Below, in pieces: positions 1 through 64,000 of a stretch of DNA of 64,000 nucleotides. The notes beneath the pieces were generated by a model that did no database searches, was not told the origin of the DNA, and saw only the letters and a list, made by a program, of their open reading frames with translations. Numbering within the stretch: position 1 is the first letter of the stretch; each line of letters opens with the position of its first letter. The stretch comes from Siphonodentalium dalli (taxonomy: Eukaryota > Mollusca > Scaphopoda > Gadilida > Siphonodentaliidae): positions 74,054,705-74,118,704 of the forward strand of contig CP136067.1 in NCBI GenBank assembly GCA_032622095.1, given 5' to 3'. A program made the translations under genes and the position numbers.

Positions 1-176
1 CATAGTGATTCTTAAAATGACTTAATTCTTCTCAAGAACCATCAGGCCTATTTAGCTTATATTTGGTATGGGGGGTCCTTGTGTGACTAGGATTCAGATT
101 TGTTCAAATGGGGGCGGGCAGGTCATATACGTACAAAGCCAGGGTCATAACTCTTTCCTTTCATAGTAGTTCTTAA
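1..176 (+). repeat. Fragment of the ACCATCAGGCC-family interspersed repeat (left of an insertion)
   Basis: The sequence carries hallmarks that recur elsewhere in the window: a run ending AACCATCAGGCCTATTTAGC, a motif TTCAGATTTGTTCAAATG, and 'gggtcataactctttcc'. The same string order is seen at 2222-2266, 5438-5543, 20643-20930 and 24420-25050 on the plus strand, and at 19764-20162 on the minus strand. The repeat is interrupted at TTAA 173-176 and continues at 2222. It has no coding content. I regard it as the tandem core of a hairpin-type non-autonomous element. Confidence 0.7.
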
Positions 177-830
177 CCCTTTCAGCACGGCCAGCTGAAA
201 TATCGGCTTCCTGGTAGGCTGCTGTAAGCCGATATATTGGCTTTCATGTATCACTATATAACAACATCGTTGATTGGTTAGTTTTTTTACGACAGTGACC
301 ATTCAGCGACCCTCTACTTGAAATACACGGCAATATTGACGTCAATGGGTGTAATTCCTTTGTAATTATATATAACTTGTGACGTCATAGAACTACAGGT
401 ATAAATCATCTATTGAACAAAGTGGGGTCTGCGGCGCCTTTGGACATTGTCATTGCATGACAGCGGGAAATCTCTTCATTATGGGCACAATTTAGGGTGT
501 GAGACAAGTAAACAGTTCAATCCTACATCAGAATCTTAGGATTACTATGGCATTACACGAATATACACAATGGAGACCAATGTACAGCTCGGGGCAAAAT
601 AATGTGGCCACCATTTGCACTGGGATCGTAGCGAAGTGGATTTTTTATGGCAATAATCCAATATTTGTATAAGTATGAGTTGATCAGGCACACCTGCATG
701 AATAATCCGTTCATATTCCTAACGACCAATTTAACTGAATAGATGTGACATCTAAACTGACTGGGTGCTCTTAGTAGACTATTGGTATATATACGGTACC
801 ATCGTAAATACCGCAGCATGTATAGCAATG

Positions 831-1037
831 CCCTAAATAATCGACTCCTTAACCACAGGAGAATTATGGGTAACTTTTCAGGATTTAGTTGGAAATATGG
901 TTTGTTGCCATTCAACGGAAAGCTCTCACTGAGAGCTTTCCTATGAATGGTAACAAGCCATATTTCTGACTAAATCCTGAAAAATTACCCATAATTCTCC
1001 TGTGGTTAAGGAGTCGATTATTTAGGGCATTACTGTA
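831..1037. mobile_element. Hairpin (foldback) MITE, near-perfect 100-bp arms
   Basis: The left arm (AATGCCCTAAATAATCGACT and on through a GGTTTGTTGCCATTCA segment) is repeated in inverse orientation in the right arm up to ATTTAGGGCATTACTGTA. The centre is the small palindrome AAAGCTCTCACTGAGAGCTT. The whole unit of about 207 bp would fold into one hairpin. Diverged relatives with the same ends (cagtaatgccctaat…cgactcc) lie at 9660, 10191, 10514 and 10586. A hAT-like origin is possible from the CAGTAATG end, but I could not confirm a clean TSD. Confidence 0.75.
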
Positions 1038-1257
1038 CACCATAATAACTTGTCGAGTTGCACCATATCAAAATATTCACCTGTATATTTACAACTGTAA
1101 ATCGATGACCTAAACTAAAATTTGGACTTTATATTGTGCCAATATAATTACAAATTTGTCTAGCTATTATTAAGGACATCAAAATAATAACTCTGGTACA
1201 CTGCAAATTGGAAGCATTTGTGTAAACATGGAATTTACACCTTATTTCACCTGTAAT

Positions 1258-1352
1258 GGCAACAAGCCATATTTCGACTAAATCCTGAAAAATTACCCAT
1301 AATTATGTTGTGGTTAAATGGTAATATACTTTGAGCATTACTGTAGGTGCAT
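1258..1352. repeat. Half copy of the foldback MITE
   Basis: The segment from 'gcaacaagccatatttcgactaaatc' to 'gagcattactgta' matches the right arm of the 831-1037 hairpin element with several changes. The left arm is missing, so it is a decayed or truncated copy. Confidence 0.6.
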
Positions 1353-1590
1353 CCAGTTGGGTGTATATAAACCGTGTACACGCATATTCCCATTGATATA
1401 TCATGTAAGTCATGTAATCAGTCCATCAGTAAGTACTCACACTAGAACATAACTCTCCATAATTATTTTATAGGTGGTGTATATGAGTGTATACACACCT
1501 TTGCAAGGACGTCCACACTCGTATATCACGTTTATATAAGAATATATATGTGATAATGGAGAATATTGATATAATTACCAAAAAAATGAA

Positions 1591-2210
1591 ATATATGGTA
1601 AATGTATCACCGATACCAATGTTTTTTTCACCTGTATTCTGAAATCCAGGTGGGACAACCAGATGGTATACCCCCATGACAACAAAGTTATCAATATTAT
1701 GTTTTAATATTATATTAAATATTATATAGTATATACACAAACAGGAAGTCAAATCCATAATATTATATACTGCAATAATATAGGTATATATTATGGAAAT
1801 ATATTCAGCAACGATGGGCATGTCTGGAAACCTACCTGTATTATATAATCGCACCTGTAATTCGTAAATCCTGTAACTAGAACAATCGCTCACACATTAC
1901 CATAAGTATATTTAGAGATGATACTAATGGAAATTGCCTATACAACACCTTCAATCACAGAATATATGGTAATTGTACCCCAGCCACCGATACCAACATT
2001 TTACACCCCTGTTTCACCTGTAATTAGCCTGAAATCCAGGTGTGACAACCTGAATCACAGAGCTCCTGGACTGTGATTATTGCAGACCCCCATGGCAACA
2101 AAGTTTTCAAGGTTAAAGGTTAAGTGGTAAATAGCATATAGACAATGCTACATACATTATATTATGGAAATATATTCAGCAGTGAGACACATGTCTGGAA
2201 ATCTATTTAG
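1591..2210 (+). repeat. Tandem duplication, about 372-bp spacing, inside the piggyBac-like element
   Basis: Blocks at about 1591-1842 and 1963-2210 share 'accgataccaa', 'tgaaatccaggtg', 'tatggaaatatattcagca' and 'catgtctggaaa' in the same order, offset by about 371-372 bp. The copies are clearly diverged. No reading frame is conserved. Confidence 0.6.
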
Positions 2211-2266
2211 CAGTAAAAGGGTTAAAATGACTTCATCTCAAGAACCATCCGGCCTATTTAGCTTAT

Positions 2267-5200
2267 TAGCTCAACTTTACTTTGTAAAGTTTGAGCTATT
2301 GCCGTCGTCTGTGTGTGTGTGTGCGTGTGTGATTCGTCAACAATTTCATTTAGCACGGGCTACAGGTCATACCTTTGGTCGGATCATTATGAAATTTGTC
2401 ATGGCTGTTGACATTGACATGTAGATGGGAATGAGTCATTTTGGGGTGATTCGGCAAAAAAACATGGCCGCCAGCGGCCATCTTGGATTTCAAAATTCAA
2501 TCCATTAGCACGGGCTACAGGTCGTACTGTTCGTCTGATCATCATGAAATTTGTCAGGGATGTTAATATTTACATGTAGATGGGAACGAGTCATTTTGGG
2601 GTCGTTCGGCCAAAAAACATGGCTGCCAGCAGCCATCTTGGATTTTGCTCTTTGCATGACTAATCCTTTGGCACGGGCTACAGGTCGTAATTTTGGTCAG
2701 ATCTTCATGAAATTTGTCGTGACTGTTAACAATGACATGTAGATGGGAACGAGTCATTTTGGGGTCATTCGGCAAAAAAACATGGTCGCCAGCAGCCATC
2801 TTGGATTTTACTCTTTGCTTGACTAAATCCTTTGGCACAGGCTACAGGTCGAAGCTTTGGTCATATCATTATGAAATTTGTGATGGCTGTTGACATTGAC
2901 ATGTAGATGGGAACGAGTCATTTTGGGGTCGTTCGGCCAAAAAACATTGCCGCCAGCAGCCATCTTGGAATTTACTCTTTGCATGACTAAATCCTTTGGC
3001 ACGGGCCACAGGTCGTAATTTTGGTTAGGTCTTCATGAAATTTGTATTGGATGTTAACAATGACATGTGTATGGGAACGAGTCATTTTGGGGTCATTCGG
3101 CAAAAGAACATGGCCGCCAGCAGCCATCTTGGATTTTACTCTTTGCATGATTAAATCCTTTGGCACAGGCTACAGGTTGAAGCTTTGGTCATATCATTAT
3201 GAAATTTGTCATGGCTGTTGACATTGACATGTAGATGGGAACGAATCATTTTGGGGTCATTCGGCAAAAAAACATGGCCGCCAGCGGCCATCTTGGATTT
3301 CAAAATTCAATCCATTAGCACGGGCTACAGGTCGTACTGTTCGTCTGATCATCATGAAATTTGTCATGGATGTTAATATTGACATGTAGATGGGAACGAG
3401 TCATTTTGGGGTCGTTCGGCCAAAAAACATGGCCGCCAGCAGCCATCTTGGATTTTACTCTTTGCATGACTAAATCCTTTGGCACGGGCCACAGGTCGTA
3501 ATTTTGGTTAGGTCTTCATGAAATTTGTATTGGATGTTAATATTGACATGTAGATGGGAACGAGTCATTTTGGGGTCATTCGGCAAAAAAACATGGCCGC
3601 CAGCAGCCATTTTGGATTTTACTCTTTGCATGACTAAATCCTTTGTCACAGGCTACAGGTCGAAGCTTTGGTCATATCATTATGAAATTTGTCATGGCTG
3701 TTGACATTGACATGTTGATGGGAACGAGTCATTTTGGGGTCATTTGGCAAAAAAACATGGTCGCCAGTGGCCATCTTGGATTTCCAAATTCAATCCATTA
3801 GCACGGGCTACAGGTCATACTGTTCGTCTGATCATCATGAAATTTTTCCTTTGATGTTAGTATTGACATGTAGATGGGAACAAGTCATTTTGGGGTCGTT
3901 CGGATAAAAAACATGGCTGCCAGCAGCCATCTTGGATTTTACTCTTTGCATGACTAAGTCCTTTGGCACGGGCTACATGTCGTAACTTTGGTCGGATCTT
4001 CATAAATTTTGTCATGGATGTTAACAATGATATGTAGATGGAAACAAGTCATTTTGGGGTCATTCGGCCAAAAAACATGGCCAACAACAGCCATCTTGGA
4101 TTTTACTCTTTGCATGACTAAATCCTTTGGCACGGGCCACAGGTCGTAATTTTGGTTAGGTCTTCATGAAATTTGTATTGGATGTTAACAATGACATGTG
4201 TATGGGAACGAGTCATTTTGGGGTCATTCGGCAAAAGAACATGGCCACAGGCGCGGGCTACAGGTCGTACTGTTCGTCTGATCATCATGAAATTTATCAT
4301 GGATGTTAATATTGACATGTAGATGGGAACGAGTCATTTTGGGGTCGTTCGGCAAAAAAACATGGCCGCCAGCAGCCATCTTGGAATTTACTCTTTGCAT
4401 GACTAAATCCTTTAGGGCGGGCTACAGGTCGTAGCTTTGATCGGAAGATCATGAAATTTGTCATGGATGTTAATATTGACATATAGATGGGAACGAGTCA
4501 TTTTGGGGTCGTTCGGCCAAAAAACATGGCCGCCAGCAGCCATCTTGGATTTTACTCTTTGCATGACTAAATCCTTTGGCACGGTCCACAGATCGTAATT
4601 TTGGTTAGGTCTTCATGAAATTTGTATTGGATGTTAATATTGACATGTAGATGGGAACGAGTCATTTTGGGGTCGTTCGGCCAAAAAACATTGCCGCCAG
4701 CAGCCATCTTGGATTTTACTCTTTGCATGATTAAATCCTTTGGCACAGGCTACAGGTTGAAGCTTTGGTCATATCATTATGAAATTTGTCATGGCTGTTG
4801 ACATTGACATGTAGATGGGAACGAATTATTTTGGGGTCATTCGGCAAAAAAACATGGCCACCAGCGGCCATCTTGGATTTCAAATTTCAATCCATTAGCA
4901 TGGGCTACAGGTTATACTGTTCGTCTGATCATCATGAAATTTTTCCTTTGATGTTAGTATTGACATGTAGATGGGAACAAGTCATTTTGGGGTCGTTCGG
5001 ATAAAAAACATGGCTGCCAGCAGCCATCTTGGATTTTACTCTTTGCATGACTAAGTCCTTTGGCACGGGCTACATGTCGTAACTTTGGTCGGATCTTCAT
5101 AAATTTTGTCATGGATGTTAACAATGATATGTAGATGGAAACAAGTCATTTTGGGGTCATTCGGCCAAAAAACATGGCCAACAACAGCCATCTTGGATTT

Positions 5201-5437
5201 TACTCTTTGCATGACTAAATCGTTTGGCACAAGCTACAGGTCGTATCTTTGGTAAGATCATTATGAGTTTTTTTGGGGTCATTCGGCAAAAAAACGTGGC
5301 TGCCAGTGGCCATCTTGGATTTTACTCTTTGCATAACTAGGCCTTTTCACTGTCCACGTTCCTAATCACTCCATTGACTGTAACACATGAAATTATTCCC
5401 TTTCCAAGTTGAGCTACAGTGTCATTGACACTTTCAT
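2267..5437 (+). mobile_element. TAGCTCAAC hairpin element 1 (pearl/Helentron-like, non-autonomous)
   Basis: The 5' end is a hairpin, TAGCTCAACTTT…AAAGTTTGAGCTA (2267-2298), followed by a GT-rich microsatellite (2308-2334), a large array of about 163-bp cores, and a 3' end TTGAGCTACAGTGTCATTGA with a short stem AGTGTC/GACACT (5418-5432). The flanks 'tatttagcttat' (left) and 'attttatatgcagggtcc' (right) join into the ACCATCAGGCC-family sequence, so the boundaries are supported by an inferred empty site. The layout matches bivalve pearl-type elements as I know them. No protein is encoded. Confidence 0.7.
2335..5345 (+). repeat. Tandem array of about 163-bp core units (about 19 units)
   Basis: Each unit contains 'ggcacgggctacaggtcgta', a box GGATCATTATGAAATTTGTC, 'gacatgtagatgggaacga', 'gtcattttggggtc', 'aacatggccgccagcagcca' and 'tttactctttgcatgacta'. 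Start-to-start distances measured at 'tttgcatgac' are 163, 164 and 164 bp. Variant types recur in blocks: a 'cacgggccacagg…ttggttagg' type and a 'ccattagca…ctgttcgtctg' type. A longer block repeats with a 1097-bp offset (3961 versus 5058). Short open frames here are artefacts of the repeat. Confidence 0.85.
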
Positions 5438-5543
5438 ATTTTATATGCAGGGTCCTTTTGCGACTGGGATTCAGATTTGTTCAAATGGGGTCAAATAGGT
5501 GCAATAGTTTTTTTGAATTCCAATTTTGTTTTGAATTCATTTT
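5438..5543 (+). repeat. ACCATCAGGCC-family repeat remnant between two insertions
   Basis: The text 'cagggtccttttgcgactgg' and 'attcagatttgttcaaatgg' continues the repeat broken at 2266. It ends at the T-rich start of the second hairpin element. Confidence 0.6.
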
Positions 5544-6426
5544 TAGCTCAACTTACTTTTGTAAGTTTGAGCTATTGCCATGGTTTGGCGTCCGTCGTCC
5601 GTGTGTGTGTGTGTGTGTGCGTGTGTCCGTCAACAATTTCCTTTGGCGCGGGCTACAGGTCGTACCTTTGGTCTGAGCTTTATGAAATTTGTCATGGATG
5701 TTAACAATGACATGTAGATGGGAACGAGTCATTTTGGGGTCGTTCGGCCAAAAAACATGGACGCCAGCAGCCATATTGGATTTTACTCTTTGCATGACTA
5801 AATCCTTTGGCGCGGGCTACAGGTTGTACCTTTGGTCTGATCTTTATGAAATTTGTCATGAATGTGGATATTCACATGCAGATGGGAACGAGTCATTTTG
5901 GGGTCAATCGGCCAAAAAACATGGCCGCCAGCAGCCATCTTGGATTTTACTCTTTGCATGACTAAATCCTTTGGCGCGGGCTACAGGTTGTAGCTTTGGT
6001 CGGAACTTCATGAAATTTGTCATGGATGTTAACAATGACATGTAGATGGGAACGAGTCATTTTGGGGTTATTCGGTCAAAAACATGGCCGTAAGCAGCCA
6101 TCTTGGATTTTACTCTTTGCATGACTAAATCCTTTTGCGCGGGCTACAGGTCGTACCTTTGGTCTGATCTTTATGAAATTTGTCAAGAATGTTGACATTG
6201 ACATGTAGATGGGAACGAGTCATTTTGGGGTCATACGGCCAAAAAACATGGCCGCTGGCAGCCATCTTGGATTTCAAAATTCAATCCATTGGCACGGGCT
6301 ACAGGTCGTACTGTTCGTCTGATCATCATGAAATTTACCATGGATGTTAATATTAACATGTAGATGGGAACGAGTGATTTTGGGGTCGTTTGGCTAAAAA
6401 ACATGTCCGCCAGCAGCCATATTGGA
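5544..6426 (+). mobile_element. TAGCTCAAC hairpin element 2, 5' part (interrupted by a LINE)
   Basis: Hairpin TAGCTCAACTTAC…GTAAGTTTGAGCTA at 5544-5574, then a CCGT/GT microsatellite (5590-5630), then about five 163-bp cores of the same type as in element 1. It breaks at 6426 within 'agccatattgga' and resumes at 16191 with 'tattggattttactctttgc'. The 7-bp TATTGGA present on both sides is the LINE target duplication. Confidence 0.72.
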
Positions 6427-6752
6427 GCATTTGTTTCACTTCTGTACGAACAATTGAAAACAGCTGAAAAATGGCTGTGGCCATGACAATTATTTTTCAG
6501 AGCATATGTGGCTGGTACGTAATGGCGGCTTAGACAAGACGGATATTTTCGGCGGGAAATTATTTTGACATAAACTCTTTAATAACTGGCCGATCGGCTT
6601 CAACATTACACCAAATGAGCTGATACCAATACATATTTACAAGTATTGACATTCTATGGTATAAAAAGTACGTTCTTCTCAGAAAAAAAACATTCTGAAA
6701 AACTTTTTCCCTAATTTCGAGGCACTGGACTCATGTTTGTACTGTATACAAC

Positions 6753-7703
6753 ATGTCTCTGAATGATAAGAAACGACAAATGGATTCTACTTTGAGCGCC
6801 AGTGGTGATGACAGCATACTGCACAAAGATCCCCATCAAGGTAAAAGTAAACCTGGACCAGGGAAGAAATCTAAAACGACAGACATTGGAAAGTCGAGTC
6901 AGCAGAAGATACCATTCAATTCAATAACATCAAGTGATAAATCTGACACTTCTATAAGCAAAGCACTTGCAGAAATCAACTCCAAATTGGACACACTTGT
7001 CACCAAATCTGACCTCGCAAAAAGTATTGAGCCCTTAGTCACCACTGAAAATTTAAATACCATCATTACCAACCTGAAAGTGGAGTATGACAGAAAGTTA
7101 GAGGCAGTAAAAGATGAATGTGAAAGTAAGGTGTTTGACGCAGAAACTAGAATTGACCAGATGGATGACCAAATGACTCGACTCGCGAGTGAAGTTCAGG
7201 ACAGGGATAATGATATCGCACAAATGAGAGATGAAATTAAGCAGTTGAAAGACAAGCATAACCGCTTGGAGCAGCAAACCAGAAAAGACAGCATACGTGT
7301 ATTCGGGGTGGGGGATGACAGTGCCAAAGAGACAGTAGACCAGTGCGAAAAGAAGTTAGTGAAAATCTTTCAGGACAAATTACATCTCCCTATTGAACAG
7401 CGCGATATAAGCATCGCACACAGAATTGGCAAATTTGATACAAAGCAAAAATTTCCCAGAAGTGTTATATGTCAGTTTATATCCAGGAGGGCAAAGAACG
7501 ACATTATTCGAGAAAGGAAAGCATTGCAGGGTCCAGGAATTGTTATCAAAGAAGACCTGACTGATACTAACAGTTCACTCTTGAAAAGTGCCAAAGATTC
7601 ATCAGCTGTCGAAGATTCCTGGTCAGTTGGTGGGAAAATTTATGTTAAATATTCAGATAAATCAAAAAGCATCAAACAGATCTCAAAATTAAGTGACGTA
7701 TAA
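6753..7703 (+). CDS. LINE ORF1 protein (coiled coil + RRM-like RNA-binding protein), intact 316 aa
   Basis: An uninterrupted frame of 316 residues. Residues 1-65 are basic and low-complexity, 72-175 form a heptad-rich coiled coil, about 178-255 resemble an RRM-like domain (DSIRVFGVGDD, AHRIG, ICQFISRRAKND), and 260-305 a C-terminal domain (IVIKEDLT, SWSVGGKIYVKY). This order is that of L1-type ORF1 (Transposase_22-like) proteins, which trimerise, bind LINE RNA and act as nucleic-acid chaperones; that role is family knowledge. I take the first ATG, after a leader with no upstream in-frame extension. It is the only apparently undamaged protein of the element; ORF2 lies about 5.2 kb downstream. 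Confidence 0.85.
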   Translation: MSLNDKKRQMDSTLSASGDDSILHKDPHQGKSKPGPGKKSKTTDIGKSSQQKIPFNSITSSDKSDTSISKALAEINSKLDTLVTKSDLAKSIEPLVTTENLNTIITNLKVEYDRKLEAVKDECESKVFDAETRIDQMDDQMTRLASEVQDRDNDIAQMRDEIKQLKDKHNRLEQQTRKDSIRVFGVGDDSAKETVDQCEKKLVKIFQDKLHLPIEQRDISIAHRIGKFDTKQKFPRSVICQFISRRAKNDIIRERKALQGPGIVIKEDLTDTNSSLLKSAKDSSAVEDSWSVGGKIYVKYSDKSKSIKQISKLSDV

Positions 7704-7787
7704 ATTTGGAATTTTTCAATATTGCACATATATTCAGTCCCTGCATATTCTATATTGTCAGCATAGTCTACCAATTAATACCACATT

Positions 7788-8045
7788 CACTGAAATAGCT
7801 TGAATGTTATAAGTTATGATATTGGAATAGAACAATATGAACTTTTGACTCTATTAATTCCACCAAAAGCAAACATATTTAACTTTTCTTGTCTCAAAAC
7901 AGATAAACTCAGCACACTCACTGAAATAGCTTGAATGTTATAAGTTGTGATATTAGAATAGATCAATATGAACTTTTGACTCTATTAATTCCACCAAAAA
8001 ACAAACATATTTCACTTTTCCTGTCTCAAAACAGATATACTCAGC
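7788..8045 (+). repeat. Two tandem copies of a 131-bp LINE spacer segment
   Basis: The block 'ctgaaatagcttgaatgtta' through 'gtctcaaaacagata' occurs at about 7790 and again at 7921 with few differences, an offset of 131 bp. It lies just downstream of ORF1 and begins the repeat-filled spacer. Confidence 0.75.
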
Positions 8046-8080
8046 ATATGAGTATGTATGTATATGTATTTATATACATG

Positions 8081-8128
<48 letters not shown>

Positions 8129-8130
8129 AA
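8046..8130. repeat. (AT)n/(TATG)n microsatellite
   Basis: Alternating TA with interspersed TATG and TACATG over about 85 bp. Simple sequence; the open frame over it has no significance. Confidence 0.9.
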
Positions 8131-8149
8131 GATATATGTTATGTCACAA

Positions 8150-9004
8150 ATGTTTGATATGTGTTCGATGCATGTGCGACCTGTCTGTTCAATCACCCTT
8201 CAATACAATACATGCGCTACGATTGTGTGAGTTCCGTAAATATCATATGCCCTTAAATAATGCTCGACTGGTCCCTCGATGTCGCTTTAACACTTTTCAC
8301 ATGCTACAAGTATGTCACGCCCCTCAAATAAGATATTTTTCCTTTAAATATCATATACGTTAAAAATAGAAAAAGTCTCCCAAATATAATTTGTCACTTT
8401 AATCCCTGATGCACAAATGAATTTACACATATGTATGATCAGAATTATACAAAGCGAATCATGCCATAAGCTTCCTAAGACGGCGCGTTATTAAATAAAA
8501 TTGCCTCATGAATGCCATGTGCCGCTTTAAGTTACCTACCAGTAAGAAGGAATGATGAAAAATCAAATTGTATTTATTAATGGAATCATACATGTGACCT
8601 GTATGTTCAATGACCCTATAAATTAGTACCATACATGGGCTACGATTGTGTGAGTTCCTTTAAATATCATATGTCCTTAAATATTGCTTGACCTGTCCCT
8701 CTATGTCCCTTTAAGGTCTTTCACATGCTACAAGTATGTCACGCCCCTCAAATACCATATTTTCCCTTAAAATAATTAATATCATATACGTTAAAAATAG
8801 AAAAAAGTTTCACGAATGGAATGTGTCACTTTAATTTTTGATGCAAGATTGAATCAACACATATGAATTATCGTATCATACAAAGCGAATCATGGCATAA
8901 CACATATGTGTTATTGGAATCTTGCAAAGTGCTCCGAGCCAGACGCTTCTTAAGATGGCATGTAATAATATTATAAAAAATCGTCTCATGAATGTCGTGT
9001 GCTG
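8150..9004 (+). repeat. Two-copy tandem repeat, about 419-bp spacing
   Basis: Blocks beginning 'gcgacctgtctgttcaatc' (about 8175) and 'gtgacctgtatgttcaatg' (about 8594) run in parallel through 'ctacgattgtgtgagttcc', 'cacatgctacaagtatgtca' and 'gaatgccatgtgccgcttta'. They contain the same GCCATG…GCTTTAA motif as the 122-bp satellite that follows, so they look like diverged multimers of it. Confidence 0.65.
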
Positions 9005-9659
9005 CTTAACCCAGGCTGTAGGAGCAAATGATAAAAAAAAACATGCATGTATTCAAAACTGGAATCATACACAGAATACCATTACAGACGTCTAAGATTT
9101 CTGCGTTAAAATTGAAAAAAGTTATATGAATGGCATGCGTCGCTTTAATGCTAGATAGAAAAAATATACATGTATTTAATACTGGAATCAGACACAGAAT
9201 ACCATTCCAGACGTCTAAGATTTCTGCATTAAAATTGAAAAAAGTTATATGAATGGCATGCGTCGCTTTAATGTTAGATAGAAAAAATATACATGTATTT
9301 AATGATGGAATCATAGACAGAGAACCATTCCAGACATTTAATATTTTGCGCATCAATAGAAAAAGGTTTTGTGAATGCTGTAGGAGCAAATGATAAAAAA
9401 AAACATGCATGTATTCAAAACTGGAATCATACACAGAATACCATTACAGACGTCTAAGATTTCTGCGTTAAAATTGAAAAAAGTTATATGAATGGCATGC
9501 GTCGCTTTAATGCTAGATAGAAAAAATATACATGTATTTAATGCTGGAATCATACACAGAGAACCATTCCAGACATTTAAGATTTTGCGCATCAATAGAA
9601 AAAGGTTTTGTGAATGCCATGCGTCGCTTTAATCCTGGATACTCGAATGAATCATCATA

Positions 9660-9890
9660 TACAGTAATGCCCTAATTAGTCGACTCCATAGCCACGGCAG
9701 AGTTGTGGGTGGCTTCTCGGGATTTGGTTGGGGGTATGGCTTGTTGCCATTCATCTGAAAGCTCTCGCTGAGAGCTTCCCGATGAGTGGCGGCGGGCCAT
9801 GTTTCCGACTGGGTCCTGAGGGGTTGCTCGTGCTTCTGCTGTGGTTGCGAGGTCTATTGCAATGGTCGATTTGGTACAGTCGGTACTTTA
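9660..9890. mobile_element. Foldback MITE copy (GC-richer subfamily)
   Basis: Starts ACAGTAATGCCCTAATTAGT and contains 'ggcttgttgccattcat', the central 'aaagctctcgctgagagctt', and a diverged inverted right arm ending near 'ggtacagt'. It is the same architecture as 831-1037, with substitutions towards G and C. Confidence 0.6.
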
Positions 9891-10189
9891 ACTGCTTTAA
9901 CCCAGGCTGTAGGAGCAAATGATAAAAAAAAACATGCATGTATTCAAAACTGGAATCAGACACAGAATACCATTCCAGACGTCTAAGATTTCTGCATTAA
10001 AATTGAAAAAAGTTATATGAATGGCATGCGTCGCTTTAATGTTAGATAGAAAAAATATACATGTATTTAATGATGGAATCATAGACAGAGAACCATTCCA
10101 GACATTTAATATTTTGCGCATCAATAGAAAAAGGTTTTGTGAATGCTATGCGTCGCTTTAATCCTGGATACTCGAATGAATCATCATAT

Positions 10190-10363
10190 ACAGTAATACC
10201 CTAATTAATCGACTCCATAGCCACGGCAGAGTTGTGGGTGGCTTCTCGGTTTTTGGTTGGGTGTATGGCTTGTTGCCATTCATCTGAAAGCTCTTCTGAG
10301 AGCTTCCCTATGAATGGCGGCGGGCCATGTTTCCGACTGGGTCCTGAGGGGTTGCTCGTGCTA
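10190..10363. mobile_element. Foldback MITE copy, truncated right arm
   Basis: Starts 'acagtaataccctaattaat', has the 'ggcttgttgccattcat' left arm and a central palindrome shortened to 'agctcttctgagagct'. It breaks into satellite sequence after 'ggggttgctcgtgct'. Confidence 0.55.
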
Positions 10364-10513
10364 GATGGGAAAAACAAAATATACATGAATTTAATGCTGG
10401 AATCATACACAGAGAACCATTCCAGACATTTAAGACTTTGCGCATAAATAGAAAAAAGTTCTATGAATGCCATGCGTCGATTTTAATCCTGGATACTCGA
10501 ATGAATCATCAAA

Positions 10514-10567
10514 TACAGTAATGCCCTAATTAATCGACTCCATAGCCACGGCAGAGTTGTGGGTGGC
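10514..10567. repeat. Foldback MITE 5' fragment
   Basis: Only the first 50 or so bases (ACAGTAATGCCCTAATTAAT … gagttgtgggtggc) remain before the sequence returns to the satellite junction 'tcgaatgaatcatcatat'. The duplicated junction suggests unequal exchange. Confidence 0.55.
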
Positions 10568-10584
10568 TCGAATGAATCATCATA

Positions 10585-10832
10585 TACAGTAATGCCCTAA
10601 TTAATCGACTCCATAGACACGGCAGAGTTGTGGGAGGCTTCTCGTGATTTGGTTGGGGGTATGGCTTGTTGCCATTCATCTGAAAACTCTCGCTGAGAGC
10701 TTCCCGCTGAGTGGCGGCGGGCCATGTTTCCGACTGGGTCCTGAGGGGTTGCTCGTTCGTGGTTCTGCACTAACTTCTGCTGTGGTTGCGAGGTCTATTG
10801 CAATGGTCGATTTGGTACAGTCAGGTCCTTAA
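10585..10832. mobile_element. Foldback MITE copy with small internal insertion
   Basis: Has the same start, 'ggcttgttgccattcat', the central 'aactctcgctgagagctt' and the right arm through 'gcgaggtctattgcaatggt'. It carries about 17 extra bases after 'ggggttgctcg' relative to 9660-9890. Confidence 0.55.
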
Positions 10833-10849
10833 CACTTTGCACATATATA

Positions 10850-10936
10850 ATCATTATTATTTTTTTTTTTTTTTTTATTTTTTTTAATAATATTTTTTAT
10901 TTTTATTTTTATTTTTATTTTTTTTATTTATTTTTT
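10850..10936. repeat. T-rich low-complexity tract
   Basis: Nearly pure T with scattered A over about 85 bp inside the LINE inter-ORF spacer. On the minus strand it would be an A-rich tail, so it may mark the end of an unrecognised minus-strand retroposon. Confidence 0.8.
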
Positions 10937-12881
10937 TGCTCTCTTAATATGAAATTATTCGATTACTTTTGAAAAAGATGATCCTTTATCTGACTACCTT
11001 GAACTTATACCTAACTATGATATTCAATGCTCTATTATAATTTATATATAGGTTCTTTATTTATACGTGCACTAGATATCTAGAATTTTCCATATTGGCC
11101 TACCACGATACACTCATGAATCGTGATGAATGGCATACACTGCTTATTACCTTTGTATATCTACATGTACGTAGTACAAATGAATCTACATATACATAAT
11201 TACAAATCCCATGATGGGTCACAAAATCTTTTGTTTTACTCGACTATTACATAACACACCATGTATACTAGACTTAAACTGGATGGTGCTCTATTATAGA
11301 AAAAATACCCATGATATGAAATATGCCACTTTAACTGTGAATGTATGAATGAATTGACACATACGTACTATAACTAATGTATGTACAAATTATTTGACGC
11401 ACCAAATTTGTTTGTATTTACTGGTGTTTAGATTACAATGTATAGATAAAATGTCTCATGATGGCATGCATGTAGGGCATTGTAGGCCACTTTAAACACC
11501 CTTAGATATGCGGATTAACCAGCACATACATCCCATGATGTGTCATAAAAGTTTATATATGACATGTGTCACTGTATTGGAATAACACTCAAAGCATTAT
11601 GTCAGACTTAGAACCCTGCTTTAATATAGAAAAATGCCATGTGCCACCTTACCCCTTGGCCTTACTACATACATATAGGCCGACACATACATGTACTGTA
11701 TACCTCTTTGTATTTACTGGAATCATGATATCAGTCAGTATTATTATCTTTCCACATTACTTGTTGTATTTTTGTATATACTATATAGATAACCACAAAT
11801 AATGTATTATAATATGTCAAAAGGACAAAACAGAATATATGCATTCATGTGCATGTACACAGGTATATAAACATACACAACTTCAAATTGGCTATACCGG
11901 TATATATAGTAATTATCAATTATTAATTATTAATACTTACTTCACATTATGGTAGCCTACATATTGTACATTGCATTTGTTCATAATGGACATGACTGAA
12001 ACGTACGCCTTCAACTAATGATGTTTGCCAGTCAACTCAATACTGTGTCAATGGGTTAATCACCTGCAATGGATGCATATTGTAGCTACCGGTACCACGT
12101 GTTTTAGTCGAATCCATTCGTATAGCATTGAAGGCATGTCTTTGAACAACAAGTGCTTCACGTTTCCTCAATCCGAATGAATGAATGAATGTAAACACAG
12201 AATAACTTATATAACAAACGAGAATAGAAATTAACTCAAATGTGATGTCTTCCTTGCACACGACTCACGAGAGAACGCAGCGAATTCCCGAATGCGAGGT
12301 CGTCGATCTGACCTGCAGGCTGTGACGTTTATTGTTATTGAAATAACTATGTCATGTTGTGGTACAGTCAGGTCCGAAACATTCTGAGCACAATTATGTG
12401 CACTCCATTAAGACGAATTAATTAACGAATTTAGACTTCTTTTGAAGACAAAATAGACTTTTTCAAAGATAATCAGAAGTCGGTATATCATACATGTACA
12501 TACACTCATGTATTAATTTTCGTGCTGTATTAATAATACGTTCTTGTTTATGTATTTTCAATATATTGGCTTACCCTCATGCATTTAGCCATAAAGGCCT
12601 ATGTTTTATCATTTTATGGAGTTATCTCTTTCTATCATGCCGTAAGTCCTCGTTGCGAGTCAATATAGACTACACGTCATGTCACAAATATGCATTTTTT
12701 GGCAATACTCACATGAAAAAATAACACGTGGAACTTAGAATTTTAATTAACCGTCGACTGAATCGTATTCGAGGACTTATTTGAAACATATATACCCGCC
12801 GAATACAACACATCATTAAAATAATATGTACTTCTGAAGTGGAGGGCATATATTTCATTCATTCCATTATAGGTCATATCC
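10937..12881. other. AT-rich spacer before LINE ORF2; diverged satellite traces
   Basis: No gene is recognised. Weak echoes of the satellite motif (GCCATG near GCCAC/GCTTTAA-like strings) occur near 11320, 11465 and 11633, so at least 11.3-11.7 kb may be old satellite units. A phrase 'ggtacagtcaggtcc' at about 12360 repeats that at about 10815. The part nearest 12882 is probably original LINE leader for ORF2. Confidence 0.4.
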
Positions 12882-15836
12882 ATGGCTACACATAACGTAA
12901 ATCTGAGTGAGGTTCGGGATTCTGATGAATATAACTTTACAATGAAATGGAACGAAACGGAACAGGAAAATGACGATTATTTTAATTCTGCTATTAATAC
13001 CTGCAATGAATGTGCATACATTTCACCATCACATGCTATAGATCAATCAGCCTCAACTGTCGAAGCATTAACGCGAATTTCGATTCATTGTGTAATCTCC
13101 TGTGCGACTTAAAGTCGAATAATAATTCATTCGACGTTATAGCTTTAACAGAAACATTCAAAATACGGCAAGTATCACACTTTCAAATACCGGGATATCA
13201 CCCTATGGAATTCAAGTGTAGAGATGATGACGATGATGGTAGAGGTGGTGTATGCCTTTACATAAAAGAATCAATCCACTATAAAAATCGACCCGACCTT
13301 AGTGAATTTATTCCACACGTGATAGAAACAATATTCGTGGAAATTAACCCAGGAAAAAATGACTCTCGGATAATCGGCTGCGTTTACAGACCAAATACCG
13401 CACCAAAGGCCAACATTGATCAATTTTTGAAAAAATTTGACGATATTCTAGAAAAAATTAATAACCACAAATCATATATATCGGGAGACTTTAATATTGA
13501 CCTCCTCAATTTCAACTCGCATACAAAAACGAATGATTTCATAAATAACATTTTCACAAGAGGATTCGTGCCAAGGATAACTAAACCCACTCGAATGACT
13601 GATCATTCAGCAACTCTTATCGATAATATATATACCAATAATCTACAAGGCGAATGTAAATCTGGTATAATCACATGCGATGTATCCGATCACTTCGGCA
13701 TATTTTATTCAGAATCTAACCAAAAGAGACAAAACAGCCCCAATAATAATGAAACTATCACTATTAATCAAAGAAGTTTTAGTCCTGATAACATAATTAG
13801 ATTCAAAAATCTTTTAAAATCTTGTACATTTGACTCCGTTACATCTTGTAGAAGTGTCGACCAAGCATATGAAATCTTCTTAGATATCTATATGAATGCA
13901 TATGAACTAGCTTTCCCCATCAAAAGTCGACATATACCCAAAAAATTCATAAAACGCGAACCTAGGATGACATCTGGATTGATTAAGTCTAGTATTGTTA
14001 AGAACCAGCTATATTTACGCAAATTGAATAAACCCACGGAAACGAACGTAAATAAATATTTAAGTTATCGTACCTTATATAATAAACTAATCAGAAGGAG
14101 TAAACAAGGGTGCATTGAAGATAAATGGAAACACAAATAATAGCCCAAAGACCTTTACTGAAAACCGAATAGAACTTGAAAATTCCAAACTCATATCGGA
14201 AAAGTTCAATGACTTTTTTTCAAAAATTGGGCGGGAAACTAGCCAACTCAATGAAAATGAAAATGACTCTCATTTTACAGATTTTCTTCATAACCGCAAA
14301 CCAGACGACATCAATTTCAAAATAATTCCAACCTCTATACAGGAGATCATCCTCACATGTTTCTCTATGACTGGGAAAGTATCAAGGGATTTCAATGGTC
14401 TATCAACTAAACTTATCAAGGAAACAATTGAGGTGATAGCCCCAGCATTATTGCATATTTTCAACTTGTCCTTAGAGCATGGAATAGTCCCTAACAAAAT
14501 GAAAATTTCTAAAGTAGTCCCGATCCCAAAAAATAATATCACTCATGAAATTTCCAACTACAGACCTATCAGTATTCTTCCAGCTATCTCTAAACTTCTC
14601 GAAAAAATAATGCATAAACGATTATTAGACTTCTTAAATGAACAAAACATACTCTATAAACACCAATACGGCTTCCGTCCTAATCATTCAACCTTCCATC
14701 CTGTATTACACCTCCGCGATCAAGTTCTCTCAAATAATGACAAAATGACAAGAGATTCCACTTTAGCTCTATTTCTCGACCTCTCAAAAGCATTTGACAC
14801 GATAAATCACGATATTTTACTCCATTAACTAGACCACTATGGTATACGAGGCACAGCATACTCATGGTTTCAGAGCTATCTGCAAAATAGAAGGCAATAT
14901 GTTGAACTCAATGGTATTAAATCTAAATTAACGGAAGTGACGTGTGGAGTGCCCCAGGGATCAATTCTGGGACCGATAATTTTCTTAATATACGTTAACG
15001 ATATGTCAAATGAGTTACGCAACATATTTGCTTGGTGCTGTAGCAATAAGTTAGTGATCAATACTAAAAAAAGCAACTATATGCTAATACACCCAGAGAA
15101 CAATGATGACAAATGGAACTTTATAAAGGTTTACTTAAATAATACAGAACTAAACAAGGTAGGAAATCTTGAGCACGAATCCTCCACAAAATTCTTAGGA
15201 ATCCATATAGATGAAAACCTGACTTTCAAAAAACATGTGTCCTCTGTTTGTTCTAAAATGGTGAATGCCATATACCATATCAATAAAGTTAAACATTTCT
15301 TTCCTGGTAGCGCACTTAAAACATTATATTATGCTCTAATACAAAGCCATCTCGTTTACGGTATTCAAATATGGGGACATGTCCCTGCGGTCAAAAAAAT
15401 TTTCATGCTTCAAAAACGCGCGATGCGAGTTTTATGTAATAAGAAATATAGAAGCCACACAGAACCTCTCTTTAAAAAAGAAAATATACTCAAAATCTAC
15501 GACATCCACAAAGTACAAGCGGCTGTTTTCATGCATGATTGGTATCATATGCGCTTAATAGAATCATTCACCGACATGTTTACCAAACGCAAAACCGGAC
15601 CAGAAACCCGGCAAAAGCACCCACTATTTAAAAAAAATCCAAGAACATCTTGGTCCCAACAACTACCATTCCATTCTTTTCCAACTATATGGAACAATTT
15701 AGATAACGAATTTACACTATACCAATCCAGACACACATTCAAACGGCGTTTACATGCCGATGGCATTAAAAAATATGCTGCAACAATTAAATGCAACAAT
15801 CAAAGATGTCCCGACTGTGTGGTAGCTCGTCAATAA
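12882..15836 (+). pseudogene. LINE ORF2 (endonuclease-reverse transcriptase), broken
   Basis: The frame opens at 12882 and shifts near 13045. An APE-type endonuclease follows (NCRSINANFDSL, GDFNIDLLNF, SDHFGIF). A second shift at about 14115-14140 leads to the RT (SNYRPISILPAISKLLEK, YGFRPNHST, LFLDLSKAFDTINH). An in-frame TAA at 14826-14828 interrupts it just before LDHYGIRG. The frame then runs on through GVPQGSILGP and the C-terminal region to CNNQRCPDC. The segment that should hold the catalytic F/YADD box is absent: the text jumps from YVNDMSNELRN to a CCSNKLVINTKKSNYM segment, missing an estimated 35-40 residues. The intact enzyme would nick DNA and prime reverse transcription; this copy cannot. 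Confidence 0.85.
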
Positions 15837-16190
15837 GTGACTTCCCCAATATCGCAATCATCAACCTCACTCAGCATATTCCTACTCGACTTTCAAGGAA
15901 CATCCCACTGACAAGAAAGAGACAAACCATCGAGTAACCAATAAGCGATTTATCTAGACGTATACCCTCCATGTATATAATCCAGTTAAATGCAACCATT
16001 GTGTAATTATATAGCCGTGCATTGTACAAGAAATCTTGACCGCCTATCGTAACATCTTTTCTTCTTTAAGGGGATGGCAGTAAGACAGTCTAGTCTGACT
16101 ATGCCACCCCCTCGAATATACAATATAATATTTGTCAAATGTATTATTCATTAATATGTGTATATTGAAATAAAATATCCTATCCTATCC
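15837..16190 (+). other. LINE 3' UTR with hairpin and (TATCC)n tail
   Basis: Contains an imperfect hairpin at 16070-16112 (GGGGATGGCA … TGCCACCCCC, with inner AGACAG/TCTG pairing) and ends 'aataaaatatcctatcctat' before the TSD. A 3' stem followed by short pentamer repeats is the usual recognition end of LINEs of this group. Confidence 0.65.
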
Positions 16191-16722
16191 TATTGGATTT
16201 TACTCTTTGCATTACTAAATCCTTTGGTGCGGGCTACAGGTCGTAGCTTTTGTCGGAACTTCATGAAATTTGTCATGGATGTTAACAATGACATGTAGAT
16301 GGGAAACGAGTCATTTTGGGGTCGTTCAGCCGAAAAATATGGCCGCCTGCAGCCATCTTGGATTTTACTCTTTGCATGACTAAATCCTTTGGCACAGGCT
16401 ACAGGTCGTACCTTTGATTAGATCATTATGAGATTTGTAAAGGCTGTAGATGGGAACAGGTGATTTTGGGGTAATTCGGAAAAAACATGGCTGCCGGTGG
16501 CCATTTTGGAATTTACTCTGCATCACTAAATCATTTGGCACACCATAATCACCACATCCCTGATCCGATCATTATGAAACCTGTCATGAATGTTGATATT
16601 GACATGTACATCTTATCTTACTTAGACATTTCAATTAGCACCTTTCCTATTCCTCCATTTACTGTCAACCATTAAATTATATCCCTACCTAAGTTGAGCT
16701 ACAGTGTCATTGACACTTTCAT
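16191..16722 (+). mobile_element. TAGCTCAAC hairpin element 2, 3' part
   Basis: Resumes the 163-bp core broken at 6426, with about two further units and a diverged third. It ends with AAGTTGAGCTACAGTGTCAT and 'tgacactttcat', the same 3' end as element 1 at 5437. Confidence 0.7.
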
Positions 16723-17420
16723 TGCGAGAGTTATGGCCCTTTTTTGAATTGGAAAACCCCTGAAAGTTGGTTTCCGGATGATAACTTTAGTACAGTTATC
16801 AAATTTGGTATATTACTTTCTCCCAGCAAAACACAGGTCAAGTTCGAATTTGGGTTCTGCCCGACCATTTTGGCAGAGTTATGCCCCTTTTTCGACATAG
16901 AAAATTCAATTTTCTTCTTTTTTTTTGGTTTCCAGATGATAACTTGATTTTGGATTGTTTATATGCAAAACCCGTTTTTTTTGGATTACTTATATCAAAA
17001 TACAGCTCAAGTTTGAATTTCGGTTTAATCCGATAATTTTTGCGAGAGTTATGGCCCTTTTTTGTCCGCCGACCGGACATATAAAACCCCAAAAGTTGGT
17101 GTCCGGATGATAACTTTAGTAGAGTTAATCAGATTTAAATCAAATATGGTATGTCTCTTTCTCCCAGCAAAACACAGGTCAAGTTCGAATTCGGGTTCCG
17201 CCCGCCAATTTTCACCTGAGTTATGTCCCTTTTTGACTTAGAATTTTTGCCAATTTGAGGTTTCCGGATGAAAACTTTAGTAAATGTGTACTGAATGAAA
17301 TTAAATTTGGTATATGTAGGTTTACTAGCACAAAAGACAGATCAAGTTCGACGAATTTGAGTTTGAACCGATGATTTTGCTCAATTTTTCTTGTAATTTT
17401 CTTCATTTTGTGCCAATTTG
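16723..17420 (+). repeat. Array of about 160-bp cores with 'gagttatggccctttttt' motif
   Basis: Four diverged units share 'ccggatgataactttagta' (about 16775, 16935, 17106, 17267), 'aaatttggtata', 'aaacacaggtcaagttcgaa' and 'gagttatggccctttttt', with spacings near 160-170 bp. These are the same sequential boxes as the cores at 35180-35480, 44300-44640 and, inverted, 31525-33230. No coding potential. Confidence 0.7.
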
Positions 17421-17540
17421 AGGTTATATTTTGACTTTAAGAGTTTTTTTTAAGATTTGGTTATTTGTATGCATGACAGTAATGAGACAATGCACAAGTG
17501 TCTTATCCATATAGTATACATCTACAAAGCCTCCGCTCCA

Positions 17541-19763
17541 AATGAAGCCACCGGTTCGGGGGACACTGTGGCCGAGCGGCCTTTTATTACCCTTAGATAG
17601 GAAGTTTGGGCTCAATCGGTCGAGCCGTTTTCGAGTCTATAAAGGACAATGGATATACACATATACGGAAGTCTCAAAATATATAGTAGACTAGCAGGTT
17701 AGCCCGCCACTGGCGGCGTTCGTCAGAAACATGACAATTTTTTATTTTTTTAATTATTTTTTTTAATTTCAAATTTTTTTAATTAATTTTTTAATTTAAA
17801 TTTTTTTTTTTTACCCGATTTGACCTTGAATTGATCATTTTCAAGGTCAAGGTCAGGTCGGGGTCACAATTTAACCCGTCCACGACATATATCATTTGTG
17901 GGTACCCGTTTCAAGGTGAATATATTGTGGGTACCCGTTTCAAGGTGAAGATCACCTAGGGCGGAAAAACTGACCCGATCCGCGTTCCTAGGAAGCCCTA
18001 AGTATGTAAGAATCACACAACACGCTCATGTATGTATACTAACGCACACGCTCAAACCCAGGCGTAAGAATCACATTACGCACATATGCTCTTTATCAAC
18101 TACACTGCGGATATGAACGCTCTTTAACTATTGACAGTACATAACAAATTTCACGTCGATGTCACCGCTGACGACCGAGATATCGCCCAAGGTCATTTGT
18201 GGGTACCGTTTCAAGGTCAAGGTTGTTCAGGCGGACAAACTGACCTGACGAAAATCTCCCCCGTCCCTTAGAACCCCTAAGTACAAAATTTTGTCTACCC
18301 CAGTTTCCGAGACGGTCAAATGCCGTATTTTCACTAAAGTAGATAAACGCTCTTTAATAGCGATGCCTCATATACAAACGCTCATTAATTATCACGCGAT
18401 TAACCCATCAATCCCCATTACGGTGGCAGTTGAAGGGTGAAGGAGTGGTCGCGCGGACTCGCGAATGGTCTGAGTGCACTGCCTGTGGCTTTTTACCCTT
18501 ACACAGCAAGTTTGGGTTCAATCGGCCCAGCAGTTCTCGAGTCTATAGCGGACATACATATATATATATACGGAAGTCTCAAAATATATAGTAGACTAGC
18601 AGATTAGCCCGCCACTGGCGGGATTGGTCCCATGGCTTTGGTCGAACCATTAATATATTTTTTTCAAGGTAACCCCGTACTGGCACGCCAACGACAAATA
18701 TATTCCCCATCCCGAGTTGACCATACATAACAAGTTTCACGTCAATGTCACCGCTGACGACCGAGATATCGCCCAAGGTCATTTGTGGGTACCCGTTTCA
18801 TGGTCAAGGTCACCTCATGCGGACAAACTGACCATACGAAAATCTCCCCCGTCCCTTGGAAGCCCTAAGTACGAAATTTCGTCTCGATGTTTTTAAGATG
18901 CATGTATGTTAACATTAAATTTGTTATTATATTTAAAGTCTTCACACGACATGGATAGTTCATATATCAACTTAACAATCGTTCTTCACAGACATTAATT
19001 GAGGACAAACATAATTATGTTACATTGAACGATCGACCCAACAGCGAAATAGCGTACGATGATAATATAGTATGTTTGCGCTCTTGCGTATATCGCGGCG
19101 TTCCGTATACTTTGAGGTTTTTTATAATAACTAATAGATTGTCATGATATTGAAGCATTTGGGGAATGATATATACATGGCAGCTTATACCTACACATTC
19201 CATATACAATTCGCTTAATTTTGGTGTGATTCATATTCTTGAATACACGAAGGTGGTGAATTAGTCTGCACTTTAACACATATTTGTGTGTATTTTACGA
19301 TTAGCCGACGAACGTGTAATGACGTTGTCGGCTGTGCATTGATATTGTAAACAATCTTTTCTCAAGTGTCGTTTTGGTCCAACTATCACTTTTTCGAAGG
19401 GGAGAGCTGATCCGAATAATAGCTAAGATGTATTTAGATAGAATTATCGAAAGAATTTGACCGATTAGGGTGCATTTTAAGAGAATCGAGTGGTAACTTG
19501 GTAACTTTTTCATCAATGTTTCTGTATGATGTAGGCGAAGTAACTCTAAAATTTCGGCAAGTATTTAACCCCTCAATTCCAAGGACGGTGGCACGGCGAA
19601 GGGTGAAGGAGTGCTCGGACGTTCTCAGAAGCGGTGCGATGACACTTCCCGTGGCTTTTTACCCTTAGATAGGAAGTTTGGGCTCAATCGGTCGAGCCGT
19701 TTTCGAGTCTATAAAGGACATACACATATATATACGGAAGTCTTAAAATATATAGTAGACTAT
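17541..19763 (+). mobile_element. Head-to-tail short retroposon-like elements (one partial, two longer copies)
   Basis: Head motif CTAGCAGRTTAGCCCGCCAC begins at 17692 and 18593. Tail motif 'gtttgggctcaatcggtcga' … 'cgagtctata' … 'acggaagtctcaaaatatat' ends at about 17691, 18592 and 19763. This gives a truncated copy (17541-17691), a 901-bp copy and a copy of about 1.17 kb joined directly head-to-tail. The body has 'gaccgagatatcgcccaagg' and 'tcatttgtgggtacc'. No RT is seen. The tail resembles those of RTE-type LINEs and their dependants, but the class is not proven. Confidence 0.6.
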
Positions 19764-20162
19764 ATAGGGAACAAGTTATGTCCTTGGCTCCACCCTATTT
19801 GACCTGGTGAGCCCATTTAAACAAATCTGAATCCCAGTCACCCAAGGACTCTCCATACGAAATATAAGCTGAATAGGCCTGATGGTTCTTGATAAAAAGA
19901 CGTTTAAGAATTACAATGGATGGACAGTTATGTCCCTGGCTCCACCCTTATTTGAAAAAATCAGTATCCCAGTCACACAGGAACCCACCATACAAAATAT
20001 AAGCTAATTAGCCTCGATGGTTCTTGAGAAGATGTTTTAAGTATTACTATGGACGAAAAAAGTTATGTCCGCCACTTTTTGACCTGGTGACTCCATTTGA
20101 ACAAATCTGAATCATGTCACAGAAAATATGACTCAATTCTGACTTGAAGTTCTGGAGAACAA
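19764..20162 (-). repeat. ACCATCAGGCC-family cores, minus strand
   Basis: Read on the minus strand, three diverged units show 'gattcagatttgttcaaat', 'aagaaccatcaggcctattc' and 'ggagccaaggacataact', with spacing of roughly 125-135 bp. They are an inverted relative of 1-176 and 20643-20930. Confidence 0.6.
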
Positions 20163-20454
20163 TCTATTAGTTATTATAACAAAACCCCAAAGTGTTCGCA
20201 ACGCCGCGATATAGGCAACGTGGCCAACATCCTATCATTATGCGCTATTTCGTTGTTGCGAAATGGGCCGAACGTTCAATGTAATGTGGAAAGTTGGTTT
20301 GTGGTTCCGTGAGCCCGATAACCAGAACTGTGTAATCAGCATGCCTGTCTGTCCGTCCGTTCGTCCGAGATGGTTTCTGATTGATAACTTCTGTATTAGT
20401 TAACTTATTCCAATGTGACATGTCCATGATATTTCTACAATGTGAGAGTTGGAG

Positions 20455-20642
20455 TATAGTAGATCTTCAATTATACAAATTTTTGTCGGGTTATTTTGTC
20501 CACCCAACATGACCTTGAAACGGGTACCGCAAATGATAGCATACTGGCGGCGTACCTGTACGGGGTTACCTTGAAAAACAAAATTAATGGATCGACCAAA
20601 GCCATGGGACCAATCCCGCCAGTGGCGGGCTAATCTGCTAGT
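20455..20642 (-). repeat. Inverted head fragment of the CTAGCAG element
   Basis: The minus strand begins ACTAGCAGATTAGCCCGCCA at 20642 and reads 'ggcgggattggtcccatggc' and 'tttggtcgatccatt', matching 18593-18660. It decays into unrelated sequence near 20455. With 18593 it forms a widely spaced inverted pair. Confidence 0.65.
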
Positions 20643-20930
20643 ATTTCATAAAACACAATCTTCTCAAGAACCATCAGCCCTATTCAGCTTATATTTGGTA
20701 TTGAGTGTATATGGGTGACTGTAATTCAGATATGTTCAAATTTGACCACTGGGTCAAATAGGGGTACAGCCAGGGACATAACTCTTTCCCTCAATAGTTA
20801 TTCATAAAACATCTTCTCAAGAACCATTTGACATATTTAGCTTGTATTTTTGTATGGACGGTCCATGGGTGACTTGGATTCAGATTTGTTCAAATGGGGT
20901 CACCAGGTCAAATAGGGCAATGTTAATAGG
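20643..20930 (+). repeat. ACCATCAGGCC-family cores, plus strand
   Basis: Two units: 'ttctcaagaaccatcagccc' at about 20661 and 'ttctcaagaaccatttgaca' at about 20813, each followed by 'ttcagatttgttcaaat' and 'gccagggacataactctttc'. Confidence 0.65.
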
Positions 20931-21329
20931 GGAAACGGGGAGGGAGTGTAGAGGGGGGTTGGTTGGAATTTTGACCCCCTACATAGATTTATGGGGGATG
21001 TCAGGTTGGTAATTCCAAGATTTGGAGTGCTTGAAGTACCAGTTGTTAATTCAAACCTATTTTAAAGTGGGATGTGCAAAAGGAATTTCATGAACTGTAA
21101 AACTGAGCATTCACTTGACTTGGGTGGAATACAATAAATCAAACTTCAACGAGTCAACTGATCCACCCTTTGATGTAGATAATTATAACTTTGTCAATAA
21201 TTTCACCAATAACGCCTCCAGTCACTCATCTTCAAGCTCAGTTGATGTACTTGCTACACACAGTAAATGCAGATGAACTCAGTAACTTACGTAACAGACG
21301 AGACAGGAACAAAGCACATTGTTACAACT
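20931..21329. other. Unassigned sequence before a decayed LINE
   Basis: G-rich start (20931-20970), then AT-rich text. Part of 21190-21329 is open in the plus frame and may be the region between endonuclease and RT of the LINE that follows, but I recognise no motif. Confidence 0.3.
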
Positions 21330-22350
21330 CAGTATCCTTTGAGCTCTTAATTTGCGGAGGTGAAGCATTGCTCCGTTGCCTGGAATATTTATTTTCACAT
21401 ATGTTTGTATACTCATACTTTATACAGCGAAATGGGGCATCATGCTGTCTCTTTACAAGGGAGGACGAAAACCCAAAGACATCTTTGATAGCTACCGAGC
21501 AATTAAAATATTACCTGCCATTTACAAGTTATTTGAGAGAGTAATATCTCTTTGATTAGAAACGTACATGCTGTCTTCAATCGCCGTCCATCGGTTACAA
21601 CTCAATTTAAAAAAATCAGTTGCACCATGACATCCTTTGTGCGGGAATGTATCAGTTATGCCAGGGAACACCACAATAAGCTTTTATACTCATGCCTATT
21701 GGATGCGTGCACAAAGCTTTCGATTGTGTATGGATCAATGGCCTTTTGTATAAATTATTTTGCAGAGGATTATAAGGCAAAACATGGCACATCATACAAG
21801 AATTATTGTCTGACATAAAATGTTGTGTCTGCAAAAATGGAGCATATTCCGGCTGGTTCTCATTGTCTCAAGGAACCGGGCAAGATTCCATATTATCACC
21901 TCTGTGGTACAAATATACGCAGACGAACTCCTCCATATTATTGAGAAATCGAAATTTCTCTCATTGAATTGTTCATCTCCTGCCCAAGCCGATTACATGA
22001 TGCTTCTCTCATTATCCCGCCCAGGACTTATTGGCTTATGTGAGTTATGCCTTGAATACATAAATCGCTTTTCAGCTATAATTCATCCAAAACATTCATA
22101 ATGGTTTTCAATGAATCTTATTACATGAAGCTGAAATATGTGCATGATAACATTGCCATTTGGATCATCCTTTCTCATAGAAGTTGACTCCTATACTCAC
22201 CTAGGAATTCTGCTATTCAAATCCTATTTCAACAACAAATTTGTCGATGCCATATGCACAAAATAAAGGGGGTACATATTTCAGCCTCTCCGATGTTGGC
22301 CTGTATCCTGGTGGTATACTGTCATGTTTTGAAAAAATGTATAATTTCCT
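21330..22350 (+). pseudogene. Decayed LINE reverse transcriptase
   Basis: Frame-broken pieces spell the RT order of a non-LTR element common in molluscs and annelids: GGEALLRCLEYLFSHMFV, FNRRPSVTTQFKK, MTSFVRECISYAREHHNKL, YSCLLDACTKL (motif A region), then QADYMMLLSLSRPGLIGLCE (motif C region, normally with an A-D-D core), then YSFLSDVGLYPGG-like text near 22280. At least four frame changes occur. In motif C the second Asp is read as Tyr, which alone would abolish polymerisation. No ends or TSD were found. Family assignment is from recalled motif similarity. Confidence 0.65.
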
Positions 22351-22559
22351 TAGATCCATCTCCTTTTAAATTAAGTGCAATAAATTAATCCAGACTACCA
22401 CATAATAATTAAAATATCAAGCTTTTGTATTTAGGACAAGCACACCACCATCTCATATATATATTGTGAAGCTCATTAATCAACTCTGACAAAGGTCGAG
22501 TGCAAGGAACTTCAGACCCACAGGTAGTCAAACTCAGCTCTCATCGAATTGGATCGGTC

Positions 22560-23370
22560 ATATTGCCCACTTTATGATGTCACAATGGAAGCGAATGGCG
22601 CATATTTAAAGTAGTGCATAAAATGTTGGAAATTTAAGGAATTCCGAACTGGAAAGACTGCACAATTTAGAGGATGGCGTAAATAAAATAGTGGATATTC
22701 GATTTGATTCCTTTGTGAAGAAACACATGGCGGAAATGGAGAAACATCGAGACGAGAGGATATAGAAAAAGAACTGATGAAAATGAAAACTACAAAACAG
22801 AATAGAGAAGCGACTGGCAACAACTCAAGGCAAAATAGATGTAATCAGGGGAGAAACTGAAACTCGGATGGAGTCATGGTCATTCCAGAGAATTACAGCA
22901 AAATTACAGAAATAGAAAGACAGCAGAAACTAATGAAAGTCACATAAAGGAATGGGAAACACAACTTACAAAACTAGTTGCTGAACAACTAACTGAAGCG
23001 TGAACACACAAAATTACTTAGAAAAAATTATAAGCCATAGCACATTATCATATACGGAACAACAACAGAATGCAGACATGAGTGAACTCACTTTTGTTAT
23101 TGCAAATATTCCTGAAAGTAAGCAGCATGATGATGATACAACCAAGATTAGACAATAAAATCAACAGCAGATTGTGAGAATTGTTCAAGACATGACAGGT
23201 TATAATTCCAAATTATGTCATATGTAACAGGGGACCAAGAGTCAAATGACCCGTTCCTGAAAATAAAGATGAACATAATGATGTTCGGCCTGCTTGCTGC
23301 TCTGTCCTTTCTTTGTGAATCGATTGACGGCTGACGAAGAACACATTTTGTCATTGTCAAAATCTGTACA
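22560..23370 (+). pseudogene. Possible decayed LINE ORF1-like coding tract
   Basis: In plus-strand pieces one reads charged, helix-prone text (ELERLHNLEDGVNKIVDI, KKHMAEMEKHRDE) followed by LTFVIANIPESKQHDDDTTK. This resembles the coiled coil to RRM transition of LINE ORF1 proteins ('…NIPES…'). Several stops interrupt it. It lies 3' of the RT remnant at 21330-22350, the reverse of normal ORF order, so it is probably from a separate insertion. Confidence 0.35.
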
Positions 23371-23399
23371 TATGATTTTATTTAAAATAAAATAAAATA

Positions 23400-23639
23400 C
23401 ACAAAAAAACATATAAAAACACCAAAAAAATCAATTAACTGTGTATTGTATGTATTTTATAATACTATTCACATTTATTTAAGTTATTAAAGTCTACCAA
23501 AACACTGTATATACAATGCTGTCAATGCCATGCCACAATCATGGTCTGTCATACAAATACCATTAACCAGGCGGTGTGAGAGAGAAATCATAACAACACT
23601 TTATAGAAATGCAAAAGCTCTCTTAATAAAATCTGTGGG
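23400..23639. other. AT-rich spacer, nothing recognised
   Basis: A-rich start (aaaataaaatac…) that could be the poly(A)-like end of the preceding ORF1-like tract, then unremarkable AT-rich sequence. Confidence 0.3.
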
Positions 23640-24403
23640 CCCTGAAAAGGTTTGACAAAGTGCTGCATATATATCGACTGAAGTTGTGTTCTGTAATATT
23701 CCACTGCTTTAAGTAAGGAGTATCTAAAGCGGGTCCAGACAAAACTTGATCTCAGTTGCGATAAAGCTTGGATGTTCGGAAATGATGTTCAACTGGAATT
23801 TAATTCAAGTGGTCATTACTGTGTTGATCTTCTGCCCAAGTCAGCTAGTAAACAAGAATGTGAAACTATTGAAGTCTTGGCAGTGTCTATAGATAATGAA
23901 GAAGAAATGATAAAACTTCATAAACAGTTTGGACATACATCCATAGATCGACTTTTATCGCTCTCAAGAAGGCTGGGATTACTAATAAGGATGTTCATCA
24001 GAGAATGAAGGATGTTGTCAACATGTCAGTCTCCATGGACCTCTGACTTTCTGCCTCACAGACAATGGCGGTGAATTTGTTTCAAGGTACTATGTGATGT
24101 TACCACTGATTTGGAGAGAGTTTTGGCTTGGGCACTAAATGCAAAGAATTCCTTGGTGAATACCCATGGGTTTGGTCCATATCAGCTAAATCGATGGATG
24201 TAAAAAAAGTCTTCCTGCAGGAATCAAATGTTTCCAGAGATATTTATCTACTTCCAACGAGAGAAGTTCCCAATTGCAAAGACATTCTTTGGCATCTAAA
24301 AAATGTATTGATGGGCTTAGCGAGGCTTCACTGTTTTGGTACAACAAGATAAAAACTGTTGTATTGAGCACTGGAGCTTCTATTTCAGCAATTGATCCAG
24401 CAG

Positions 24404-25050
24404 TTTTTAGCTCACCTGAGACGAAGTCTCCGGTGGAGCTATAGTCATCACTCCTCGTCCGTCGTCCATCCATCCGTCCGTCGTACCGTCCGTCCATCCG
24501 TCAACAATTCTTTGAACATCTTCTCCTCTGGATCCGTAAGACCGAATTGGTTCATATTTGGTGTGGATGTTCCCTAGGTGACTCTCATTCAGATTTGTTC
24601 AAATGAGGTCACTGGGTCAAATAGTTGCACAACCAGGGCCATAACTCTTGCCCTCCATAGTAATTCTTTAAAATGACTTCTCATGTACCATCAGGTTGAA
24701 TGGGTTCATATTTGGTATGAAGGGTCCTTTGGTGACTGTAGTTCAGATTTGTTCAAATGGGGTCACCTGGTCAAATAGGGACCAAGCAAAGGACAGTTTT
24801 GCTCTTAATATGCTTCATTCATGCGGACCATCATGTTTATTTTACTGATACTTAGTATGAAGGGTTCTTTGGTGTCTGGGATTCAAATTTATTCAGATGG
24901 GGTCACCAGGTTAAATAGGGTGAGACCAGGGACATAACTATATGTCTCTATAGTAATACTTAAAATGTCTTTTCAAGAGAGGTTGGACTATTTAGCTTAT
25001 ATATAGTATGGAGGATCCTTTAGTGACTGAGATTCAGATTTGTTAACATG
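24404..25050 (+). mobile_element. TAGCTCACC hairpin element inserted in the copia-like pol
   Basis: T-rich start, then hairpin TAGCTCACC … GGTGGAGCTA (24408-24441), then a CCGT-type microsatellite (24451-24502, 'cgtccgtcgtccatccatcc'), then four diverged cores with 'ttcagatttgttcaaatg' and 'gccataactcttgccc'. It breaks the pol frame after a DPAVF sequence at about 24403. This shows the hairpin head belonging to the ACCATCAGGCC cores. Confidence 0.7.
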
Positions 25051-25545
25051 AGGTCAACCCATTAAGAAATGACGGAGCTATGGGGACTTAAGACTTTTGT
25101 GTCTAATAAAATCATTAAAATACAAAATTCATTAAAACATCTACCTTGGAACTACCTGACTGATTAATCTGACATACATATAGTGTTTTTGGGTCAATGG
25201 ATAATTGGGCTTTAAACATGTCTAAATGGTTTTATAAAAAGGCGCTTGTGAGATTGGAAATTTCCAACAATTTAGAAAGTTTGAGATGTCGGTTGTGAAA
25301 TTCCAACCTAAGACTTGGGAGTCTGCAGCCCGGTCGGGAGCTGGAGGAGGTGATCAGTAGTGTACAGTTGGTAATTTAAAGGTAGATATTCACTGATCTA
25401 CATACATGAAGCCTCTCTAGCCACATATCCTGTTTAGATCTAATTCTTTTAAAGTGATTATGAAAAGTTCTGACTGTTGTGGTCTCCAGAGTCCCAGTCT
25501 TATCATTCTTTGCAGTCTGGTGAGCGACCCCACAGTCTTTGACTT
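25051..25545. other. Remainder of the insertion within copia-like pol
   Basis: No core motifs are left, and no ORF or TIR is recognised. Pol coding text resumes near 25545 (frame open from 25555). The 3' boundary of the hairpin element is therefore uncertain and a second insertion is possible. Confidence 0.35.
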
Positions 25546-26505
25546 TCTTGTTTATTGGGTCAGCAAGTACTTGGTGTGTTAGCTTGTCACGTGGTTGATT
25601 TTGTTTGGGCAGGTTATTTTGGATTTGAGGATAAGGTTGTAGAAGTGATTAGAAAAGGCTTGCAAATCAGCAGAGAGGAATCTGATTCATTCAAATATGT
25701 TGGTTTGCACATTGGTCATGAAGATAGTAATATTTCTCTTGTTCAGATAGAATATTCTAATAGTTTACAACCAATAAGAATTGGAAAGGAAAGATCTATG
25801 CAAAAGAAATCATTGTTGGACAGTAATGAAGTACAGTCTCTATTAAGATCCAAGGCAAGGCAGCTTTTTTTATGGCTTTCTGGACAATCTCGACCTGATA
25901 TATTGTTGTCTGGTCTCATCTATTTGTAATGCCAAAGTTGAGACTTTGCTTGAATTTAGTAAGATTTTAAAGAAAGTTAAAGCAGAGTTGGTCAAGGTCA
26001 AGTTTTGTAATCTTGGTCTGCAAAGATGGTTCTGTTTGGTGATGCATCGCTTGACGCTTGGCAATTTATCGGATGGTAAAAGTCTAATTTTGCTGAAAGA
26101 TGAAAATGGCAAAGCTTCACTCCTATCACGGCAGTCAAAAAGACGTTGATGAGTTGATCGCAGTACACTTACTTCTGAGACTCTAGTAGCCATGTCTGAA
26201 GCTGTCAATACAGCTATTTATCTGGCTCAATTATACACAGAATTGGGACATGGTAAATGGTGCCCTAATGTTTTGAAAATTGAATGCATCACAGACAATC
26301 ATTCCTTGTATGATAACATCCACGCGAACAACATGACATTTGAGAAACGGCTAAGAATAGACATAGTGAGTTTACGAGAGCTTCTACAAACTAAACAGAT
26401 TTCTGACATCAAATGGAGTTCATCAATAGATCAATAGCGGACTGCTTAAGAAGGGTGCATCCCCTTTGCGTTTGTTAAAGCTCATGGATGATGGAAAGTT
26501 TGAGT

Positions 26506-27632
26506 AAATGCCAGTGGACATAATATGTACCTAATGTAAATATTCTCAATTGTGTGTGTTGGACGGGATATTCAATTATGAAGATATTGTGCATGTTAGA
26601 CTGTACATATATTGTTTTCGTATAAAAGGACAGTGAAAAAAGAGTGTTTATATAATAGTACCTTCAAATGGCAAAAAGACAACGGAATTGTGACTGAAAT
26701 GGCCATCTTTTGGAAATCTCCATCCTTTAATGTGGTGCTAGGTTGGAAATTTTTGACTGGATGGAAATTTTAACTTCAACATGGGGAAGGGGGTGGGGCA
26801 TTTGGGAGGGGTGGGTTGTACAAATGATCGATGCTTCCAAAGGTTGGAAAATACCTTTGAGTATTTCACATTGGTTTAGTATTTGAGAAGTCTCATCAGC
26901 AGTCATGTCAGCATACAGTCTATCACAATCACAGAGTAACGTTCAAGCGGGATATTCCTGGTGTGAGTTTTGACAGAGGACCGAGGTACATATTTGCGAC
27001 AACAATAGACTGGCACACATCTTTGTTGACCGAGATTTATCTGTACATACTTAAAGTAAGCCCTGTGTGCAAACAAACTGATTGTCTTTAATACATCGAC
27101 TGTGTATCTCAAGTTAACCAGTTTGGAGCTTTTTCTGGATGTCTTTCGCCTCAAAATGTGGTCAAATCCCAACACCAATTGCAAAACTTTAAATCCTCTG
27201 AAAATCAGGTACATATAATTCCATAATTTATATGTGGATGAGAAGAATTCTCCAAGAATAATGGAGAGAAGAAATATGAGCATATTACTGTGTAATTGAT
27301 CGTTCTGTTCCAGATACTGAGTGAATTGAAATCAGTGAATTGTGACAGGTGATCGTGCCAATTACCATGCATGCAGGAGTCACGATGCTGACAATTCTTT
27401 TAAAAAATTGCAATTCATGGGCTCTCAGCTGATGTTATATTTAACCTATTCAATCTATTTAAAAACAAAACAGAAAATTCTGAGTTTGCTATATAAAGTA
27501 TGTTAAAGCCACATACATGGCGATTCCACAAACGCTACATGCCTCAGAGAAATGTATTGAAGTATTCTTTATTAATTGTTTATGACACGCATGATACTTT
27601 AAATTTTTGGGATCCACAATTTTTTCCAACAA
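26506..27632. other. No recognised gene or repeat family
   Basis: Contains G-rich patches (26780-26815). A minus-strand open frame of 126 codons (26903-27283) shows no motif I recognise. The first part may include the 3' end of the copia-like element, for example 'gtataaaaggacagtg' near 26620. Confidence 0.3.
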
Positions 27633-27636
27633 TTTT

Positions 27637-28702
27637 TAGCTCAACTTTACTTTGTAATGTTTGAGCTATTGCCATGGGTTGGTATCTGTGTGTGTGTGTG
27701 TGTGTGTCCATCAACAATTCCCATTAGCAAGTGCAACAGGTCATACCTTTGGTCGGATCATTATGAAATTTGTCATGGCTGTTGACATTGACATGTAAAT
27801 GGAAACGAGTCATTTTGGGTTCATTCGGTGAACAAACATGGCTGCCAGGAAAATCCATTAGCACTGCATTTATTGGAGAATTATTTTTTTTAGGATTACC
27901 TCTGATGAGAGCTATTAAATTTTCCTTGAAAAACATGGCCGCCTGCAGCCATCTTGGATTTTACTCTTTGAGTGACTAAATCCTTTGGCACACCCTACAG
28001 ACCACATCCCTCACCCGATCATCACCAATCTTCATATGGATCTTCGGGGTGATCTCTAGATGAGAGCCTCCTATTTTACCAAAATATTTTGAAAAACATG
28101 GCTGCCAGTGGCCATCTTGGTATTTTCTCTTAGTATGACTAAATCCTTCGGCACACCCTACAGACCACATTTCTCATTCGTCATTTCAAATTTGAATCCT
28201 TATATGCACACCCTGCAGCCTGCATTTATTGGAGAATTTATTTGAAAATTTAGAGGCATGTTTGGAATCACCTCTAGATGGGAGCTATCAAATTTGAACA
28301 ATTTTCAATGAAAAACATGGCCGTCGGCAGCCATCTTGCATTTTACTCTTTGCATGACTAAATCCTTTGCACACCCTACAGACCACATCCCTCATCTAAT
28401 CACCAAACTTCATATGGATCTTTGGGGTGACCTCTAGATGGGAGCCTCCTATTTTGACTGAATTGTTTTGAAAATCATGGCTGCCAGCAGCCATCTTGGA
28501 ATATACTCATTGTATGACTAAATCATTTGGCACACTCTGCAGACCACATCCCTCATCTGATCATCACCAAACTTCATTTGGATCTTTGGGGTCACATCTA
28601 GTTTACTTTCCTTCTTCTTTATCGTTCTATTCACTGCTCAGCAAAAAATTAACTCCTTCCCAAGTTGATCTACAGTGTCATTGACAATTTCATTAAATTT
28701 TG
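27637..28702 (+). mobile_element. TAGCTCAAC hairpin element 3, divergent cores
   Basis: Hairpin TAGCTCAACTTTAC … TTGAGCTA (27637-27668), a GT microsatellite (27690-27708), one core of the 163-bp type, then cores of a second type ('ggcacaccctacagaccaca', 'cttcatatggatct', 'acctctagatgggagc'). A 3' end AAGTTGATCTACAGTGTCAT occurs at about 28661-28695. The array continues beyond it (next feature). Confidence 0.65.
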
Positions 28703-29490
28703 CATCTCACGATTGTGATCACCTGTAGATGGGAGCTATAAAATTTGAAAGATTTTCGATGAAAAACATGGCTGCTGGCAGGCATTTTGGATTTTACTCT
28801 TTGCATGACAAAATCCTTTGGCACACCCACCCTACATGCCACATCCCTCATCCCATCATCACCAAACTTCATATGGATCTTAGGGCTGACCTCTAGATGG
28901 GAGCCGCCTATTTTAACCAAAATTTGTTGAAAAACGTGGCCGCCAATGGCTATTTTACTCTTTTAGGACTAAATCCTTCGGCACAACCTACAGGCCACAT
29001 CTCTCATCTGATCGTCACAAACCTTCATATGAATCTTCGGAGTGACCTCTAGATGAGAGCCTCATAGATGGGAACTATCAAATTTGAAATTTTTTTTATG
29101 CAAAACATGGCCACCGGCAGCCATCTTGGATTTAATCTTTGCATGACTAAATCCTTGGGCACAACCTACTGTCCACATCGCTCATCTGATGATCACCTAA
29201 CTTCATATGGATCTTCGGGGTGACCTCTAGGTGGGAGCCTCCTATTTTGACAGAAATTCGTTGAAAAATATGGCCATCAGCATGCAGCCATCTTGGAATT
29301 TACTCATTGTATGACTAAATCCTTTTGGCGCACCCTACAGACCACATCCCTCATCTGATTATCACCAAACATCATATGGATCTCCGGGTGACCTACAGTT
29401 TATTTTCCTTCTTCTTCATCATTCTATTCATTGCTCAGCAAAAAATTAACTCCTTCCCAAGTTGAGCTACAGTATTTTCATCAAAAAGTG
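28703..29490 (+). repeat. Continuation array with a second TTGAGCTACAGT 3' end
   Basis: Four to five further units of the 'ggcacaccctacagaccaca / catatggatct / gatgggagc' core, ending CCCAAGTTGAGCTACAGTAT near 29455-29475. Two successive 3' ends after one 5' hairpin suggest a tandem dimer that lost its second head, or a nested truncated copy. Confidence 0.6.
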
Positions 29491-30089
29491 ATCTGTAAAA
29501 GCTTACAAAGTCACTACTATTTAAGACAAAGATGGTCAGCAAGAGTCTCATAATGAGGGGATGTTTTCTTCTCTGGCTATGTCATGGATTTGCATCTCTT
29601 ACAGAACATTACTTTTTGCCCAATCACATTCATGCCTGGGGAATATTCGCAAGTTAAAATAGCGATATTCGATAGATATTCGCTGCTGATTGTCGACTGG
29701 AATACAAATCAAATAGAATACTGAGGTCGAATAGAATGTTTAATATTTTGAATACCTAATAATCTCAGGTCCATACAGTACATGTGTTATAGCATTTATA
29801 CATACCCCATTATCTATTTAATCACTAGTTAGCTTGTATGAAAGTTATGCTGTTTAAATTACCCTGTTTAATACATGTATATATGCCAATAGTCAGATGG
29901 CTTCTTTCTTCTTTCATGCAAGGATGCATGAATACAAAATTTGAGAGATTACAGGAAGGGTGCCAGGCACATACTGAGTGAACCATCTGCCGACACACAC
30001 TCTATTGTATCATTGTTATATATTGTGTAGTTTATGACAGGGAATATTTTACCTCAGATCAAAGCTGAAAAATTAAATACGAGCTTTTC
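29491..30089. other. Unassigned, short 'atattcg' repeats
   Basis: 29645-29760 contains degenerate repeats of 'gatattcg'/'cgaatag'. Otherwise nothing is recognised. Confidence 0.35.
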
Positions 30090-30330
30090 CAAACTAATTT
30101 GGAAATCCTAGGATATCCAAGGATTCCCAAGCTTTGAAACAAGGTTTTTTGACAAAAACTATCAGTTTATTAAATGTTGGAAATCCTTGGTTTCAGCATT
30201 TTTAAACCTTGATACAAGCAGAAAACCTTGGATAAAAATTTGTCCAAGGTATTCCAAGGTTGCCTGCCACCTTACCTGAAACCTTGTGGAAAACCTTGGA
30301 TCAGAGTTCTACCAAGGTTTTTCTGACATT
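30090..30330. repeat. CCAAGG/CCTTGG-rich degenerate repeat
   Basis: Many variants of 'ccaaggtattcc' and 'aaaccttgg' occur within 240 bp. CCTTGG and CCAAGG are reverse complements, so the tract has strong local pairing potential. A similar tract lies at 43545-43800. Confidence 0.6.
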
Positions 30331-30631
30331 GACATCTATCAAAAAAATTCATATTTTGCCCCAGAAATTCCATATGCAACAACCGGATCATTGAACTAGA
30401 ATGAATAAGCTACATAACTAACATAGTCACAATTATTCCATCTTTAGTGCGACACCTCATGTTTTCTCAGCCAACACATAGTACATATCATATCGATGAA
30501 AATTTTATATTTATGGTCTGATATATATTATTGAATAAACTGATTCTGACAATCTTCAGGTAAGTTATTGATTATATGGCCCTAATATTTTCTATTTGGC
30601 TCACAGAGTATGGTTGTGGTGATATTTTTAT

Positions 30632-30735
30632 TGTCTCCCGACATTCCGTCTGGAGGACTATAGTATTAAATGACCCTCATCCATCCATCCGTGTGCGCGT
30701 CCATCTATCCAGCACTTTGTCCGAGCCTGTTTTCA
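30632..30735 (+). repeat. Hairpin/CCATCC microsatellite head of a further non-autonomous family
   Basis: Reads 'ttattgtctcccgacattcc' and 'gtctggaggactatag', an imperfect TCTCC/GGAGGA stem, followed by a (CCAT/CCGT) microsatellite and 'cactttgtccgagcctgttt'. The last phrase recurs at about 35418 with core units, so this may be the 5' end of an element whose cores lie at 35180-35480. Confidence 0.5.
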
Positions 30736-30874
30736 TCTACATATATGGCAGATAATGTGGACGAAAAATTAGACATACCCATCTTTTCTCCCTGCTGCAT
30801 CGCTACACATAAAAATACAGAAATATCTCACCTCTACATTCACTACATTAAACTTATGAGGTATATTTATATTA

Positions 30875-31389
30875 ATTCAAAACCCCCCACAGCACTGCTG
30901 CAGCCACTACAGTGCTACAATGAAAAAAAAATGGGACTCGATATGGGTGAAATTCTACCTGTTAAAAATCTGTCAAAAAGTGAATTCAAAACCTCCCAAA
31001 GCACTGCTGCAACCGCTACATTGAAAAAAAAGGGACGCGATATGGGTGAAACATGCTTCGTTTTTTCTGCCTGTTAAAAATCTTAGTCAAAAAGTGGATT
31101 CAAAAGCCCCCAAAGCACTGCTGCAACCGCTACAGCGCTACATTGAAAAGAAATGGGATGCGATATTGGTGAAACATGTTTCGTTTCTACCTGTTAAAAA
31201 TCTTAGTCCAAAAGTGGATTCAAAAACCCCCAAAGCACTGCTGCAACCGCTACAGCGCTACATTGAAAAGAAATGGGATGCGATATTGGTGAAACATGCT
31301 TCATTTCTACCTGTTAAAAATCTTAGTCAAAAAGTGGATTCAAAGCACTGCTGCAGCCGCTACAGCGCTGCATTGAAAAACAAGAGGTG
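30875..31389 (+). repeat. 120-bp satellite array, left part
   Basis: Units hold 'ctgttaaaaatcttagtcaa', 'aagtggattcaaaa', 'ccccaaagcactgctgcaac' and 'gatgcgatattggtgaaaca'. Starts at 31071, 31191 and 31311 are exactly 120 bp apart. Because 120 is divisible by 3, the array stays open in frame (31046-31522, 158 codons with a 40-residue period). I treat this as non-coding. The array is cut at about 31390 by a hairpin element and continues at 33405. Confidence 0.8.
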
Positions 31390-33404
31390 GCATCAGAGAT
31401 GCTGTGTCTCGTTTTCGGTGGCTTACCGCCGGTGGCTACCGCCAATTGGTGTGCATCAGTGTCGGAAATATTCTTGGCAAGTATGGAGGACGTTTGTTGA
31501 AGTTATCGTGCTAACGAGCTAAAATTCAAATTTTAGTTGAATCGGATGACGTTTGTTGAAGTTATCGCGCTAACGAGCTCAAAATTCGTACAAAATGACT
31601 ACTTAAGGACCATAACTCTATCAAATTTTATCGGACCGGGCCGGTTTTCTAACTCGTCCGAGGTATTCTTGGGAGACACCTATATATAAAAATTTCAATC
31701 AAATAGGATGATGTTTGTTAAATTATCGCGCTAACGAGCTGAAAATTTGTGAAAAAATGACTAATTAAGGGCCATAACTCTATCAAATTTTATCGGACCT
31801 GGCCGGTTTTTGAACTCGACCGAGATATTCTTGGGAGACACATATAAACCAAATTTCAATCAAATCGGATAACGTTTGTTGAAGTTATCGCGCTAACGAG
31901 CTGAAAATTCGTGAAAAATGACTAATTAAGGGCCATAACTCTATCAAATTTTATCGGACCAGGCCGGTTTTTGAACTCGTCCGAGATATTCTTGGGAGAC
32001 ACCTATATACCAAATTTCAATCAAATCGGATAACGTTTGTTGAAGTTATCGCGCTAACGAGCTGAAAATTCGTGAAAAATGACTAATTAAGGGCCATAAC
32101 TCTATCAAATTTTATCGGACCAGGCCGGTTTTCGAACTCATCCGAGATATTCTTGGGAGACACCTATATACCAAATTTCAATCAAATCGGATAACGTTTG
32201 TTGAAGTTATCGCGCTAACGAGCTGAAAATTCGTGAAAAATGACTAATTAAGGGCCATAACTCTATCAAATTTTATCGGACGAGGCCGGTTTTCGAACTC
32301 ATCTGAGATATTCTTGGGAGACACCTATATACCAAATTTCAATCAAATCGGATAACGTTTGTTGAAGTTATCGCGCTAACGAGCTGAAAATTCGTGAAAA
32401 ATGACTAATTAAGGGCCATAACTCTATCAAATTTTATCGGACCAGGCCGGTTTTTGAACTCGTCCGAGATATTCTTGGGAGACACCTATATACCAAATTT
32501 CAATCAAATCGGATAACGTTTGTTGAAGTTATCGCGCTAACGAGCTGAAAATTCGTGAAAAATGACTAATTAAGGGCCATAACTCTATCAAATTTTATCG
32601 GACCAGGCCGGTTTTCGAACTCATCCGAGATATTCTTGGGAGACACCTATATACCAAATTTCAATCAAATCGGATAACGTTTGTTGAAGTTATCGCGCTA
32701 ACGAGCTGAAAATTCGTGAAAAATGACTAATTAAGGGCCATAACTCTATCAAATTTTATCGGACGAGGCCGGTTTTCGAACTCATCCGAGATATTCTTGG
32801 GAGACACCTATATACCAAATTTCAATCAAATCGGATAACGTTTGTTGAAGTTATCGCGCTAACGAGCTGAAATTTTTTGAAAAATGACTAATTAAGGGCC
32901 ATAACTCTATCAAATTTTATCGGACGAGGCCGGTTTTCGAACTCATCTGAGATATTCTTGGGAGACACCTATATACCAAATTTCAATCAAATCGGATAGC
33001 GTTTGTTGAAGTTATCGCGCTAACGAGCTGAAAATTTGTGAAAAATGACTAATTAAGGGCCATAACTCTATCAAATTTTATCCGACCAGGCCGGTTTTCG
33101 AACTCATCCGAGATATTCTTGGGAGACACCTATATACCAAATTTCAATCAAATCGGATAACGTTTGTTGAAGTTATCGCGCTAACGAGCTGAAAATTCAA
33201 AGGGCCATAACTCTGTAATAAATGTGCGGACGAACCCGATTTTTTGTCTGCAGCTTACGTTCATGGATATGTACTCACACACCATCAATAAACGGTTGAG
33301 TTATAAGCAAAACACGCCGCCCGCCCGTCCGCCGCCCGTCCGCGCCCGCCCGCCCACCGTCCCTCATCAAACTATAAGTCGAGTTTTGAAAAAAAACTCG
33401 ACTA
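31390..33404 (-). mobile_element. AGTCGAG hairpin element (minus strand) inserted in the 120-bp satellite
   Basis: On the minus strand the 5' end is a hairpin AGTCGAGTTTT … AAAACTCGACT (33377-33403). A GC-rich CCGCC/CGCCC microsatellite (33317-33360), an 11-unit 161-bp core array and a unique 3' end near 31390-31500 follow. The flanks 'cattgaaaa' and 'tgggttgtgatatt' fit back into the satellite unit (…gaaaaaatgggatgcgatat…), so it inserted into an A/T-rich site without an evident TSD. No protein is encoded. Confidence 0.72.
31525..33230 (-). repeat. 161-bp core array with 3-unit higher-order structure
   Basis: 'aacgagct' occurs at 31572, 31733, 31895, 32056, 32217, 32378, 32539, 32700, 32861, 33022 and 33183, giving spacings of 161-162 bp. 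Units differ at a diagnostic site: 'ttttgaactcgtccg' (A), 'ttcgaactcatccg' (B), and 'gacgagg…catctg' (C). The order A-B-C-A-B-C'-C-B indicates recent amplification as 483-bp trimers. Units are nearly identical, much younger than the 163-bp array at 2.3-5.3 kb. Confidence 0.85.
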
Positions 33405-34540
33405 AAAATGGGTTGTGATATTTGTTAAACATGCTTCATTTCTCCCTGTTAAAAATTTAAGTCGAAAGTGGATTCAAAACCCCCCAAAGCACTGCTGCAA
33501 CTGCTACATCACTACATTGAACAAATTTGGGATGCGATATGGGAGAAACATGCTTCATTTCTACCTGTTAAAAATCGAAGTCAAAAAGTGGATTCAAAAA
33601 CTCCCACCAAAGCACTCCTGCAACCGATATAGTGCTACATTGAACAAATTTGGGATGCGATATGGGTGAAACATGCTTCATTGCTATCTGTTAAAAATCT
33701 ATTGAAGTAAAAAAGTGGATTCAAAACCCCCAAAGCACGGCTGCAGCCACTACAGTGCTACATTGAACAAAATGGGATGCGATATTGGAGAAACATGCTT
33801 CATTTCTACCTGTTAAAAATCTAAGTCAAAAAGTGGATTCAAAAACTCCCCCCAAAGCACTGCTGCAACCGCTATAGTGCTACATTGAAAAAAGATGGGA
33901 TGCGATATGGGAATTAAAAACATGCTTCGTTTCTACCTGTTAAAAATCTTAGTCAAAAAGTGGATTCAAAACCCCCCAAAGCACTGCTGCAGCTGCTACA
34001 GTGCTACATTGAAAAATATGGGACGTGATAAGGGTGAAACATGCTTCATTTCTACCTGTTAAAAATGTAAGTCAAAACGTGGATTAAAAACTCCCCAAAG
34101 CACTGCTGCAACTGCAGCGCTACATGGAAAAAATTTGGGATGCAATATGGGTATAAAAACATGCTTCGTTTCTACCTGTTAAAAATCTATTGAAGTAAAA
34201 AAGTGCTGCATTGAAAAACAATGGGACACAATATTTGTAAAACGTACATGCTTCATTTCTACCTAAATCTAAGTCAAAAAGTGGATTCAAAACCCCCCAA
34301 AGCGCTGCTGCAGTGAAAAAAATGGGTCGCGATATTTGTAAAACATGCTTCATTTCTATAGTTAAAAATCTAAGTAAAAAAGTGGATTTAAAACCCCCAA
34401 ACCACTGCTGCAACAGCTACAGTGCTACATTGAAAACAAATGGGAAGCGATATTTGTGAAACATGTGCTTCATTTATATCTGTTACAAAGCTAAGTAGAA
34501 AGAAGTGAATTCAAACTCCCCCAAAGCACCTACCCACCCC
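33405..34540 (+). repeat. 120-bp satellite array, right part
   Basis: Continues the units of 30875-31389 ('acatgcttcatttctacctg', 'aagtggattcaaaaccccc', 'agcactgctgcaaccgctac') with more indels, about nine units. Period slips and partial units are frequent after 34100. Confidence 0.75.
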
Positions 34541-35179
34541 ACCTCAGTCTAGTGTTCGGATAAAATCTAAAAATGTTTTTTTAGTTTTTGGAATTCACAA
34601 TAAATTTTAACCAGTCTGGATTTAATACACCATCGGTCAGGTATGAATTTATAAAGCCTAACTAATATTGCCATGTAATATTGCCATGTAACATGTAACT
34701 AATAACTTGGGACAGAGGAGAAATAATTCCTGCAAGTCAGCTACTGTCTACTAAACTATGTGCTCATTAAAAAAAAAATCAAGCCAATGTGTGTATTGGA
34801 TACTGAACTAACCATATTGTATATAATATTCATTGAAACAAATGAACTAAAATTATTATCTGATCTCAAATGAAGGTACCAAATCTACCCATATGTCATG
34901 CATGTGGCTAACATCTATCAGAAGGAATCGCCCCAAATTAAAAACAGACAAAATTGAGGCCAAAGTATGAATATATGTGTTTTCTAATACTAAATTTACA
35001 GTTCACCAGATCCAAATTCATATATTGCATGAATCCAGTACATTTTTCCTCCACTGGGCATTTTGTAACAGTATTACAAGTGTTACACATGTTGCAATTG
35101 TTTAGTTAGAGTATAATCCTTATTATCGGTGGATTTAGACTCCCCTTTAATAGCATATTATAAAGTGAGAACCACCCTG
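34541..35179. other. No recognised gene or repeat
   Basis: AT-rich, no extended open frame on either strand, no TIR or tandem structure that I could see. Confidence 0.3.
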
Positions 35180-35480
35180 TTTTAATAATAGATATCAGTG
35201 ATTTTGAGTTCGGTCAGACTCATTTTGGCAGAGTTATTGCCCTTTTTCAACATAGAATCATACATCGTGGGATGCATCTTTTGTACAAGCCTGTATTCCA
35301 TCATTTACCAGTCAATTTTTTAAAACCTGTGTACTTGCAATTTTGAGTTCTATCGGACTCATTTTGCAAGAGTTATTGCCCTTTTTCGATATAAAATCGT
35401 ACATCCTGGGACGCATATTTTGTCCGAGCCTGTATACTGTCACTTTCCAGTCAATTGTTTTTAAACTTGAAGGTGTGCAA
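35180..35480 (+). repeat. Two diverged cores with 'gagttattgccctttttc'
   Basis: 'ttttgagttcggtcagactc' (35200) and 'ttttgagttctatcggactc' (35343) are each followed by 'gagttattgccctttttc', 'atcctgggacgcat' and 'tgtccgagcctgta'. The period is about 145-150 bp. Confidence 0.6.
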
Positions 35481-37254
35481 ATATTTTAGTGAATATGCAC
35501 TTTGTATCATATTGGTGTAATCAAGTTATCATACAGTTTGTAGCATAAGGATCTGAAACACATAAATCCTTCAAACCTGCTACCTTCTTCGTCGGGGGGA
35601 CCATTTTGTCAGCGACCTTTTATTTATGATATTATTTTAACAATAATTTTCTTCATTTTCAAAAATAACCTTCAGGACCACTATCTACAATTTCGTTCCA
35701 TATGCTTGTCTCTATCATTATTTTTTTTATCTAATTTAAGTGTTTTATCACACTCCAAATACCACAAAATAAACCTGTGAATATCATTCTATACAATCTA
35801 CATTGTATAACTTCATAAGCTACCATTTATCTCAATCTAAATAGAATAAAAAAATTCTGCCTGAAAAGTGAACTTTGAATGAATAATAGCATGAATGATT
35901 ATATGCGATTGTTCAAGACTTTTATCAATCCCAAGAGATTGTGTCATTAACTCTTTCATCACTGAATATCATAGTTACTCATACCCCATAACCCTGAATA
36001 TCTGGCAATAATATTAAGAAAATAGTATGTGCATGCTATCTGCAATATACACCGTTATAGTAATTGGTACCTATAGTCGGATTCCTTATGTCATTTTGCA
36101 TTTTTGGTTTGTTAAAAGCGATCTGAAAACGGATTATGTATGCCTAGTAGGTGTGTTTTCGGGATTGACTTGTTTCCATTCTTGAATTTTGGCGGGTCGG
36201 CCTAAATCGAGGTCAACAACATTTAGAGAGCGTTTCGTATTTAATGAAAACGGTATATGGTGCCATCTGGCGTATGGTGATCAGTGCGATTTGAAACTTC
36301 TCCAAACTACTAGATATGACCATTACATGTATTTTTGAAAATTTTGATGTGATCGGTTCATTCTTGTTGGCTACAGTTGTGATCAAAATTTAACACTGAG
36401 CCCTATGGAGATTCTAGTACTTTGGATAGATGGCGCCATTTCGCGTATGATGATATTCGCGTACTGATATTCCTAAAAAATTCTAAGTATGAAACACAGA
36501 CGTAGTTTTAAAAGGAATGGATGTGATCAGATGATTCTTGCTGGCTACAGTTGCGATCAAAATTTAACACTTAACCCTATGGAGAATTTCGTGTTATGCT
36601 CAAACGTTGATTGTAATATCACTTATTGGCAATCGTGCGCAAATATATGAAGTTTAACACTCGTGTTTGACCCACTTTAACTATCCGTGATTTAATAGTT
36701 GCAACATATGATATAGTTATGCCTCAAGATACAGTAATTGGCAAAAGTAAGTGTCGAATGGTTTTGTAGTTTCAATAATATGCAGCCTGTTCAATCAAAT
36801 GAAAATATTCACAACAAGACTGTTCACGATGTGATTACATATTATATCATTGTTTTATTTGATACTTGTCTGTATGGTTGTCCACTGACTAGTTTTAAAA
36901 CCACATCGTTGATCATAACGGGATGTAGTGTCACAAATACACAGGTATAGATGGTAGTTGTTCGCGGTCATTAACTCAATCGTTGTCATAGGAGTCTATC
37001 CCACATGCACTGAGAGAATCTGTGTTTTCGCAGGATTTGTGCTACTGATAAACGGACATTTCGGTGCAACTGAGATCTTTACTATAGCGGTATAGGCTTT
37101 GCTTTCACGCTTCCCACGCCAGTTACATTTGACCAACTTCAGTGCAACGACTGAAACCCAACATTCAACATCAATATTCTGACCACAGTTAATCTCCACG
37201 CTTCGTGAATAGCTGTGAAAATCAAGTAAATTCGAATTTCCACTAGAGTAGAGC
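35481..37254. other. Mostly unassigned; one short duplication
   Basis: A phrase 'ggctacagttgtgatcaaaa' with 'tttaacactgagccctatgg' near 36368 is repeated near 36542 with changes (offset about 174 bp). A TTAACTCTTTCATCAC string at 35947 resembles a piggyBac-type end (see findings). No gene recognised. Confidence 0.35.
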
Positions 37255-37263
37255 TTAATGAGT

Positions 37264-38723
37264 CTCTAAAGTTCTTGAGCGGATGGTTCTGTATCAATTA
37301 AGGAATCATCTGAATAAAAACAATCTCAATGAACCTTTTCAGTCAGCTTATCGAAAGGACCACAGTACGGAAACTGCTTTAATTCGCATCACGAACGATC
37401 TACTGTGTGCCGCAGATGATGGCCTTGTCTCCGCCATAGCATTCCTCGACCTTTCAGCGGCATTCGATACGATTTGACCATCAGATTCTCACCCAACGCT
37501 TGCCAGATACATTTGGAGTTTCTAGCACAGTCCTCTCCTGGTTCACTTCTTATCTAACTGGTCGGACGCAAATTGTGGTGATTGGTGACGCGTGTTCGAA
37601 ATCGCGATCTATTCAATACGGTGTTCCACAGGGGTCAGTTCTGGGACCCGTTTTATATTCGTCATACACACAACCTCTCGGAAGCATAATAGCTGATAAC
37701 GGTATCAGCTACCACATGTATGCTGATGATACCCAGATGTTCATTTCTTTTAAGCAGTGCGATATAGACTTAAAACTCGCACATTTGCAGTCAGGGGTGA
37801 TGCAAGTCAAACAGTGGATGGAGGTGAACAAACTTCACATCAACGAGAACAAAACTGAACTAATGTTTTGTGGAACGGATCAGCATTTAAAAGCTATCAA
37901 GGTTACCTCCCTACGCATTGGCAAGGCCGACATCAAATTCTCAGATAACGCCAACAATTTAGGAGTGATTTTAGACAAAGGACTGTCCATGAAGTCCCAT
38001 ATAAACACACTGTGCAAGTCCTTATTTCTGGAACTTCGGCGTATTTCTCATATGCGATCACATCTGTCGGTAGAATCCACGAAGACTTTGATCTCTTCAT
38101 TTGTATTTTCACGACTGGATTATTGCAATGCTCTATTCGCTGGTCTGCCACAAGATCAATTGGCAAAGCTGCAGAGAATAATTAACATTTCGGCTCGCAT
38201 TGCTCTACGAAAACATAAATTTGACCACGTCACACCTCTTCTCGCGAAACTTCACTATCTTCCAATTGAAGCTCGAATTGATTATAAATGTGCCACTTTT
38301 TGTTATAAGAAATTCTCAAATGACATCACAAAGCCTTTGCCGGTTTATATTGACTCTATTCTCCATATGTACTCTCCGCCGTGCGAATTGTGATCAGAAG
38401 ATCTAAATCTGATGGCTGTTCCTAGACATGACTCGGAAAACTACAGAAGACGATCATTTGAATATCATGCTCCCTCCGTCTGGAATGGGCTACAGGCCGA
38501 CACAAAGAAAGCCGATACCATGGACACTTTTAAAACATTACTTAAATCGGAACTTTTCGAATTCTACTATGGAAACATCGTCCCTGAGAGTGATGCCTCT
38601 TAGTTCTGCATATGTTTATTACGTGACCCACTTGTATATTGCATATTTGTGCGTGAACTTGTGTTGTGGCCGAGCGCTTTGGGCCTTTTGGGAAAAGCGC
38701 TATATAAATGTTCTCTATTATTA
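37264..38723 (+). pseudogene. 5'-truncated L2-like LINE (RT to 3' end), TSD TTAATGAGT
   Basis: Starts inside RT (SKVLERMVLYQL, QSAYRKDHSTETALIRI, AFLDLSAAFDTI then stop/shift at about 37477), continues HYGI-equivalent text, YGVPQGSVLGPVLYSSYTQP, an intact YADD box (YHMYADDTQMFISF), a palm/thumb region (RLDYCNALFAGLP, HKFDHVTPLLAKLHYLP) and, after another shift at about 38395, a C-terminus ending WNGLQADTKKADTMDTF. The 3' UTR has the stem-like GAGCGCTTTGGGCC … AAGCGCTATATAAATG and a TTATTA tail, typical of L2-type ends. The 9-bp TSD TTAATGAGT is at 37255-37263 and 38724-38732. The N-terminal endonuclease is absent: a 5' truncation. Confidence 0.88.
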
Positions 38724-38732
38724 TTAATGAGT

Positions 38733-39932
38733 AAAATATGTATCAACCATAGATGCATGTTCCTGCATTCCGAGTAGGTGCTTAGTAACCGCTACTAATG
38801 AGCTATCGGGTCCGGTGGCAAAGTCTCCCGATCTTATAATGATCAGTGGCCTATGCAGAACATGGCTGCATATATAGTTTTAGACATGCATGTGCCCAAC
38901 TTTGAACAAAGCCAGCACCATGTGATTAGACACTGACTAAATTAAGGCAATACCAATAAATGATTAGTACACAATTGTGTTATTTGATTAGCAACCGTTG
39001 CTAACCTTAAATAAGACATCTGGTTCATTTTGACGACCAGGTATATCTCAAATTTCACATTTGGGTATTAACTGTATCGGTAACGCAAACGTTGAATTAC
39101 GACCCTATAAGCTATAATTGCAATTTCCAGTGAATTCCTGGTAATTTTCTAGACTAAGTTTCTCGATCTTATAATGATTAATAGCCCATGGGGCACAAAC
39201 ATGTACAGTTTCATATCTGTGTCACCATTTGAACATAACCAATACCATCTGACTATAGACACTATCTCATTTACGGGAAAATACCATGGCCGGTTCAAAG
39301 CCAAGTATATTATTGGGGGAGAACGATCCATTAAGCCTAAGTCGATGGTTTGTCACAACAGATGGAGTCATGATACATTATGAAGGATGATGGAAGGGTC
39401 CCCTTAACTATGTTCTTCGACACAGTATTGTCCCCGCACTGTGTCACTTGTATCTTACTGTGGTGTACTATATATAAGACCAAGCACATAATGCACATAT
39501 ATATCTTCTTATAAATAAATTATCTCTTAGTAAGTGTCCAGAGATGTCTTGCCTATTTATACTGACAATTTATTTTTATTCTTGTGGCAAAGTATTTTAG
39601 GGAGAGATTTGTTATGTTGACAAAGATGTTAATTTAGTATGTGAAACATGTATCCCGGGGGAGGTATCGAGTGGACGGAGAAAGTGTTTTCTTTATACTC
39701 TAATGAACATAATTTAAACTCCCAATTTGGATAAACCCGACCAGGAATTATAAAACAACCATCTATATAAGCCCAGCCTTATTTAGCAATAAACATGGAC
39801 CTGATAACATCTATTTGGCTAAACATATCATTGGCATATAGCTGAGTTGTTGTGGTTGTTACGTTGATGCTGGTCGGGTTTCTCCAAATTTAATACTAAA
39901 ACAGAATGTTCCATAAGCTACGGTGGCTGGTT
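38733..39932. other. Unassigned; diverged 321-bp-spaced duplication
   Basis: 'tctcccgatcttataatgat' at about 38825 and 'tctcgatcttataatgatt' at about 39161 head related blocks running about 110 bp (… 'ccagcaccatgtgatta'/'ccaataccatctgacta'). No gene recognised. Confidence 0.4.
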
Positions 39933-41096
39933 TAGGACATGAGAATTTGTTTTTTATTTCACGAAATACTAATTCGTGGCCACGAAATAACTAATTTGGT
40001 GGCCACAAAATACTAATTCGTGGCCAAGAAATAACTAATTCGTGGTCACGAAATACTAATTCGTGGCCACGAAATAACTGATTAACCTTTGCATATATAT
40101 CCAGATACTTTTCGGTATGGTTACACTGACTTGACGATGTTTTGGAAACAATGCGTACGATCGCAGAGTAGCTACTATAAACCCCTTATGGCGTGGGACC
40201 CGTGCTCTATGGGGGTATGGACGTCATATATAAACTGTATCCCAGAGAGAACGGGGAAACACAGGTCAGGTGGCTCCAAGACAAACTGACTATTCATTAG
40301 TTTTTACCACAAGGGATCGAATGGGAATGCCATTTCTCTCGGCATATTGGCCGATTGAAGTAAAATAAGGGGTTTTGTAGGGTGGGCCCAAAACAAGCTT
40401 ATAAATATTCACCCCTTTCAACCATACCGATCCAAAATGGTCGCCGCTCAGAATGGGTCAAAGGGGTACACATTATTTCTCGGTCACTTGACCGATATAG
40501 ATCAAATAAAGAGTGTTGTACCGTGGTTCACAAAGAAAGCTAAATTTTCACACCCTCAGCCCACTCGAGCGAAAATGATAACTGATCAGAGGGGTCCATA
40601 TATGGTACAATGCAACCCCCCCCCATTTTAGGTCGAATACAGTGTGTTGTATGGTGACCCCTGAGACAAACTAAATGTTCACCCGCTTTCACCATCCCCG
40701 ATCCAAAATGGCCACCCCAGATGCATGGGTTCAAATATGACACCTATACAATTTCTCGACCCCTTAACCGTGTGATGTGGTATAATTGGTGCTGTAGGGT
40801 GGCCCCCAAGATATACTGAATGTCGTGGGTGCCCATGTAACCCACCCCAGGACGGCGGCAACTTTGGATCGGGTTGGTGAAAGGGTGATTACTTAATTTG
40901 TTTTACGGGCCACCATGCAACACTCTTTATCTCAAATCGCCGTGGCTCATGCCAAGATGGTGGACAACTGCAACCAGATCATCTCTATCCGCTTCCATTA
41001 CAACAGTGACTGAGGATCGTATATCACAATTAGTTATTTCGTGGCCACGAATTAGTATTTCATGGCCACGCAATTAAAAAATATTCCCATGTCCTA
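39933..41096. mobile_element. TIR element with terminal blocks of the palindrome TTCGTGGCCACGAA
   Basis: Outer inverted ends TAGGACATGAGAATTTGTTT (39933) and, on the other strand from 41096, TAGGACATGGGAATATTTTT. Just inside both ends are repeated 14-bp perfect palindromes TTCGTGGCCACGAA alternating with 'ataactaa'/'atactaa': about five on the left (39957-40080) and two on the right (41035-41078). The inner 950 bp contain diverged repeats ('ccgatccaaaatgg', 'aataaagagtgttgta') and no transposase. A TA duplication would fit the ends but is not proven. Confidence 0.65.
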
Positions 41097-42920
41097 CAAG
41101 TTTTGACTGACACTTACATAAATATGACTTCCATATTTGTTAGCAGACAACTCCGTATTATGCGGTACTTCGTCCTGGCAATAAATATTAATTTTGTCAA
41201 TTGATGAAAAAACACCATCAATCAATTTTACAACGGCATCCTGAAACTTTAGTCTTGATAAACATTGCATTTGTATAGTAGTGGACATTATCACTGAAGC
41301 ACGTGATTGTGATGTATATGATTGATGTGAACCACATTTTTTCAACTACTGTATCTGACTATATTGCATGTTAATTTTGATAAATTACATGTAGTTACGA
41401 TAGATTACACGTAAGAGCCATGCATATATGATAGCCATTAAGTTCCACCACTGTGAACGTTTGAGTAAATTGTCAAACTCTCTATAGGATCCAACGTTAG
41501 TTTTGTTCGCAACTGTGGTACTGTACCAGCGGAGACTTATCTGACGACACCATTCTCAAAAATACATTTCAGAGTCATACTTGACATATGTGCACAATTT
41601 CAACTTGCACAATTCATGAAAAGGCTAATCGTGTTAGTTAATATCTGTATAATCAGGAAACGCTCTTTAAATTTTTAAAACCGTCCAAACAATTTGTTTC
41701 CACTAAAATGTCAGACTGGAACAAGTAGACTCTGAAAGTATTCTGCCATATTTGATACTTTTGTTAATTTCAACAAGAAACAGTCAACCAGAAGGTTAGT
41801 TATGAGGATTAATATTTGTATAATAAGCAAACGCTCTTTAAATTCTTAAAACAGTCCAAAAACCTTTTTTTTCCAATAAAATTTCAACTGGACACAGGTA
41901 AACTCTGAAAGTAGACAGGATGTTGATAAATAAACCGTTCGCATGTCGTCGTAGACAATCCGAAATGGCGCGACCGTTGTTTTCGACCAAAGGAATCTGA
42001 CTTGTGAAATCAGCGAGGGTGGGGGTAGGGGTAGCTTTTCTGCGATATCTTTACCAAAAATCGATGTATCGAAGTTTTGTTTGTGGCATATGATCAAGAT
42101 ATCCTTGTAGATTGTTTATGTTCGTTCATATGTGATATAGCTCATTTTAAGAATATACAATACCTTAATATTTGGGAAAGAAAATTGAAAATGCAGTCAT
42201 AAATGCAATTCGTCTGATGATTTTTGATAAAATTCCACATTAAGATATGTAATTAAGTAATTTGTGGTAAGATCTCCCCATGTTTTTCGATTTCCAAGAA
42301 CAAAGAAAGCCACTTACCAAACTTGCTATGCGTAATAGCATGTTTTTATTGCCAGGTGGACGGGAAAAAAATAGAGGGGTACACAAACAAAAGCCCCACA
42401 CAAACCTGTTTCCACTAAAATATCAAGCTGGAAACAGGTAGATTCTGAAAATAGACACACTGGTGGTATAGAAACTGTTCTTATATCGCTTTTAACATTC
42501 CGAAAACGCGCGACCATTTTTTGCGACATAAGGAATCTGACTACTATGGCAATCTATATATTGTCCTGTTCGGGTGATATTGAAGTATCAAATGAGATAG
42601 TTTGTGTGACTGTCAACTCATCTTGTTAAGTAATTTCAGGTAAAAATAGGTGACAACAGGTAACATTTAGGTACAGTTGCTATTTACATTATTTTTCTGC
42701 TATTGGTGGCACAATATGAGTACTACACCTCTCATATATATATTTATGATTATGTTTTACTAAATCTCTGGGGACATACAGTCCATTTGCCTGTGATTTA
42801 CTGCGCTGTAATAACAGGTGAAATACACCTGTATGCATTTAAAAGTTCACAAATACAAGCCATACCATTTGCAATTGTTTTATTCCATATTCAATTTAAT
42901 TTGGGACTTACCATAACCTT
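41097..42920. other. Unassigned with diverged tandem segments
   Basis: 'cgctctttaaatttttaaaa' at 41662 and 'cgctctttaaattcttaaaa' at 41831 head similar blocks that include 'ttccactaaaatgtcagact' and 'agactctgaaagta'. A third partial block is near 42408. The spacing of the first two is about 169 bp. Minus-strand frames here show no recognised domain. Confidence 0.4.
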
Positions 42921-43220
42921 TTATATTATACATGTACTTGCAATTGCAATGGACCATTTTATGTGGTGCAAGCAAAACAGTGGTAGATTATAATCCTCAT
43001 TATCACTGTCACATTCTCCACAAGATATATTACTTTTATTACTTTCATGTTCTGAATGGCTAGAGTAATCACTTTCATCTATATCCTGAACACTATTATG
43101 AGAGACATGCTGTTTTTCTGGAGACTTGCTAACATCACACAATATATCAAATGCACAAACATAAAAACTCTCAAAGAGTTCATCCTCAGAAAACTCGTCT
43201 ACATCGCTATCACCCAACAT
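42921..43220 (-). CDS. Small acidic ORF, possibly the N-terminus of a piggyBac-like transposase
   Basis: A 99-codon minus-strand frame begins MLGDSDVDEFSEDELFES and is very rich in Asp, Glu and Ser (DIDESDYSSHSEHESNKS). Such acidic N-termini are common in piggyBac-type transposases. The frame starts about 250 bp inside a TTAA-flanked end (43473-43476) that reads CTCTTTCATCACGGCAGCCC on the same strand. The DDE catalytic core was not found downstream, so if the assignment is right it is a remnant. It could equally be an unrelated spurious ORF. Confidence 0.35.
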   Translation of the reverse strand: MLGDSDVDEFSEDELFESFYVCAFDILCDVSKSPEKQHVSHNSVQDIDESDYSSHSEHESNKSNISCGECDSDNEDYNLPLFCLHHIKWSIAIASTCII

Positions 43221-43380
43221 GTTGAATAATTGTGTTTGCTTTGTATATGCCTGTTAGAATGTAATAAAACAGGTTTCTCTTGAATGTACATAAAACCAAT
43301 TACATACATTTCCTGTCTATGCTCCAGATCAAGATATACTTTAATTTCCATATGTTTGAAATAAAAAAACATTTTAAACC

Positions 43381-43476
43381 CAGGATTCCTGTGTTTGACC
43401 GCTACAGCGGGCTGCCGTGATGAAGCGTAATTTTTAATCTGCCCGCTACAGCGGGCTGCCGTGATGAAAGAGTTAA
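43381..43476 (-). repeat. Possible piggyBac-type terminus with duplicated GC palindrome
   Basis: From 43476 on the minus strand: TTAA, CTCTTTCATCACGGCAGCCC, then the palindrome CCCGCTGTAGCGGG. The 'catcacggcagcccgctgta' block then repeats about 53 bp further in. TTAA followed by CYC-TTTCA resembles the ends of the element at 177-2221. Confidence 0.5.
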
Positions 43477-43544
43477 ATATGATGATATAGTCAAAGTTGA
43501 AGCCATTGTAGTGCCATAGAACGGTCATTGGAAAAGTTGGGAAA

Positions 43545-43800
43545 AGCTCGGAAACAACATTGGCAAAGTTTTTAAAAGTTACTTTTAATACTCATCCAAG
43601 GTTTTGGTTGTGCTCGGTTAAATTTTCCAAGGTATTCCAAGATTTCACGATTTAAAACTTTCCAATATAGCCCCAAGGATTTCCAAGGTTTTCCAATGTC
43701 TTATATCCTAGGATATCCACGGAATTCCAAGGAAGTTTCCTAATTTATCCAAGGTTTAATTCCAAGGATATTCTAGGAATTCCATGGATATCCTAGGAAA
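43545..43800. repeat. CCAAGG/TCCTAGGA-rich degenerate repeat
   Basis: Repeated 'ttccaaggtattcc'-like and 'atatcctaggaa'-like words, related to 30090-30330. Strong self-pairing of short words. Confidence 0.6.
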
Positions 43801-44290
43801 ATTTCACAAGGGTGCCCAGGTCTGGATATATTGCATTTCATAACATAATAATATCAAATACATGAAAAAAAATTACAATTGGTCATTGGTGGGTGGGGGA
43901 GGGGAATACACATGGGGGAACATACCCAGGGATGGTGGCAGAGTGGATACCTAGGGTGGAGATTTTGTATCAAAATTTTCAGCACACAACTTCATTCTTT
44001 CATATAAATTATATGTAGAATAAACTGTTATTGGTAGAATAATTCAGGTTTATTCTTCAGGTATTAATTTGAGATGAACGAAGAACTAAAATATTTTTTT
44101 AGCTTAATACTAAGATATCAGTCTGAAATGGTGAAATAAGCGCATAGAACTGATAGTTCTTTATCGTTCATTCTCTAATTTCAGGAGGAGAATATGAGGT
44201 CATTACTATACCCGGATTAATGAAACATGGGCTCCAAAGAGGTATGTATAGTGAATTTTCATCAGAGATTGTTAGCTCATTTTATAAGTC
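43801..44290. other. No recognised gene or repeat
   Basis: Contains a G-rich patch (43887-43925) and AT-rich sequence. No supported feature. Confidence 0.3.
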
Positions 44291-44800
44291 AACATTAAAC
44301 TTTTGTGGCTAGCTTTGATCGAAAAAGTCCTCTAGTTTTTATCCTGTAGACACTTTACGCATAACGCGATAACTCAAACATTTTCTATCCGATTGGAACC
44401 AAATTGTTTATATGGGATTCTCAGGCCAAAATACAGATCGAGTTCAAACATGGGTTTGATCCGAGTTATTTTTACAGTGTTATGTCCCTTTTTCAACTTA
44501 GAATTCACGCATTCTGCCATTTTTATCTGATTGGAACCAAATTTGGTATATGAATTTCACAGCCCCAAATACAGATCAAGTTCGAATATGGGTTTGATCC
44601 GATTTATTTTAAAGGAGTTATGACCCTTTTTTCGAAGAATTTTTTTTAAATGATGTTTTATAGATTGAACTCCTTGCTCAATTTAACCAAAAAAAAATGA
44701 TTATAACTTTTTTGTTAACTTAATATAATAATAAAAAAAAAATTATGAAAAAAAAAACAAAAAATTGTCATTGACACTTTCATTTGTTTGAATTTTATAG
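44291..44800 (+). repeat. Cores with 'gttatgtccctttttcaac', ending in a 'tgtcattgacactttcat' 3' end
   Basis: Two units: 'ataactcaaacattttctat' … 'aaatacagatcgagttc' … 'gttatgtccctttttcaac', repeated at about 44515-44630. After an A-rich stretch the text 'ttgtcattgacactttcatt' (44764-44784) matches the 3' end of TAGCTCAAC elements, so this is a 5'-truncated copy of a related family. Confidence 0.6.
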
Positions 44801-45440
44801 CATTAATTAGGTGTGATGTCCTGTTTTGAAAATAAGAAGACTTATTGCAATAGTTGCATGTAATATAATCATATCAATAAATTACCAACATCAAATATCC
44901 ATAGTATATGAGAGTACGTTTAATAGATATCATTCCAAGTGAAATATGTTATTAATTTAGTGATGACATATGGTTCAGAGCTCTAGGGGTAGTCAGATGA
45001 AGGTAAAGATAAACAACTGCTCACTGGCTGGCAAAGTAACGTTTATTACGTCAATGTAGCTTTATTAGGTTAGTACCACTTTTATGACGTAATTTGATAT
45101 GCAAATTGCGCAGGTAACTATAGGGACGTCAACTGGCCTTAATGACGTCATTGTGAGTTCAGAACATTTTATTGTGTATAATTCCTGATAATTCACTAAA
45201 ATAATATCTATAAATACTCAGAACAAGGTCTGCTTATCATAAATGTAAAAATGCCAACGAACTATTTCGCTCTTAGCTGCACTCCGTTTTTCCCACGTCA
45301 TGAATGCTAATTGGTTTGCTTGACCTAATAAATGTAATGGCGTCATCGAAATAACGAATGTAAAATTGAGGAAAATGACAGATTTACCTCACAAAAGGCA
45401 ACTTTTGTGCGTTTGCCTTTTGTGCGATGGATAAATAAAA
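44801..45440. other. Unassigned
   Basis: Several 'gacgtca' words (45050-45160) and a small inverted pair 'aaaaggcaac…gtttgccttttgtg' at 45404-45427. No gene supported. Confidence 0.3.
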
Positions 45441-45574
45441 TATGTAGCTAATGTCGACTGTTTATATCCGCTCGGGGGATTTGGCATCTATTGGACTCGG
45501 CAGAGCCTCGCCCAATAGATGCTCAAATCCCCCTCACGGACATAAACAATTTAAGCAACAACACTAGCTACATA
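45441..45574. mobile_element. Short hairpin MITE (134 bp)
   Basis: Ends TATGTAGCT (45441) and AGCTACATA (45574). Inner paired segments are TTTATATCCG/CGGACATAAA, GGGGATTT/AAATCCCC and CATCTATTGG/CCAATAGATG around a loop 'actcggcagagcctcgc'. The whole unit folds back on itself. I cannot assign a superfamily; flanks are AT-rich, so a TSD is not distinguishable. Confidence 0.65.
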
Positions 45575-45683
45575 TTCTATATATATTAACCCTTCAGACA
45601 CATGCTTTCAATTTGATATTAAAATAATGGCTTATAGCCAATATCATTTTTCTATTCAGTAGATAAATTTACATGACTATTGT

Positions 45684-46805
45684 ATGGCAAGCCGTTTTCA
45701 CATTTTTGATTGATTTAGACTTAAGTCCAATTATTTGGACTTAAGTCCAAATGAATTGGACTTAAGTCCAATTAGCGAATTGATTTGGACTTAAGTCCAA
45801 ATCAATTGGACTTAAGTCCAATTATTTGGACTTAAGTCCAATTATTGGACTTAAGTCCAAATAATTGGACTTAAGTCCAAATAATTGGACTTAAGTCCAA
45901 TAATTGGACATTTGGACTTAAGTCCAATTATTTGGACTTAAGTCCAATTATTTGGACTTAAGTCCAATTAGTGAATTGATTTGGACTTAAGTCCAATTCA
46001 TCTGGTTTGAAACGATAGTCCCCTTCTTTGTAATGGTATATTCCTGCAAGTTTTGATTGACAGTCAAACTCCGTACTAACCAGGGCATTCCTGACTCCAA
46101 GACTAAGTCCGTACGTCCCCTTTGCCACGTGGCTTGTTTTTGGCATGCCGAGATTGAAAATGTTTCGAATCCGAATTGGCATCTTAATAAATGCTAACTG
46201 CATGCATGAATGAAGTAAAATTAATTCACGACTTGATTCAATTGTTATTTGACAGCATGTAGTGTAGGCTACACGCAGTTTCGTTTATTGCATTTACTAA
46301 GTGTCTTATTTGTATAATTTGCTCGATTTTCAAAGTCAAAATTGTTGATAGGATCTGGTCCACATCGAGCTGATTCATTATATATGTTGAGAAAGGTAAC
46401 AATTAACAAGATCAACAAGAATTAGACCCAAATGTAAACGGCCATTTTCCCACAACTCCGCCCTATGAGCAAAACCAGACCTGCTTAATATCTGATGGGG
46501 GTGTTTCTTATACAGATGAATTGGACTTAAGTCCAAATGAATTGTACTTAAGTCCAAATACCACATAATTGTGAATTCGGCGAGGAATTGGACTTAAGTC
46601 CAAATAGATGAAAATATCGGTATTTGGACTTTAATAAGTCCAAATCAATTGGACTTAAGTCCAATTCCTCGCCGAATTCACAATTATGTGGTATTTGGAC
46701 TTAAGTCCAATTCGCTATTTGGACTTAAGTCCAATTATTTGGACTTAAGTCCAAATAATTGGACTTAAGTCTAAATCAATCGAAAATGTGAAAACGGCTT
46801 GCCAT
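45684..46805. mobile_element. TIR element with 8-bp TSD and about 22 copies of the palindrome TTGGACTTAAGTCCAA
   Basis: Perfect 8-bp duplication ACTATTGT at 45676-45683 and 46806-46813. TIRs of at least 55 bp begin ATGGCAAGCCGTTTTCACAT on both strands with one mismatch. Inside each end is an array of the 16-bp perfect palindrome (about 13 on the left to 46000, about 9 on the right from 46515), spaced by AATTATTT-like linkers. A further 50-bp inverted pair ('taccacataattgtgaattc' … its complement) surrounds 46553-46695. An 8-bp TSD is compatible with hAT and some other superfamilies. The 500-bp middle has no transposase. Confidence 0.82.
45958..46203 (-). CDS. Unrecognised short ORF inside the palindrome-rich element
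   Basis: 81 codons, MQLAFIKMPIRIRNIFNLGM … STEFDCQSKLAGIYHYKEGD. Its C-terminus runs into palindrome units (LDLSPNQ), so at least that end is not a natural protein. The string 'caatcaaaacttgcagga' recurs as 'cagtcaaaacttgtagga' just outside the element at 39933-41096, hinting that both elements sit beside or have captured related sequence. I assign no function; it may be spurious. Confidence 0.2.
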   Translation of the reverse strand: MQLAFIKMPIRIRNIFNLGMPKTSHVAKGTYGLSLGVRNALVSTEFDCQSKLAGIYHYKEGDYRFKPDELDLSPNQFTNWT

Positions 46806-46813
46806 ACTATTGT

Positions 46814-47182
46814 AGGTGATGCCTTGTTTTGAAAATCAAGATTGTAGATGTTAATATTTCCAGGAATTTTTGACTGCAAGCTACTTGTAAAACATTGTGA
46901 TGTGTGAAACCATTTGATTTAGGGCTACTTACTTTCTTTATATGAACTTTGGTAATCTGTTTCAATTCAGGGGTCATAGGGACCAGCATCCTCATCATAT
47001 TATGTCTTTATAACATTATATAGATAACACTTTTGTATTGTATAAACTACATATATTATTGAAAACCATAACCCATGTTATGAAACACTTGTATCTAACA
47101 ATGTACATGTACCTAACAATATAAGCATTCCTTATTACACAGGTCAGATATGATCTTATCTGTCCATGTTTTATAAACAAAC
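46814..47182. other. No recognised feature
   Basis: AT-rich flank of the 8-bp-TSD element. Short minus-strand frames without recognised motifs. Confidence 0.3.
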
Positions 47183-47815
47183 TAGAGGATGGACCCGGCA
47201 ATGCACGGGGAAAAATAGAGATTTTAACAAATAAACATAGGCTACTTCATGTAAGAACACACAAATCCACCCGCGTGTTTATTTTAAAATACATTTGACA
47301 GAAGGTGAACTCCTGTGGTGTATTTAAAACACATGTTATTCAGTTGAGGAACGACAATTCGAATAAAAGTTGCCGAAAATGTAAAAAAAACACTATTACG
47401 CTGCTGCTCTGGGGTTTCCCGCTGTCTGGTCGCCCGATTCCGCCTCGGTTTTTGTGAAATGCGAGCCAATTTTTTTTTTTCCGGCAGCATTACTAAATAG
47501 AAAAGTGCAAGAGCAATTAATTATGTCCGCTAATGTGTTGCTGAACGAATTGACTTATGCGCGGAAGCGGCGTAATTGCCCTCTGTACTGAAAGTTTAAC
47601 TATGACGTCACGATAATAGTGAATACATGGTTACGGATTAAAATGATCCCGTAACATGAAAACGCGACGTCTGGCGCAAACAGTAGCCAGCCCATGTCCT
47701 TCCCCGGGTCAAGTTACGCCTAGATACCAAATTTCGAGGCGATCCGTCGAGAAACCACAAAGTGTATAGGGAACACACAAACACACAGACATTCGCATTT
47801 ATATATTAAGATAAC
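47183..47815 (+). mobile_element. Short retroposon-like element, relative of the CTAGCAG family
   Basis: Head AACTAGAGGATGGACCCGGC followed by 'aatgcacgggg' aligns with the CTAGCAGRTTAGCCCGCCAC head at 17692 and 18593. Tail 'ccaaatttcgaggcgatccg' … 'aacacacaaacacacagaca' … 'ttatatattaagat' is an RTE-type 3' end (family knowledge). About 630 bp, no coding. It has a T9 tract near 47469-47480. Confidence 0.55.
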
Positions 47816-47827
47816 AACTGGGGAGAA

Positions 47828-47843
47828 TGGGGGGGGGGGGGGT
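47828..47843. repeat. Poly-G tract
   Basis: An uninterrupted run of G within 'gggaatgggg' context. Length is likely polymorphic or error-prone. Confidence 0.9.
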
Positions 47844-49840
47844 AGTAATTAAAGTACAATTTAAATATGAGATGGAATCCCATACATGTATGTTGTTCTA
47901 AGCAGTCTGGCTTGTAAACATTATAATTTGTCTTTAGAAGTGAATAAATTTTGAATATCTGGCATGCCAAAGGTGGCAGAGATAGGAATTTATCACTTTT
48001 GTTTCCAATGTGTTAACTTACGGTAAACTTCTAAACATATCCTCGGAAATCACTAAACCGTTGGATCTCACAGTGAGAGGTCTTTGGGTAAATAGGGACA
48101 GAGTTATGAGATTTAAAACTACTCCTCCCCCACCCCAAATACTTTAACCCCTTCTTAAGACAAATTATTTGAGCTTTTGATTTCAAGTTGGGTACTGATG
48201 TATGGATTCCTGTGATCATATCTTTGAAAAATGATCAGTTATAGCTAATCGCTATTGCCAAGGTATGGGTTAAACATCTGCCGATCATGATCGGCCTCTC
48301 GTTTATATATCCTGCCGACGGTAGAACAAGCTGAAACTTTCTATGTCACAGGAAAATGATAATGGTGCCAGAACCCCGTGTCAAGGTTAAACACAAATTT
48401 AGATGTAAAAAAAATGTTAAAATAATTCACTATCAAATTTAAGGATTTTTTTTTATTTTATTGCTCAATTTTGTGCATGAGAACACCAGACTGGAATTAT
48501 AGGTCTCACAAAACCTCCAGTCGTTTTTTGTACCTTATAAGAAAGAATTCAATTAAGTGCTATATCAACATATATATCTATATAGAGTCCTGTAACTAAA
48601 AACTATTCCACATTTTGATATATCCCTCAACACAAGTTATGTATAAATAATTTGGAGGTTCAAATAAGCCATGTCTATTGAAGCCAAAACTAAAACAACC
48701 CACAGGAATGGGTATCCTAATCCATTATTCACCGATGATCTCCTCAGTTTGCTGATAGGAGCTATACAAATATCACAAGGGAGCTTGTCATCTCAACAAT
48801 TCGTGCTTCTCTTGGTTTTCCACTTTTCTATTACCCCACTTTTGAATTTTCTAATAGGTTTAGCCAATTATTGTCAAGGGAGATAATTTAATACTATTTG
48901 TGTGTTATTTAATTATCTGATATATGACTGGTCCAACAGGATCTCCCTGTCAATTAACTATTTTGCTGCTGATTGCAACTAGTTGAATTTAATACCCATA
49001 CACTGCTGATAGTGATATTAAGTTGAAATCGGGTACCTGGTGGCAACAGGACTGGTACAGGGGTAGTAAATGTGGCTGCCAGGTTTATTGTAACCAAAAT
49101 GAGTCCCAATTGTGGACACATATATATGTCATGCTTATAAGTTCCTGGATATAACACCAATAAACTTGTGAGATACAGCAGATATGAAGCATTATTTGTA
49201 CATATACACATATCCATACAACATGTACTGCTACATAAGGGCACTTGGTAATCTCATTATCATGTGGTCTCTTCGTAGGTAGGTCTATATAGGTCAGGTG
49301 TCTGTCTCCAGATATAATATTTTAACCAGTAATATCAAAATGAAACCCAAATACAACAACCAACTCAGCAGGATATGTTCATTTATTATGTCAGCTCTTG
49401 CGATCAGCCAATCAGCGTCGATAAATAGTGACGGCATATGAACCTATATTAGGTGCTTATCCACCATCTTGTTTTCAGAAACTCTGTCGACTCGGGAATA
49501 TTTTGGGTGTATTTTGGTGCCAAGAAAAGGGATATCTCGGAAATCATTTTCTGCGAATTTAAAGACATAGTACCATGTACCAAAACCTGCATGCGATATA
49601 TTTGAGGAATTCTAAAGACTCATAAATTAACTATCAAACTCAACAAGTTGTCCTACTTCTGATGATTAGCCATTGACTCAAGGCGTTGACGTTCAATGCC
49701 CATGGTGCGTCACTGTGATGTTACATAAGTTAATAGACGACACATTTAACTTACCAAATTACAAAAATTACAGCGACGATTAATTAAAGGGATATGCTGG
49801 ATTTTGTCCACTTACATAATAAATACGTTATGGGATGCTT
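47844..49840. other. No recognised gene; short palindrome near 48284
   Basis: GCCGATCATGATCGGC near 48281-48297 is a perfect 16-bp palindrome. Otherwise AT-rich sequence with short unconvincing frames (for example 48671-48886, 71 codons, hydrophobic C-terminus, no motif). Confidence 0.3.
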
Positions 49841-49847
49841 AGTTGTT

Positions 49848-50671
49848 GGATATGGTGTCATGTGAAGCCCACGGCCTCGCCTAATTATCCCCCGCCAAAT
49901 TGAAAATTTGCGGGGGATATAGGAATGGTTTCCGTTCCGTCTGTCCGTCCCAAATTTGTAAGAGTCATAACTTGAACAAATGTCAATGGATTTCAAAGAT
50001 TTGTGGTATATGAGTTCACCTGACTATTAACTAGAAAGTGTTCGCAAGCCAGGTCCGGCCGGATATTTTTACCAGAGTTATTGGACTTTGTTTATTATTT
50101 TTGTCAAATTTACCAAATAGCAAATAGACGACGTCACAGGGCTCATTTCCACAAATTTCAACGAATTTCGAAGATATTTGATATATGAGTTCACCTGACC
50201 ATGACCTAGAATCAGTTCGAAAGCCAGGTCCGGCCGGATATTTTATCTGGAATTATTGGACTTTGTTTATTATTTTTGTCGAATTTACCAAATAGCAAAT
50301 AGACGACATCATATGCACAGGGCTCATTTCCACAAATGTCAACAGATTTTTGGTAAATGAGTTCACATGACCAGTATCTAGAACGAGTTCGCAAACCAGG
50401 TTCGGCCGGATATTTTCAGCAGAGTTATTGGACTTTGTTTATTATTTTTGGTGCAAATGGACGACGTCACATGGCTAATTTCCACAAATGTCAGTACCTA
50501 AAATGAGTTCGCAAGCCAGGCTTTTTGACAAAATCCCACCTCTTGTTTAGCACATACTGAGAACACAAACATTATTGAGAATGCACTTCCCCAACTGCAC
50601 AATTCGGCAGGGATACCGTCGTCTGCGACTGCTTGTATTGATCTTACATCGCCTCACATGACACCATATCC
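49848..50671. repeat. 18-bp perfect inverted repeat flanking a hairpin element
   Basis: GGATATGGTGTCATGTGA at 49848-49865 and its exact complement at 50654-50671, 788 bp apart. They bracket the CCCCCGC hairpin element. They may be the ends of an older foldback element split by the insertion. Confidence 0.55.
49887..50550 (+). mobile_element. ATCCCCCGC hairpin element with tandem cores
   Basis: 5' hairpin ATCCCCCGC … GCGGGGGAT (49887-49918), a CCGT/GTCC microsatellite (49931-49950), then about four diverged cores sharing 'acttgaacaaatgtcaatgg'-type starts, 'tatatgagttcacctgac', 'gcaagccaggtccggccgga' and 'gagttattggactttgttta', with spacing about 175-185 bp. It ends near 'cccacctcttgtt'. Same layout as the other hairpin families. 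Confidence 0.65.
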
Positions 50672-51056
50672 GACCACTATTAAAGCGTCCTGTAACTTAT
50701 ACTATATGTGCGAATGTCCGTGTTCTATTTGTATGGTCCTTAGGTGTACAAAATAAGCCTGGCACTGAAAGAGTTAAGAATGGAATTGGTAAATATCTTG
50801 CTATTATTGTAAAGGTATACTATGAAAGCAAGTTATCAAAACACAAAGGAGTACCATATACTATCTTTAAAAAAAAATCTAAACTTGACCAAAATTGCAT
50901 ACACACTCTGTGACAAAGACTGTCTTTATACCTGGAAATAATATTTGGTTATATTCACCAAGGCCACATATACGCGAAATGTACTATATTTTCTGCAATT
51001 GCATTACAGTGTGTAACCATTGTCCCTAATGTTACGCATATCTGCTGGACACACAA
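50672..51056. other. Unassigned left flank of the 3.9-kb transposon
   Basis: Contains 'actgaaagagTTAA' at about 50766, a piggyBac-end-like string without an identified partner. The last three bases (CAA) are the TSD of the next element. Confidence 0.3.
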
Positions 51057-51904
51057 TAGTCCAGGAGATCGGGAGGTAGTGTTGCTCATATTGACGGACA
51101 AGCTGCGACCATGTTATTTTTAATGTTTTAGGTATGGTAATGAAGAAAAATCATGATAGCAAGAACAAATTTGTAGCCTTCTTTGTTTTTTTTCGATTTT
51201 TTGGGCATTTTTCGATATTTTAAGCCCAAAATTTTCATTTTTTTTTCAATGTGTAAAGTTTCATTTTAGTATGATTTTGGTGATTCAGTTGAATAGTAAT
51301 TGTGTTAATAATGTTAAATAACTAATTGTGCTAAAAAATTGAAGAATTTAAATGTTTTTGTTTCAATTTTTTTACCATTTTTTTTACTTTTTTACGCAAA
51401 ATCGTCCAAATTGCAACCATTTCATCTTAGTATGATTTTAAGGTTAAAATTCACCATAATTATTTTAATATTGTTAAATAATTTACAACTTGGCTTCTAC
51501 AATGTTTATAAATGGATTTAAGAAGGTTTCTACTTGTTTTCTAAGTTGAGGGGGGTCTAATTCAAATCCAATTAAACATTGTACTGTTCAAAATTAGATA
51601 AATTTCTTAAGGCATATGGTAGATATACGTAACTAGTTTCCAAAACATATACATATGCCTTTCTATCCTGTGCGTTATGCACGCGAGTCGTATTTTACAA
51701 ATTAAATTATGATGAAAAACCCTGAATTTTGGGTGTGGTCACATTTGTGGTCATAATATTCCGATTAGAGAGTGGATGGACATGGGGCATGCGACACTAT
51801 GCAGTATATATGTATATAACAAGCATGACATGAGACATTAGTATCTTTCTACTGAACTGTGCTTCCAGAGTTATCAGGAATCGAGTATCGGTGTTATTTC
51901 TTAC

Positions 51905-51918
51905 CCCCCCCCCCCCCC
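51905..51918. repeat. Poly-C tract
   Basis: A homopolymer inside transposon copy 1. The matching poly-G in copy 2 (about 60816-60828) differs slightly in length. Confidence 0.85.
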
Positions 51919-52125
51919 AAAAATGGTCAATTTTAAAACGGGGTATGTGGGTCAAAGGACCACTGGGAGATAATAGGATGACCAATGACTTCTATATTTC
52001 TATCGTATCACAGTAAAGCTTTTTTTGTAAAATTGGCGCAGTTTACATAATCAAAGTTCAATTTTCTTTACAATTATATGTTACAGGCAACTAATTATAT
52101 AGAGTTACGCTTCTTGAAACTCGAG

Positions 52126-52482
52126 TCAGCATAACAAAACAATCTGGCTGCTGATTGGTTGATTATCATTGAGGGAAATATCCCTAATCGGGAACATAAA
52201 ATTATAGCCTACGTAAATATGGCGATCGTGTATGTTTATATGTCCAGGAAGAGTCTGGTGGTATCTAGAAGTTACGGAAGGGGTCTGGATATGTTTATGC
52301 TGCTGATTTTTGTGCAGTAAATGGGGTAGTTGTGGAAATGCAAGACTATCGTTTGAAAAAAATACCGAAAATGGCGCGTTTGTTGTCACATACTGGTGCA
52401 GCGGATGACGTGCTAAGGGAAAATTGACCACTTGAAGTTCAAATAGGCTTAACCCATAGCCGGCGGGACTTTTAGTTAACAC
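52126..52482 (-). CDS. Unrecognised 118-codon ORF of the 3.9-kb transposon (copy 1)
   Basis: The frame MLTKSPAGYGLSLFELQVVN … to stop has no domain I recognise, no transposase signature, no signal peptide and no membrane segment. Copy 2 has the same frame at 60252-60608 with a single difference (Asn to Asp at 'VGYxFMF'). The copies are near-identical overall, so this is not evidence of selection. Possibly fortuitous. Confidence 0.25.
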   Translation of the reverse strand: MLTKSPAGYGLSLFELQVVNFPLARHPLHQYVTTNAPFSVFFSNDSLAFPQLPHLLHKNQQHKHIQTPSVTSRYHQTLPGHINIHDRHIYVGYNFMFPIRDISLNDNQPISSQIVLLC

Positions 52483-52679
52483 TGTCGCCTATGGAAAATA
52501 ATTAGGTGTTTGTAACCTATAGATACGAAGCTCCTATATTATTTATATATTACTATATTTAAATCAGATTTATGCATACAGTCGACGTCGAAACAAAACA
52601 TGAATGTTCCGATTATTCGTGACATTCAAGTTAAATGTTCAATAATAGAAAATTATACTGTGACTGGTTCATTCAACAT

Positions 52680-53800
52680 GAAGTTAGTCAAGGTGTATCT
52701 TTATTAATAACAGTATACAGTACTATCAAAATCAGAAGAAACATGTGACCCTGGGTACTTATCTCCCAGTGCTGTGGCAAAACAAAAATTGACAATGCAT
52801 TCTTAAACCCAAACCTGTGGCGGTTTTTCATACAATGCACCGAAGCTTCGTGCCATGTACCGTGACGTGTCAGAACTCCAGGAATATACCACCATATGAC
52901 ATCATATGGTAACGTTAACAAACATTGAATGGTCACCAGAAACCCGGATATTAATAATTTCAGATCATAATTAGCATCGCATTATATATTAACCCATCGA
53001 GGAATATGTCATAATGACACACACTATATTACACCTACTATATAACTGCTCCCTCCCTGACACAGGGCTACATATAAGAAGTTTATCGATGTCTACTTAA
53101 TGAGAGTATACAGTTCCGTCAAAATATGACCGAAAATGTGACCTCGCATCGTTAACCCCAATCTGTGGCGATTTTTCATACAATTTACCGAAGCTTCGTG
53201 CCACGTACCGTCAAATGGCATCAAACGTTGAATGGTCACCATAAACTTTGATATCAGTCATTTCAGATTGTAATTATCATGGAATTATATATTAAACCAT
53301 GGTGTAATTATGTCAAAATGACACACTATATTACATCCACCCTATATAACTGCTTCCTCCCTGACACAGTGCTACATACAAGAAGTGTATCCATGTCTAC
53401 TTAATGAGAGCATATAGTTCTGTCGAAATCTGGCGAAAAATGTGACCTTGCATCATTAACCCCAAATCTGTGGCGGTTTTTCATCCTATGTACCGAAGCT
53501 TCGTGACATGTACCGAAGCTTGGTGACGTGTCAGAACTTCTAAAATATACCCCATCGGGACATCAAATGGTATCAAACGTTGAATGGTCACCAGAAATCT
53601 CGATATTAGTCATTTCAGACCATAATAACATAGCATTATATATTAATCCATCGAGAAATATGTCAAAATGACACACTATATTACACCCACCCCTATATAA
53701 CTGCGTCCTCCCTGACACAGGCTGCATATAAATTATTTATCCATGTCTACTTAATGAGAGTATAGAGTTCTGTCAAAATCGGGCGAACAATTTGGTCTAT
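52680..53800. repeat. Tandem units of 300-350 bp with 'accgaagcttcg' palindromes
   Basis: Repeating landmarks 'cttaatgagagta' (53098, 53401, 53753), 'ctccctgacacag' (53066, 53364, 53708), 'ttgaatggtcacc' and 'accgaagcttcgtg' show about 3.3 diverged units. The same set appears inverted in copy 2 (about 58920-60050). AAGCTT sits at the centre of each short palindrome. Confidence 0.7.
52688..52936 (-). CDS. Unrecognised 82-codon ORF of the 3.9-kb transposon (copy 1)
   Basis: MTIQCLLTLPYDVIWWYIPG … ends with a hydrophobic segment (MFLLILIVLYTVI). It lies within the first tandem unit. The counterpart at 59789-60037 differs at two residues (QC/QR, IPG/IHG). No recognised family; probably fortuitous. 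Confidence 0.2.
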   Translation of the reverse strand: MTIQCLLTLPYDVIWWYIPGVLTRHGTWHEASVHCMKNRHRFGFKNALSIFVLPQHWEISTQGHMFLLILIVLYTVINKDTP

Positions 53801-54964
53801 AAATCCCGTAGTGTGACACATTTAATATAGACCAAAACAATAAACACCTTTCAACCCAAAGATAGTTACATTTTAATTGCAAAAAATGGTCTAAACATGA
53901 AAAGTTAATTTTTGCCGATATTTAAGCCAAGTTTTTGAGAGAAAAGTCCAATATTTTTGGTGATGTCAGTGGTGACAATAGTAACAAATTAACCATGGCA
54001 CATCAGGCATGTTAGTATTCAATGTATAGAAGGCAGAATAGCCAATTTTGTACATCATCCACAACTTGTAATCGATTGCAGAACACGCTGGGGCAATATT
54101 TATCATTTTCCATATTTTGGCAGCCATTTTGGCAGCCATTTTGAGCCAAAGTAAGAATTTTGGTTCCAGTGAGTTGGAATATTCATAGGTATAATCATAT
54201 GCATCACTTACATTACAAAGTTCTGTTCATTTCTTGTTAAAATATGACTATAATCCCAATTGTGATTTTTTTGTGAAATTTTATACTGCGTTCTGTAAAT
54301 TCGAATTTTTGAGGGAACGGAAGGGGCTAGGAACACAAAAAGTGCATATTTAATTGCCCCAATGATCAGTTACACAAAATACAAAATAAAGTCGCATTAC
54401 TCAACCAGTTCCAAACAGCATGAATCGATCTAGAAGATATTTGTAAAAAAAAGTCATATTTTCAACTTCCGGCAGCCATATTGGTGGCCATCTTGGATGG
54501 TGAGTTTCAATTTTGCCCCAAAAAAGTGACATTATGTCTTAGCTTCACGAAAATATATACATTTGTATACATTTTACAAGATTTTCACCGCTTAATTTGC
54601 ATAAAACTGACTTGAGGGTCTGGAGTCTATACGGCCACTTTTTGTTCTTGCTAACATTGCTTAAAAGTTGAAGGACATAATAAGGAACAAAATGAGTTGG
54701 GAGAAGTTAAGTCCCAGGGGGTGCAAGGATATCCATATTAGATCCCGGACTAGTAGTAATATGACGTCGCTGGAAAATTCTTTCATTTTCGGTCATCGGG
54801 TAGGTCAATAAAAACACATTTTTCGCCAATTAAGCTACAAATTCACCACAGCTATCATGGATTTTCGTAATCTACATATATTTTACTACAAAATTAGACC
54901 GGATAGCACTTGTCCGTCAAAATGAGCAACATTTGTTATTTCTTGGGGTCGATCTCCTGGACTA

Positions 54965-55592
54965 CAACCATAAATAGCAACATTATCATGTCAATAGTCA
55001 ATGCTGAAATAACAGCTTTAATTGCTGGTCATCTGATATTTTGCACAAGTAGATGGGTTGTATTGGTAAGATATTTTCAAACAACAAGATACTCAAAACT
55101 AATATTGTACATTGCGTAACAGCATATTCCAGTTGCAAGTTGCCCACTGAATTAATTTGAACAAAATCGTCTACTAATACACCGGTTTGGTATCAGCAGG
55201 AAAATTAGTCTTATATAACATGTAAATGTACTGTCTATTTGATCTGATGAGATGGAGTGTTAATCTTTTGAAGTGATGGGGGTTTATTTGCAGTATAATA
55301 AACATAATGCAATATACATGCAATGTTTATTATCACAGACTGCTGAAAATTTCGGAAATGTAACTGCTATTTATTTCCAGAAAATGGTCAACACTTAAAC
55401 TGTATTTCTTATTTATTCAACCTAACCAGTCACATTCTCCGCCCGCACAGTTTGACATAAAATATATAGTATACTCTATATGGGCAATTAGCAGTTGGGG
55501 ATACCATTATAAAGATTAGGTGCCTTGACTGCCATGTGTTATTGTCTCACTGGTTTGTGTTATCATACAAGTACCGGTGTAACACGTCATCT
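54965..55592. other. Spacer between the two transposon copies, left part
   Basis: AT-rich, nothing recognised. It starts with the CAA target duplication. This DNA is the flank into which copy 1 inserted and is not LINE-derived, so the two copies have different insertion contexts. Confidence 0.4.
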
Positions 55593-55612
55593 TCCCCCCC
55601 CCCCCCCCCCGG
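55593..55612. repeat. Poly-C tract
   Basis: A run of about 18 C between 'catcttc' and 'ggtacaaac'. Confidence 0.9.
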
Positions 55613-55967
55613 TACAAACATTTAGGTTTTTATTGGGTAATAAATTATAACTCCCCATATGGTGCTATCCACCGGCCTTTGCTCCTTATAAGCCTTCTTG
55701 TTACAGTACTCTCTCAGAAATCATTGTGTTAGCCCACAAACGGTATCTAATTTGTCCAAAGCTACAAAATAAATCAACACCAAGATTTCCAAGATGAATT
55801 CAATACGAAATTATTTGAAGAGTAAATACTGAAACTACGCTTCATCACAGCTAGTACTTTGGCACTGCTTAAATGGTGAATCTGCCTGCTTTATCGAGGC
55901 CATCTTTCAGTTACATGCACTACTACTATGGATTAGGCTGGGAAAGCTGAGAATGTGAATTTATAAT

Positions 55968-56885
55968 TATACCCCCTTTTAAAAAAAAAGGGGGGTATAC
56001 TGTTTTGCACCTGCCCGTGCGTGTGTGTGTGCGTGTGTACACATAACTTGAACAGTAGTGCTCGGATCTCAATGAAATTAGGAGGAGATTAAATAGAGGG
56101 TGCCATTGTTTTGTTCGGATTTTCCATTCTAGAGTTATTCATCTTTGTTTATCTTGAAATGTTGGATTTTTGGTCCGTCTGGTGTCTGTTCATGTAATAA
56201 CTTGATCAGTAGTGCTCGGATCTCAATGAAATTTTGTATGGATATTCACTACTATGAGGGCATTCAATAGAGGGTTACATCGTTTTGTTCGGATTTTCAA
56301 CGCTGGGATCTCAATGAAATTTGGTATGGATGTTCACTACTATAAGGACATTAAAAAGAGGGTTACATTGTTTTGTTCGGATTTTCCATTCTAGAGTTAT
56401 TCATCTTTGTTTATCTGGAAATGTTGGCTGTTTGGTCTGTCTGGTGTCGGTTCATGTCGTAACTTCAACATTTGTGCTGGGATCTCAATGAAATTTGGTA
56501 TGGATGTTCACTACTATGAGGACATTCAATAGAGGGTTCCATTGTTCTGTTCCGCTTTTCCATTCTAGATTTATTTATCTTTTTTTATCTGGAAATGTTG
56601 GCTGTTTGGTCCATCCGATGTCTGTTCAGCTCATAACTTGAACAGTAATGTTAGGATCTCAATGAAAGTTTGTATGGATGTTCACCACTATGAGGACATT
56701 TAATGGCACATTCAAATGTTTGTTTTGGTTTTTTGTTCTATAGTTATTCATCTTTGTCTATATGAAAATGCTGATTTTTGGGTCCATCTGTCTGAGTATA
56801 GCCATCATATTAAGTTATAGATATGCTCACACTAGGCGGTATGCCACGAGGGGGTATGTACAGTCCATCTCTTGTTATGTAAGTA
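55968..56885 (+). mobile_element. TATACCCCC hairpin element with tandem cores
   Basis: 5' hairpin TATACCCCC … GGGGGTATA (55968-55999), a GT microsatellite (56018-56038), then about five cores sharing 'acttgaacagtagtgctcgg', 'atctcaatgaaatttggtat', 'ggatgttcactactatgagg' and 'ctagagttattcatctttgt', spaced about 90-175 bp. The 3' end is near 'ccacgagggggtatgtacag', whose GGGGTAT echoes the head. Non-coding. It lies in the spacer between the inverted transposon copies. Confidence 0.68.
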
Positions 56886-57214
56886 TAAACCTACATATCA
56901 TGTTTTCATGGAAGACTGCTCCATTTGTACACACACGCTTAATTATGAGAGTCAAAAATGATCTCCATACTATTTTGTACAACAGGTGAAAAACTCAAAT
57001 ATCATATTTTCCCTCAATGGGTTATTTAAATTAAATGCTGTAACAGATGCAACGAAATGTGATCTGAGGGGTTTAAATTCAGAAAAATTTTCCCACCGAC
57101 GAGATGGGACACCCCTCTCGAGCTCTCCCCATCTCCAGCCTGTGACCCCTCATATACAAACTTCTTTCCTACGCCCCTGATACCCCCAATAAATATAGCT
57201 TCCTACGCCCCTGG

Positions 57215-57478
57215 CTGAGGTGTTACACCTGACACGGGGTGTGGGGCTGAGGTGTGCCTAAGGTGTGTCTGGGGTGTGGGGCCAAATATTTAAATGAGGC
57301 ATGAGGTGTGGTTGAGGTGTGCTTTTGATGTGTGCCTGAGGTGTGGATGAGGTGTGCCTCAGGTGCATGGTCTGAGGTGTGCTTGAGGTGTGCCCATGGA
57401 AGTGTGCTTACTGAGGTGTGGGTAGAGGTGTACCTGAGGTGTGGTTAGAGGTGTGTCTGAGGTGTGGGTAGAGGTGAC
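57215..57478 (+). repeat. GAGGTGTG minisatellite
   Basis: About 20 imperfect repeats of 'gaggtgtgNN' with variable linkers, strongly purine-rich on the plus strand. The same word family recurs at 62860-63100 in both orientations. Confidence 0.85.
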
Positions 57479-57640
57479 TAATTTTGTCTCAGTTTGTCTT
57501 GTCCACATGAATTCATTCTGTATATTTTGAACATGTTCCTGGTGACTTTCGACTATTTATATTAGTGGCCTTGTAGTGTTCCTAGTGTTATTGGAAGATT
57601 AAGGTATATGTGTTCCAATGAGTAGCTTCAGATCACAACT

Positions 57641-57724
57641 GAACACTTGGATAAATTGCAAAAAGTAATTAATGTTGCTGCAAGGATTGTTTCCCGCAAA
57701 CCAAAATTTTCACATATAACACCA
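57641..57724 (+). pseudogene. L2-like LINE, 5'-truncated upstream part (split by transposon copy 2)
   Basis: 28 codons, EHLDKLQKVINVAARIVSRK … SHITP, align with the QLAKLQRIINISARIALRKH … DHVTP segment of the L2-like LINE at 37264-38723. Sequence upstream of about 57640 is not LINE-like, so this is the 5' truncation point. The frame continues at 61680. Confidence 0.8.
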
Positions 57725-60700
57725 TAGTCCAGGAGATCGACCCCAAGAAATAACAAATGTTGCTCATTTTGACGGACAAGTGCTATCCGGTCTAATTTTG
57801 TAGTAAAATATATGTAGATTACGAAAATCCATGATAGCAGTGGTGAATTTGTAGCTTAATTGGCGAAAAATGTGTTTTTATTGACCTACCCGATGACCGA
57901 AAATGAAAGAATTTTCCAGCGACGTCATATTACTACTAGTCCGGGAGCTAATATGGATATCCTTGCACCCCCTGGGACTTAACTTCTCCCAACTCATTTT
58001 GTTCCTTATTATGTCCTTCAACTTTTAAGCAATGTTAGCAAGAACAAAAAGTGGCCGTATAGACTCCAGACAAAATGGCGTCCATCATGGCCGCCGTTTT
58101 TCAGACCAGACCCTCAAGTCAGTTTTATGCAAATTAAGCGGTGAAAATCTTGTAAAATGTATACAAATGTATATATTTTCGTGAAGCTAAGACATAATGT
58201 CACTTTTTTGGGGCAAAATTGAAACTCACCATCCAAGATGGCCACCAATATGGCTGCCGGAAGTTGAAAATATGACTTTTTTTTACAAATATCTTCTAGA
58301 TCGATTCATGCTGTTTGGAACTGGTTGAGTAATGCGACTTTATTTTGTATTTTGTGTAACTGATCATTGGGGCAATTAAATATGCACTTTTTGTGTTCCT
58401 AGCCCCTTCCGTTACCTCAAAAATTCGAATTTACAGAACGCAGTATAAAATTTTACAAAAAAATCACAATTGGGATTATAGTCATATTTTAACAAGAAAT
58501 GAACAGAACTTTGTAATGTAAGTGATGCATATGATTATACCTATGAATATTCCAACTCACTGGAACCAAAATTCTTACTTTGGCTCAAAATGGCTGCCAA
58601 AATGGCTGCCAAAATATGGAAAATGATAAATATTGCCCCAGCGTGTTCTGCAATCGATTACAAGTTGTGGATGATGTACAAAATTGGCTATTCTGCCTTC
58701 TATACATTGAATACTAACATGCCTGATGTGCCATGGTTAATTGTTACTATTGTCACCACTGACATCACCAAAAATATTGGACTTTTCTCTCAAAAACTTG
58801 GCTTAAATATCGGCAAAAATTAACTTTTCATGTTTAGACCATTTTTGCAATTAAAATGTAACTATCTTTGGGTTGAAAGGTGTTTATTGTTTTGGTCTAT
58901 ATTAAATGTGTCACACTACGGGATTTATAGACCAAATTGTTCGCCCGATTTTGACAGAACTCTATACTCTCATTAAGTAGACATGGATAAATAATTTATA
59001 TGCAGCCTGTGTCAGGGAGGACGCAGTTATATAGGGGTGGGTGTAATATAGTGTGTCATTTTGACATATTTCTCGATGGGTTAATATATAATGCTATGTT
59101 ATTATGGTCTGAAATGACTAATATCGAGATTTCTGGTGACCATTCAACGTTTGATACCATTTGATGTCCCGATGGGGTATATTTTAGAAGTTCTGACACG
59201 TCACCAAGCTTCGGTACATGTCACGAAGCTTCGGTACATAGGATGAAAAACCGCCACAGATTTGGGGTTAATGATGCAAGGTCACATTTTTCGCCAGATT
59301 TCGACAGAACTATATGCTCTCATTAAGTAGACATGGATACACTTCTTGTATGTAGCACTGTGTCAGGGAGGAAGCAGTTATATAGGGTGGATGTAATATA
59401 GTGTGTCATTTTGACATAATTACACCATGGTTTAATATATAATTCCATGATAATTACAATCTGAAATGACTGATATCAAAGTTTATGGTGACCATTCAAC
59501 GTTTGATGCCATTTGACGGTACGTGGCACGAAGCTTCGGTAAATTGTATGAAAAATCGCCACAGATTGGGGTTAACGATGCGAGGTCACATTTTCGGTCA
59601 TATTTTGACGGAACTGTATACTCTCATTAAGTAGACATCGATAAACTTCTTATATGTAGCCCTGTGTCAGGGAGGGAGCAGTTACATAGTAGGTGTAATA
59701 TAGTGTGTCATTATGACATATTCCTCGATGGGTTAATATATAATGCGATGCTAATTATGATCTGAAATTATTAATATCCGGGTTTCTGGTGACCATTCAA
59801 CGTTTGTTAACGTTACCATATGATGTCATATGGTGGTATATTCATGGAGTTCTGACACGTCACGGTACATGGCACGAAGCTTCGGTGCATTGTATGAAAA
59901 ACCGCCACAGGTTTGGGTTTAAGAATGCATTGTCAATTTTTGTTTTGCCACAGCACTGGGAGATAAGTACCCAGGGTCACATGTTTCTTCTGATTTTGAT
60001 AGTACTGTATACTGTTATTAATAAAGATACACCTTGACTAACTTCATGTTGAATGAACCAGTCACAGTATAATTTTCTATTATTGAACATTTAACTTGAA
60101 TGTAACGAATAATCGGTACATTCATGTTTTGTTTCGACGTCGACTGTATGCATAAATCTGATTTAAATATAGTAATATATAAATAATAATTAATGTACCG
60201 AAGCTTCGTATCTATAGGTTACAAACACCTAATTATTTTCCATAGGCGACAGTGTTAACTAAAAGTCCCGCCGGCTATGGGTTAAGCCTATTTGAACTTC
60301 AAGTGGTCAATTTTCCCTTAGCACGTCATCCGCTGCACCAGTATGTGACAACAAACGCGCCATTTTCGGTATTTTTTTCAAACGATAGTCTTGCATTTCC
60401 ACAACTACCCCATTTACTGCACAAAAATCAGCAGCATAAACATATCCAGACCCCTTCCGTAACTTCTAGATACCACCAGACTCTTCCTGGACATATAAAC
60501 ATACACGATCGCCATATTTACGTAGGCTATGATTTTATGTTCCCGATTAGGGATATTTCCCTCAATGATAATCAACCAATCAGCAGCCAGATTGTTTTGT
60601 TATGCTGACTCGAGTTTCAAGAAGCGTAACTCTATATAATTAGTTGCCTGTAACATATAATTGTAAAGAAAATCAAACTTTGATTATGTAAACTGCGCCA

Positions 60701-61676
60701 ATTTTACAAAAAAAGCTTTACTGTGATACGATAGAAATATAGAAGTCATTGGTCATCCTATTATCTCCCAGTGGTCCTTTGACCCACATACCCCGTTTTA
60801 AAATTGACCATTTTGGGGGGGGGGGGGTAAGAAATAACACCGATACTCGATTCCTGATAACTCTGGAAGCACAGTTCAGTAGAAAGATACTAATGTCTCA
60901 TGTCATGCTTGTTATATACATATATACTGAATAGTGTCGCATGCCCCATGTCCATCCACTCTCTAATCGGAATATTATGACCACAAATGTGACCACACCC
61001 AAAATTCAGGGTTTTTCATCATAATTTAATTTGTAAAATCCGACTCGCGTGCATAACGCACAGGATAGAAAGGCATATGTATATGTTTTGGAAACTAGTT
61101 ACGTATATCTACCATATGCCTTAAGAAATTTATCTAATTTTGAACAGTACAATGTTTAATTGGATTTGAATTAGACCCCCCTCAACTTAGAAAACAAGTA
61201 GAAACCTTCTTAAATCCATTTATAAACATTGTAGAAGCCAAGTTGTAAATTATTTAACAATATTAAAATAATTATGGTGAATTTTAACCTTAAAATCATA
61301 CTAAGATGAAATGGTTGCAATTTGGACGATTTTGCGTAAAAAAGTAAAAAAAATGGTAAAAAAATTGAAACAAAAACATTTAAATTCTTCAATTTTTTAG
61401 CACAATTAGTTATTTAACATTATTAACACAATTACTATTCAACTGAATCACCAAAATCATACTAAAATGAAACTTTACACATTGAAAAAAATTATTAAAA
61501 TTTTGGGCTTAAAATGTCGAAAAATGCCCAAAAAATCGAAAAAAAAACAAAGAAGGCTACAAATTTGTTCTTGCTATCATGATTTTTCTTCATTACCATA
61601 CCTAAAACATTAAAAGTAACATGGTCGCAGCTTGTCCGTCAATATGAGCAACACTACCTCCCGATCTCCTGGACTA
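57725..61676 (-). mobile_element. Unclassified 3.9-kb TIR transposon, copy 2, inverted (TSD CCA)
   Basis: The same element as 51057-54964 on the opposite strand, with ends TAGTCCAGGAGATCG (57725) and its complement (61676). The target duplication CCA (57722-57724 and 61677-61679) is fixed by the host LINE reading frame: removing the element and one CCA restores HITP-LLQEIHYLP as in the other L2-like copy. Differences from copy 1 include about 37 extra bases near 58070-58108 ('aaaatggcgtccatcatggc'), a short extra 'aatgtaccgaagcttcg' near 60190, and homopolymer lengths. No transposase. Confidence 0.88.
60252..60608 (+). CDS. Unrecognised 118-codon ORF of the 3.9-kb transposon (copy 2)
   Basis: Counterpart of 52126-52482 with one residue different. 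No recognised domain. Confidence 0.25.
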   Translation: MLTKSPAGYGLSLFELQVVNFPLARHPLHQYVTTNAPFSVFFSNDSLAFPQLPHLLHKNQQHKHIQTPSVTSRYHQTLPGHINIHDRHIYVGYDFMFPIRDISLNDNQPISSQIVLLC

Positions 61677-62190
61677 CCATTGCTACAAGAAATACACTAC
61701 CTTCCTATTCGTGCACGCATAGACTACAAGTGTGCGTCATTCTGTTATAAAAAATCAGAATCTAGTTCAAGTATTCTCCCTGTATTGCCTCAATATTTTG
61801 ATAAACTTTTAAGTATATGTTCCACCTACGAATCTGAGGTCAAAGGCACAAGCTCTAATGGATATTCCATCAAAAAATTAAAAAACTTATGGCGATAGAG
61901 CATTTGATTCGTATGCGCCAAATGTTTGGAACTCACTGAGACACGACACAAGATTTGCAAACTCTCTGACCGAATTCAAAACTTTGTTAAAGAGTGAATT
62001 ATTCTGTGCTCACTATGGGGAAGTTACCTCAGATGTTGTTTAATTATTTTGATGTATGTGTATATCTATAGGTATGTGGTGTGTATAGATGTATGTATAT
62101 CACGTGTGATAGAGAGCAGGGTACTAGTAGGAATGTAAGCGCTCTGGGCCATATGGGATAAAGCGCTATATAAAAACTATTTATTATTAT
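61677..62190 (+). pseudogene. L2-like LINE, downstream part with 3' end
   Basis: Continues the LINE frame (LLQEIHYLPIRARIDYKCAS, FCYKK), shifts at about 61885, then reads DRAFDSYAPNVWNSLRH and EFKTLLKSELF. The 3' UTR has GCGCTCTGGGCC … AAGCGCTATATAAAA and a TTATTA tail to about 62200, the same end structure as the LINE at 37264-38723. Confidence 0.82.
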
Positions 62191-62205
62191 ATTATTATTA
62201 TAAGT

Positions 62206-62859
62206 GACTATATAGTCTTGTTCAATCATTAGTGCCTCATGAATTTGCTGGGTACATATGTATAATATTGACATATTGCATGGTACCATGCATGCAATTA
62301 ACTGCAGCTCAAGTCGTATAGGGTCTTGGGGTTGGGGCAAAAGTTCAATAAAGCAAACCTAATATAATAAATGAATTCTATATTAGCCTGACACGATCAC
62401 CGCTATATTTTAGAATTCATGCATTCAAATTATATAATGCTGAAAGAATTCAGCATACTTAAGATTTACAATTTTCATTTCAATATTTTATTGTGTAGTA
62501 TACACTATACAAATGTAAGATATTACCATCACCACTTTAATTGTTTTGATACAAACACAGTGGTAATTAACATACGTTACGTTACTTACCTGCTTTCAAA
62601 GAGTATATTTATAATAATGTTTCACATGCCTTTTATTCCATTTAATGACAACTTTTGATATGAAGTATCTTTTCAAATCCTTGAGAGAAACACAGCTCTG
62701 TTCGGAGCAGCTTTATAATAACACTTTTCTGAACAAAGGACATTCAAATAAAAATGGTGCGATTCTACCCCATGACCTAGCCAGCTGCATATGTTATATG
62801 TTTGTTTATGCCATTCAGCTTGGCTAGTAGCTTCCTCATTAAACCAGGAACTTTGATAG
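62206..62859. other. No recognised gene or repeat
   Basis: AT-rich, only short frames. The plus-strand frame 62645-62827 has no recognised motif. Confidence 0.3.
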
Positions 62860-63105
62860 AGACCATGTGGTGTGTTGCGGACCTGTGAGGTGTGCTTGTG
62901 GCAGAATGTTTTTTGTTAGAGTCCCTTAATATGTGTGTTTGTGGTGTCCTTGTTATAAGCTATGATATTTTACTATTTCTATGAGGTGTGGATGAGGTGT
63001 GGTGAAGAAGTATGAGGTGTGGTTAAGGTGTGCATTGCCGATATTTGCATATCATGTACCACACCTCAACCACACCCCATCCACACCTCACAGGGAGGTG
63101 TAACA
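62860..63105. repeat. GAGGTGTGG minisatellite with inverted CCACACCTC block
   Basis: Plus-orientation 'gaggtgtggatgaggtgtgg' units (62980-63035) are followed after about 30 bp by 'ccacacctcaaccacacccc' units (63058-63095), forming a potential hairpin. It ends 'gaggtgtaacac', similar to 'gaggtgttacac' at 57220. Confidence 0.75.
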
Positions 63106-63435
63106 CTGCAAAACTATAAGGGGAATGTAGATTAGTTGGACGTCAAAATAAATAGTGAATTTTAACAATTTCCTCCACCTTTGATGGTGGCCCGCTTATT
63201 TTATACGCAAATTTAACTTGACGTTTTGTCGCACAGTTTTTGGTACCTACATGTATACAACAACCTTTACATTCACCCTTCAAATTGTCAAAAATAAAAC
63301 ACAAAAATATAATTCCTTGACTTTATCTACATGTACTTACATGTATATAACCGTTGATATTCAGAACTTGGCGTTAATTATCGACTGACTTACTAAATAC
63401 TGTTACATGTAGACATTTGTAATTTGTTGATTGAC
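63106..63435. other. Unassigned AT-rich spacer
   Basis: Repeated 'acatgta' words; no supported gene. Confidence 0.3.
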
Positions 63436-64000
63436 AGATTTTCCCCAGTGGCTATAGGGGTACCATTCCCCCAACCCATAGCGGAAACCCTGCATGTATA
63501 CATATACACCTCATCAATGGCCATACAGAGATATACACCACAAGGGAACTCCCTATATACTCACACGCTTGCCAATGACCATCCAGCATAATCCAGGTGT
63601 GCATATGCACTTCACTCATGATAGTACAATCATTCCATGTACACCTATACACATTTATACACATTGCCATACAACCACTCCCTTCATATCAATAAACCTT
63701 ACCCATGATCATACAGACAACGCATCTATAATTATATAATCCACCTGTGACAATACAGCCACCCAAGGTACACCTGTACATCCCACCCATGACCATAGAG
63801 TCACTCCATATATACATAAACAACACACAGATGACATTGTAGCTACTCTCGTTATAACCACACACCACTCCAGTGCCTGTACAGCCATTTCGGGTACACC
63901 TGTACTGTGTACACATAACCATACAACCATGCAGTCAAACCCTGTATACCTATTCACCTCACCCATGACCATACAGCCACTCCTGGTATACCTATACATC
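63436..64000. repeat. Degenerate CA/TA-rich minisatellite, unit about 50 bp, running off the window
   Basis: Recurring 'acccatgaccatacagccac', 'ggtacacctgtaca' and 'tatacacctcac' words at roughly 50-bp spacing. Overlapping open frames on the minus strand are products of the repeat. The array continues past position 64000. Confidence 0.7.

Follow-up and report, generated by a model that had tools for sequence, protein, structure and literature searches.

Two Inverted Copies of a 3.9-kb Element

The window, i.e., the whole stretch of 64,000 nucleotides from Siphonodentalium dalli that was analysed (assembly GCA_032622095.1, contig CP136067.1), contains two copies of a transposon in opposite orientations:

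51057-54964, + strand: transposon copy A, 3908 bp, without coding signal
57725-61676, - strand: transposon copy B, 3952 bp, inverted relative to A, without coding signal

The two copies are separated by a spacer of 2,760 bp. When they were aligned, 3879 of 3959 columns were identical. The differences comprised 22 substitutions, which is 0.56% of the 3901 ungapped columns (99.4% identity over ungapped columns), and 58 gap columns, 40 of which form one gap in copy A between GTCTGG direct repeats. The coordinates, the inverted orientation, the near-identity and the 2.76-kb spacer had been given in an earlier note on this DNA, and the same values were obtained when they were measured again.

Coding Potential and Internal Repeats

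The interior had been proposed to be non-coding, and this view was corroborated. The longest stop-to-stop open reading frame of B comprises 120 aa, a length that 33 of 200 dinucleotide-shuffled versions of B also reached, and none of the 22 ORFs of at least 50 aa in B reached the cut-off in a Pfam search (0/22). The pair thus looks non-autonomous. A PDB sequence search with the 120-aa ORF (1 of the 22 ORFs) yielded 0 matches at E values up to 1. A weak Pfam match to RE_BsaWI on an ORF of 66 aa (E 0.00057, 20.3 bits compared to a cut-off of 26.2) was taken as a chance match among 22 ORFs. The whole window had 0 matches to Rfam at gathering thresholds, and ARAGORN (bacterial code) returned 0.

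The interior contains the following repeats and motifs:

52784-53794, + strand: internal array in A, with about three diverged units, each roughly 300-350 bp long, and CCGAAGCTTCG palindromes
54123-54495, + strand: four clustered GCCATNTTG motifs in A
58071-58606, - strand: five GCCATNTTG motifs in B

The four and five GCCATNTTG motifs compare with a mean of 0.11 and a maximum of 1 in 200 shuffles of B. We take these motifs to resemble YY1 sites, and they could serve as promoter elements. The clustered motifs, together with two 3.9-kb arms of such high identity at such a short distance, would be in line with a transcription of the pair as one long inverted repeat, which might give rise to double-stranded RNA and small RNAs. 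However, the same arrangement is equally expected from two nearby insertions, and such a hairpin, which would be compatible with the explanation preferred below, is considered to be only a slight possibility on the basis of the sequence.

Inverted Ends and Inner Blocks

The outer ends of both copies are perfect inverted repeats of 15 bp, TAGTCCAGGAGATCG. Each of them is accompanied by an inner block of 23 bp, which lies 8 bp inward of the outer terminal inverted repeat (TIR) at end 1 and 18 bp inward at end 2:

51057-51071, + strand: 15-bp outer TIR at end 1 of A
51080-51102, + strand: inner block of A (23 bp), 8 bp inward of the outer TIR
54909-54931, - strand: inner block of A (23 bp), 18 bp inward of the outer TIR
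54950-54964, - strand: 15-bp outer TIR at end 2 of A
57725-57739, + strand: outer 15-bp TIR of B, element end 2
57758-57780, + strand: inner block of B (23 bp), 18 bp inward of the outer TIR
61631-61653, - strand: inner block of B (23 bp), 8 bp inward of the outer TIR
61662-61676, - strand: outer 15-bp TIR of B, element end 1

The inner blocks of the two ends agree at 22 of 23 bases, and the spacers between outer and inner repeats are not conserved. The 15-bp ends and a second block at unequal distances from each end had been noticed before and were confirmed. A terminal direct repeat was not found in A, and an LTDR-INT-LTDR structure is missing.

Target-Site Duplications and a Reconstructed Pre-insertion Site of Copy B

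Both copies are flanked by exact direct repeats of 3 bp, and copy B is inserted within a relic of a LINE reverse-transcriptase gene:

51054-51056: target-site duplication (TSD) CAA, left of A
54965-54967: TSD CAA, right of A
57722-57724: TSD CCA, left of B
61677-61679: TSD CCA, right of B
57635-57724, + strand: LINE reverse-transcriptase relic, left part, split by B (stretch used in the test)
61677-61799, + strand: LINE reverse-transcriptase relic, right part, starting with the TSD copy (stretch used in the test)

The chance that two exact 3-bp flank matches arise is (1/64)^2 by simple arithmetic, or about 2 in 10,000, and the near-identity over 3.9 kb comes on top of this. Deletion of B together with one CCA restored a single reading frame, of which 41 of 67 columns were identical to a second RT ORF in the window. 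The empty site reconstructed in this way gave one alignment of 85.9 bits in a single frame. For A, no empty site was found within the window. The TSD of 3 bp that the earlier note had claimed for each copy is thereby strengthened by the in-frame reconstruction for B; the evidence comes from only two copies and a single empty site that was reconstructed, and 4 bp, or 5 bp with one mutation, are formally possible. In the nucleotide alignment of the empty site of B, two mutually compensating gaps of one base each were observed within about 15 bp to the right of the junction, and the protein alignment is free of gaps near the junction.

A TSD of 4 bp (ACAA/ACCA, with element ends TAG..GGACT) fits as well, because each left TSD is preceded by an A, which is also the last base of both elements. 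A TSD of 5 bp would imply an element AGTCC..GGACT with ends AGT..ACT, as in Transib/RAG-like elements or in some KolobokP families. Copy B carries a perfect ACCAT, and AG..CT agrees with the RR..YY termini of KolobokP (PMC9587614), but copy A requires one mutated TSD base (ACAAT/ACAAC). Rough likelihood ratios of about 110, 365 and 780, calculated for three mutation rates, favoured 3 bp over 5 bp. In addition, long terminal direct repeats are missing, the LTDRs of the two Corbicula families named in that description measure 473 and 664 bp, far below 3.9 kb, and the elements lack the CAC start described for protostome RAG-like TIRs (PMC7204232). A 5-bp duplication is therefore regarded as unlikely.

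The ends can also be read as TA | GTCC ... GGAC | TA, that is, as an element GTCC..GGAC of Tc1/mariner type whose duplicated TA target is perfect in both copies, in which case the CAA and CCA repeats would be shared by chance. However, the corresponding TA empty site of B broke the LINE alignment in two pieces of 39.3 bits (frame 1) and 52.8 bits (frame 3). Furthermore, this reading does not account for the outer 3-bp repeats that flank A and B, and the doubled TA falls inside these repeats. It is thus very improbable.

When the 1-kb flanks of A and B were compared, no cross-similarity was detected at an E value of 0.01, and the inverted similarity ends at the element ends. The unrelated flanks and the unequal TSDs (CAA and CCA) indicate that A and B are two separate insertions, as the earlier note had concluded. 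Near-identity and opposed arrangement could also result from a single insertion that was later copied in a large inverted (palindromic) duplication, or from an assembly artefact, but the halt of the similarity at the element ends, the flanks and the TSDs make this highly implausible.

A Probable Non-autonomous Cut-and-Paste Transposon

The classification as TIR transposons was upheld, as inverted ends and a TSD of fixed length were present in 2 of 2 copies. Taken together, A and B very probably represent a non-autonomous TIR-type cut-and-paste transposon, dependent on a DDE/D transposase, that inserted separately, recently and in opposite orientations at two sites 2.76 kb apart; the insertions would presumably also be recent when counted in years. 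An autonomous relative at another site of the genome may supply the transposase in trans. This enzyme would bind to the 23-bp inner blocks, which are putative binding sites, and would cut at the TA..TA outer ends. The element would then enter a 3-bp staggered cut, and gap repair would yield the 3-bp TSD. The spacing of 8 and 18 bp would offset the inner blocks by about one helical turn in their distance from the ends, and this offset could enable a single transposase complex to distinguish the two ends.

Weighed against published superfamily descriptions, the pair would be a new family of a known class. The superfamily had been called not obvious in the earlier note. It is still not fixed, but it could be narrowed, because the TSDs are unlike those of PHIS, IS3EU/GingerRoot, RAG-like and Tc1/mariner elements. 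Academ occurs in animals. Most likely the element is AcademX-like, with Zator as the second candidate, and the fit concerns TSD length only. According to PMC10045372, AcademX, a lineage of the Academ superfamily, has TSDs of 3 or 4 bp and Zator has TSDs of 3 bp; CAA and CCA match both. Repbase groups non-autonomous elements by an equal TSD length and by an alignment of the termini over positions 1-11 (PMC4455052). In contrast, the Academ and the Zator transposases are missing from both copies. An Academ-type transposase was found in none of the 22 ORFs of B, an absence that is expected anyway in a non-autonomous copy. Of the molluscs covered by one study, bivalves are the group to which Academ, Sola and Zator "appear restricted" (PMC10294476).

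Several other groups were considered. IS3EU/GingerRoot elements share the TA..TA termini of A and B and usually have a 6-bp TSD (PMC10045372), but a 6-bp TSD was present in 0 of 2 copies, and a comparison of the 6-bp flanks showed mismatches at 3 of 6 positions for A and 4 of 6 for B. Within PHIS, the TSDs described are TWA for PIF/Harbinger, ANT for Pangu, CWG for NuwaI, TNA for NuwaII and AT for ISL2EU, with none for Spy (PMC4482050); CAA and CCA, which read TTG and TGG on the complementary strand, fit none of these. ProtoRAG of B. belcheri has bipartite ends with an inner block at spacings of 27 and 31 bp (PMC8289069), and thus resembles the present element, in which the distance between terminal and inner block likewise differs between the two ends. 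Protostome RAG-like TIRs begin with CAC and have 5-bp TSDs (PMC7204232), whereas here the ends are TAG, the TSD is 3 bp and the spacings are 8 and 18 bp. Transib/RAG-like elements were rejected, as the ends read TAG or AGT, not CAC, and a 5-bp repeat is perfect in 1 of 2 copies. KolobokP has 5'-RR..YY-3' termini; its LTDRs carry TIRs of 11-18 bp, the solo LTDRs of some families have TSDs of mainly 3-4 or 4-5 bp, KolobokP itself was detected in nearly every bivalve genome examined, and the LTDRs of two named Corbicula families have the lengths cited above (PMC9587614). A solo LTDR, a common element in bivalves, would be similar in its TIRs and its TSDs of 3-5 bp, but it has RR..YY and not TA..TA termini and, at the lengths cited, is much shorter than 3.9 kb. 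KolobokP was rejected, because long terminal direct repeats are lacking and RR..YY is obtained only under the disfavoured 5-bp reading.

The pair looks like ordinary passenger transposons, with a transposase family that is not fixable from the window alone. It is conceivable, albeit improbable, that an undescribed DDE/D superfamily is represented, which would be characterized by TA..TA ends, 3-bp TSDs and bipartite ends with inner blocks offset by one helical turn (8 versus 18 bp). Such ends would constitute a counterpart of the 12/23 end-pairing rule that had evolved independently. The end signature is well bounded by the 15-bp end, the 23-bp inner block, the 8/18-bp spacing, the 3-bp TSD and one empty site, and it offers a means to seek the autonomous partner in the host genome. 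If this partner belongs to a little-studied superfamily, the unequal spacing would provide a simple way to test how end pairing is controlled outside the RAG lineage; if not, the element would be a routine entry in a repeat library.

Related Sequences

Elsewhere in the window, the only blastn matches at an E value of at most 0.1 were two of 20-23 bp. With up to four substitutions allowed, the 15-mer end occurred two further times in the window and the inner block did not occur again. A literature search with the first 9 bases of the end as a word retrieved no transposon paper among the matches listed (titles and abstract starts), and no paper joining Zator, Academ, 3-bp and TSD was found. In IMG/VR, the inner block and the internal repeat motif had 0 matches each. 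The 15-bp end matched 38 loci there, with one exact match apiece, some of them sharing their context. A blastn comparison of B with these 38 loci revealed nothing beyond 17-22 bp at the ends, and by a rough estimate the matches were taken as chance. In prokaryote genomes, a 20-base end pattern had one match, exact over 21 bp, in a Chloroflexi MAG contig, of which 3,356 bp were examined and lacked the rest of the element; roughly estimated, chance alone would yield about one match of this kind.

Two inverted copies of one transposon

Two copies of one element with terminal inverted repeats were aligned:

51057-54964, plus strand: copy A, 3908 bp, inverted relative to copy B
57725-61676, minus strand: copy B, 3952 bp, inverted relative to copy A

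When copy A was aligned with the reverse complement of copy B using MAFFT, 3879 of the 3959 columns were identical, with 22 substitutions and 58 gaps, which verified the near-identical inverted pair described in the earlier note; the observation of that note as a whole was correct. Among the matches listed in a self-comparison of the window, two inverted matches jointly spanned the element from end to end, the split falling at a 40-bp gap in copy A that is flanked by GTCTGG direct repeats. The copies are separated by a spacer of 2,760 bp (54965-57724), and no similarity was found at E 0.01 between the 1-kb flanks of the two sites. Copies A and B are two separate insertions, and their proximity and opposed orientation are compatible with local hopping or with chance. 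The low divergence of 0.56% suggests that the element has been active recently.

Ends and target-site duplications

The 15-bp outer end TAGTCCAGGAGATCG is present at both ends of both copies, and the ends of the element are bounded. In each copy a 23-bp inner block, TGTTGCTCATWTTGACGGACAAG, lies 8 bp further inward at one end and 18 bp at the other, just as a second block at differing distances had been noted before. The inner blocks of the two ends match at 22 of 23 positions, while the 8-bp and 18-bp spacers do not resemble each other. Conservation of the block at unequal distances suggests a putative transposase-binding site. The 10-bp difference would correspond to about one helical turn, which in one family only may be coincidence. 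A DDE/D transposase supplied in trans would move the element by cut-and-paste.

Exact 3-bp repeats flank both copies, CAA around copy A and CCA around copy B, and the target-site duplications (TSDs) thus differ, as had been claimed. Copy B is inserted into a reverse-transcriptase relic. Its empty site was reconstructed by deleting copy B and one CCA, and was compared with the other reverse-transcriptase open reading frame (ORF) of the window:

37440-38393: reverse-transcriptase ORF (Pfam RVT_1)

With 300 bp of flank per side 49 of 94 columns were identical, and with shorter flanks 41 of 67 (85.9 bits, single frame), the site being inferred by paralogy with no empty allele observed. The protein alignment was gap-free at the junction; two mutually cancelling one-base gaps in the nucleotide alignment, no more than about 15 bp to the right of it, were read as aligner placement. 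No empty site for copy A was found within the window.

The target duplication is 3 bp long, with the proviso that the empty site of copy B sets only the total added length and not its division between end bases and TSD. A 4-bp TSD (ACAA/ACCA) with ends TAG..GGACT had the same likelihood as 3 bp in a base-frequency calculation, but it demands ends that differ by one base in length. A 5-bp TSD with ends AGT..ACT requires one mutated base at copy A, and the same type of calculation favoured 3 bp over it by about 110, 365 and 780 at three mutation rates. A TA duplication at copy B was rejected, because the TA site breaks the reverse-transcriptase protein alignment into two frames.

Coding capacity and internal repeats

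The Pfam scan (E up to 0.1) covered the 22 stop-to-stop ORFs of at least 50 aa in copy B, to which copy A is near-identical. For 19 ORFs no match was obtained, and the other three had one match each, all under the curated cut-offs (ESM4, E 0.05; Vma12, E 0.09; RE_BsaWI, E 0.00057), which were taken as chance given 22 short ORFs. The longest ORF, of 120 aa, was equalled or passed in 33 of 200 dinucleotide shuffles of copy B. The copies are without coding signal, in agreement with the non-coding interior reported earlier, and coding could still be via short spliced exons.

In the middle of the element lie some three diverged units, each about 300-350 bp long, with CCGAAGCTTCG palindromes. The last third contains GCCATNTTG motifs, four in copy A and five in copy B; shuffling copy B 200 times gave 0.11 on average and never more than 1. 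The motif resembles YY1 sites. It occurs 41 times across the window, nine times inside the two copies and otherwise at sites including satellite arrays, and is therefore common to several repeats and not specific to the element. Satellite-like arrays with a unit of roughly 164 bp, many units with CAGCAGCCATCTTGG, lie at 2349-6426, and the GCCATNTTG word in such arrays recurs within the transposon; related sequence is found at 16193-16608 and 27929-29473.

Relationship to known superfamilies

The element is ordinary in kind, an apparently non-autonomous family with terminal inverted repeats that is unassigned to a superfamily and was matched to no named family. In viral and prokaryote sequence collections only short matches were found, which were taken as chance. 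Known groups were compared as described in the cited papers. AcademX, with TSDs of 3-4 bp, and Zator, with 3-bp TSDs (PMC10045372), agree with the element on TSD length alone. The earlier remark that the superfamily is not obvious was supported. By judgement, an AcademX-like element is the leading assignment, held tentatively at somewhat below even chances; another known superfamily is possible but less probable, Zator is unlikely, and an undescribed superfamily is very improbable. In the molluscs analysed in one study, bivalves are the group to which Academ, Sola and Zator "appear restricted", Academ being one of the commonest DDE/D superfamilies (PMC10294476); this would be relevant only if the host were a bivalve. 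No Academ transposase was found in the 22 ORFs of copy B, which in a non-coding copy does not speak against the Academ assignment.

IS3EU/GingerRoot elements share the TA..TA termini, but their TSD is usually 6 bp (PMC10045372), versus 3 bp here. PHIS was rejected, as CAA and CCA fit none of its groups' TSDs (TWA, ANT, CWG, TNA, AT or none; PMC4482050). Protostome RAG-like elements, with CAC ends and 5-bp TSDs (PMC7204232), were likewise rejected on both features. KolobokP was rejected on termini and structure, as it ends in RR..YY and carries long terminal direct repeats; TSDs of its solo repeats are 3-4 or 4-5 bp (PMC9587614).

Other repeats and ORFs in the window

A LINE at 13010-15836 has endonuclease and reverse-transcriptase domains broken up over three ORFs (Pfam Exo_endo_phos, RVT_1). 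A 334-aa ORF at 6699-7703, with sub-threshold, mostly coiled-coil-like Pfam matches, is possibly a LINE ORF1-type protein. About ten 161-bp units with 96% matches form an array at 31540-33198, close to 120-123-bp arrays at 31014-31344 and 33427-34189. Arrays of the palindrome TTGGACTTAAGTCCAA are located at 45713-45970, a near-palindrome of about 250 bp, and at 46516-46771. Between copies A and B, the region 55970-56850 holds a stretch that looks palindrome-like by eye (TATACCCCC...GGGGGGTATA) and, after it, arrays with units of 88 and 174 bp. A TGAGGTGTGG-type minisatellite lies to the left of copy B (57298-57476), and its reverse complement to the right (63058-63090).
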